Source: Phycisphaerae bacterium (GTDB lineage: Bacteria; Planctomycetota; Phycisphaerae; Phycisphaerales; SM1A02). From it: a stretch of DNA of 40,845 nucleotides. Made by a program: the position numbers and the translations under genes. Under the pieces are notes generated by a model. That model was not told where the DNA came from. It did not search any database and was given only the letters and a program-made list of their open reading frames with translations. The DNA lies in NCBI GenBank assembly GCA_002862305.1, contig PKCS01000025.1:1-40845 (forward strand), in the 5' to 3' direction. This document shows positions 1-40,845 of this stretch, piece after piece. Each line of letters opens with the position of its first letter. Within the stretch, counting starts at the first letter, position 1.

Positions 1-414
1 AGCGCGTTCCTGATGGTCCCCTACGTCGAGGGGTCCCAGGAACTGATGGTCCTCGCGGGTGCGATGACCGGCGCCTGCATCGGGTTCCTGTGGTTCAACG
101 TCTCGCCCTCCAGCGTGTTCATGGGGGACACCGGGTCCCTTCCCCTCGGGGGCCTGCTCGCCTTCATCGCGGTGGTGATCCGGCAGGAGATCCTCCTGCT
201 GCTGATCGGCGGGGTGTTCCTGATGGAGATCGGCAGCGTGGTGCTGCAGGTCGGCTACTTCAAGCTCACCCGGGGCCGGCGGATCTTCCGCTGCTCCCCG
301 ATCCACCACCACTTCCACCTCGGGGGCTGGAGCGAGCACCAGGTGGTGCTCCGGTTCTGGCTGGTCGCGGTGATCCTCGCGATGTTCGCGCTCGCGAGCC
401 TCAAGCTGCGCTGA
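1..414 (+). CDS. mraY: MraY, phospho-N-acetylmuramoyl-pentapeptide transferase (C-terminal part)
   Basis: Membrane enzyme that joins UDP-MurNAc-pentapeptide to undecaprenyl phosphate and makes lipid I, the first membrane step of peptidoglycan synthesis. The reading frame is open from the first base, so the start lies outside the window; 137 codons remain. Visible family marks are the Asp-containing stretch FMGDTGSLPLGG and the histidine cluster PIHHHFHLGGWSE, both conserved in MraY, set among hydrophobic segments. The protein ends in a final membrane helix followed by a basic LKLR tail, as is normal for the family. The next gene, a pseudouridine synthase, ends only one base away on the other strand, so the two are convergent with almost no spacer. 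The division and cell-wall cluster probably continues upstream. Identification is firm from the HHH motif. Confidence 0.95.
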   Translation, partial: SAFLMVPYVEGSQELMVLAGAMTGACIGFLWFNVSPSSVFMGDTGSLPLGGLLAFIAVVIRQEILLLLIGGVFLMEIGSVVLQVGYFKLTRGRRIFRCSPIHHHFHLGGWSEHQVVLRFWLVAVILAMFALASLKLR

Positions 415-415
415 G

Positions 416-1591
416 TCAGAGGACCTCCTCGAGGTCGATCGTCGAGCCCGGGGCGTCCACCCGGCGGACCATGCGGTGGGTCCGCAGGAGCTCCACCAGC
501 CGTGCCATGTCCGAGCGGAGCGGGGCGGTGTAGCGCACCGGCTGTCCGCTCGCGGGATGGGTGAAGCCCAGGGTGGTGGCGTGGAGCGCCTGCCGTCCGA
601 TGAGCGGCTCGGACCCGAGGCCCTCCGCGAGGTCGCCCTCCACCAGCCGGCGCCCGCCGTAGACGTCGTCCCCCACGATCGGGAACCCCAGGTAGGCCAG
701 GTGCACCCTGATCTGGTGGGTGCGTCCGGTGTGCAGCTCCAGCTCGACCAGGGTGTAGCCCTCGTACGCCTCGCGCACCCGGTAGATGGTGAGCGCATCC
801 TTGGCCTGCTCGTCGTAGCGGACCGCGTAGCGCTCGCGGACCGTGGGGTGGCTGCCGAGGGGGTGGTCGATCCGGTCCGCCCAGGGGGTGAGCTCCCCGT
901 GGACCACCGCCAGGTACCGCTTGCTGGTCTGGCGTTGCTCGAACTGCCGGCCGAGCCGCCAGTGCGCGGTGTCGCTCTTGGCCGCGACCATCACCCCGCT
1001 GGTGTGGCGGTCCAGCCGGTGCACGACCCCCGGTCGGCAGTGCTCCTCGCCGACGGAGGAGAGGCCGCCGCTGGTGCGGTTCTGGAAGTGCCAGCTGAGG
1101 GCGTTGATCAGGGTCCCCGACCGCCGGCCCCGCGCGGGGTGCACGATGATGTCCGGCTGCTTGTTGATCACGATGAGGTCCTGGTCCTCGTGCAGCACGT
1201 CGAGGGGGAGCTCCTCGGGGGGGATCTCGTTGCTGGGGGGCGGGGGGAGGGTGGTCTCCACCAGGTCCCCCCGACGAAGCCGGGTGGACGCCTTGGCGAC
1301 CCGCCCGTTGACGGTGACCGCCTGCTCGGCGATGAGTCGCTGGAGGGTGGTGCGGGACATGAACGGGACCTTGTCCACCAGGTACCGGTCGAGTCGCTTC
1401 TGGAGGTCTCGGCTGAGCTGGAAGCGCACCCGGGCCTGGGTCTCGGCGTCCCCGTCCTCCCCGGAGGCGTAGAAGGCGAAGAGTGCGTCGCGATCGACCT
1501 TGCCACCGCGGGCGATCAGGGGGCCCCCGGCGTGGTCGCCCGGGTCATCCTGCCGCTCGTCCCCGGGATCCGGCTCAGTCGCTTCCGTCAC
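416..1591 (-). CDS. rluD: RluA/RluD-family 23S rRNA pseudouridine synthase
   Basis: Isomerises uridines to pseudouridine in large-subunit rRNA. An N-terminal S4 RNA-binding domain (from RLDRYLVDKVPFMSRTTL) is followed by the catalytic domain with the signature HRLDRHTSGVMV; the catalytic Asp is about residue 194. The later HTGRTHQIRVH motif also fits the RluA family. A GTG at 1591 is chosen as start because GAGG lies 6 bases before it. An upstream GTG at 1615 in the same frame lacks a good ribosome site and would add eight residues. The start lies inside the end of the upstream gene (stop at 1575), so the two are probably translationally coupled. The N-terminal 65 or so residues are acidic and low in complexity. 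Family assignment is firm; RluD rather than another RluA member is likely but not proven. Confidence 0.9.
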   Translation of the reverse strand: MTEATEPDPGDERQDDPGDHAGGPLIARGGKVDRDALFAFYASGEDGDAETQARVRFQLSRDLQKRLDRYLVDKVPFMSRTTLQRLIAEQAVTVNGRVAKASTRLRRGDLVETTLPPPPSNEIPPEELPLDVLHEDQDLIVINKQPDIIVHPARGRRSGTLINALSWHFQNRTSGGLSSVGEEHCRPGVVHRLDRHTSGVMVAAKSDTAHWRLGRQFEQRQTSKRYLAVVHGELTPWADRIDHPLGSHPTVRERYAVRYDEQAKDALTIYRVREAYEGYTLVELELHTGRTHQIRVHLAYLGFPIVGDDVYGGRRLVEGDLAEGLGSEPLIGRQALHATTLGFTHPASGQPVRYTAPLRSDMARLVELLRTHRMVRRVDAPGSTIDLEEVL

Positions 1592-2441
1592 CGGGCGCCT
1601 CGGTGCTTCCCTCACCGCCCTGCAGGATCAGGTTCGTGGCGTCCCGGGCGGACGCGTCGCCCTCGCCCGCTTCCCCCGCGGCGGGTGGTTCGGCACCGGC
1701 TTCGGAAGTCCCCAGCAGGACGCTGGGGTCGGGGAGGTCCGCGGCGGGCTCCGGCTGGGGGAGGTCCTGGGCCAGCGGGAAGCTCACCTTGGTGGTGATG
1801 ATGGTGTCCATCCGCTGCTCGGCCTGGCGGACCAGCTCGGGGTACTGGGGGGCCGCGACGGTCTTGATGCGCTCGAGGATCGACCGGGTCTGCTCGGTGT
1901 CACCGCGGCTTTCCGCCACCGCGGCCTGCCCGAAGAGGGCGCTCACCACCAGCAGCTTGCGCGCGAAGACCGCCTCGTAGTCGCCCACCGCGACGATCGC
2001 CTCCGCGTAGAGGGCGTCCGCGCGCTGGAGGAACAGGGTCCGGGTGTCGTCGTCGAGCTCGTAGTCCTCGGCGCTCGCCTCGCGATCGAAGCGTGCCCCG
2101 GTCTGGACGCTGCCCAGGTACTGGTCGGCGGCCCGCATCAGTGCCAGCGGGGTCACGGCGTCCACCCCACGCGCGCCTTCCGCGATCTCCTCGAGGGAGG
2201 CGGGCAGCTGGGCGCTGTCCAGGTTCGCCCAGGCGGTGTCGCGGGTCTCGCTCCGGGTGCGCTCGAGCCACTGCCAGCCCACGCCCAGCAGCGCCACCAC
2301 CAGGACCGCCAGGAGGATCTGGTTGCCCCACTTCTTCAGCCAGTCGATGAACTCCTCGTTGAGCTGGCTTTCCCCGAGGTCCGACTGCTCGACCTGGGCG
2401 AGGCGATTCTGTTCATTGTCCGGGGGTGACTTCTTGGCCAT
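1575..2441 (-). CDS. Membrane-anchored tetratricopeptide-like protein (YfgM-like)
   Basis: A 288-residue protein with a charged cytoplasmic N-terminus, one transmembrane helix (ILLAVLVVALLGVGWQWL, about residues 48-65) and an extracytoplasmic helical region. That region has alternating Ala/Leu-rich helices such as the one around LFLQRADALYAEAIVAVGDY, like the TPR-type domain of YfgM/CcmG-like ancillary proteins. The C-terminal 70 residues are Pro/Glu/Gly-rich and probably disordered. ATG 2441 is chosen over an in-frame upstream start at 2567 because GGAG precedes it by 8 bases and the MAKKSPPDNEQ start looks natural. A sigma70-like promoter lies 45 bases upstream. The rluD gene overlaps its 3' end. 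A role as a periplasmic chaperone or scaffold is inference by resemblance. Confidence 0.7.
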   Translation of the reverse strand: MAKKSPPDNEQNRLAQVEQSDLGESQLNEEFIDWLKKWGNQILLAVLVVALLGVGWQWLERTRSETRDTAWANLDSAQLPASLEEIAEGARGVDAVTPLALMRAADQYLGSVQTGARFDREASAEDYELDDDTRTLFLQRADALYAEAIVAVGDYEAVFARKLLVVSALFGQAAVAESRGDTEQTRSILERIKTVAAPQYPELVRQAEQRMDTIITTKVSFPLAQDLPQPEPAADLPDPSVLLGTSEAGAEPPAAGEAGEGDASARDATNLILQGGEGSTEAPGDGSD

Positions 2442-2487
2442 CGTGGTCTCCGGGGGTGGTCGGGTCCGGTGCCGGCCCGAATCCGCG

Positions 2488-2516
2488 AGGATACCCCTCC
2501 GGGGGCCCTCGGGCAA
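2488..2516 (-). promoter_or_regulatory. Sigma70-like promoter of the TPR-like/rluD pair
   Basis: On the minus strand TTGCCC (2516-2511) and TATCCT (2493-2488) are separated by exactly 17 bases. This is the best two-box match in the window and leaves a leader of about 40 bases before ATG 2441. Seen in sequence; activity is inferred. Confidence 0.45.
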
Positions 2517-2545
2517 GAACCTCCCCCAGCCACCCCATCGGATCC

Positions 2546-3481
2546 CTAGGCCCGATCGCACCACCAATCGAGCCCCCGTTCGAGGACCCCGAGGCAGCCC
2601 TCCAGGTGCGCGCGCCCGCCCTCACTGGCCAGGAACGCCGGGGTGGTGGCGGCCAGCAGGATCCGGCGGGCCATCGCGAGCTCCTCGATCCGGGCTCCGT
2701 TCTCGCACCCCAGCCGCTCGCGCTCGATCCGCATGCTCCCCAGGGGGTCCTCGGACGCCAGGCGATCGGGGTGCGACCAGCTCATGCGCTCCAGGTAGAG
2801 CGCGTCCTCCAGCCAGTGCCCCGGCCGGACCTCCCCGAGGTCCACGAGGCAGATCGAGCCGTCGGTCCGTCGCATCGAGTTGCCCAGGTGCAGGTCGCCG
2901 TGGATCCAGCCGATCGGTTCCCGCGAGCGCCAGTGCTCGACGATCCCCTGCCAGTGCGCCTCCGCCCGGCGCAGCTGGGCGCTCCAGCGCTCGTGCTCCG
3001 GCAGCACGTTGTCCGCCAGCACCCGCGCGGTCCGTCGCAACCAGCGGTCCCAGTCGTTCCGCCGCTTCGGTCGATCCACCGGGACCGCCTGCGCGCGGGC
3101 CTGGAACACCGCACCCGCCCGGGCGGTTCCCGCCAGGTTGCCCGGCCGCCACCCGGCCCCGAGCGGCATCCCCGGCAGGCGCTCCATGACCAGCCACCCG
3201 ATGTCGTGGGCGCCGAGGGCGTCACCGCTCGCCAGGAGCCGGGGGACCACGGATGGCGGATCGGTCGACTGCAGCCGACGGCTCCACCGGAGTTCCCGAC
3301 CCGGCACCGGGAACTTCACGAAGACCTCCCGGGGCGGCTGGTCGGGCTCCCGGTAGCTCGCGCACCCGGTCAGCGCCCCGCCGTGCTGCCAGTCCATCCG
3401 CACCCAGCCGATCGGTCCCAGCCGGTCCCCGCACGCACGACGAAGATCGGGTTCGAGGGAGCGGGCGATCGAATCAAGCAT
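2546..3481 (-). CDS. Aminoglycoside phosphotransferase-fold (APH) small-molecule kinase
   Basis: A 311-residue protein of the APH/choline-kinase fold. The catalytic-loop motif WIHGDLHLGN gives the Brenner-type Asp and Asn, followed by the metal-binding VDLGE motif. An N-terminal lobe carries FVKFP (candidate ATP-binding Lys), and VMERLPGMPLG resembles the hinge region. ATG 3481 is preferred to an upstream in-frame ATG at 3667 because AAGGAG lies 9 bases before it and the upstream extension is low in complexity and overlaps the divergent gene. The substrate cannot be read from the sequence; the family includes kinases of sugars, choline, homoserine and antibiotics. It shares a 58-base divergent spacer with the HAD phosphatase, and its 3' end is 104 bases from the next minus-strand gene. 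No direct sign of antibiotic resistance. Confidence 0.8.
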   Translation of the reverse strand: MLDSIARSLEPDLRRACGDRLGPIGWVRMDWQHGGALTGCASYREPDQPPREVFVKFPVPGRELRWSRRLQSTDPPSVVPRLLASGDALGAHDIGWLVMERLPGMPLGAGWRPGNLAGTARAGAVFQARAQAVPVDRPKRRNDWDRWLRRTARVLADNVLPEHERWSAQLRRAEAHWQGIVEHWRSREPIGWIHGDLHLGNSMRRTDGSICLVDLGEVRPGHWLEDALYLERMSWSHPDRLASEDPLGSMRIERERLGCENGARIEELAMARRILLAATTPAFLASEGGRAHLEGCLGVLERGLDWWCDRA

Positions 3482-3527
3482 GGGCTCGGACTCCTTGGTG
3501 GTGCCCGCCGGCGGGGAGTCCGGCTGG

Positions 3528-3533
3528 TAGGCT
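3528..3533 (+). promoter_or_regulatory. -10-like box TAGGCT for a putatively leaderless mRNA
   Basis: TAGGCT ends 6 bases before ATG 3540, and the intervening bases hold no ribosome-binding site. A -10 box at this distance would start the transcript at or next to the ATG. The same layout occurs at 4389, 9940 (minus) and 31565. Confidence 0.35.
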
Positions 3534-3539
3534 GTCCGG

Positions 3540-4388
3540 ATGCACCCCGGTCTCGTCGTCAGCGACCTCGACGGAACCCTCCTGGATCCAGGTGGGGCGC
3601 TGTCCAGCGGCAACCTGATGGCCGCCTCCGAGCTCGCCGCCGCGGGGATACCCCTCATTTTAGCCACGGGCCGATCCTATTACGAGTCCCGTTTCGTGCT
3701 CGACGCGATCCCCTCCTGCCCGCTGGTGATCGGCGCCGCCGGGGCGCTGCTCTCCCACGCGGGCACCGGGGAGACCCTCGACCGGGAACTGCTCGAGGTC
3801 GGCCTGATCGAGTCGCTCACCCAGTTGATCCTGGAGGAAGGACACCTGGTCCAGCTCCTCCAGGATCGTTCCTCCACCGAGGAGGACTACCTGCTGGTGG
3901 GGACCGCGGCACCGCACCCCACCATGGACTGGTGGTTGGAACTCCACGACCTCGCCTCCCACCGCGTGGAGACGCTGGAGGAGGTCGACCTCTCCCACAC
4001 CGTGCGCATCGGGGTGGTGGGGGGGCCGAGTGAACTGGAGGCGCTCACCGAACGGATCCGCACGGCGTACCACGACCGGCTGGTGATCCGGCACTGGCAG
4101 GGGGTCTCCGAACGCGACGACCGCCCGACCTACCTGCTGGAGCTCTTCAATCGCGGCGTCGACAAGTGGTCGATGATCCGCAAGGTCATGGACCAGCGCG
4201 GGCTCGTCCCCGGGGAGGTGGTCGCCATCGGGGACGGGCTCAACGACATCCAGATGCTGAAGGAGGCGGGCCTCGGCATCGCCATGGGCCAGGCGACCGA
4301 CCGGGTCAAGGCCGTCGCGGACCGGGTCGTGTCCGGCAACCACCAGGACGGTTTCGCGGAGGCGATCCGTGGCGTGCTCGGGTCCTGA
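3540..4388 (+). CDS. Cof-type HAD-superfamily phosphatase
   Basis: A 282-residue hydrolase of the haloacid dehalogenase superfamily, subfamily IIB (Cof/YbiV-like), which dephosphorylates sugar phosphates and other small phosphometabolites. All four motifs are visible: I is DLDGT with nucleophile Asp9 and Asp11; II is the Thr in ILATGRS; III is the Lys in GVDKWSM; IV is GDGLND near residue 230. The cap domain between motifs II and III has the C2B size expected of Cof proteins. No Shine-Dalgarno sequence precedes the ATG, but a TAGGCT box does. The next gene starts 13 bases downstream. The substrate is unknown. Confidence 0.88.
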   Translation: MHPGLVVSDLDGTLLDPGGALSSGNLMAASELAAAGIPLILATGRSYYESRFVLDAIPSCPLVIGAAGALLSHAGTGETLDRELLEVGLIESLTQLILEEGHLVQLLQDRSSTEEDYLLVGTAAPHPTMDWWLELHDLASHRVETLEEVDLSHTVRIGVVGGPSELEALTERIRTAYHDRLVIRHWQGVSERDDRPTYLLELFNRGVDKWSMIRKVMDQRGLVPGEVVAIGDGLNDIQMLKEAGLGIAMGQATDRVKAVADRVVSGNHQDGFAEAIRGVLGS

Positions 4389-4394
4389 TACGAT
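4389..4394 (+). promoter_or_regulatory. -10-like box TACGAT in the 13-base spacer before the IOR-like gene
   Basis: The whole spacer after the HAD stop codon consists of TACGAT plus 7 bases, then GTG 4402. There is no Shine-Dalgarno sequence. This fits a leaderless transcript, or simply readthrough from the HAD gene. Confidence 0.35.
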
Positions 4395-4401
4395 CTGATC
4401 G

Positions 4402-7400
4402 GTGCCTGCAGATCCTCCCAGCCCCCACGCCCCCCGGTCCGTCCTCGAGCTCGCGGAAGGGGATGTGCTGATCCCGGCCCTCGACGCCCTGCTCAAGGGC
4501 GTCCTCGAGTCGGAGGTGCCCCTGCACATGCTGCTGGGACCCGCCCGCGGGCCGTTCCACGACCTGCGCGAGGCCGCCGGCCGCGAGACCACCAAGCGTC
4601 TGTTCTCGAGCCACGGGTGCCGGCTGGAGGTGGTCGACGAACCCGGACGCTCGATCGAGATCGGGGCCCGCACCTGCCTTTCGGGGCGCAACGTGATGGT
4701 GCTGCTGCCCGCCGGCGACATCCTGCGTTCCGCCAACGCACTGGTCCGGGTGCGGGAACTGCTGGAGGGCCAGAAGGGCTTCGGCCTGGTCCTGCTGATC
4801 GAGGACGACGTCGAGCGCCTCGAACGCGCGGCGCCCATCCACCTGCTGGAGGACCTCGCGGTCGCCCGGATCGAGCCCAACGACGTCTCCGACCTCCGGG
4901 ACATGGTGGAGGACGGGATCCGCCTGTCCCGCGCCGGCAGCGGTCCCGCGGCGATCCTCGCCTCCAGCACCATCCTCCACTCCATGGACACCATCACCCT
5001 GCGGCCCAACCGCATCGTGGACACCATCGACGTCGCCGCCGCCCTGCGTCGTCGGCGCCGTGCGGGACGTGGCTACGAGTCGATGGAGCTGCTCCGCCTC
5101 GCGCGCCGGCTCGAGCTCAACCACGCGCACGCGTTTCCCAGTCCCGGCGAGATCGCCCCCCTCGGCCTGATCGCGGTGGGGCCCGCGTACTCCGCCGCGG
5201 AGTACCTCCTGCGGTACTTCGGCCTCGAGGGCCGGGTCCCGCTTCTGCAGCTCGGGATCCCCGCGCCCCTGGACCAGTCGATCACCGAGCGGTTGCTGCT
5301 GCGCTGCGAGAACGTGGTGGTGCTCGAGACCCGACCCGGCCTGGTCGGCCGGCAGCTGATCGGGGCCGCGGAGGCCGCCCGGCGCCGTACCGGGAACGCC
5401 GCCTCGGTCTGGTGGGAGGCCCTGCCCGAACGCGACGGGGAGCCGGTGTCCCTGGAGCGCGGCGACGCCCTCCGCGCCTCGAGGGTCGCGCGGAAGATCG
5501 CCCACCTCCTGGATGCCGTCTCCACCGGGGGCACCGTGACCCGCGCCCTCGCGCCCGCCGCCCACGAGCTGGAGCGGCTGGAGGTCCCCTCCCGCGGGGT
5601 GGGGGTCGGCGTGGAGGGCGCGATCCGGACCATGCGCAACCTGCTCAAGGTGACCGCCCAGTGGCTCGATGAGCGCGAGCCTGAACTGGAGAGCGAGCGG
5701 ATCGCCCTGCAGCTGGACGAACGCGTCGACCACGCCCAGTACGACCGGGTGGTGGAGGCGGAACTCTGGGGGCGCCAACGCTTCCTCGCCGACGGCCCGG
5801 CCGCGATCCGGGAGTGCGCATCCGATCCCACCCCCCGGATCCTGGTGATCTGCGACATCGGCTCCGAGGTCGGCATCGACGTGGTCCGACTCGCCACCGC
5901 CTCGGTCCCCGACGAGCACGGGGACCGCGTCACCGTTCGCAGCGTGACGCTGGGCGACCTCGACGAGGTGCTGGAACTGCTCCGCGAGTCGGTGCTTTCC
6001 GACCAGGTCACGGTGGTGGTGGCGCGCGACGGCACCCCGCCCCGGTTCGACCGGACCGCGATCGAGCGATCCTTCCGGGAGATCGACCGCCTCGGCTTCA
6101 CCCCGATGCAGCGCGTGCTCCGCCCCGCGGAGCAGGCCTGCGGGCTCCGCTCGCCGGTCTTCGCCGACCTGCTGGGCACCGGGCTCGACCGCAACAGCGA
6201 GGAGCTCGCGACCACCTTCCGGGTGGACACCCTGCCCCGCCGATTCGCCCGTGGGCTGCTCTTCCGGGTCCGCCCGCTGACCGAGCAGGTGGAGGTGCTC
6301 CGCTCGCGTCCCCCGGTCATCGAACAGCGCGACGCCGGCGGGAACCTGCCCCCGCCGCCCGCGATCCGGCACGCTTCCGCCGCGACCTGGCGATGCCACG
6401 TGGCCGGCTGGCGCGGCGAGGAGCCCGGGCTCGTGCCCAAGATCATCTGCGAGGCGGGACGCGAGATGGGCTACAAGGTCGGGGCGGTGGTCTCCACCCA
6501 GCAGGCCGGTCCGGGACGCGGCTCCTGGGCGCAGGTGCTCTTCACCCGTCCCCGGGAGGGTACTCGCCCGCCCCTGCCGATCTCGATTCCCTACGGGGAG
6601 GCGGACCTCCTGCTGGGCGTGGACCCGGTGGAGTCCCTGCGCGCCCTGGGCCCCGACCCGCAGCTGCGGGTGGCCGGGGCGGGGCGGACCCATGCGGTGG
6701 TCAACATCGGCCTGCTCTCCGACCAGGAGGAACACGCGCGCGGCCGTCCGCAGGGGACCCGCGAACTGCTCCGCGAGGGGATCGAGCAGCGATGTCGCGA
6801 GGACCCCTGGGTCTTCGACCTCGTCGCCCCCGCCCGGCGGACCCTGCTGACCGAACGCCTCATCGACATGATGCTGCTGGGCATCTCGTTCCAGCGCGGC
6901 CTGATCCCGGTCTCGATCGAGGTCCTGGAGCGGGTGATCGAACGCTCGGAACCCGGACGCTTCGGACGCTCCCTGGTGGCCTTCCGCCACGGTCGCACCC
7001 TCGCCACCGGCCTGCCCGCGCCCCGTCATCCCGAGATCAATTCCCGGGAGGTGGAACCGATGATCCGCCGGCTGGTCCGCGGGGTCCGGGTGGATTCCCG
7101 CCGCCGCCGCGGGACCGCGAGGCGGTTCGAGCAGCTGCTCCGGGACAGCATGGCCCAGATGCCCGGCCTGCTGGAGAGTTCGCGCGGTCGTCCCGCGGTC
7201 GCGGATTTCTCGGTCGGGCTCCGCCACGCGCTCGCGTGGGGCGGATTCCCGCTCGCCGAGCGCTTCGCGGACCTCGTGCGCCGGCTCTACCGTGCCGACA
7301 GCGGTGCCCGCTCCCGGCGCACCACCTGCTACGCGATCTACCCCCTGGCGGAGGCGATGCTCATCCGCGACTCGATCTTCATCGCGACCATGACCACCAG

Positions 7401-7788
7401 CATGGAGCAGCGCCTGCGCATCCGTGAGCGGCTGGCGGCGCGCCACGCCCGTGGGGATCGCATCGAACGCCGCTACCTCACCCGCATGGAGCTGATCGTC
7501 GCCCGTCGACGCTTCCGCCTGGACTTCCGCACCAGCGACTGGGGGGCGTGGGCGACCGGCCTGCTGGCCCCGGTGGTGCCGCACGCGTGGCGGGGCAGCC
7601 GTCACGAACGACTGCTGGCCCGGGAGGTCATGGAGCTGGTGGAGTCCGCCATCAGCGGGATGCGGGAGGATCCCGAGCACTGGGAGCACGTCATGCAGAA
7701 GCTGAACCTGCAGGCGGAGATGGGCCGGCTCCGGGTGATGCGCCCCGGGGAGCTGGATCGACTGGTCCGCGACCAGCCCGCGTCCTAG
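4402..7788 (+). CDS. Indolepyruvate:ferredoxin oxidoreductase-like single-chain protein lacking cofactor motifs
   Basis: A 1128-residue protein with the domain order of single-chain indolepyruvate/2-oxoacid:ferredoxin oxidoreductases. Residues about 10-240 resemble the pyrimidine-binding alpha domain, and about 255-330 the transketolase-C-like domain (GLIAVGPAYSAAEYLL, then ENVVVLETRPGLVGRQL). About 475-540 matches only the C-terminal half of the TPP domain. About 676-860 is the gamma domain (from KIICEAGREMGYKVGAVVST to ADLLLGVDPVESL). The remaining 270 residues are like the DUF6537 tail of long IORs. The GD(S/G)-type TPP-binding motif is replaced near residue 484 by CDIGS. There is no CPGC motif, no CxxCxxC ferredoxin cluster and only scattered cysteines. 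Normal enzyme activity with TPP and [4Fe-4S] clusters is therefore doubtful; a structural, regulatory or altered redox role is possible. The start is GTG. The stop overlaps the convergent rlmN stop in a shared CTAG. Confidence 0.65.
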   Translation: MPADPPSPHAPRSVLELAEGDVLIPALDALLKGVLESEVPLHMLLGPARGPFHDLREAAGRETTKRLFSSHGCRLEVVDEPGRSIEIGARTCLSGRNVMVLLPAGDILRSANALVRVRELLEGQKGFGLVLLIEDDVERLERAAPIHLLEDLAVARIEPNDVSDLRDMVEDGIRLSRAGSGPAAILASSTILHSMDTITLRPNRIVDTIDVAAALRRRRRAGRGYESMELLRLARRLELNHAHAFPSPGEIAPLGLIAVGPAYSAAEYLLRYFGLEGRVPLLQLGIPAPLDQSITERLLLRCENVVVLETRPGLVGRQLIGAAEAARRRTGNAASVWWEALPERDGEPVSLERGDALRASRVARKIAHLLDAVSTGGTVTRALAPAAHELERLEVPSRGVGVGVEGAIRTMRNLLKVTAQWLDEREPELESERIALQLDERVDHAQYDRVVEAELWGRQRFLADGPAAIRECASDPTPRILVICDIGSEVGIDVVRLATASVPDEHGDRVTVRSVTLGDLDEVLELLRESVLSDQVTVVVARDGTPPRFDRTAIERSFREIDRLGFTPMQRVLRPAEQACGLRSPVFADLLGTGLDRNSEELATTFRVDTLPRRFARGLLFRVRPLTEQVEVLRSRPPVIEQRDAGGNLPPPPAIRHASAATWRCHVAGWRGEEPGLVPKIICEAGREMGYKVGAVVSTQQAGPGRGSWAQVLFTRPREGTRPPLPISIPYGEADLLLGVDPVESLRALGPDPQLRVAGAGRTHAVVNIGLLSDQEEHARGRPQGTRELLREGIEQRCREDPWVFDLVAPARRTLLTERLIDMMLLGISFQRGLIPVSIEVLERVIERSEPGRFGRSLVAFRHGRTLATGLPAPRHPEINSREVEPMIRRLVRGVRVDSRRRRGTARRFEQLLRDSMAQMPGLLESSRGRPAVADFSVGLRHALAWGGFPLAERFADLVRRLYRADSGARSRRTTCYAIYPLAEAMLIRDSIFIATMTTSMEQRLRIRERLAARHARGDRIERRYLTRMELIVARRRFRLDFRTSDWGAWATGLLAPVVPHAWRGSRHERLLAREVMELVESAISGMREDPEHWEHVMQKLNLQAEMGRLRVMRPGELDRLVRDQPAS

Positions 7789-8873
7789 CCCTGCTCGCGA
7801 CGATGCTGGTGCCGGAGCTGGCCGCAGGCTGCATCGATGTCACGACCCCGGCTCGCCCGGATGTGCACGTTGACCCCGCGCTCGCGCAGCAGGGACTGGA
7901 AGCGGTGGACGTCCGCCGAGACCGGTCGCCGGTAGGGGAGCCCCTCGACCTCGTTGTAGCGGATGAGGTTCACGTTGGCCCGCAGCGATCTCGCCAGTCC
8001 CGCGAGTTCCCGTGCGTGCTCGGGACGGTCGTTGACCTCGCCGAGCAGGATGTACTCCAGGGTGACCTCGCGTCCCGACTCCCGGAAGTACTCGGTGCAG
8101 GCCTCGAGCAGTTCCTCGATCGTCGAACGGTCCGCCCAGGGGATGATCTGCCGTCGCAACTCGTCGTTGGGGGCGTGCAGGCTCAGGGCGAGGGTCACCG
8201 GGAGCTCGAAGCGGGCCAGTCGCCGGATGCCCGCGGGCAGCCCCACGGTGGAGACGGTGATGCGACGTGCGCCGATCCCGAGACCCCAGGAGGCGTTGAG
8301 GGTGCGGATCGCCCCGACCACCCCGGGGAAGTTCACCAGCGGCTCGCCCATCCCCATGAAGACCACGTTCGTGATGCGGCCGACCCCGGCCATCCGGCCG
8401 AGTCGCCACGCCTGCTCGACGATGTTCCCCCGGGTGAGGTTCCCCTCGAGTCCCTCGAGCCCGGAGGCGCAGAACCGGCACCCCACCGGGCACCCCACCT
8501 GGGACGAGATGCAGGCGGTGCGTCGATCCCCGGCGGGGATCATCACGCACTCGGTCTCGCCGGCGGAGGCCGGCTCCAGCAGCGACAGGCCGTTCCCCGT
8601 GGGCTCGACGGTCGGTCCGGTCCACCCCAGCAGCAGCTTGCGGGTGCCGTCGCTCGCGCGGCGTTCGGTGAGCAGCCGGGCGCTCTCGAAGTGGACCAGC
8701 TCCCCGAGCCGTTCACGGTCGCGCCGGGAGACGTTGGTCATCCGGTCGAGTTCGGTCACGCCGCGCTGGTAGACCCATTCCTGCAGCTGGTCGGCCACGA
8801 AGCGCCGGAGGCCGTGCTCGACCACGAACGAACGAAGCTGTTCGCGATCCAGATCGAAGAAGTGCGTGCTCAC
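7785..8873 (-). CDS. rlmN: RlmN, dual-specificity 23S rRNA/tRNA adenine C2 methyltransferase
   Basis: A radical-SAM enzyme that methylates C2 of A2503 in 23S rRNA and A37 in some tRNAs. The cluster motif is Cys128-x3-Cys132-x2-Cys135 (GCPVGCRFCASG). A methyl-accepting Cys sits just before it (ACISSQVGC) and the second catalytic Cys is in the C-terminal AACGQL motif. GMGEPLVNF is the SAM-contact stretch. Its 362 residues match the family length. Its ATG overlaps the ispH stop by four bases, so the two form one coupled unit. The 3' end abuts the convergent IOR-like gene with no spacer. All key residues are present. Confidence 0.95.
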   Translation of the reverse strand: MSTHFFDLDREQLRSFVVEHGLRRFVADQLQEWVYQRGVTELDRMTNVSRRDRERLGELVHFESARLLTERRASDGTRKLLLGWTGPTVEPTGNGLSLLEPASAGETECVMIPAGDRRTACISSQVGCPVGCRFCASGLEGLEGNLTRGNIVEQAWRLGRMAGVGRITNVVFMGMGEPLVNFPGVVGAIRTLNASWGLGIGARRITVSTVGLPAGIRRLARFELPVTLALSLHAPNDELRRQIIPWADRSTIEELLEACTEYFRESGREVTLEYILLGEVNDRPEHARELAGLARSLRANVNLIRYNEVEGLPYRRPVSADVHRFQSLLRERGVNVHIRASRGRDIDAACGQLRHQHRREQG

Positions 8874-9928
8874 CCGCTCCTGCCGACCGTGAGATCCACC
8901 GAGGAGTGGGGGATCCGCTGCTCGTCGAGCCAGGCCTCGATCTCGTCGCCCATGTTGACGTGGATGCGTCGTCCCTTGGGATCGACCCCGCGGGAGCGCA
9001 TCGCCTTCTTGAGCGAGCCGGGGAGCCCGAACTCGACGTCCTCGCGGTCCACGTGGTGCTGTTCCACGTGCCCGCCGTACTCCTCGATCAGGCGGGTGAT
9101 CACGTCCCGGACCAGGTCCTCGGGCGCGCTCGCGCCGGCGGTGATCAGCACCGTGTCCACGCCCTCGAACCAGTCGCCCCGGATCTCCGAGGCGTCGTCG
9201 ACCAGGAAGGCCCCGGTGCCGACGTTCTGCGAGATCTCGGTGAGCCGGACCGAGTTCGAGCTGTTGCGGCTGCCGACCACCAGCACCAGGTCGGCGCTCG
9301 GGGCCAGCGCGCGCACCGCCCGCTGTCGGTTGGTGGTGGCGTAGCAGATCGAGTTCGAACTCGGGTCCTTGATGTCGGGGAACCGCTCCTTCAGGATCCC
9401 GATGATCTCGGCCGCGTCGTCGGTCGAGAGGGTGGTCTGGGTCAGGTAGGCGAGCCGGACGTCCGGGTCGATCTCGAGCCGCCGGGCGTCCTCCTCGGAT
9501 TCGACCACGGTGATCGAATCCGGCACCTCGCCACGGGTGCCGATGACCTCCTGGTGGTCCGCATGCCCGATCAGCAGGATGTGGTAGTCCTTCCGCGAGA
9601 GGCGGATCGCCTCCGCATGGACCTTGGTCACCAGCGGGCAGGTGGCATCGACCGCGATCAGGCGGCGATTGTCCGTCTGTTCCCGGATCTGGGGCGAGAC
9701 CCCGTGGGCGCTGAAGACCACGATCGCCTCGTCGGGGGCGTCCGCGATGTCCTCCACGAACAGGACGCCCCGGTCACGGAACCGCTCGACCACGTGCCGG
9801 TTGTGGACGATCTCGTGGTAGACGCAGATCGTCTCGTCGGGACAGATCTCCAGCAGCTGGTCCACGACGTCGATCGCCATGTACACGCCGGCACAGAATC
9901 CTCGGGGGTTGGCCAGGATGATCTTCAC
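8870..9928 (-). CDS. ispH: IspH, 4-hydroxy-3-methylbut-2-enyl diphosphate reductase
   Basis: The last enzyme of the MEP isoprenoid pathway, a [4Fe-4S] reductase that makes IPP and DMAPP from HMBPP. Three cluster cysteines are present: Cys12 (GFCAGV), Cys97 (DATCPLVTK) and Cys195 (SICYATTNRQ). The catalytic Glu region GHADHQEVIG and the substrate-binding TQTTLS and NSSNS stretches are also there. GTG 9928 is chosen over an upstream ATG at 9985 because it puts the first Cys at residue 12, as in E. coli IspH. A TATGAT box lies 6 bases before the GTG and no ribosome site is evident. It is first of two genes with rlmN, and divergent from the squalene operon that consumes its products after farnesyl diphosphate synthesis. 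Confidence 0.94.
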   Translation of the reverse strand: MKIILANPRGFCAGVYMAIDVVDQLLEICPDETICVYHEIVHNRHVVERFRDRGVLFVEDIADAPDEAIVVFSAHGVSPQIREQTDNRRLIAVDATCPLVTKVHAEAIRLSRKDYHILLIGHADHQEVIGTRGEVPDSITVVESEEDARRLEIDPDVRLAYLTQTTLSTDDAAEIIGILKERFPDIKDPSSNSICYATTNRQRAVRALAPSADLVLVVGSRNSSNSVRLTEISQNVGTGAFLVDDASEIRGDWFEGVDTVLITAGASAPEDLVRDVITRLIEEYGGHVEQHHVDREDVEFGLPGSLKKAMRSRGVDPKGRRIHVNMGDEIEAWLDEQRIPHSSVDLTVGRSG

Positions 9929-9934
9929 CCCCAG

Positions 9935-9940
9935 ATCATA
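9935..9940 (-). promoter_or_regulatory. -10-like box TATGAT before ispH
   Basis: TATGAT (minus strand, 9940-9935) is followed by 6 bases and GTG 9928. It sits in a 55-base divergent spacer shared with hpnC; a TAGAGT at 9965-9970 could serve hpnC on the plus strand. No convincing -35 box is seen. Confidence 0.35.
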
Positions 9941-9983
9941 CCCTCGCGGGGGCCCGTGGTCGGCTAGAGTGTCCAATACAGCC

Positions 9984-10943
9984 ATGTCCAGTGCCGTCCT
10001 GCCAGTACGAGACCAGGTCCGCCTCTGGGGCCCCGGATCCGGTACCCACCTCGGGCCCGGGGAGTCGGTCGCGTACTGCCGGGCGCTGGCGGGGGACCAC
10101 TACGAGAACTTCTCGGTCCTGAGTTCCCTGGTCCCGCGCTCCCTGCGGGACGACTTCGCGGCGGTGTACGCCTTCTGCCGCTGGTCGGACGACCTCTCCG
10201 ACGAGATCGGGGACCCCGAGCGCTCCCGGGAACTGCTCGGCTGGTGGCGTTCCGAACTCGACGGGTGCTTCGCGGGAAGCCCCACCCACCCCGTGATGTG
10301 CGCCCTGGAGGCCACCATCCGCCGCCACGAGCTCCCCGAGCGGCCGTTCCACGACCTGATCGACGCGTTCGTGCAGGACCAGGAACTCACCCGCTACGAG
10401 AGCTGGCACCAGCTGCTCCACTACTGCTCGCGCAGCGCCGATCCGGTGGGCCGCCTGGTGCTGATGATGCTCGGGGAGCCGCGGGAGGAAAGCCACTTCG
10501 GCCCGTCCGACCACATCTGCACCGCCCTCCAGCTGACCAACCACTGGCAGGACGTCTCGCGGGACATCCTCGAGCGGGACCGGCTCTACATCCCCGCGGA
10601 ACTGATCGCCCCGCCGGACTTCGAGTCGCGCCTGCTCCGCTCCGCGCGACAGGGGTACGCGGTCGACGAGCGGTTCCTCGAGGAGAGCCGCGAGGTGATC
10701 CGGCTCTGCGTCGACCGGACCGAATCGATGTTCGAGTCAGGGAGCGTGCTGCTGGATCGCCTCGCCCCGCGCTCCCGACCGGTGATCCGTCTGTTCCTCG
10801 AGGGTGGTTGCCACGTGCTGGGTTTGATCCGGCAGTGGAACTACGAGACCGCCATCCACCGCCCGCGGCTCTCCAGGATCGTCAAGTTCGGGCTGGTGGC
10901 CCGGGCCTGGACCTCGGCCCGCCTCGCGGGGGGAGGCGCCTGA
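9984..10943 (+). CDS. hpnC: HpnC, hydroxysqualene synthase
   Basis: A member of the trans-isoprenyl diphosphate synthase (squalene/phytoene synthase) family. In the HpnCDE route HpnC converts presqualene diphosphate to hydroxysqualene. The two Asp-rich metal-binding motifs are visible: CRWSDDLSDE near residue 70 and WQDVSRDILERDRLYIP near residue 190. The protein has 319 residues from ATG 9984; an upstream in-frame ATG would run through the ispH start and is rejected. The gene stops in a TGATG overlap with hpnD. HpnC rather than HpnD is assigned from gene order and the shape of the second motif. The neighbours make a carotenoid (phytoene) role unlikely. Confidence 0.88.
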   Translation: MSSAVLPVRDQVRLWGPGSGTHLGPGESVAYCRALAGDHYENFSVLSSLVPRSLRDDFAAVYAFCRWSDDLSDEIGDPERSRELLGWWRSELDGCFAGSPTHPVMCALEATIRRHELPERPFHDLIDAFVQDQELTRYESWHQLLHYCSRSADPVGRLVLMMLGEPREESHFGPSDHICTALQLTNHWQDVSRDILERDRLYIPAELIAPPDFESRLLRSARQGYAVDERFLEESREVIRLCVDRTESMFESGSVLLDRLAPRSRPVIRLFLEGGCHVLGLIRQWNYETAIHRPRLSRIVKFGLVARAWTSARLAGGGA

Positions 10944-11890
10944 TGCCCGGTAGCGCACCCCCCGGCACCCTCGCCCCGGTTCCGCTCGCGCAGGCGCTCG
11001 AGCGCTGCAGCACCGACGTGCGGTCCCGCGCGCGGAACTTCTGGTTCGGGCTTCGATTGCTGCCCGAGGAGCACTTCCACTCGCTGTGCACCGTCTATTC
11101 GTGGATGCGACTGGCGGACGACCTCGCCGACGGCGAGGAAGGCGGGGACCGTGCGGACCGGCGCGAGGCCCTCGAGGGGCTCCGCCACCGCACCCTCGCG
11201 CTCTTCGACGGCGGCGCCCCGGAGGTGGTGCTGCCCGCGGAGTCGCACATCATGCCCGCGATGCGTCGCCTGCTCGACCGGCATGAACTGGACCCGCGCG
11301 ACTTCGATCGGATGATCGACGGCCAGCTCTCGGACCTCGACGCCCGGGTGGTCGAGACCCGGGCCCAGCTGCTCGAGTACTGCGACCAGGTCGCCTCCAC
11401 GGTGGGGCGGATCTGCGTGCGGATCTGGGGCGGCACCAGCGAGTCGTGCCTCGAACTCGCCACCGAACGCGGCAAGGCCCTCCAGCTGACCAACATCCTG
11501 CGGGACGTCCGCGAGGACCACGGTCGCCAGCGGCAGTACCTCCCGGAGGAGGAACTGCACGCCGCCGGCCTCGATCGCGAGGTCCTCGCCGCCTGGGGAC
11601 GCCCCGGACCCTGCCGTGCGTTCGTCCTCGACCAGGTCGCCCGGGCGGAGGCCCACTACCAGCGGGCCCGGGGACTCGAATCGATGATCGAGCCGGCTTG
11701 TCGTCCCACCAGCCTGGCGATGACCCGCATCTACCACGCGCTGCTGGCGAAGATCGGGAGCCGGCCCGAGCTGATCTCCGGTGTGCAGCGGATCCGCCTC
11801 AGTTCCTTCCGCAAGTTCTCGATCGCGGTGCGGGCCCGCCGGGAGGCGCGCAGGGCGGGGAGCCGGCGGCTCGCGGAGTCGATCCGATGA
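10943..11890 (+). CDS. hpnD: HpnD, presqualene diphosphate synthase
   Basis: Condenses two farnesyl diphosphates head to head to presqualene diphosphate, the first committed step to squalene. The 315-residue all-helical synthase has the first motif in RLADDLADG and the second in NILRDVREDHGRQRQYLP. Its ATG shares one base with the hpnC stop and is preceded by GGGGGAG, a good ribosome site. Its own stop overlaps the hpnE start in ATGA. The basic C-terminal tail, rich in Arg, may contact the membrane or HpnE. The family is certain; the split between HpnC and HpnD is based on the second motif (DVxED) and on order in the operon. Confidence 0.88.
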   Translation: MPGSAPPGTLAPVPLAQALERCSTDVRSRARNFWFGLRLLPEEHFHSLCTVYSWMRLADDLADGEEGGDRADRREALEGLRHRTLALFDGGAPEVVLPAESHIMPAMRRLLDRHELDPRDFDRMIDGQLSDLDARVVETRAQLLEYCDQVASTVGRICVRIWGGTSESCLELATERGKALQLTNILRDVREDHGRQRQYLPEEELHAAGLDREVLAAWGRPGPCRAFVLDQVARAEAHYQRARGLESMIEPACRPTSLAMTRIYHALLAKIGSRPELISGVQRIRLSSFRKFSIAVRARREARRAGSRRLAESIR

Positions 11891-13266
11891 AGCGGCGGGT
11901 GGTGATCGTCGGTGGCGGACTCGCGGGGATGGCCGCGGCCCTGAGGGTGCTGGACGCCGGCGACCAGCCGGTGCTGGTCGAGGGACGACCCCAGCTCGGG
12001 GGTCGGGCGACCAGTTTCCGGGATCCCCGTACCGGGGAGCTCCTCGACAACTGCCAGCACGTGGTGATGGGCTGCTGCACCAACCTCCTGGACTTCTACG
12101 ACCGCATCGGGGTGGGAGACCTGATCGAGTGGCACCCCGAGACCTACTGGGCGAACCCTCCGCACGAGCCCGACGTGATGCGTCCCGGGCCCCTGCCCGC
12201 CCCGGCCCACTTCTCGCTGAGCTTCGCGCGGATGCGGTTCCTCGACCTGCGCAGCAAGCGGGCGATCGCCCGGGCGATGCTGCGCATGATCCGGATCGGC
12301 CGCGCGGGACGGGCCGGCTGGACCGATCGCACCTTCCTCGAGTTCCTCGAGGAGACCGGGCAGACCCCGGAGGCGATCGACCTGTTCTGGCGGGTGGTGG
12401 TGGTGAGTGCCTGCAACCTCGACCTCGACGAGGTCGGGGCCTCCTTCGCCCTGCAGGTCTTCCAGGAGGGCTTCCTCGCCCACCGGTTCGCCTCCAGCAT
12501 GGGGCTGGCCCGCGTCGCGCTCTCGGAGCTCTACGACCCCTTCGAGGAACACCTGCGCGCCCACGGCGGGGAGCTGCAGCTTTCGACCAACGCGCTCGCG
12601 ATCTCCTGGGACGGTCGACGGGTCACCGGCGTGGTCACCAAGGACGGGGTGCTCGAGGGCGCCGCGGTGATCGCCGCCGTGCCCTTCGAACGGCTCGCCA
12701 GGCTGTGTTCCGAGTCCCTGGTCGCCGCGGATCCCCGGCTGCAGAAGCTGGACCGCATGGAAACCAGCCCGATCCTCGGCGTCCACCTCTTCTTCGACGC
12801 CACGGTGATGGAACTCCCGCACCTGGTGCTGCCCGGTCGCGACACCCACTGGTTCTTCAACAAGGGCGTCGACGAGCAGGGCCGCCAGCACCTCCACGCG
12901 GTGATCAGCGCCGCGACCGACTGGATGGCCCTCGATCAGACCGAGATCCTCGAACGGGTGATGCGGGACCTGACCTGGGCCCTGCCCGCCGCCCGCGGCC
13001 TGGAGCCGATCGGCCACCGGGCGATCAAGGAGAAGCGGGCGACCTTCCGCGCCGGCGCCGGGGTGGACCGGATCCGCCCGCCGGTGCGTGCCGGGCTCGG
13101 GGTCGAGAACCTGCTGCTCGCGGGCGACTGGTGCGACACCGGCTGGCCGGCCACCATGGAGGGCGCAGTGCGCAGCGGCTACCTCGCGGGGGCCGAGGCG
13201 AGTGGGGGGGTCGCCGGGGTGCCGGACCTGCCGGTCTCCGCGGGTGGAAGACTGCTGGGCCTGTGA
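11887..13266 (+). CDS. hpnE: HpnE, hydroxysqualene dehydroxylase (FAD-dependent)
   Basis: A 459-residue flavoprotein of the phytoene-desaturase/amine-oxidase fold that reduces hydroxysqualene to squalene. The N-terminal Rossmann motif VIVGGGLAGMAAAL, with Glu about 20 residues later (LVEGRPQLGGRATSF), binds FAD. The C-terminal LLAGDWCDTGWPATMEGA is the second FAD-contact region typical of the family. A four-base ATGA overlap links it to hpnD, and its stop overlaps the start of queG. With hpnC and hpnD it completes the three-enzyme squalene route; no squalene-hopene cyclase is in the window. Confidence 0.9.
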   Translation: MKRRVVIVGGGLAGMAAALRVLDAGDQPVLVEGRPQLGGRATSFRDPRTGELLDNCQHVVMGCCTNLLDFYDRIGVGDLIEWHPETYWANPPHEPDVMRPGPLPAPAHFSLSFARMRFLDLRSKRAIARAMLRMIRIGRAGRAGWTDRTFLEFLEETGQTPEAIDLFWRVVVVSACNLDLDEVGASFALQVFQEGFLAHRFASSMGLARVALSELYDPFEEHLRAHGGELQLSTNALAISWDGRRVTGVVTKDGVLEGAAVIAAVPFERLARLCSESLVAADPRLQKLDRMETSPILGVHLFFDATVMELPHLVLPGRDTHWFFNKGVDEQGRQHLHAVISAATDWMALDQTEILERVMRDLTWALPAARGLEPIGHRAIKEKRATFRAGAGVDRIRPPVRAGLGVENLLLAGDWCDTGWPATMEGAVRSGYLAGAEASGGVAGVPDLPVSAGGRLLGL

Positions 13267-14387
13267 TGGCGACGCCTCCTTCCCAACCGCTGCTGGAGGG
13301 CTCGCTGCTCGAGCGTTCCCGGCCCGCGCGAACGCGGCTCCTGCTGGAAGCGGGCGAGCGGCTCGGGTTCGCGCACGTCGGGGTGTGCAGCGCGGAGCCC
13401 GTCGACCGGCGGGAGCAGCTCTCCAACTGGCTGGCCGAGGGCAAGCACGGGGAGATGCACTACCTCTCGGACCGGGTGGAGGCGATGCTCGATCCCGGAT
13501 CGGTGCTGGAGGGTGCCCGTTCGATCATCTGCGTGGCCGATCGCTACGCGTCCGCCTCCGAGGAGTCCGTCCCCGCGGCCCCCCGGGGCCGCATCGCGCG
13601 GTACGCCCGGGGCCGGGACTACCACGACGTCCTTCGTCGCCGACTCGCTCGACTGGCGGCCGCCATCGAGGACCACGCCCCCGGCCACCGCGCTCGCGGG
13701 GTGGTGGACACCGCGCCGTTGATGGAACGCGAGCACGCGTTGCGGGCGGGCCTCGGGCTGATCGGCAAGAACACCCTGATGATCCGGCCCGGGGAGGGAT
13801 CCTGGATGGTGCTGGGCGAGGTCCTGACCACCCTCGAACTGGAGCCCGGTCCCGAACCGGAGTGGGGGGGGCGGGGCGACCCCTGCGGCTCCTGCACGCG
13901 GTGCATCGATGCCTGCCCGACCTCGGCGATCGAGCCCTTCACCATCGACGCCACGCGGTGCGTCAGCTACCAGACGATCGAGCATCGGGGTCCGATCGAT
14001 CCCGAGGGGCATCGATCGATCGGGGACTGGCTCTTCGGCTGCGACGTGTGCCAGGAGGTCTGCCCGCACAACCTGCCCCAGCGCCGGGTCGGCAGCCTCC
14101 CGGTGCTCGATCCCTACCGGCCCCGTCGGGACGGGTTCGACCTCCTGGAGGTGCTGGACTGGCGCGAGGAGGACCGTCGGTCCGCCTTCACCACCAGTTC
14201 CCTCAAGCGGGCCAAGCTCGAGACCTTCAAGCGCAATGCGCTGATCTGCGCCGGCAACGCCCTCGAGGAGGGGCACCACCCCGAGCTTCGGGCGCGGATC
14301 GGGGCGCTTGCGGAGGACGAGTCCGAACCGGCCCTGGTCCGCGACACCGCCCGGGCGGTCCTCGAGCGACTCCCCCCGGGGGACTGA
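13266..14387 (+). CDS. queG: QueG, epoxyqueuosine reductase
   Basis: A cobalamin-dependent, iron-sulfur enzyme that reduces epoxyqueuosine to queuosine in tRNA wobble positions. Two ferredoxin-like motifs are clear, CGSCTRCIDACP and CDVCQEVCPHN. The catalytic Asp lies in VDTAPLMEREHA, and GLIGKNTLMI is a family signature. Its 373 residues fit the family. The ATG shares one base with the hpnE stop, so it is cotranscribed with the squalene genes, with which it has no evident pathway link. The C-terminal 50 residues resemble the HEAT-like tail of longer QueG forms. It converges on a lipoprotein gene 33 bases away. Confidence 0.94.
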   Translation: MATPPSQPLLEGSLLERSRPARTRLLLEAGERLGFAHVGVCSAEPVDRREQLSNWLAEGKHGEMHYLSDRVEAMLDPGSVLEGARSIICVADRYASASEESVPAAPRGRIARYARGRDYHDVLRRRLARLAAAIEDHAPGHRARGVVDTAPLMEREHALRAGLGLIGKNTLMIRPGEGSWMVLGEVLTTLELEPGPEPEWGGRGDPCGSCTRCIDACPTSAIEPFTIDATRCVSYQTIEHRGPIDPEGHRSIGDWLFGCDVCQEVCPHNLPQRRVGSLPVLDPYRPRRDGFDLLEVLDWREEDRRSAFTTSSLKRAKLETFKRNALICAGNALEEGHHPELRARIGALAEDESEPALVRDTARAVLERLPPGD

Positions 14388-14420
14388 TTCGTCGTTCGTT
14401 GCCTCATCCGGGGGTGCTGG

Positions 14421-16223
14421 TCACCCGCGTCCGCGGCCGCCTCGTCGGGCACCGTCGCGACTCATCGACTCGACCCACTGGCTGACGTCGATGTACCACT
14501 TGCCGTCGACCCGGATCAGCGGCATGCCGGGCATGCCGGGGACGTTGATCGTGGCCCGGTCCCCCTGCTCGCTGCCCACCTTCGCGGGGCCGGTGGCGGC
14601 GTCCGGGCGCATGGTCTGCTGCTGGAGGGCCTGGAGCTTCGGGAGCACCGAGGGGTCGGTCACCCACATCATGCCCATGAACCGCTGCACCTGCTGCATG
14701 TCCATGTTCCGGGGGTCCATCTGCATCGAGTTCAGCGCGTCGCAGATCAGCTGCGGGGAACCCTGACCGTTGGTGCCGAACGGCGGGATGTTCATCCCCG
14801 CACCCCCTGCGGGCGCGGCGCCGCCTGTGGGTTCGGCGGGCGCCATCGCACCGCCCGCCCCGGTGGGCACCGGGGCCGGGACCGGGATCGCGGGCCGGAT
14901 CTTCACGCCGTCGAGCGCGTCGATCAGCTGCTGCAGCGATTCCCTCGCGGCCTGGTTTCCATCGATCCTGGTGAGCTGCTCGAGCGCGTCGCCGTAGGCG
15001 CTTCGCGCCTCGGTCACCGATGCCTCCGCCGCGTTCGCGGCCTCGTCCGCGAGGGCGGTCCAGTCCGAGCCGGGGACCCCGGTGATCGAGCTGGTGTCGG
15101 TGAGGGCGGCGTAGAGCGCGGCATCCTCGAAGTCGGCCATGGCCTGCAGGGTGTAGAGCTCGCCGCGGAGGATGTTGGCGTCCGCCGCGATCTGTCGCTC
15201 CGCCCGGCCGCTTCCCGAGCGCTGGGCCTGCTGGAGGTCGTTGACCGCCTGGTCGAAGAGCGGCGCGAACTCCCCGCTCTTCATCGAGGCGTAGGTCTCG
15301 AGGAGCGCCTTGAGCTCCCCGACCTGGGCCATCGCGCGTTCGCGACCGGCTTCCCCGGCGGCGATCACCGCCTGGCGGATCAGGTCGATGTTCTCCTCCG
15401 CCCGGTGGGTGGCGTCGATGAGCCCGCGGGAGTTGGTTTCCATGAGGCGCATGCGCTGGAGGTCGGGCTCCAGCTCGGCGAGCTGGATCTCGGCGTCGGC
15501 CACGGTGCCGCGGATCGGGATCATCCTGGACCGGATCTCCGCGGACTCCTCGACCAGGGGGTAGCCGTCGACCGCGCTGACGTCGCGGGCCTGCCGGCTG
15601 AGCTGGGCCCAGTCGGTGTCCATCTGCTGCAGCTGCTGGTTGCTCCGCTCGCGTTGCTGGGTCACCTGGGCGATGTCCGATTCCAGGCGGGAGTTCATGC
15701 TCCGGATCTGCTCGTGCGGTCCTTCCATGGACAGGCGCTGCCGGCTCATCTCCCGGGTCACCCCGGTGAAGTCGGTGCCCATCCTGACCTCCGCGCCCGC
15801 GGCGATGATCATCGCGGAGTCCGCCTTGTGGGCGATCCTCGCACGCAGCGCGCGCAGGTCGAGGTCCATGGTGTAGAGGACCATCGCGCGGAGCTTGCCG
15901 CTCGCGGCCGCGATGCCCGCCCCGAGCTTGTTGATCACCTTCTTCTGCCGGCTGGACGCCCCGTTGATCGATCGCAGCTCGCGGCCGAGGCGCTCGAGCT
16001 GACCCGCCACGGCGAGGGGCTCGGAGTCGACCCCGACCTCCGCGACCAGGGTGGCGAAGCGTCGGCCGCTCTCGTCGATCTCCTCCTGGACCCGCTTGTG
16101 GTCCTCGAGCTCGCTGTCGGTGAGGCATCCGCCCAGGAGGACGGCACCGGTCGCGAGCAGGAACACCGGCAGGCGGCGCGCGAGGGGGAAGGTTCGGGGG
16201 TTCTCACGGAGGGGGGTGCTCAT
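14421..16223 (-). CDS. Large coiled-coil lipoprotein of unknown function
   Basis: A 600-residue protein with a lipoprotein signal: basic start, hydrophobic stretch and the lipobox LLGGC with Cys33. The mature part begins with heptad-rich helices. A long helical middle rich in Glu, Arg, Gln and Ala (about residues 40-430) looks like an elongated coiled coil. A Pro/Ala/Gly linker (about 440-480) follows, then a Met-rich region (DALNSMQMDPRNMDMQQVQ and MPGMPG) and a last segment, LIRVDGKWYIDVSQWVESM. That segment resembles the end of small envelope proteins that bind through a WY motif. No enzyme motif is seen and I do not recognise the family. It is probably exported and lipid-anchored. The ribosome site is weak (GAGCAGG). 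Confidence 0.75.
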   Translation of the reverse strand: MSTPLRENPRTFPLARRLPVFLLATGAVLLGGCLTDSELEDHKRVQEEIDESGRRFATLVAEVGVDSEPLAVAGQLERLGRELRSINGASSRQKKVINKLGAGIAAASGKLRAMVLYTMDLDLRALRARIAHKADSAMIIAAGAEVRMGTDFTGVTREMSRQRLSMEGPHEQIRSMNSRLESDIAQVTQQRERSNQQLQQMDTDWAQLSRQARDVSAVDGYPLVEESAEIRSRMIPIRGTVADAEIQLAELEPDLQRMRLMETNSRGLIDATHRAEENIDLIRQAVIAAGEAGRERAMAQVGELKALLETYASMKSGEFAPLFDQAVNDLQQAQRSGSGRAERQIAADANILRGELYTLQAMADFEDAALYAALTDTSSITGVPGSDWTALADEAANAAEASVTEARSAYGDALEQLTRIDGNQAARESLQQLIDALDGVKIRPAIPVPAPVPTGAGGAMAPAEPTGGAAPAGGAGMNIPPFGTNGQGSPQLICDALNSMQMDPRNMDMQQVQRFMGMMWVTDPSVLPKLQALQQQTMRPDAATGPAKVGSEQGDRATINVPGMPGMPLIRVDGKWYIDVSQWVESMSRDGARRGGRGRG

Positions 16224-16312
16224 GGTCGACCTGCTCTCGGATGCGAATCAGGATTCCGGGTCCGGACCGGACCGGGACAGTGTATCGAAAAGGTCTGGGC
16301 GAGGCGGGCGAT

Positions 16313-17710
16313 TCAGCGGGGAACCCGTTCCGGGGCCGTGTTTTCCGGCGGCTCGACCTTCGGCACCTCGAAGGTGACCGGGTAGTCCGGGCGGGGCTGG
16401 TACATCGCGTCGATGAATCGAAGCGTGTCGGCCATCGCGCGTCCCCCGCCGGACGGGAACGCCGGGGCGAAGCCGGGCACCGCGGGGTGCTTGAGCCGGG
16501 CCTCCGACCGGGGCAGCGCATACTGGACCAGGAGGCTCATCTTCGGGTTCTCGTAGTCGATCATCCGGTCCCCCGAGTCCAGCTGGGTGCGCTCGAGGAT
16601 CAGCAGGTTCTCGTAGACCGTCCGGGGGCTGTTCATCGCGTATCGATGGAGGAAGAAGTCGCCGGCGTCCTGCCCACCGTGGCATCCGCTGGTGGCGCAG
16701 TTCCGGATCAACCAGGCGTTGTGGACCCGGGTCCTGAAGAGGTTGATCGACTCCGGCTCCTCCCGCACGGTGATCTCGGGGTAGAGCTCGGTGGCCTGGA
16801 CCTCGAAGATCAGCCGGACCTGGTCGATGTCATCCATGGAGAAGAGCGCGTCCCGCCGACCCACCTGCTCGGGGATGCTGGGATGCGAGGCGTGGTTCTC
16901 GATCAGCCGGCGGATGGTGGCCGGCTCGACCTCGACCGCGGGTGGGTTCTGGAAGTCGATCTCGTAGACCCGGATGATGTTCACGTCCTCCGGGGTGAGG
17001 CTGCGTTCGGGAAGGCCGGCGGTGCGGTCCTCCCGTGGCGATTCGGGACGGGGTTCGGTCCCGGCGCCCCGGCCGAGCTCGATGCGCGCGCGCAGGGCGT
17101 TGAGCTGCTGCCTCGCGAGCGGGCGGTCCTCCATCTGGAGGATGGCCTCGAGTTCCACCGCCGCGAGCTCCAGTCGGTCACGTTCGATCATCCACCGCAC
17201 CAGCTCGAGGCGTCGATCGACGTTGGTCGGGTCCATCGCGGCCCGGGCGCGCTCCAGCTCCTCCTCGAAGCCGGGCTTGAGGTTGATGTGCGAGACCTCG
17301 GCCCGGGGGATCCCGTGGCGGATCCCCTCGATGAGCAGCACCACCTCCTCGAAGCCGTCCTCCACCACCCGGCCCTCGACCCAACCCCCGCCGCGGAGCA
17401 GGATCCGTCCCTCCCGGCCCTCCGGCGGGAGCTCGAGCAACCGGATCATGGCCATGACCTTGTTCTTCTGGTAGGTCGTCTCGCGGTTGTCCCGGCGCAC
17501 CACGAACTCGTAGTCGTTCTCCCGCACCAGTCGACCCCCGAACTCCTTGAACCGATCCACCACCACGTAGATCCGCGGCAGGGCCGGGGGCCCGGCCTGC
17601 GGCTCGGGAGGATCCCCCGCCGGATCGCCCGGCAGCGGGTCCTGGGCCCCGGCGGCCTGGAGGCCGGACACGAGCAGCACGATCAGCAGGTAGGGGGGTG
17701 TCCATCGCAT
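16313..17710 (-). CDS. Secreted protein with a CX4CH haem-type motif and tandem beta repeats
   Basis: A 465-residue exported protein: signal peptide to about residue 23 (YLLIVLLVSGLQAAGAQ), then a Pro-rich linker. Two consecutive short beta units follow (GRLVRENDYEFVVRR and GRVVEDGFEEVVLL), each closed by a V-x-x-I segment, as in SH3/LSm-like repeats. A helical middle with TPR-like character comes next, then a C-terminal domain with NCATSGCHGG, where Cys338 and Cys343-His344 form CX4CH. CX4CH is a known but non-canonical c-type haem site and is frequent in planctomycete cytochrome-like proteins; haem binding here is inference. ATG 17710 has GGAG 12 bases upstream. It is divergent from a TIM-barrel isomerase gene. 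An upstream in-frame extension to 18655 is antisense to that gene and is rejected. Confidence 0.75.
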   Translation of the reverse strand: MRWTPPYLLIVLLVSGLQAAGAQDPLPGDPAGDPPEPQAGPPALPRIYVVVDRFKEFGGRLVRENDYEFVVRRDNRETTYQKNKVMAMIRLLELPPEGREGRILLRGGGWVEGRVVEDGFEEVVLLIEGIRHGIPRAEVSHINLKPGFEEELERARAAMDPTNVDRRLELVRWMIERDRLELAAVELEAILQMEDRPLARQQLNALRARIELGRGAGTEPRPESPREDRTAGLPERSLTPEDVNIIRVYEIDFQNPPAVEVEPATIRRLIENHASHPSIPEQVGRRDALFSMDDIDQVRLIFEVQATELYPEITVREEPESINLFRTRVHNAWLIRNCATSGCHGGQDAGDFFLHRYAMNSPRTVYENLLILERTQLDSGDRMIDYENPKMSLLVQYALPRSEARLKHPAVPGFAPAFPSGGGRAMADTLRFIDAMYQPRPDYPVTFEVPKVEPPENTAPERVPR

Positions 17711-17817
17711 CCGATCGATTCTCTCCGCTGATCCCGTCGGGGTGCAAGTCCCCGCATCCGGTTTGGAGGACGAATGCGGTCCGGTCGGCCTCCCGGGCAT
17801 CCCCGGGTGCCTTCTGG

Positions 17818-17823
17818 TACGGT
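17818..17823 (+). promoter_or_regulatory. -10-like TACGGT in the divergent 168-base spacer
   Basis: TACGGT, with GGGCAT 17 bases upstream, would give a leader of about 50 bases for the isomerase at 17879. The spacer also holds a GGGG-TGCAAGT-CCCC hairpin (17739-17753) and an inverted repeat CCGCAT/ATGCGG (17752-17757, 17774-17779), function unknown. Confidence 0.25.
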
Positions 17824-17878
17824 CCTGAGCCTGCGGTCCGGGTCCCGAACCACCCGACCGTGATGAAGGAGACCACTC

Positions 17879-18868
17879 ATGAAACTTGGCGTGATGGCGG
17901 CGCTCTTCAACGGGCGAGACTTCGAGGAGACCCTGGCGTACTGCGCCCAGAGCGGACTGGATGCGATCGAGCTGCCGGTGGGGGGCTACCCCGGCACCGG
18001 GTTGATCGATCCCGCGAAGGCCCTGTCGTCGAAGCGCGAGCGCGAGCGCATCACCGGGCTCCTCGCCGAATACGGCCTCTCCTGTTCCGGCCTCGCGGTG
18101 CACGGGAACCCCGTCCACCCGGTGAAGCGCAGCGCGCGCCGTGACCACGAGGACTTCGTCCGCGCGGTGAAGCTGGCCCCGATGCTCGGCACCGACGTGG
18201 TGATCACCTTCAGCGGATGCCCGGGGGGCAGCCCGTCCGACCGCCAGCCCAACTGGGTCACCTGTCCGTGGCCGCCGGAATTCCTCGAGGTGCTGGAGTA
18301 CCAGTGGGAGCAGGTCCTGGTCCCGTACTGGGCCCAGCAGGTCAAGCTCTGCCGCAAGCACTCGGTCCGCGTGGCCTGGGAGGCGCACCCCGGGTTCTGC
18401 GTCTACAACCCCGAGACCCTGATCAGGCTCTCCGAGACCGCGGGCAAGGCCGCTGGTCGCGGTCGGAACGTGCTGGGCGCGAACCTCGATCCCTCGCACT
18501 TCTTCTGGCAGGGCATCGACCCGATCCTCGCCGCGCGCGAGCTCGGGGAGGCCGGCCTGCTGTTCTACTGCCACGCGAAGGACACCGAGCTCGATCCCCA
18601 CGAGGGGCCGGTCAACGGCTACCTCGACGGACGGCCGTACGGCGACCTCAAGCATCGGTCATGGACCTTCCGCACCTGCGGCTACGGCCATGGCCACGAG
18701 TTCTGGAAGCCCTTCGTCTCCATGCTCCGGCGCTACGGGTACGACCACGTGCTCTCGATCGAGCACGAGGACGCCTACATGTCGATCGAGGAGGGGCTGC
18801 AGCGGGCGATCGAGTTCCTCACCGAGGCGATCATCTACGAGGACGCCACCACCCCCTGGTGGACCTGA
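17879..18868 (+). CDS. Sugar phosphate isomerase/epimerase-family TIM-barrel protein (IolE-like)
   Basis: A 329-residue protein of the xylose isomerase-like/AP-endonuclease-2 barrel superfamily. Candidate metal ligands fall in the usual order: Glu in VAWEAHPGF, Asp and His in NLDPSHFFW, His in YCHAKDTE and Glu in LSIEHEDAYM. AAGGAG lies 8 bases before the ATG, a strong ribosome site. Members act on inositol derivatives, keto-sugars or related polyols; the substrate cannot be told here. The family is expanded in planctomycetes, and a second, shorter member lies at 28359. It ends 15 bases before the convergent MuiA-type gene. The fold is firm, the reaction open. Confidence 0.88.
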   Translation: MKLGVMAALFNGRDFEETLAYCAQSGLDAIELPVGGYPGTGLIDPAKALSSKRERERITGLLAEYGLSCSGLAVHGNPVHPVKRSARRDHEDFVRAVKLAPMLGTDVVITFSGCPGGSPSDRQPNWVTCPWPPEFLEVLEYQWEQVLVPYWAQQVKLCRKHSVRVAWEAHPGFCVYNPETLIRLSETAGKAAGRGRNVLGANLDPSHFFWQGIDPILAARELGEAGLLFYCHAKDTELDPHEGPVNGYLDGRPYGDLKHRSWTFRTCGYGHGHEFWKPFVSMLRRYGYDHVLSIEHEDAYMSIEEGLQRAIEFLTEAIIYEDATTPWWT

Positions 18869-18883
18869 CGCGCGAGGGCGGGG

Positions 18884-20449
18884 TCATTCCGGGATCGGGG
18901 TGGTCTTCAGGTCCGAGGAATGCGCGACCTCGACCGTCCACTCCACGGTCGCGGGCGCGTCGTCCAACCCGGTGGGGGGGACGTCGATGATCCAGCGAAG
19001 GGTGCGATCCTCGGGTCCGAACCGGACCATCGGCAGGCTGGTTTCGGTCACCGTGACCTTGATCTGGTCGTTGAGCGGCTCGGTGCGGGGATCCTCGATC
19101 ACCAGCTCGATCGGCTCGGACGTCAGGTTCCTGGCCGAGATCCGGTAGCGAAGGATGGTCAGCCGCCCCCCGCCGAGGAGCCCGGTGTTCGTGGAACGCC
19201 GTTCCACCAGTTCGCGGGTGATCTCCACGTTGGGCATCATCCCCCAGCCGAGGGTGAATTCCGCGCCACCGGGGAGGGCGTCGATCCGGGTGCGTCCCCG
19301 CACCACGCCGTCCTCCCGGAGGGTGACCGGTGCCGCCTGCACCAGCTGCCCGCCCTCGTTTCGGAGCGTGGTCTGGATGTGGCAGTGCGGGGCCACCGTG
19401 GGCCGGGACAGGTAGCGGGGGGTGCAGGGGGTCTCGAAGCGGTCGAGCAGCAGCAGGCGATCGCCCTCGGCGGGCACGTCCACCGGCCCCGGCAGGACGT
19501 GGACCGCCCGGAGGCTGCTCCCGGCGACCTCGACGCCCTCGTCCGGTGGTTCGTCGGTCGGGTCGTCGTCCTTCCGGACGTCGATGGTGGACTCCCCGAT
19601 CCCGTCGAGGAGTTCGAAGTCGACGCTCCCGTCGGTGGAGAGCACCAGCTGCACCTGCGTCCACGCCTGCGGGGTGTCGTTGACCACCCGGCCCAGCACC
19701 GTGACCTCGGCGGTCTCGCGTTCGGTGATCCGGTCGACGATGACCTCGGTCCTCCACCCCGCCTCCTCGAGGAACCGGCTTGCGGAGACCTCGACCGGTC
19801 CGGGCTCCCGGACCTCGAGGTCCAGGTGCGCCAGCAGTCGGCGGGGTCCCTCCAGGAGCGTCGCGCGCTCCCGGCGCAGCTGCTCCAGGACCTTCCCGGC
19901 CTTCCCGAGGCTCGACTCGAGCGTCCGGAACGCCTCCATGGTGCGCTCCCGTCGCTGCTCGATGAACTCGAGGAGGCGTTCGAGGGCCTCGGTGTCGGAG
20001 ACGTCCGCCCCCTCGATCATCACCAGGCTCATGGAATCCAGTCGCTCGAGTTCCCCCCCGAGTTCCGCGAGCATCCCCGTCAGCTCGTCCACCCGGGCAG
20101 CCTGCTCCTCGATCGCGCGGGCCCGCTCCGCGAGTGCCGCGTCGCCGGGCCGGGGGCCGGAGGCGAAGACCCGGCTCTCAAGCAGCCTCGCGCCCCGGGC
20201 GTGCAGGTGGAGTCCCTCCGGCTCGGGATCGACCCCCGCGAGGTCGGCCTCCAGGATCAGTTCCACCCGTGAGCGGCCCTCGGGAAGCACCACCTCGCGT
20301 CGGTGGACCGCCAGCGCCCCGTCGGGGAACACCCGGACCTCCGAGATCGGGCAGTCGACCACCACCGGGTCCCCGGGGACCGTCGACCCCGTGGTTCCGG
20401 GGGAACCCGCGGCCAGGCCGGTCAGGAGCAATGTGCAGGCGAGGTTCAT
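18884..20449 (-). CDS. MuiA-type protein with DUF4140 and DUF4139 domains
   Basis: A 521-residue exported protein with a short signal peptide (MNLACTLLLTGLAAGSPG). It matches the plan of the mucoidy inhibitor A family: an N-terminal beta domain starting ISEVRVFPDGALAVHRRE (DUF4140), a central coiled coil around residues 120-200 and a C-terminal DUF4139 beta domain (SRFLEEAGWRTEVIVDRI to RWIIDVPP). The biochemical role of the family is unknown. ATG 20449 is chosen because GGAGTGAG precedes it and gives a clean signal peptide; an ATG at 20476 lies inside the upstream gene. It starts 23 bases after the glutamate dehydrogenase stop, so the two are probably cotranscribed. The cell-envelope location is inferred. 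Confidence 0.82.
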   Translation of the reverse strand: MNLACTLLLTGLAAGSPGTTGSTVPGDPVVVDCPISEVRVFPDGALAVHRREVVLPEGRSRVELILEADLAGVDPEPEGLHLHARGARLLESRVFASGPRPGDAALAERARAIEEQAARVDELTGMLAELGGELERLDSMSLVMIEGADVSDTEALERLLEFIEQRRERTMEAFRTLESSLGKAGKVLEQLRRERATLLEGPRRLLAHLDLEVREPGPVEVSASRFLEEAGWRTEVIVDRITERETAEVTVLGRVVNDTPQAWTQVQLVLSTDGSVDFELLDGIGESTIDVRKDDDPTDEPPDEGVEVAGSSLRAVHVLPGPVDVPAEGDRLLLLDRFETPCTPRYLSRPTVAPHCHIQTTLRNEGGQLVQAAPVTLREDGVVRGRTRIDALPGGAEFTLGWGMMPNVEITRELVERRSTNTGLLGGGRLTILRYRISARNLTSEPIELVIEDPRTEPLNDQIKVTVTETSLPMVRFGPEDRTLRWIIDVPPTGLDDAPATVEWTVEVAHSSDLKTTPIPE

Positions 20450-20472
20450 CGGCTCACTCCGCCGGTCGCGGC

Positions 20473-23424
20473 TCAACCCTCCCGCAGCAGGGCGCTCGTC
20501 CCACCCCGCTTGAGGAGGTCGGCGATCTGCTTGGAGCGATCGAGTCCGCTGGACTTCACGATGTTCACCAGGGTCTCCACGTCACCCTGCTTGCGGAGGT
20601 AGCGGCAGGCCATCTCGGACACGATCTCGGGTTCCATGGAGGCGAAGAAGTCGATCCCCTCCCGGTACACGATCCCGGTCACCAGGCTCACCGTGATCAG
20701 TCTCGAGAGGTACGCCGCGGGCAGGCGTTCCGCGATGTCGTCGCCCGCCGCCTCGCGCAGCGCGCTGGGCAGGTGCTCGGCGATCAGCTGCCGGGCGAGC
20801 TCGAGGTCCTTCTCCGACCACTGGGACATGCCGTCCGCCACCGCGTCGGCCGCGTCGTTGATGACCCGGCTGAGCCGCACGCTGATCTCCGGGAGGGGCA
20901 TGCAGGGGTGCCGCTTCTGCTCGTTGACCAGCAGGGTCGCCTCGTCGAGCGCGAGCGACCTGAGTCGCTCGAGGACCTGCTCGACGAACGGGTCCTTGAT
21001 GCTCATGAAGGTCTCCTCGTCGAGGAGCATGCAGGCCGCGACCTCCAGGCTGGAGCAGATCACCCCGCACTTGTTCGCGGAGGAGTCCTTGATGATGGTG
21101 ACCCCCTCGGCACTCAGTCGTTCGCGGGCCTCGGGGGTGAGGAACAGGTTCGCGCCCTCCACGATCAGCGAGCTGGTCGGCCGCCCGTCGGCCCCGAGGA
21201 ACTCCCGCCAGTTGTGCTTGTGGATGGTGGCCGGACGGCCGCCACAGGGCACGAAGGCGTCGGCGACCACCCGGTTGTGCATGGTGTTCCGCAGCAGGAA
21301 TCCCTCGGGCTCGTCGAGGTTGCTGATCCGCCCCCGCTTGCCGAGCTTGCCGGGATCGAACTCCGCGATCGGACGTTCCTCCTCCACCAGGCGAAGCAGC
21401 TCCTCGTGGTCGAGTCCGTCGGGGTCCTCCCCGCAGCCGGATCCGTCGGCGATCCCGACGATGCGGGCGTTCTCCCCGTAGTCGCGATGCAGGATCTTGA
21501 TCATGTTCCCGGCCACGTCCCCGTCGGGACCCCCGGTGATCTTGACCGTGAAGTCGTCGGTGGTGGGGTCGATCTCCGCGGACTCGAGGAAGGTGCGCAT
21601 GAAGACGTTCACCCCCTCGCTGGTGACGCCGTAGCGCTTGTGGTTGATCCCCGCCCCGGGCTTGGAGCTGATGAAGGCGGTGGGCATCGGGTAGGAACGG
21701 AGTCCCGCGCGCCGGACCATCCACTCGATGTGGCGGGGCATGATGTTCTCGTCGGGTCCCAGGTAGATCAGCTCGGGGCTGCCGAAGTGGTCGACCACCA
21801 GCGAACGGGTCTCCTCGTCCGGCGAGATCAGGTCGAGGATGCAGTCCACGAAGCTCTTGACGCAGCGATCCAGCCCCGCGTCGGGTTCGATCAGCAGGGC
21901 CGCCTTGGCCCCGCCCTCCGGGATGTCCTTGTTCTTCAACTGCTGGGCGAAGCTCAGGCCGTAGGCCTCGTCGTAGAGACGCTCGCTCTCCCGTCCGTGC
22001 TGGAAGGTGGTGCGGGGGGTGACCACCCGGAGTCCCCCGCGGGCGATGTCCTGGAACCGGATGTGGAACCCGTCGAAGCCGCGGCCGTGCACGTAGATGG
22101 CCCCGTAGGGCAGCTCGGGCCTCGACTTGTTCACGAGGAGCGCCGGGTCCAGCCGGAACGCGAGCCCGAACCGGTTGGGCAGGAAGTAGTTCGTGCGGAG
22201 GGTGGACTCGACCGCGTCCACCAGGGTGAGGAGGGTGGTGCGACCCGCCTCCGAATCCACCTCGCGCTCGATCTGCTCGCGGATCCGGGTCGCGTCGCGC
22301 CGGGTCTGCTTGTCGTCGCTGGGTCGCGAAGGGTTGAACCGGTCCATGAACAGCGCGGTGATCTGCCGGCAGATGCCCATCGCCTCCTCGGCGCGGTTGA
22401 GGATCCGCTCCCGGGTGAAGGCGAACTCGTTCCGGGGGGAGAGGACCTGGTGGGCGAGGTGGCACAGCGCGAGGATCAGCTCGGCCTCGTCGACCCCGAG
22501 CCCCACGTGGCGCTGGGAGAGGTTGAGGACCCCGAAGTGGACCCACTTGATGCGCCGGAGGTCGTTGCTGAGCGACTTCCAAAGCTCGCTGTCGGGGTCG
22601 ATCGCCTTGCCGTCGATCCCGTCGATGATGAACCCCACGAAGGTCACGGAGCCGTGGGGGTCGTCGCGGATCATGTCCAGGTACGCCCGGTTGATGTTGA
22701 GCCCGTAGGCGGCGATCACGTTCGCGCAGCGCTCCAGGGTGGTCCGGGTCCGCGCATTGGCCATCCCCACCGTGATCCGCGACTGGGTCTGGTCGGCCTT
22801 CTCCTGCTCGATCTCGACGTCGCCGGAATCGCTCCCGCTCGCGTCGAGGTAGAGCTGGTAGTGCTTGCAGATCCGGAGGGGGGTGAGGGTCTTCACGTAG
22901 TCCGCGGTGCACCGCTCGAAATGGCCCCGGATCTCCTCCTCGGTCCAGAGCGGCAGGTGCTCCCGCGCGTACTCGATGGTGGCCTGCACCTTCTCCGCCT
23001 GCTCGGGATCCCCGGGATCGAAGGGGTCCTGCTCGCCGAACTCGAAGGTGTCCAGCACGAAGGAGCCGTCCGCCGCGGAGTGGATGGTCGCGCTCCGCAG
23101 CGACTGCTCGAGGGGGAGCTCCGCCACGATCTCCGCGAGGACGCCGGGGTAGTTCGAGGGCCGCATCGCGGTCCAGACCCGTCCGTCCTCGCTGCGCATC
23201 GTGATCTCGAGCGGCCCGCCGGACGCCCGCAGCGCGATGATGGTCCTGAGGTGCGCCAGCTGGGTCTCGTGGTTGGTGTCCTGGAAGTACATCCTCGGCA
23301 TCGCCTGCAGGAACCACGGCACCACGCCCTCCGCCGTGTCGCGGTAGTCATGGAGCAGTTCCTTGAGCAGGGGTTCGGAATCGGTGGGGACGTTGTCGGA
23401 CGGGTTGGTGGTGTCGGTTCGCAT
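20473..23424 (-). CDS. NAD-dependent glutamate dehydrogenase, large type
   Basis: A 983-residue enzyme that deaminates glutamate to 2-oxoglutarate and ammonia with NAD. The length is near that of the GDH2/115-kDa class rather than the 450-residue or 1600-residue forms. The first half is regulatory, with an ACT-like stretch near residues 215-260 (ITVGMANARTRTTLERCANV). The catalytic part includes NKDIPEGGAKAALL with a conserved Lys, PDENIMPRHIEWM, the dinucleotide-binding ITGGPDGDVAGNMI (about 629-642) and the late SSANKCGVICSS. The ribosome site at 23424 is weak. It is the first gene of a unit with the MuiA-type gene, and divergent from ribF across a 307-base spacer. The family is firm; NAD rather than NADP specificity follows from family membership. 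Confidence 0.92.
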   Translation of the reverse strand: MRTDTTNPSDNVPTDSEPLLKELLHDYRDTAEGVVPWFLQAMPRMYFQDTNHETQLAHLRTIIALRASGGPLEITMRSEDGRVWTAMRPSNYPGVLAEIVAELPLEQSLRSATIHSAADGSFVLDTFEFGEQDPFDPGDPEQAEKVQATIEYAREHLPLWTEEEIRGHFERCTADYVKTLTPLRICKHYQLYLDASGSDSGDVEIEQEKADQTQSRITVGMANARTRTTLERCANVIAAYGLNINRAYLDMIRDDPHGSVTFVGFIIDGIDGKAIDPDSELWKSLSNDLRRIKWVHFGVLNLSQRHVGLGVDEAELILALCHLAHQVLSPRNEFAFTRERILNRAEEAMGICRQITALFMDRFNPSRPSDDKQTRRDATRIREQIEREVDSEAGRTTLLTLVDAVESTLRTNYFLPNRFGLAFRLDPALLVNKSRPELPYGAIYVHGRGFDGFHIRFQDIARGGLRVVTPRTTFQHGRESERLYDEAYGLSFAQQLKNKDIPEGGAKAALLIEPDAGLDRCVKSFVDCILDLISPDEETRSLVVDHFGSPELIYLGPDENIMPRHIEWMVRRAGLRSYPMPTAFISSKPGAGINHKRYGVTSEGVNVFMRTFLESAEIDPTTDDFTVKITGGPDGDVAGNMIKILHRDYGENARIVGIADGSGCGEDPDGLDHEELLRLVEEERPIAEFDPGKLGKRGRISNLDEPEGFLLRNTMHNRVVADAFVPCGGRPATIHKHNWREFLGADGRPTSSLIVEGANLFLTPEARERLSAEGVTIIKDSSANKCGVICSSLEVAACMLLDEETFMSIKDPFVEQVLERLRSLALDEATLLVNEQKRHPCMPLPEISVRLSRVINDAADAVADGMSQWSEKDLELARQLIAEHLPSALREAAGDDIAERLPAAYLSRLITVSLVTGIVYREGIDFFASMEPEIVSEMACRYLRKQGDVETLVNIVKSSGLDRSKQIADLLKRGGTSALLREG

Positions 23425-23731
23425 TGGAGTAGGTCCATCGTGAAACGGATGCGAGCTGGGACAGTGCCGTATTCTGGCATGACTCGCAGTGAAATGGGGA
23501 CCCTATCCACCATGATTGCGAACTTCCTGCAGGTTCCCCGGGCAGGAACCGCGCCACCACCGGGGCGGATCCGACCGGGCGGAAGGCGGCCGGGCACCAC
23601 CCCCGCGGGTCGCCAGCCGACTCCGCTCGGGCCTCCGCTCCCGGATGATTACGGGACCTCTCGACCGGCGCCCGCGGCGGACGCGGGACCTTCCACCGCA
23701 CATCGCCTACCATCCACGGACGGACCCCTTC
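23425..23731 (+). other. 307-base divergent spacer between glutamate dehydrogenase and ribF
   Basis: No gene is supported here, although an open frame runs in from 23516. It holds two overlapping inverted repeats, TTCCTGC/GCAGGAA (23524-23530, 23542-23548) and GGTTCC/GGAACC (23532-23537, 23545-23550). A GC hairpin CCCGCG-GCGGA-CGCGGG lies at 23671-23687. A TACCAT box at 23708-23713 could be the ribF -10 element. No FMN riboswitch is recognisable. Confidence 0.4.
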
Positions 23732-24637
23732 ATGAATTCCCTGACCATCGGCAACTTCGACGGCGTGCACCTCGGCCACCGGGCCCTGGTCGAGCGTGCC
23801 CGAAGCCTCTGTCCCGGAGGGGAGGTCGTGGCGGTGACCTTCGAGCCCCACCCCGCGGAGGTCCTGGACACCCGCAACTGCCCGCCCCGACTGACCACCT
23901 CCGTGCGCCGTCGCGAGCTCCTGGAGGCGCTGGGCGTCGACCGGGTGGTCGAGCTCGAGCCGACCCCGGACCTGCTGGGCCTCGACGGGGACGCCTTCAT
24001 CGAGCACCTGCGGGCCTCGCTGCCCTTCGACGTGGTCGTGGAAGGGCCCGACTTCCGATTCGGTCGCCACCGGGCCTCGGGCGTCTCGCAGCTGCAGGAC
24101 ATCGGCCGGAACCTCGGGTTCGACGTCGAACTGGTCGAGGAACGACGGGTGGTCCTCGAGGACCGGACCGAGCTGGAGGTCCGCTCCACCGCGATCCGCT
24201 GGTTGCTGGCCCACGGCCGGGTGGTCGACGCGGCACGGGCCCTCGGCCGGCCGCACCAGGTCACCGGGGTGGTGGTCAAGGGCGACCAGCGGGGCCGGGA
24301 CCTCGGCTACCCCACCGCCAACCTCGGGCAGCAGCACGAACTGCTCCCCGCCGACGGCGTCTACGCGGGACGGGCGATCCTCCCCGACGGGACCTCGCTC
24401 CCCGCCGCGATCAGCGTGGGCACCAAGCCGACCTTCGGCGCCAGCGACCGGGTCTGCGAGGCGCACCTGGTCGATCACGACGCCCCCCTCGACGAGTACG
24501 GCTGGCCGATCCGCATCGAGTTCACCCGGTACCTGCATCCGCAGTACGCCTTCGACGGCGTGGAACCGCTGATCGAGCGCATGGCGCGGGACTGCGACGA
24601 GGTCCGCCTCTTCTCTGGAGAACTGAACGCGTCATGA
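23732..24637 (+). CDS. ribF: RibF, bifunctional riboflavin kinase/FAD synthetase
   Basis: Converts riboflavin to FMN and FMN to FAD. The N-terminal adenylyltransferase domain opens directly with TIGNFDGVHLGHRAL, containing the HxGH nucleotidyltransferase motif, and later has FEPHPAEVL. The C-terminal flavokinase domain carries KGDQRGRDLGYPTANLG with the conserved PTAN, and ends near residue 300. The length of 301 is typical. The ATG at 23732 is the natural start because the catalytic motif begins six residues later; the ribosome site is weak. It overlaps nrnA by four bases (ATGA), a known pairing in bacterial genomes. FAD from RibF could serve HpnE nearby, but no direct link is shown. Confidence 0.94.
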   Translation: MNSLTIGNFDGVHLGHRALVERARSLCPGGEVVAVTFEPHPAEVLDTRNCPPRLTTSVRRRELLEALGVDRVVELEPTPDLLGLDGDAFIEHLRASLPFDVVVEGPDFRFGRHRASGVSQLQDIGRNLGFDVELVEERRVVLEDRTELEVRSTAIRWLLAHGRVVDAARALGRPHQVTGVVVKGDQRGRDLGYPTANLGQQHELLPADGVYAGRAILPDGTSLPAAISVGTKPTFGASDRVCEAHLVDHDAPLDEYGWPIRIEFTRYLHPQYAFDGVEPLIERMARDCDEVRLFSGELNAS

Positions 24638-25695
24638 ACGACTTCACCTACGAGACCAACACCGACGTCGACGCCATCGCCCGGAGCCTGCGCGAGGCCG
24701 GTCGGGTGCTGATCACCAGCCACGAGAAGCCGGACGGGGATGCGATCGGGTCCTGCGCGGCCCTCGCGCGGTGCCTGCGCGAACTGGACATCGAGGTCGA
24801 GGTGTGGATCCAGGGACCCGTGACCCCGAACCTCGCCGGACTGGTGGAGGACCTCGAGGTTCGACACGCCCCCCCCGACCAGCCCTCGGGGGACGCGGAC
24901 CTCGTGGTGGTGGTCGACACCGGCGCGTGGTCGCAGCTGGCGCCGCTCGAGGACTACCTCCGCGCCCGACGGGACCGCGTCATCGGGATCGACCACCATC
25001 GACGAGGCGACGACGTCGCCGCCCGACGCCTGGTGGATCCGACCGCCGCCTCCTGCACGCAGGTGCTGGTCCCCCTGATCGACGCCCTGGGGGTCCCGCT
25101 GGAGGCGGGTGCGGACCGACGGGGCTGGCACTCGATCGCGGAGGCGCTGCTGCTCGGCCTTGCCACCGACACCGGCTGGTTCAGGTTCGAGAGCCTCGGC
25201 GCGGAGGGCTTCGCGCTCTGCTCGAGGCTCGTCGCGGCCGGGGCGGACAAGAACCACCTGATCCGGGTGGTGGAGGATTCCGATCGCCCCGAGCGGATCC
25301 TGATGTCGGCCCGGGCCCTGGGGTCGATCCGCTTCGGCGACGCCGGCCGGAGTGCCACCATGGTGCTCGATGAATCGGACTTCGCCGAGGTGGGGGCGCG
25401 ACCCGAGGAGCTCTCGGGCATCGTCAACCAGCCGATGAGCGTCGGGAGCCTGGAGGTCTCGGTGCTGCTGACCCAGTCGGAGCCGGGACGCGTGAAGGGA
25501 AGCTTCCGCTCGAAGGCCCCCTCGGAACCGGGATCGACGCGCTACGTGGACGTCAACCAGGTCGCGGCCGGCTTCGGCGGCGGGGGACACATCCACGCCG
25601 CGGGCGCTCGCTTCGAGGGATCGGTGGCGGAGGTGCGCGAGCTCGTCGCGGCCGCCCTCACCCGTGCCCTCGGCGAGGCCGGCTTCGAGGTCTGA
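24634..25695 (+). CDS. nrnA: NrnA-type DHH/DHHA1 phosphoesterase
   Basis: A 353-residue two-domain enzyme that removes nucleotides from very short RNAs and, in several bacteria, also dephosphorylates pAp. Metal-binding motifs are in order: SHEKPDGDAIGS, VVVDTG, GIDHHRRGD (the DHH) and later GLATDTGWFRF. The C-terminal DHHA1 domain shows FGGGGHIHAAGA. The ATG overlaps the ribF stop, so the pair is coupled. NrnA substitutes for Orn in bacteria without it. A GC-rich hairpin follows 20 bases after the stop. Family firm; substrate preference not readable. Confidence 0.9.
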   Translation: MNDFTYETNTDVDAIARSLREAGRVLITSHEKPDGDAIGSCAALARCLRELDIEVEVWIQGPVTPNLAGLVEDLEVRHAPPDQPSGDADLVVVVDTGAWSQLAPLEDYLRARRDRVIGIDHHRRGDDVAARRLVDPTAASCTQVLVPLIDALGVPLEAGADRRGWHSIAEALLLGLATDTGWFRFESLGAEGFALCSRLVAAGADKNHLIRVVEDSDRPERILMSARALGSIRFGDAGRSATMVLDESDFAEVGARPEELSGIVNQPMSVGSLEVSVLLTQSEPGRVKGSFRSKAPSEPGSTRYVDVNQVAAGFGGGGHIHAAGARFEGSVAEVRELVAAALTRALGEAGFEV

Positions 25696-25716
25696 TCGCA
25701 CGCACGTCACGTCCAC

Positions 25717-25740
25717 CGGCCCACCTCGTCGGGGTGGCCG
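25717..25740 (+). terminator. GC hairpin between convergent nrnA and HMA lipoprotein genes
   Basis: CGGCC-CACC (25717-25725) pairs with GGTGGCCG (25733-25740) with one bulged C and a 7-base loop. There is no long U tract on either side, as is common in very GC-rich genomes. Its position between two convergent stops suggests a shared terminator. Confidence 0.35.
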
Positions 25741-25779
25741 CTCGTTCGTGGCGTCGACCGGGGCTGCGGTCGCGGATGG

Positions 25780-26181
25780 TCAGGAAGCGGTGTTCTGCGC
25801 GGGGGACTCGCCCTCGACGGAGACCGTGTAGCCCAGCTTGCGGATGACGTCCTCGACGTTCTTCTCGGCCTTGGGGTCGGACAGGGCGACGGTCGCCATG
25901 CCCTTCTCGAAGGAGACGTCGCAGGAGACCACGCCGGAGACGCCGTCGACCTTGTTCTTGACCGCGTTCGCGCAGCCGCCGCAGCTCATGCCCACGACCC
26001 GCATCATGACCGTCTTGGTCGCGACCGCGGTGGTCGTCGCCGACCCGCCCTCGGCGCCCGGGACGGGGGCTGCCGCCTGGGTGGTCTCCTCGCAGCCGCC
26101 GGAAAGGAAGCATCCTTCCTTGCATCCGGTGAGCAGGGTGCTGGAGAGGGCGAGGAGTCCGATGAGGGTGGTGGTCTTCAT
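25780..26181 (-). CDS. Heavy-metal-associated (HMA) domain lipoprotein
   Basis: A 133-residue protein with a lipoprotein signal ending in LLTGC (Cys20). Two more cysteines soon after (Cys24, Cys30; GCFLSGGCEE) and an Ala/Thr/Pro linker lead to an HMA domain of about 65 residues with the metal-binding motif GMSCGGCANAV (Cys67, Cys70). HMA domains bind Cu(I) or similar soft metals, usually in the cytoplasm or in P-type ATPases; here the signal places the domain outside the inner membrane. AAGGA lies 10 bases before the ATG. No copper ATPase or regulator is adjacent. A metal-trafficking or sensing role is inference. An inverted repeat and an A8 tract lie upstream. Confidence 0.85.
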   Translation of the reverse strand: MKTTTLIGLLALSSTLLTGCKEGCFLSGGCEETTQAAAPVPGAEGGSATTTAVATKTVMMRVVGMSCGGCANAVKNKVDGVSGVVSCDVSFEKGMATVALSDPKAEKNVEDVIRKLGYTVSVEGESPAQNTAS

Positions 26182-26257
26182 GGCGGTGGTCCTTGTCTGG
26201 TGCCGGCTCGCGAGGTGGGCGGCCGATCCGGTTCACGTGAGTTCGACTGACTCCAAG

Positions 26258-26307
26258 AGGATACGGTCATCTTGCCCCGGAGAGTCCAGGCAAACCCGGT
26301 TTTTTTT
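26258..26307 (-). promoter_or_regulatory. Putative promoter, dyad and A-tract upstream of the HMA lipoprotein
   Basis: On the minus strand there is a TATCCT box (26263-26258), an inverted repeat TTGCC-N12-GGCAA (26293-26272) and an A8 tract (26307-26300). The tract would sit about 50 bases before the predicted transcript start, where UP elements lie. No good -35 hexamer is seen, which would fit an activator-dependent promoter. Confidence 0.3.
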
Positions 26308-26331
26308 GCCCCCGGCGGGGATTTCGGGCCC

Positions 26332-27498
26332 TCAGCCGGGGGAACGCCGTCGCGAGGCCCAGCCGATCAGGACGGCCAGCACCAGCAGCCCCAGGACCGC
26401 GAAGGGCACCAGGAACGTCCGGTGGTCGATGAACGCCAGCTCGTAGGCGACCAGGCAGGGGACCAGGAGCACCCCGACCGCGAGCAGCGGGATCAGGCCG
26501 GTTCGAGCGGAGCCCAGCGGGGACATGAACAGCAGGGCGTAGGCGGGGAAGATCAGTCCGTAGCACCCGAGGAACCTGAGGTAGGTCGCCTCCCCGGCGA
26601 GGGCCGGCAGGGTCCCCAGCAGCACGCAGAGCACCGGCAGCAGCGCGGCCAGCGGCCACGGCGCGGCCCGGTCGTGCGCGGCGCCCAGCCCGCCCAGCCA
26701 GGCCTCGCGCAGGTGCACCGCGGTGGTGAAGGTCAGCTGCACGAGCAGCTGCAGGATCACCAGCACGTCCACCGCCAGCCCGCCCCCGGTGGCGTAGGCC
26801 ACGGTGAAGAGGATCATCGGGGTGAAGCCCAGCGCGAACACCGCGAAGGTGTGGGGGCTCCGGGATCGGATCCGGGCGCGGTGGAACGAGCCGTCGAGCC
26901 AGGGACAGAGCAGGAACCCGAAGATGATGGCGGGGGCGAGCGCGAAGGTGTCCCCGCCCGTGAGCAGCCCGCCCGCGGGGGGGTCCCCCAGCAGTCCCGG
27001 TCCCCGCGTCGCCAGGTAGGCGATGAAGAGGCCGATGGACGCGAGGCAGCAGGCACTGCCGAGGACCACCCAGAACCGGTCGGGCAGCGCGGCCAGGACC
27101 AGCCCGACGATCCAGATCCCCACCGCGATGACCGCGCCCGCCAGCCCGCCCTGGCCGGGGAACAGCGCGCCGGCGATCCAGGCGACGAAGAAGAGCTGGT
27201 AGCAGACGGTGACCGTCGAGAAGATCCTGACCGCGACCCGGTGCTCCCGGAGCATCCGTCGACAGGCCCCCTCGTCGAAGGCGTAGCCGAACGCCACCAC
27301 CCCGGCGACGTTGGGGATCGCGAAGAGCAGGAATCCCGGCCAGCCGAGGTACTTGACCAGCACGATCGGGAGGAACATCCCGATGCACCAGGTCCAGCTG
27401 CTCGCCGAGTAGAGGCCCCAGCCGAGGATGCCGGCCGGCGTGGCGCGGCGCGGCGCCCCGGGAACCGCCTCCGCGATGGACGGGGGGCTCGCGCTCAT
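26332..27498 (-). CDS. Polytopic membrane protein of unknown function
   Basis: A 388-residue, very hydrophobic protein with roughly ten predicted membrane helices. The first helix region (LYSASSWTWCIGMFLPIVLV) is followed by GWPGFLLFAIPNVAGVVAFG, a pattern faintly like sodium:solute symporters, and CPWLDGSFHRAR forms a short polar loop near the middle. No catalytic motif is visible and transport is only a guess. AGGACC lies before ATG 27498. The gene starts 9 bases after the hotdog-like gene, so they share a transcript. The last residues (WASRRRSPG) give a positively charged cytoplasmic tail. I do not recognise a named family. Confidence 0.75.
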   Translation of the reverse strand: MSASPPSIAEAVPGAPRRATPAGILGWGLYSASSWTWCIGMFLPIVLVKYLGWPGFLLFAIPNVAGVVAFGYAFDEGACRRMLREHRVAVRIFSTVTVCYQLFFVAWIAGALFPGQGGLAGAVIAVGIWIVGLVLAALPDRFWVVLGSACCLASIGLFIAYLATRGPGLLGDPPAGGLLTGGDTFALAPAIIFGFLLCPWLDGSFHRARIRSRSPHTFAVFALGFTPMILFTVAYATGGGLAVDVLVILQLLVQLTFTTAVHLREAWLGGLGAAHDRAAPWPLAALLPVLCVLLGTLPALAGEATYLRFLGCYGLIFPAYALLFMSPLGSARTGLIPLLAVGVLLVPCLVAYELAFIDHRTFLVPFAVLGLLVLAVLIGWASRRRSPG

Positions 27499-27507
27499 GC
27501 GAGGGTC

Positions 27508-28251
27508 CTAGTTGGCGATGGTGTCACGCGTGGTGCTCCCCCGCGCCTCGCTGGCCGGGCCGCGGGGCTCCTCGGGGACGGGATCGAGCTCGACCCTCGT
27601 CTCGCGGCCGGCCCGGCGTCGCGTCCGGCGGGAGACCCGCTGCTTGCGGTACATGTCCTTCGGGGTGCAGTGGAAGGTGATGAAGCAGCGCCCCACCCGG
27701 TGCTGCTTGGTCTTCGGCTTGCGCATCTGCTGGCGGATGTCCATCTCCAGCTCGATGTTGAACTCACCACCCTCCTTCATCTTGGCCTGGAGGTCCTCGG
27801 TGTTGACGATGTGGTAGATCGCGGGACCGAAGCAGGGTCGCAGGAAGCGGTAGCGCATCTGCTTGCAGATCACGATGTAGTCGCTCCCGCACTCGCCGAA
27901 GAGGTACATCCCCGCCGCCACCTCCGAGTTGCCCAGGAGCGCCGCCCCGGCCATCGCGTTGTACCAGTTCCGGTTGAAGCGCCGGAACGGCAGCACCGCG
28001 GTGAAGGTGTCGGTGTCCAGCCTGCGGAAGCTGATCCCCGACCGGAAGGCGTAGGGGAGCCAGATCAGCGAGCAGACCTTGTTCCAGAAGGCGTTCCGGG
28101 TGCTCAGGCGGCTCAGCCAGGCCTCCAGGCGCGCCCCGAACCGACGAGGCTTGGGGGAGGACCCCCGGACCGATCCCTCGAGGGCGGTCTCGCCCGACAG
28201 CTCGAGGTCGTGGTCTGCCTGTACGGGATGGTCGGATTCGTGGTCTGGCAT
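27508..28251 (-). CDS. Hotdog-fold-like protein (DUF4442 type)
   Basis: A 247-residue soluble protein. The central region (about residues 55-205) fits the DUF4442 thioesterase-like hotdog family: FRRFNRNWYNAMAGAALLG followed by a segment like SEVAAGMYLF. The N-terminal 40 residues and the C-terminal 45 are charged and low in complexity. ATG 28251 is preferred to 28278 because AGGACC precedes it, the same ribosome-site layout as in the next gene. Hotdog proteins of this type may act on acyl-CoA or acyl-ACP thioesters. Pairing with a membrane protein hints at a lipid-related job, but that is inference. Confidence 0.65.
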   Translation of the reverse strand: MPDHESDHPVQADHDLELSGETALEGSVRGSSPKPRRFGARLEAWLSRLSTRNAFWNKVCSLIWLPYAFRSGISFRRLDTDTFTAVLPFRRFNRNWYNAMAGAALLGNSEVAAGMYLFGECGSDYIVICKQMRYRFLRPCFGPAIYHIVNTEDLQAKMKEGGEFNIELEMDIRQQMRKPKTKQHRVGRCFITFHCTPKDMYRKQRVSRRTRRRAGRETRVELDPVPEEPRGPASEARGSTTRDTIAN

Positions 28252-28276
28252 GCGGGTCCTGTGCCTTCGGCCCATC

Positions 28277-28327
28277 ATGGTACGTCCGCCGCCAGATCAG
28301 GGCCAGCCGTCGATCTCCGGGTACACT
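28277..28327. promoter_or_regulatory. Divergent -10-like boxes between hotdog and isomerase genes
   Basis: TACCAT on the minus strand (28282-28277; TGGCCC 17 bases before it) faces TACACT on the plus strand (28322-28327). Both sit at sensible distances from their genes, at 28251 and 28359. Activity is inferred. Confidence 0.3.
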
Positions 28328-28358
28328 TTCGTGGGTTCCCGTGACCCAGGAGCGCAGC

Positions 28359-29236
28359 ATGAGCCACCTTCCCAGCCATCCGGACGAGGACGGCCGCACC
28401 CCGGCCGGGACGTCGATCGGGGTGTGCAGCTGGAGCCTCCAGCCGATCGGCCCCAAGCTGCTGGTGGAACAGATCCGGGAGTGCGGGCTGGACGCGGTCC
28501 AGCTGGCCCTGAACCCGCTGGTCAACGACCCCCGGGACTGGGCGGACACCTTCATGTTCCTCGAGGACGCCGGGATCCGGGTCCTCAGCGGCATGATGGA
28601 ATCGATCGGGGAGGACTACTCCACCCTCGAATCCATCCGCCGCACCGGTGGGGTGGTCCCCGGGGACACCTGGCCGCGGAACCTGGAGCTGATGCTCCGG
28701 GTCCGGGACCTGGTCGCCGAATCCTCGATCGGCCTGGTGAGCTTCCATGCGGGCTTCATCCCCCACGACCCCGGCGATCCCCTGCGGGCGCTGGTCGTCG
28801 AGCGCCTCCGCATCCTGGTCGACGCCTTCGCGGACCGTTCGATCACCCTCGCGCTGGAGACCGGACAGGAGACCGCGGACACCCTGCTCGAGGTGCTGGA
28901 CGAGATCGACCGCCCGGGGCTCGGGGTCAACTTCGATCCCGCGAACATGATCCTCTACGACAAGGGCGATCCCGTGGACTCGCTGCGTCGGCTGGCCCCC
29001 CACGTGGTCCAGGTGCATGCCAAGGACGCACGACCCACCCAGACCCCGGGCACCTGGGGACAGGAGGTCCGGCTGGGGGAGGGGATGGTGGACTGGCCGG
29101 CGTTCTGCGCCGCGATCCGGCAGCTCCCCCGGGCGGTGGACGTCCTCATCGAGCGGGAGAGCGGTGGTCGTCGGGTCGAGGACGTGGTGCACGCCCGCGA
29201 GCTGCTCGAGGCGCAGCTGTCCGGGAGTCCCGCCTG

Positions 29237-29237
<1 letters not shown>
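28359..29237 (+). CDS. Sugar phosphate isomerase/epimerase-family TIM-barrel protein
   Basis: A 292-residue member of the same barrel superfamily as the gene at 17879, but with little direct similarity. Metal-ligand candidates are Glu in LALETGQET, Asp in NFDPANMIL, His in VHAKDARP and Glu in LIERESGG. ATG 28359 has AGGAG 5 bases upstream; a GTG at 28341 is less likely. Its stop shares one base with the start of the FmdB-like gene (TGATG). The GVCSWSLQP start is typical of planctomycete members annotated as hexulose-6-phosphate isomerase-like. Substrate unknown. Confidence 0.85.
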
Positions 29238-31562
<2,325 letters not shown>

Positions 31563-31564
31563 GT

Positions 31565-31570
31565 TATCCT
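31565..31570 (+). promoter_or_regulatory. -10-like box TATCCT before the small membrane-anchored gene
   Basis: The 14-base spacer after the ligA stop consists of two bases, TATCCT and six bases, then ATG 31577. There is no Shine-Dalgarno sequence. This is the clearest of the four leaderless-type layouts. Confidence 0.4.
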
Positions 31571-31576
31571 CTTGCG

Positions 31577-32122
31577 ATGGCAGTCGCCCAGGTCATGCTC
31601 GGTCTCCGAAGCCTCCTCGTGAAGGTGGCGGTCTTCTTCGTGATGGCCGCGCTGCTCGCGTGGGCGCTCGGCGGGACCCTCTTCCCGCGTCCCGAGGTCG
31701 TGGACTACTCCCCGGTGACCTTCCAGGGAAGCCAGTGGTGGCTGCGCATGCTCGCGGGGGGCGACGAACCCGGTGCGGTACGGTGGATGCTCATGGAGCG
31801 CAACGGCGGCAAGACCTTCGCCCAGCCCGGGCTCCACCCGCAGGACGACGACCCCACCTGGCTGGACGCGACCACCCCGGTGATCGCGGGGGACACCCTC
31901 TACGTCGGCTTCCTCACCGCGAAGCATGGCTGGCAGATCGCGGTCTTCGAGCAGGCCGCGCCCCTGACCCGGGTGGTCTCGGTGCTGGACCGGCTGGGCG
32001 TGGAGCGACAGCTCGCGCGCGTCACCCAGGGCCTGCCCCTGCAGGACGAGGCGGTCGAACGAACCCTCCGGGAGCAGGTGCTCAGGCTCGGGTCGCCGAG
32101 TACTGCGGCATCGGCCGACTGA
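31577..32122 (+). CDS. Small membrane-anchored protein of unknown function
   Basis: A 181-residue protein with one N-terminal membrane helix (about residues 12-33, LLVKVAVFFVMAALLAWALG) and an exported domain of about 145 residues. Tryptophans and short beta-prone stretches are seen (SQWWLRMLAGG; ITP-like VIAGDTLYVGFLTAKHGWQIAVFE). I do not recognise the family. Its last 41 bases overlap the end of convergent uppP on the other strand. The TATCCT box just before it suggests its own promoter despite closeness to ligA. Confidence 0.65.
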   Translation: MAVAQVMLGLRSLLVKVAVFFVMAALLAWALGGTLFPRPEVVDYSPVTFQGSQWWLRMLAGGDEPGAVRWMLMERNGGKTFAQPGLHPQDDDPTWLDATTPVIAGDTLYVGFLTAKHGWQIAVFEQAAPLTRVVSVLDRLGVERQLARVTQGLPLQDEAVERTLREQVLRLGSPSTAASAD

Positions 32123-33170
32123 CTCGCCGGATCGGTTCCCGGCGTCGCGGACCCGGGGCCTCCGTCGACTCCGGCGTGGCCATCGGCACCACGAGGGTCC
32201 GCTTCTCGCGCAGGGTCTTCGGGTTGACCCGCTCGAGCTGCACGGGCGGGGTGATGGTGAGCCGGCCGCTGAGCAGTCCCGCCAGCAGCACCGCGGAGAG
32301 CCCGATCCGCCACCAGCCGAAGATCGAGAGCCCGTGGTTCGTCAGCCAGGCCACCAACCAGTGGACCGCGAGGGCCGCCGAGCAGGTCGCGACCACCAGG
32401 CCCACCACGAGCGGGACCCAGCCCCCGAGATCCTGGAGGAAGGTGCTCTCCCCATCGAGCCAGATCTTCAGGAGGGTGTACCCGCACGCCCCCCCGAGGG
32501 TGGGCAGTCCCAGGAGGAAGCTGAATTCAGCCGCCTGCCTCGGCCGGAGGCCCATGAACATCCCCCCCACGATGGTCATCATCGAACGACTGGTTCCGGG
32601 CCACATCGCCACGCACTGGAGCAGCCCGATGACCAGGGCCTGCCACCAGCGAAGCTGCTCGATCTCGATGTACCGACGCCCCGTCGGGCGCGCCCCCCCG
32701 GTCCCCGCGTCCGCCTCCGATCCGGGCTCGGTCCCGGGCGCCTGCTCCTTGAAGATCCGACGCTGCCAGGGCCCGATCACCAGCAGCAGCACCCCGCCCA
32801 CGAACAGCGCGAGGATGACCGGACGGGGATGGAAGAGGTAGTGTTCGATCACCTCCTCGAAGAGGACCCCGAGGACCACCGCGGGCAGGAGGGCGACCAT
32901 CAGGTTCCTGAAGAGCCCGAGTCCCACCCCGTCGCGACCGAGGAGTCCACGGAGCATCTGCCAGACCCGGGCGCGGTAGAGCCCGAGCACCGCGAGGATC
33001 GCCCCGCCCTGGATGATGATCGTGAACGCATCCACCGCGACCTTCGTCCGCCATTCCTCGCTCAGGCCCAGCAGCCACGCAGTGATGATCAGGTGGCCGG
33101 TGGAGGAGACCGGCAGGTACTCCGTCACCCCTTCCACGATCCCCAGGATGACGGCGTCGAGCAGGTTCAT
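32082..33170 (-). CDS. uppP: UppP (BacA-type) undecaprenyl-diphosphatase with C-terminal tail
   Basis: An integral membrane phosphatase that recycles undecaprenyl diphosphate to the monophosphate used for wall and envelope polymers. The family motifs EGVTEYLPVSSTGHLI (catalytic Glu/Ser/His region) and WPGTSRSM (Arg) are intact. Length is 362 against about 270 for usual members. The excess is a polar loop after helix four (FKEQAPGTEPGSEADAGTGG) and a basic, Pro-rich tail of about 50 residues after the last helix. GGAGG lies 5 bases before the ATG. The gene follows aroK on the minus strand after 108 bases and overlaps the convergent gene by 41 bases. With MraY, it sits on the lipid-carrier cycle. 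Confidence 0.93.
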   Translation of the reverse strand: MNLLDAVILGIVEGVTEYLPVSSTGHLIITAWLLGLSEEWRTKVAVDAFTIIIQGGAILAVLGLYRARVWQMLRGLLGRDGVGLGLFRNLMVALLPAVVLGVLFEEVIEHYLFHPRPVILALFVGGVLLLVIGPWQRRIFKEQAPGTEPGSEADAGTGGARPTGRRYIEIEQLRWWQALVIGLLQCVAMWPGTSRSMMTIVGGMFMGLRPRQAAEFSFLLGLPTLGGACGYTLLKIWLDGESTFLQDLGGWVPLVVGLVVATCSAALAVHWLVAWLTNHGLSIFGWWRIGLSAVLLAGLLSGRLTITPPVQLERVNPKTLREKRTLVVPMATPESTEAPGPRRREPIRRVSRPMPQYSATRA

Positions 33171-33278
33171 GGATCCCTCCGTGCGTGCATTCGTGGGCCG
33201 TGGTCGGGAGCCCGCCCTCTGTGGATCGGCCGGATTCGCCGACTGCCTGCAGATTGTCCGTCACCCCGGCAGGGGGGG

Positions 33279-33857
33279 TCAGCCTGATCCGGGCGGCCCC
33301 AGGAGTCGGTCCACCGCGGAGGCCGGATCGTTCTCGTTGCACAGGATGACGTCGCTCACCGCGCGATAGGCCGCCTCCCGGCGTCCACGCAGGATCCTCG
33401 CCTCCTCGAGCGGCGGGACCGGTCGGCCGGCCTCGTCGGCGAGCAACGGTGGACGTTCGTCGTCGTGGCTCCCGATGCGCGCCGCCAGGACCTCGGGCGC
33501 GGCGTCGAGCCAGATCACGATCGCCGTGCCCCGGGCCCGATGGTCCGCAAGCAGCCCCGCGACCTCGGGGCGGGTGGGGGCGCCTCCGCCCAGGGAGAGC
33601 ACCTGGGAACCCTGCTCGAGCTGCCGGCGAAGCGCCTCGGCTTCCGCCTCGCGCCATCGGGACTCGCCCGGTCCCTCGAAGACCTCCCGGATCGTCTGGA
33701 GGCCGCATCGCGCGAGGGCGAGCTGGTCGAGGTCGTGCCAGGGGCGTGCGAGCCGTTCGGCCAGGAGCCGGCCGATCGTGGACTTCCCGGAACCACGCAG
33801 ACCGACCACGGCCACCACCGGGGGGACGGGGTGGGGGATGGACTCGACCTGGTTCAC
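33279..33857 (-). CDS. aroK: Shikimate kinase
   Basis: Phosphorylates shikimate at O3 in aromatic amino acid synthesis. The P-loop GLRGSGKST (residues 19-27) is followed by WHDLDQLALARCGL, with the substrate-binding Asp. The shikimate-binding Gly triplet is in LSLGGGAPT, the lid Arg in ERPPLLADE and a later RGRREAAYR stretch. Length 192 is slightly above the usual 170. The start is a GTG at 33857, 11 bases after the rpmH stop, with no clear ribosome site, so expression may depend on coupling with rpmH. An aroK rather than gluconate-kinase identity is supported by the GGG and RPPLL motifs. Confidence 0.88.
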   Translation of the reverse strand: MNQVESIPHPVPPVVAVVGLRGSGKSTIGRLLAERLARPWHDLDQLALARCGLQTIREVFEGPGESRWREAEAEALRRQLEQGSQVLSLGGGAPTRPEVAGLLADHRARGTAIVIWLDAAPEVLAARIGSHDDERPPLLADEAGRPVPPLEEARILRGRREAAYRAVSDVILCNENDPASAVDRLLGPPGSG

Positions 33858-33868
33858 GAGGGTGCGGA

Positions 33869-34003
33869 TCAGCGCACGTTGACCGACCGGCCGAGGCGGC
33901 GCTGTCGGTTGATGATCTTGCGACCGGCCTTGGTCTTCATCCGGGCACGGAAACCCTGCTTGCGGATCTTCTTGATTCGGCTGACTCGTCGGGGGTAGTG
34001 CAT
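33869..34003 (-). CDS. rpmH: 50S ribosomal protein L34
   Basis: A 44-residue basic ribosomal protein translated from 34003 to 33869 on the minus strand. It begins MHYPRRVSRIKKIRKQ and contains the family signature HGFRARM-like GFRARMKTKAGRKIINRQRR, ending LGRSVNVR. GAGG lies 8 bases before the ATG. Bacterial L34 genes are usually followed by rnpA; here aroK follows after 11 bases and no rnpA is seen in the window. Identity is firm. The gene is shorter than most gene-finding cut-offs. Confidence 0.93.
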   Translation of the reverse strand: MHYPRRVSRIKKIRKQGFRARMKTKAGRKIINRQRRLGRSVNVR

Positions 34004-34028
34004 CGTCGGACCTCGGGTGTGGCGGGGG

Positions 34029-34083
34029 GGATCCCCGTCATCGGCGAATTGGGGATCCTACCCCGATCCTTCCCGCGATGCCA
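34029..34083 (-). promoter_or_regulatory. Putative rpmH promoter with overlapping inverted repeat
   Basis: On the minus strand TGGCAT (34083-34078) and TAGGAT (34060-34055) are 17 bases apart. A perfect 8-base inverted repeat GGATCCCC/GGGGATCC (34029-34036, 34051-34058; 14-base gap) runs from the -10 box into the leader. It could be an operator or a leader hairpin. Inference. Confidence 0.3.
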
Positions 34084-34287
34084 GTCCCGGATGGCCCGAT
34101 AGCCTTCTCGGACCGGGTCCGGTCAAACCCGGCGAATATCCTGCCCGACGGGCCAACCGGACGAAGAAACCCCTACCATCAACCGAGAATGCGTCTCGTG
34201 GCCGATCCCCACCCCGGCCCGGATCGCCCGCACCGAATCCTCCCAGGAACCTCCCCGGACCGACCGGGGGTCCGCCTCCCCGGATCC
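34084..34287 (+). other. Spacer upstream of rnc
   Basis: No gene is supported between the rpmH promoter and the chosen rnc start. A TACCAT box (about 34177-34182) could be an rnc promoter element. It lies 9 bases before an in-frame ATG at 34189, which would add a low-complexity Pro/Arg-rich extension of 33 residues to RNase III. A CCGGGT/ACCCGG repeat near 34112-34130 is also present. Confidence 0.3.
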
Positions 34288-35079
34288 ATGAGCGACCACG
34301 ACCTGATCAACCTGACCCAGCAGCGCGTGGACCACGTGTTCACCGACCCCAGCCTGGTGCTTCGGGCCCTGCGCCACTCCTCCCAGGCGGACACCCGGCT
34401 CAACAGCAACGAGCGACTGGAGTTCCTCGGCGACAGCGTGCTGGGGCTGGTGATCTGCGAGCACCTCTACCACGCCTACCCCGACTTCCTCGAGGGGGAG
34501 CTGACCAAGATCAAGTCGAACATCGTGAGCCGGAAGACCTGCGCGGATCTCGCGGTCGAGCTCCGGCTCGTGGACCTGCTCCAGCTGGGCAAGGGCATGG
34601 GCTCGCGCGAGGAGGTCCCCCTCTCCCTGGCGGCCGCGGTCTTCGAGTCCCTGATCGGCGCGATCTACCTCGACGCCGGACTGGGTGCGGCCCGTCGATT
34701 CATCCTGCGCCACGTCGGTGGCCTGATCGAGTCCGCCGAGCGGCTCGGTCACCAGGAGAACTTCAAGTCCGTGCTCCAGCAGGCGCTCCAGAAGTTCGGC
34801 ATCGACAACCCGATCTACCCGGTGCTCGCGGAGGACGGCCCCGACCACGACAAGTGCTTCCAGGTCGGGGTGCAGATCGGCGGTCGTCGATTCGCCTCCT
34901 GCTGGGGCAAGTCCAAGAAGCAGGCCGAGCAGGACGCCGCGCTCGAGACGCTCAAGGAACTCGGGATGGCCACGTCCTCGGACAACGACGAGGTGGTGCT
35001 GCTCGAGCTCTCGGAACTGGATCCGGAGCAGGTCGCCTCGTGCATCGAGGCCCGCGAGCTGGTCGACCCCGCCTCCTGA
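34288..35079 (+). CDS. rnc: RNase III with a conserved active-site Asp replaced by Ala
   Basis: Double-strand-specific endoribonuclease for rRNA and mRNA processing. The signature NERLEFLGDSVLGL supplies two Glu and the first Asp of the active site. The second metal-ligand segment reads AAAVFESLIGAIYLDAG: Glu120 is kept but residue 117, Asp in nearly all bacterial enzymes, is Ala. The double-stranded-RNA-binding domain follows (NFKSVLQQALQKFG to KSKKQAEQDAALETL). An acidic C-terminal tail of about 30 residues is extra. Length 263 from ATG 34288; an in-frame ATG at 34189 or 34078 would extend it with low-complexity sequence. The ribosome site is weak. It converges on a tail-anchored protein gene 15 bases away. 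Confidence 0.9.
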   Translation: MSDHDLINLTQQRVDHVFTDPSLVLRALRHSSQADTRLNSNERLEFLGDSVLGLVICEHLYHAYPDFLEGELTKIKSNIVSRKTCADLAVELRLVDLLQLGKGMGSREEVPLSLAAAVFESLIGAIYLDAGLGAARRFILRHVGGLIESAERLGHQENFKSVLQQALQKFGIDNPIYPVLAEDGPDHDKCFQVGVQIGGRRFASCWGKSKKQAEQDAALETLKELGMATSSDNDEVVLLELSELDPEQVASCIEARELVDPAS

Positions 35080-35094
35080 ACCACGGCCCCCGGG

Positions 35095-35532
35095 TCAGGC
35101 GAGCAGCCATCCGATCGCCACCAGGACCAGGCCCGCCCCCGCCAGCAGCCCCGTGAACCGAAGCCCCGTCGACCGCAGCCCCGGGGCATCCAGCCGCGCG
35201 GCCGCGGATCGCCCGGGCGCCGGCGGGCCCCCGAGGCCCGTCAACGGGCCCGGGACGGGCTCCCCGCGTCGTGCGCGGTCCTGGATCTGGGCGATGAGCA
35301 GGGAGGCCTCGAACCGACGGATCCCCATCCGGTCCGCGAGGTCCATGATCCGGGCCCGGGAGGCCTGGCTGACCAGGGTTCCCTCCAGGCGGTTCGCGAT
35401 CTCCGCGGCCAGGTCCCGGGGGGGCTGGGGACTCGCGAGGCACGAACGCTTGGCGTCCAGCAGCCGTGCGGCCTCCGCGAGGAGGCGTGTTCGTTCGTTC
35501 GCGGTGGATGGCGGGTGGCTGATCGTGCGCAT
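35095..35532 (-). CDS. Small tail-anchored protein of unknown function
   Basis: A 145-residue protein with a soluble helical N-terminal part (about residues 12-85, repeated Ala/Leu/Arg helices including LAEAARLLDAKRSC and IMDLADRMGIRRFEASLLIAQI). A Pro/Gly/Ala/Arg-rich linker and a single C-terminal hydrophobic helix (GLLAGAGLVLVAIGWLLA) complete it, suggesting tail anchoring in the cytoplasmic membrane. ATG 35532 is chosen over 35595 as the upstream extension is low in complexity; the ribosome site is weak. I do not recognise the family. It follows phoU by about 100 bases and has a hairpin in front. Confidence 0.6.
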   Translation of the reverse strand: MRTISHPPSTANERTRLLAEAARLLDAKRSCLASPQPPRDLAAEIANRLEGTLVSQASRARIMDLADRMGIRRFEASLLIAQIQDRARRGEPVPGPLTGLGGPPAPGRSAAARLDAPGLRSTGLRFTGLLAGAGLVLVAIGWLLA

Positions 35533-35571
35533 GGGCGTCGGTCCCGGGTGGGGGCGTGGGTAGGACGCACG

Positions 35572-35613
35572 GACCCCGCTCCGGGTTCGCCGCATTCTCG
35601 AATCGCCGGGGTC
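35572..35613 (-). terminator. Composite hairpin downstream of phoU
   Basis: GACCCCG (35572-35578) pairs with CGGGGTC (35607-35613). Inside it GGTTCG and CGAATC form a second helix with one G-U pair and a 9-base loop. No U tract follows. It lies 22 bases after the phoU stop on the minus strand and could end the pst-phoU transcript. Confidence 0.35.
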
Positions 35614-35634
35614 GGGTCGCGGTCGGGCGACAGC

Positions 35635-36291
35635 TTATTCAGCGCCGTGCCGGACGATGCGGCCCTCGACCAGGAAGATGACCTCCTCCACGATCAGGGT
35701 CGTGATGTCGCACATGCGCTCCATCCGCTGGGCGATGGTGAGCAGGTGGATCGCCGCGTCGGTGTGATCGACGTTACGGGGGATCTCCTCGCGGCTCCAG
35801 CGCAGCACCTGCTTGTTGAGGTCGTCCACCTCGTTGTCGGCGAGGCGGACCTCCTTGCAGAGGGCCACGTCCTCGTCGCTGAGGGCGACCAGTCCCTTGC
35901 GGATCATGCTGCGGGTCGCTTCCGCCATCTCGAGCAGGGCGGGGGGCAGCCCGATCGCCTCCAGCCTGGAGATCTTGATCGTCCGCTTGCTGATGCCCTT
36001 GGCGAGGTCCGCGATCCGCTCCAGCTGGCCGCTGATCCGCAGGGTGGAGAGGATCTGCCGCAGGTCGCCCGCCATCGGGGACCCCAGGGCCAGCAGCCGC
36101 ATGCACTGCTCCTCGATCACCAGGTCCAGGGCGTCGATCTCCGCGTCGGAGCCCTTCACCTCGCGCGCCAGGTCCGGGTCCGAGTTGGCCATGGCCTCCA
36201 GGGTCCTGGTCACCTGCTGCTCGACCAGCGCGCTGAGGGCGAGCAGGTTTCGTCGAAGTTCGATGAGATTGTTTGGAAGGTCGACGGTCAT
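35635..36291 (-). CDS. phoU: PhoU, phosphate-signalling regulator
   Basis: A 218-residue all-helical protein of two three-helix bundles that bind metal clusters. It contains EIDALDLVIEEQCMRLLALG and MAGDLRQILSTLRISGQLERIADLAKGISK in the first bundle, and ERMCDITTLIVEEVIFLVEG in the second. PhoU links the PstSCAB transporter to a PhoR-type sensor kinase and dampens phosphate uptake. Here it is the last gene of the operon, 73 bases after pstB. No phoB or phoR is in the window. A GC-rich dyad lies in the pstB-phoU spacer. Confidence 0.95.
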   Translation of the reverse strand: MTVDLPNNLIELRRNLLALSALVEQQVTRTLEAMANSDPDLAREVKGSDAEIDALDLVIEEQCMRLLALGSPMAGDLRQILSTLRISGQLERIADLAKGISKRTIKISRLEAIGLPPALLEMAEATRSMIRKGLVALSDEDVALCKEVRLADNEVDDLNKQVLRWSREEIPRNVDHTDAAIHLLTIAQRMERMCDITTLIVEEVIFLVEGRIVRHGAE

Positions 36292-36364
36292 GGCTCACAC
36301 CCTGCGGTGACTGGTCGGGCCGGTGCTCGCGGTGGGTGGGACCGCCCCGTTGCTGAACCGGATC

Positions 36365-37285
36365 TTAACCGAAACGGCCGCTGATGTAGTCGTCGGTCTG
36401 CTTCTTGGCCGGCGTGGTGAAGATCTGCTCGGTGTCGCCGCTCTCGATGAGCCGCCCCTCGTAGAAGAACGAGGTGCGGTCGGAGATCCGGGCCGCCTGC
36501 TGCATGTTGTGGGTGACGATCACGATCGTGTAGTTCTGCTTCAAGCCGCGGATCAGTTCCTCGATCGCCGCGCTCGACTTCGGGTCCAGCGCGGAGCACG
36601 GTTCGTCCATCAGCAGGACCTCCGGACCCACCGCGATGGCCCGCGCGATGCACAGCCGCTGCTGCTGCCCGCCCGAGAGCCCCAGCGCGGAGTCCTTGAG
36701 ACGGTCCTTGACCTCGTCCCAGATCGCGGCCTGGCGGAGGCTGTGCTCGACGAGCTCCTCGAGGTCGCTCCGGTCGTAGCGGCGATGCAGCCGGGCCCCG
36801 TACGCGATGTTCTCGAAGATCGACTTGGGGAAGGGGTTCGGTCGCTGGAAGACCATGCCCACCCGGCGCCGGAGGTCGACCACGTCGCACTGGCTGGAGG
36901 TGATGTCCTCGCCGGCGAGCACCATCTCCCCGCGGGAATAGGCCCCGGAAATGGTGTCGTTCATCCGGTTGATCCAGCGCAGGAAGGTGCTCTTGCCGCA
37001 TCCGGACGGTCCGATCAGGGCCGTGACCTGCTTCTTGGGGATCTCGAGGTCGAGCTCGTGCAGCGCCTGGAACTTCCCGTACCAGGAGGAGAAGCCCTTC
37101 GTCGTGATCACGGTCTCGTGCGGTTGGTCGGCCATGGGATCGGGTGAGGGGTCCTCGACGGTGGGTTCGGGTTCCGCGGGGCCGGGGTCGAGCGTGACCT
37201 TGAGGACCGATCGTCCGGCCGGGGTGCTCCCGGGAACCGGTCGGTCGCTGGTGACGCCCGCTGATGTACCTTTCGTGGTGCTCAT
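36365..37285 (-). CDS. pstB: PstB, phosphate-import ATPase
   Basis: The cytoplasmic ABC subunit that powers phosphate import. Walker A is GPSGCGKST (residues 92-100), the signature is [16 protein letters not shown], Walker B is [13 protein letters not shown] and the switch His is in [12 protein letters not shown]. From ATG 37285 the protein has 306 residues, about 50 more than usual; this Pro-rich extension has no known domain. An internal ATG at 37135 would give a standard-length PstB. The ATG at 37285 overlaps the pstA stop by four bases, which favours it. The end [18 protein letters not shown] is typical of PstB. Confidence 0.94.
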
Positions 37286-39120
37286 GATTCAAGCCTACTC
37301 TGGAGACGCTGCCGTATCAGGATAGCGGCTGCGTTGAAGGTCAGCAGCACCACCAGCAGGACGATGATCCCCGCGGCGGCCAGTTCCTGGAAGGACTCCC
37401 CGGGACGCTGGGCCCAGTTGTAGATCTGCATGGGGAGGATGGTGAACTGGTCCATCAGGTTCTGGGGGGTCCTGGTGATGAACAGGGCCACCCCGAGCAC
37501 CAGGATCGGGGCCGCCTCGCCGATCGCCCGACTCATCGCCAGGATCGATCCGGTCATGATCATCGGGATCGAGGCCGGCAGGGTGACCTTCTGGACGGTC
37601 TGCCACCGGGTCGCCCCCATGGCGAGGGAGGCCTGCCGGAGGGAGTTGGGAACCGCCCGAAGCGCCTCCACCGAGGCGATGATCACCACCGGGAGGATGA
37701 CCAGCATCAGGGTCAGGCCGCCGGCGAAGACGCCCTTCCCGAACGGGAACTGGAAGTAGTACCAGCTCCGCCGCTCCAGGCGCTGGTCGGGGAGCGGTGC
37801 CCCGGCGTCCGACGCGAGGATCGCCCCGGGGGGAAGCCCGTCGATCGGGGCGTCGTCCGCGACGACGCTGGCGCGCACGGTCCGGCTGCCGGTCTCCAGG
37901 AACTCGTTCCGGAGCCGGGGGTAGACGGGAAGCCAGCCCCCGACCGGGGGCGGGTCCGCCGCCGGGGCCGCCTTCGCCTCGACCAGGGCGTAGCGGGTGG
38001 GTCGGCGACCCTGCACGCGATACTCGTTCCACAACTCGCCCTGCACCAGCCGGCCGCCCTCGCCGAGCATCACCTCGATGCGCTCCGGTGTGCTCGTCGC
38101 CTCGAGCTGGGTCCGCGTGATCCTCGGCAGGACGGTCCGCAGCCGGTGCGCCCGGTCCCCGGACTCGATTCGGTAGCGGTCGTCCGGGACCCGGACGAAG
38201 AGGGTCTCCCCCGCGAGGTCCTCGCACGAGAGCCAGCGACCCTCGACGCTCGTCGCCTGGTCGAGCACCGCACCGGAGAGCGTGGCGTCGGTCAGGTAGG
38301 CGGTGGTCCGGTCCCAGACCCGGGGGTTGCCCGATTCGGTCATCCGCACGAAGCCGGCCAGCGTGGCGCCCCGGTCCCTCGCCTCCTCGGCGGTGCCGAT
38401 CGTGATGGGGATCGCCGCCTCCTCCAGGGCGACCGAGAACCCGCGGTCCCCGTCGGCCACCACCAGTGCGGGGAGCTGCCGGGGCTGGACCACCGAGGTG
38501 TCGACCTCATCGACCAGCAGCAGCGGGGTGCCGTCGACGATCGCGCCGGCCGGCGCCCCTCGGGACTCGAGCGGCCGGAAGGCCACGCCACCGTCGGCGG
38601 TGTAGTAGCTGTCGTACCAGGTGGAGCCCACGGTCAGGCCCGGTTCGGTCTCCGTCCCGATCCCCGGCAGGCCGAACATCCTCGCGAAGATGGTCAGTCC
38701 GATGATGCCGTAGACGATCGAAGGCACCCCGGCGAGGTTCGAGATGTTGGTCCGCACGAAGCTGGTGAGTCGGTTCTTGCCCGCGAACTCCTCGAGGTAG
38801 ATCGCGGTCCCGACCCCGATCGGCAGCGCCACGAGGCCGCAGACCCCGCAGACCCAGACCGATCCCCAGAGGGCGGCCTTGATGCCGGCGGCCTCGGGGT
38901 TGCGCGAGCTGAAGTTGGTGAGGAACTCGAGGCTCAGGCCGTCCCAGCCCTGCACCGCGACGGTGGTCAGCAGCACCGTCAGGGCGATGATCGCGATGCT
39001 GGTGATCAGCAGGCAGCTGGTGAAGAACGCACGGTTGACGAACTCCCGGAGCCGGGCGGAGCGGCTCCGACCGCTCCTGGTCAGCTGCAGCAGGCTGTCC
39101 CTGGAACCGATCGCGGACAT
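37282..39120 (-). CDS. pstA: PstA, phosphate permease subunit with a large periplasmic insert
   Basis: One of the two membrane subunits of the phosphate ABC importer. The N-terminal helix region and [19 protein letters not shown], and the C-terminal [42 protein letters not shown] (EAA loop) and [11 protein letters not shown], are typical PstA. Between them, from about residue 150 to 452, lies an insert of roughly 300 residues with no helix of membrane length. By topology it faces the periplasm. The protein has 612 residues where PstA usually has about 290. ATG 39120 shares one base with the pstC stop and has GAGGAG 9 bases upstream; a GTG at 39123 is an alternative. The insert is mainly beta-prone and Arg/Asp-rich, with no recognised fold. 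Confidence 0.93.
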
Positions 39121-40421
39121 CACTCGTACTCCTCGCGGAAGCGATTGAGGATCAGGTTGCCGGCGATGGTCAGGACCAGGGTCATCAGGAAGAGGACCGC
39201 CGCCACCGCGTAGCTGGACTTGTATTCCACTCCGGTGGCGGGGGCGTCCCCGAGGAAGATCTGGACCATGTAGGCGGTCATCGTCTGCGCGGGACCGGTC
39301 GGGTCGTAGGCCATCTGGGCGAGTCCCCCCGCGGCCAGGGCGACGATCATCGTTTCACCGACCGCGCGGGTGATCGCCAGCAGGAAGGAGGCCATGATGC
39401 CGCTGAGCGCGGCGGGGACCACCACCCGGGTCGAGACGTCGAAGCGGGTCGCGCCCAGGGCGAACGCCCCGTCCCGAAGCGCCTTCGGGACCGACCGGAG
39501 CGCATCCTCGGCGAGGCTGGTCACGATCGGGAGGATCATGATCCCCACCGCGAGGCCCGCGGCCATCGCGTTGTAGGTGTCGAAGGCGAGGGTGCCCTCG
39601 AGGAGGCTGTTGTAGACCCCGCCCAGCCAGTTCAGGCCCGGGGTCAGCACGGTCAGCGCGAAGAAGCCGAAGACCACGGTCGGGACGCCCGCGAGGATCT
39701 CGAGGATCGGCTTGACCACGTTCCTGACCCGCATCGGGGCGTATTCGGAGAGGAAGATCGCGGTGACCAGCCCGATCGGCAGCGCGAAGACCGCCGCGAT
39801 CGCGGTGATCAGGAGGGTCCCGGTGATCAGCGGCCAGATGCCGAACTGCTTCTCCTCCCCGAGCAGGGGGTTCCACTCGGTCCCGGTGATGAATTCACCG
39901 AAGCCGACCTCGGGACGGCGCGGGCCATCCTCCACCCAGCCGGTCAGCTCGAGCTCCCCGTCCGGGCCCGACCGGTCCAGGAGTCCGGCCAGGGCAGCGC
40001 GCGGGTCGTCGCCCGACGTGTTCGTCCGTTCGTCCTCCAGCTGCGAGACCGGGACCAGGATGCTTCGATCCCGGTCGTCCTGGATCGCGAGGAAGGACCC
40101 CGAGGGCAGGGCCGCGCCCGGACTGCCCGGGACCTCGAGGTTCCATCCCGTCAGCAGTTCCGCCTGCCGGGGGTCGACCGAATCCAGGGGGACCCGGACC
40201 TCGCCGGCACGAACGTCCGAGGTGTTGGTGGCGAAGAAGGACAGGGTCTCGTTGGCGAGGACCACGATGATCGCGGCGGTGGTGACCACGGAGAACACCG
40301 CGCACCCCAGCAGGGCCAGCCTGATCACTCGCTCCCTGATCCTGAGCAGTCCACGACGCCTCGGGGTGCCCCGATGGTGGGTCAGCTCCTGGAGGTTCTC
40401 GAACGGCTCGGTGGTCGACAT
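39120..40421 (-). CDS. pstC: PstC, phosphate permease subunit with an enlarged first periplasmic loop
   Basis: Partner membrane subunit of PstA, 433 residues. After the first helix (LALLGCAVFSVVTTAAIIVVL, about residues 34-54) comes a polar stretch of about 110 extra residues before the usual WNPLLGEEKQFGIWPLITGT. Then follow the normal helices, with LEILAGVPTVVFGFFAL, the EAA loop (LRSVPKALRDGAFALGATRFD) and ITRAVGETMIVALAAGG. Ordinary PstC is about 300-330 residues. The insert includes PLDSVDPRQAELLTGW, with a DPRQ segment like the QPRQ segment in the PstA insert. The gene follows pstS by 141 bases and overlaps pstA by one base. Confidence 0.93.
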   Translation of the reverse strand: MSTTEPFENLQELTHHRGTPRRRGLLRIRERVIRLALLGCAVFSVVTTAAIIVVLANETLSFFATNTSDVRAGEVRVPLDSVDPRQAELLTGWNLEVPGSPGAALPSGSFLAIQDDRDRSILVPVSQLEDERTNTSGDDPRAALAGLLDRSGPDGELELTGWVEDGPRRPEVGFGEFITGTEWNPLLGEEKQFGIWPLITGTLLITAIAAVFALPIGLVTAIFLSEYAPMRVRNVVKPILEILAGVPTVVFGFFALTVLTPGLNWLGGVYNSLLEGTLAFDTYNAMAAGLAVGIMILPIVTSLAEDALRSVPKALRDGAFALGATRFDVSTRVVVPAALSGIMASFLLAITRAVGETMIVALAAGGLAQMAYDPTGPAQTMTAYMVQIFLGDAPATGVEYKSSYAVAAVLFLMTLVLTIAGNLILNRFREEYE

Positions 40422-40457
40422 CGTTTCTCGGGTTCGCTGGAATCGGCCTGGCTGAGT

Positions 40458-40481
40458 GGCCCCGGCATGGCTCCCGGGGCC
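40458..40481 (-). other. Strong intercistronic hairpin between pstS and pstC
   Basis: GGCCCCGG (40458-40465) and CCGGGGCC (40474-40481) form a perfect 8-base stem with an 8-base loop, in the 141-base pstS-pstC spacer. No U tract follows on the minus strand. Such a hairpin could stabilise the pstS message or lower readthrough into pstCAB. Confidence 0.4.
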
Positions 40482-40562
40482 CCTATCTTGATCAATCAGC
40501 GTGGCCCGCGCTCGCGATCGACAGCCAATTCCACGTGTTTTTCCCTGAATGCCCCCGTGGGG

Positions 40563-40845
40563 TCACTTGTAGACCTCGGGAAGCGGCCCGTGGACCTTCT
40601 CACCGTCGCGCAGGAACTGGGTTCCCGTCCGGCGGTTGTCCACATTCGCCTGGCACCGGTCGTAGATGACCTGGGGCAGGCGCACGTACCCGACCTCCTC
40701 GGCCATGTCGCCGGCGTTCTCGAGGTAGAAATCCACGAACCCGGCGACCTCGGGCCGCTTGATCGAGTTCAGGTTGACGTAGATGAACAGCGGACGACTG
40801 AAGGGGTTGTAGGTGCCGGACTCGATCGACTGCTTGCTCGGCAGC
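40563..40845 (-). CDS. pstS: PstS, phosphate-binding protein (C-terminal part)
   Basis: The minus-strand frame that ends with TGA at 40563 is open to the window edge and encodes the last 94 residues of a periplasmic phosphate-binding protein. Seen are LPSKQSIESGTYNPFSRPLFIYVN, typical of the PstS C-terminal region, a domain with GFVDFYLENAGDMAEEVGY, and the end GPLPEVYK. Gene order pstS-pstC-pstA-pstB-phoU makes the assignment firm. The start and signal peptide lie beyond 40845, so any Pho box in front cannot be judged. PstS captures phosphate and hands it to PstCA. Confidence 0.93.
   Translation of the reverse strand, partial: LPSKQSIESGTYNPFSRPLFIYVNLNSIKRPEVAGFVDFYLENAGDMAEEVGYVRLPQVIYDRCQANVDNRRTGTQFLRDGEKVHGPLPEVYK

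Follow-up and report, generated by a model that had tools for sequence, protein, structure and literature searches.

A Probable Cofactor-Free Pseudoenzyme Derived from Single-Chain Indolepyruvate Oxidoreductase in a Family of Phycisphaerales

Introduction

Can a protein that keeps the whole domain order of a long indolepyruvate oxidoreductase, but has lost the residues for holding its cofactors, still be the enzyme that it resembles, or has it been retained for another purpose? The question is raised by an open reading frame in the window analyzed here, a stretch of 40,845 nucleotides from a Phycisphaerae bacterium (GCA_002862305.1, contig PKCS01000025.1). An earlier note, made from the sequence alone, described its product as a relative of single-chain indolepyruvate:ferredoxin oxidoreductase (IOR) that had lost its cofactor sites but whose clean 1128-codon frame looked selected rather than decayed. 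We refer to it as IORL (IOR-like; Table 1). Since the residues holding both cofactors are lost, it is probable that IORL has another job. A literature search confined to open-licence papers found no earlier report of a conserved OFOR pseudoenzyme.

Results

Relationship to Long IORs

The long-IOR domain order proposed in the earlier note is confirmed, as PYR-TKC-PP-gamma-DUF6537-like over the full length, by matches of the structure model and by profile comparison, in which the IORL family profile aligns with single-chain IOR over 1011 columns (hhalign; probability 100%, E 1.6e-65). Standard searches with the IORL protein returned nothing at E ≤ 1 among Pfam profiles, which also called no flavin or CoA motif, and nothing at E ≤ 10 among PDB sequences. 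NCBIfam PRK13030 matches at E 9e-15 with 53.4 bits, below its cut-off of 816 bits; this cut-off is not decisive for membership, because the intact IOR L034, a protein of 1230 aa scoring 448.8 bits, also misses it. A start slightly later than the called one is possible, as most homologue alignments begin near residues 1–20.

Table 1. Features of the IORL locus, in window coordinates.
Feature	Coordinates	Strand	Remarks
RluA-family pseudouridine synthase gene (RluD)	416..1615	-	conserved neighbour
APH-type kinase gene	2546..3667	-	divergent; in many, not all, loci
HAD-IIB phosphatase gene (Cof-like)	3540..4388	+	13 bases upstream of IORL; profile match
IORL, IOR-like probable pseudoenzyme	4402..7788	+	1128 codons, GTG start as called
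PYR-like domain	4450..5046	+	residues 17-215; catalytic Glu column lost (0/32)
Transketolase-C-like (TKC) domain	5077..5556	+	residues 226-385; among the two best-conserved family domains
PP-like domain	5575..6279	+	residues 392-626; ThDP-enzyme fold; GDG, Asn, CxGCPH and CxxCxxC lost; least conserved
GRQR	5770..5781	+	codons 457-460; in place of GDGT of intact enzymes (alignment)
CDIGS	5851..5865	+	codons 484-488; aligned with the Mg-ligand Asn, and not with GDG, of intact enzymes
Gamma (POR-like) domain	6382..7011	+	residues 661-870; best-conserved part along with TKC
C-terminal DUF6537-like domain	7051..7785	+	residues 884-1128; profile alignment, uncalled by Pfam
RlmN gene	7785..8873	-	convergent; conserved neighbour
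IspH (LytB) gene	8870..9985	-	conserved neighbour

Loss of the ThDP and Fe-S Residues

The IORL protein of the window contains 10 Cys and no CxxC, CPGC or GD(G/S/A)(T/S)(F/Y) motif, and in this the earlier note was right about the missing CPGC and ferredoxin-type cysteine clusters. The loss is family-wide and reaches beyond the single gene of the window: CPGC, GDGT(F/Y) and CxxCxxC are all missing in 40 of 48 homologues, and all 35 homologues from the window's Phycisphaerales family (two of them fragments) lack the three motifs. The remaining eight retain CPGC and CxxCxxC, seven of them also GDGT(F/Y). Long IORs do not all carry CPGC in that exact form: three annotated references lack it but have CxGCPH in common.

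Thirty-two family members were compared column by column with 17 intact IOR rows (14 intact IORs and 3 reference IORs). The catalytic Glu (E76 of L034, assigned by alignment) is kept in none of the 32 family members vs. 17/17 intact rows, the GDG Asp in 1/32 vs. 17/17, and the Mg-ligand Asn (N539 of L034; P0001 486) in 0/32 vs. 17/17; the roles of GDG, Asn and Glu (aminopyrimidine N1′) in OFORs follow an excerpt of PMC5020499. The GD(S/G) thiamine-diphosphate (ThDP) motif is missing, as previously claimed, but CDIGS is not its replacement: the GDG loop aligns with GRQR, and CDIGS stands at the position of the Asn. The alignment also contains no intact set of ThDP ligands, though the fold remains; an intact pocket made by other residues in a structure model, which the earlier note had named as contrary evidence, looks improbable. 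Among nine Cys columns checked, only the first Cys of the CxxCxxC cluster (P0001 C580) is still Cys, in 27 of the 32 family members, and the other eight are lost. Of 162 columns conserved across the 17 intact rows, 114 are lost in the family; the PP domain, with 57 such columns, accounts for 51 of the losses.

Shift of Constraint between Domains

The two ThDP-pocket domains, PYR and PP, are the most conserved in intact IORs and the least conserved in the IORL family. Mean pairwise identity among the 14 intact IORs is 0.64 (PYR), 0.49 (TKC), 0.65 (PP), 0.58 (gamma) and 0.47 (C-terminal domain), and the corresponding family values are 0.33, 0.44, 0.30, 0.45 and 0.39. The drop in PP identity may stem in part from alignment error and from the greater divergence of the 32 family rows. 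Columns that never vary in these rows include D562, G565, E628, R634, H657, H666 and G669; R236 and R278 are further conserved residues of the TKC/gamma part, and two loop glycines of the gamma domain are replaced by Arg (671 and 706) in a family-specific manner. A take-over of the ThDP site by Arg was considered as a specific signal and rejected: Arg occupies 11 of the 35 columns that switched vs. 66 of 288 conserved columns (hypergeometric p 0.14). Alongside the Arg excess, Lys content falls from 4.7% to 0.9% in the family; given this general loss of Lys and the p value, the excess is not counted as evidence.

Predicted Structure

The structure prediction called for in the earlier note yielded an AlphaFold model that retains the OFOR fold, with a ThDP-enzyme PP fold of moderate scores. 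In a Foldseek search with the whole model the best E value is 1.7e-12 (2c3y_B), although whole-chain TM-scores reach no more than about 0.3, and VIA-align gives Z 27.0 for 9bt4_A (315 aligned, rmsd 4.2) and Z 25.5 for 6cip_A (503 aligned, rmsd 4.7). OFOR alpha chains match over residues about 17–385 and PFOR rows extend to residue 870; at Z 24–27 these rows cover PYR and TKC well, gamma through the PFOR rows only, and the C-terminal domain barely. For the PP domain alone, every one of the 50 matches listed is a ThDP enzyme, the best having Z 9.7 with 140 aligned and rmsd 4.6; the score of this fold is only moderate, because Foldseek yields one match at E ≤ 0.001 for the domain.

Distribution and Selection

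The IORL gene is present in 35 of 37 genomes of the Phycisphaerales family, and the two genomes lacking it are 54% and 72% complete. It is as a rule single-copy; one genome with 7% contamination (G023) has two copies. The sense frame is free of stops in 63 of 65 matched stretches, the exceptions being L053 (genome G004) and L106, where the interruption is perhaps an assembly error. Comparison with three relatives, of which L050 is 77% identical to the window protein, gave dN/dS of 0.138 (L050), 0.208 (L051) and 0.277 (L052), within or near the range of neighbouring genes and not near one, the value that the earlier note had set against selection. IORL is under purifying selection, and the view that its frame is selected rather than decayed holds. 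The antisense ORF of 1127 amino acids at 4306–7689 is incidental: of 62 stretches compared, only 3, one of them in the window, have that frame open, and it is interrupted by 914 stops across the set. The sense frame is open in all 62 (two stop-containing stretches were dropped beforehand).

Intact and Degenerate Relatives

The closest intact homologues found (L031–L034, L037–L039 and L131–L137) belong to the same order and class as the window. Quick trees join f1 with the degenerate relatives f4 and L044, with support of 98 (starred), and of 94 and 93 (unstarred) when the PP columns are left out. L041, in which the ThDP loop is altered and all ligands are kept, lies beside the degenerate clade in the full quick tree (82) and has no settled place when the PP columns are left out. 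A single origin of ligand loss is likely from these sequences, short of proof given long branches and quick trees without bootstrap or AU test. Nothing else in the window genome matched IOR alpha, and neither POR nor POR_N had a match there. Among 25 family genomes examined, two (G012 and G015) carry a further IOR-like locus, and G023 carries its second copy in degenerate form. On these results a role as partner of an intact IOR was rejected as a general explanation.

Gene Neighborhood

The gene immediately upstream of IORL passes TIGR01484 (HAD-SF-IIB; 73.9 vs. a cut-off of 41.8) and scores just under the cut-off of Cof TIGR00099 (129.3 vs. 137). Upstream sequence of 1 kb or more is present in 59 loci. 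In 57 of these, no other gene searched for lies closer upstream of IORL than this HAD gene, which is on the same strand in 54; it is inverted in L067, L083 and L105, 683 bases off in L091, and not found in two loci. It is also upstream of IORL where other genes of the block were not found (L071, L081, L089 and L107). Across 43 long loci the block comprises HAD-like frames (43), RlmN (41), IspH (38), an unknown gene (38) and RluD (37); the adjacency may thus be ordinary synteny, with HAD as part of a wider conserved block. A search of 19 relatives' loci for the window's neighbours (L134 with only about 0.4 kb upstream) found no HAD phosphatase beside intact long IORs in the loci tested and none of this type in the flanks searched of the degenerate relatives f4 and L044. 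No common partner gene was seen among intact and f4/f6 relatives (4 loci, annotated in part).

Discussion

We consider it probable that IORL, ancient and conserved, is a pseudoenzyme derived from single-chain IOR whose present role is ligand binding or scaffolding, perhaps in partnership with a phosphatase. Judging from the residues lost, it could neither decarboxylate substrates oxidatively with ThDP nor hand electrons on to ferredoxin. Its working part would be the TKC/gamma region, and it may be co-produced with the phosphatase encoded upstream and may regulate or serve that enzyme. It is tempting, if speculative, to picture TKC and gamma as forming a new ligand site from family-invariant Arg, His and Glu, with which a cofactor-free core protein would sense a phosphorylated or acyl metabolite and control the adjacent HAD-IIB phosphatase; we regard so specific a scheme as doubtful.

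A special case of this explanation, in which IORL is the regulatory or structural subunit of the HAD-IIB phosphatase in a two-protein complex, seems less likely than not. The prevalence of HAD upstream on the same strand, its persistence in loci without a match to other genes of the block, and the 13-base gap in the window speak for such a subunit, but the entire block is syntenic, HAD is inverted in three loci, and the searched flanks of f4 and L044 contain no HAD gene of this type. Alternatively, the OFOR scaffold may house an active site of a new kind, placed for instance where TKC meets gamma, that works with no cofactor or with a different one such as CoA, a nucleotide or sugar phosphate. 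The invariant Asp, Gly, Glu, Arg and His columns and the family-specific Arg 671 and 706 would fit a new enzyme, which nevertheless seems unlikely to us: nothing recognizable as a new motif for catalysis or for a cofactor turned up (Pfam being empty), Arg is not significantly overrepresented at switched columns and its excess accompanies Lys loss, and the invariance of P730 and G732–D735 in A2 is partly built in, since those loci were fetched by a pattern over the same residues.

That IORL is still an OFOR, with ThDP and/or Fe-S bound by a different set of residues, is very improbable. The PP and PYR folds retained in the models and the one cluster Cys column kept would be in keeping with such binding, but each of the Glu, Asp and Asn residues is gone from at least 31 of the 32 members, the other cluster cysteines are lost as well, and PP is the least conserved domain. 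Hardly any credence can be given to a decaying remnant, or to an annotation artefact in which the antisense ORF is the real gene. A fast-evolving PP domain, the broken frames in L053 and L106 and the length of that ORF might suggest it; the data contradict it, for the sense frame is nearly always stop-free, the antisense frame nearly always closed, dN/dS is like that of housekeeping neighbours, and the gene is core to the family.

The pseudoenzyme reading bears on annotation: IORL belongs to the core genes of a Phycisphaerales family, yet standard profiles give it no name (Pfam without a match, NCBIfam below cut-off), and counting it as an IOR in metabolic reconstruction would probably be wrong. 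Intact relatives in the same order and class, L041 with its altered loop, a doubly ligand-less clade and constraint that has measurably moved from some domains to others together make a clean comparison set.

With the single-chain IOR family (NCBIfam PRK13030 NF009589 / PRK13029 NF009588), IORL shares full-length homology and domain order; by contrast, it lacks the Mg/ThDP ligands, the catalytic Glu, CxGCPH and the CxxCxxC clusters, and its constraint lies in other domains. The degenerate clade of IORL groups as a relative of the intact long IORs of its own order and class, which retain GDGT(F/Y) or GDST(F/Y), CPGC and the cysteines, whereas IORL does not. With PFOR/OFOR enzymes it shares the fold predicted for its PYR, TKC and gamma regions, but not the cofactor ligands, and identity among the OFOR matches listed is 9–13%. 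TKTL1, a pseudoenzyme of one of the ThDP families, has lost part of its ThDP site and retained the fold. IORL differs from TKTL1 in that it comes from a different family, has lost its Fe-S cysteines too, and is encoded by a gene kept by a whole bacterial family.

Descent and Loss of Cofactor Ligands

As the earlier note had proposed, the frame of the protein resembling single-chain indolepyruvate:ferredoxin oxidoreductase (IOR), here IORL, is real and encodes 1128 residues. Pfam profiles gave no match at E ≤ 1, and NCBIfam gave a match to the long IOR family PRK13030 (E 9e-15; 53.4 bits vs. a cut-off of 816); a profile of 62 family members aligned with four intact long IORs over 1011 columns (probability 100%, E 1.6e-65). 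The sense frame is open in all 62 homologous stretches and the antisense frame in three, the window included; the long antisense ORF is incidental. This set omits L053 and L106, which contain stops, and 63 of 65 stretches were clean before removal. The frame is interrupted in the same-genus genome G004 (contig C37; L005/L053) and in locus L106, through what may be assembly error or real loss.

Location of the features
Feature	Sequence	Positions	Strand	Remarks
HAD-IIB phosphatase gene (HAD)	window	3540-4388	+
IORL	window	4402-7788	+
Antisense ORF	window	4306-7689	antisense to IORL
Likely hopanoid cluster	window	9879-13266	+	HpnC-type squalene synthase; second frame matching squalene/phytoene synthase; amine-oxidase-type flavoprotein
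1853-codon ORF	window	20134-25695	+	long ORFs on the minus strand, among them 20473-23424, overlap it; either strand may be coding
Degenerate IOR-like gene region	L127 (genome G057)	6196-14725		flanked by the gene for a ketoacyl synthase and by a fusion gene joining E1 dehydrogenase, transketolase, lipoyl and KAS III domains

The motif loss previously described was borne out: GDGT(F/Y), CPGC, CxxC and CxxCxxC are all absent from the protein. CDIGS, however, had been placed at the GD(S/G) site, whereas the alignment puts GDG at 457-459 and CDIGS at the Asn site. At a threshold of at least 94%, 162 columns are conserved across 14 intact and three reference IORs; 32 members of the window's own Phycisphaerales family (f1) have lost 114 of these and retain 48, a column counting as retained when at least 60% of the members carry the same residue. 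In the alignment, the catalytic Glu, the GDG Asp and the Mg-ligand Asn, whose roles in 2-oxoacid:ferredoxin oxidoreductases (OFORs) are given in PMC5020499, occur in 17/17 intact IORs vs. 0/32, 1/32 and 0/32 f1 members, respectively; genome group f4 and locus L044 likewise lack all three, and L041 has them all. Nine cysteine columns were compared: f1 has lost eight of them and retains the other in 27/32 members. Among the columns tabulated, with P730 set aside, D562, G565, E628, R634, H657, H666 and G669 are invariant in all 32 rows.

The thiamine diphosphate (ThDP) loop reads GDGTFFHSG in intact IORs, GDAAYFHTG in L041, SGRDFFANG in L044, ERRRVPTVG in three of four f4 members and variably in f1 (e.g., GRQRFLADG); in this order the forms can be read as a series, which is not a proven history. 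L041 (genome G041) has this altered loop yet keeps Glu, Asp, Asn and all nine cysteines, and one of the two trees puts it close to the degenerate members. Degenerate members were grouped in quick trees with all columns (98, starred) and without columns of the ThDP-pocket domain PP (94 and 93, not starred); long branches leave a single origin likely rather than proven.

Constraint and Predicted Structure

Conserved columns and mean pairwise identity by domain (TKC, transketolase-C-like)
Domain	Columns lost/kept, f1	Identity, 14 intact IORs	Identity, 32 f1 members
PYR	29/9	0.64	0.33
TKC	10/7	0.49	0.44
PP	51/6	0.65	0.30
gamma	17/18	0.58	0.45
C-term	7/8	0.47	0.39

Domain constraint is inverted, in that the ThDP-pocket domains PYR and PP are the most conserved in intact IORs and the least in f1, to which the greater divergence of f1 rows and the less certain PP alignment may contribute. 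Nei-Gojobori dN/dS values, rough because dS is near or above 1, show that IORL (77% identical to its L050 homolog) is constrained much like its neighbors, and lies at the higher end against L052.

dN/dS between the window and three homologous loci
Gene	L050	L051	L052
IORL	0.138	0.208	0.277
HAD	0.205	0.487	0.405
APH	0.196		0.258
RlmN	0.176	0.204	0.224
HpnC	0.146	0.256	0.336
IspH	0.112	0.214	0.250
RluD		0.147	0.194

An AlphaFold2 model from 62 sequences (mean pLDDT 86.2, pTM 0.83) has PDB matches that are pyruvate:ferredoxin oxidoreductases (PFORs) and OFORs: Foldseek gave E 1.7e-12 (TM-scores near 0.3 over the entire chain), and VIA-align Z up to 27.0 (315 residues) and, for PFOR 6cip_A, 503 residues at Z 25.5, a comparison barely covering residues past 870. 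When the PP domain is modelled alone (pLDDT 80.0), its structural matches are ThDP enzymes, with Z reaching 9.7 and a single Foldseek match at E ≤ 0.001. Thus, the OFOR/ThDP-enzyme fold is predicted to remain while the cofactor ligands are gone.

Distribution and Gene Neighborhood

A single peptide pattern scanned across named genomes found 68 loci, of which 65 are long matches; nearly all the latter are titled Planctomycetota or Phycisphaerae/-ales, except a few "uncultured bacterium" and L094 (Chitinophaga pinensis), and the three short ones come from Bacteroidetes and Lokiarchaeota. Matches occur in 50/61 related genomes and 35/37 f1 genomes (the other two are 54% and 72% complete), and class-wide in 108/198, a count of matches rather than of intact genes. 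GDGT(F/Y), CPGC and CxxCxxC are all absent in 40 of 48 homologs (35 f1, two of them fragments; four f4; one f6); CPGC and CxxCxxC persist in the other eight, which belong to f5 and f6 and have GDGT(F/Y) in seven cases and GDAAY in L041. Another seven members of the class were retrieved, and all seven are intact. Matches in group f15 (L133 of genome G086 and others) lie within open frames of ~1,600-1,900 codons, some 400 above usual; L133, the sole member examined, is intact. The window's genome assembly (2.67 Mb, 103 contigs) yielded no second IOR alpha match and no match to POR or POR_N.

The recurrent f1 block is GT4-RluD-unknown-APH-HAD-IORL-RlmN-IspH-HpnC-HpnE (RluD, RluA-family gene; HpnE, amine-oxidase-type gene). 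Among the 59 loci (of 66 examined) with at least 1 kb upstream, 57 have HAD closest to IORL of the upstream genes searched for; it was not found in L060 and L102, lies on the IORL strand in 54 and is inverted in L067, L083 and L105. The gap is short in most loci (683 bases in L091). The gene matches Hydrolase_3 (E 4.4e-42), exceeds the HAD-IIB cut-off, falls just below the Cof profile's own, and carries the usual HAD motifs. A search of 19 loci holding either intact relatives or other degenerate ones gave no HAD match; among these loci, L134 has almost no upstream sequence.

A Probable Pseudoenzyme of the OFOR Type

Descent, cofactor-ligand residue loss, retention, selection, predicted fold and gene neighborhood are established for IORL, and we consider it quite probable that the protein is a pseudoenzyme of long IOR. 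It would have neither ThDP chemistry nor electron-transfer chemistry, and the TKC and gamma domains may carry a ligand-binding or scaffold role. A possible partnership with the HAD phosphatase would be a special case of this; such a role is conceivable but doubtful, and the adjacency is only moderate evidence for joint function because, in 43 long f1 loci, RlmN (41), IspH (38), the unknown gene (38) and RluD (37) are nearly as frequent as HAD (43).

New catalysis, with which the invariant residues are compatible, is somewhat less probable still. That IORL is still an OFOR agrees with the predicted fold and conflicts with the missing ligands, and is very improbable. Decay or artefact, to which the interrupted frames in L053 and L106 might point, is scarcely credible for a frame open in 63 of 65 stretches and constrained like its neighbors. 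Pseudoenzymes are a known kind of protein, and a search of literature listings found no description of a conserved OFOR pseudoenzyme; as far as the literature was searched, a family-wide core OFOR-type pseudoenzyme devoid of ThDP and Fe-S ligands is new.
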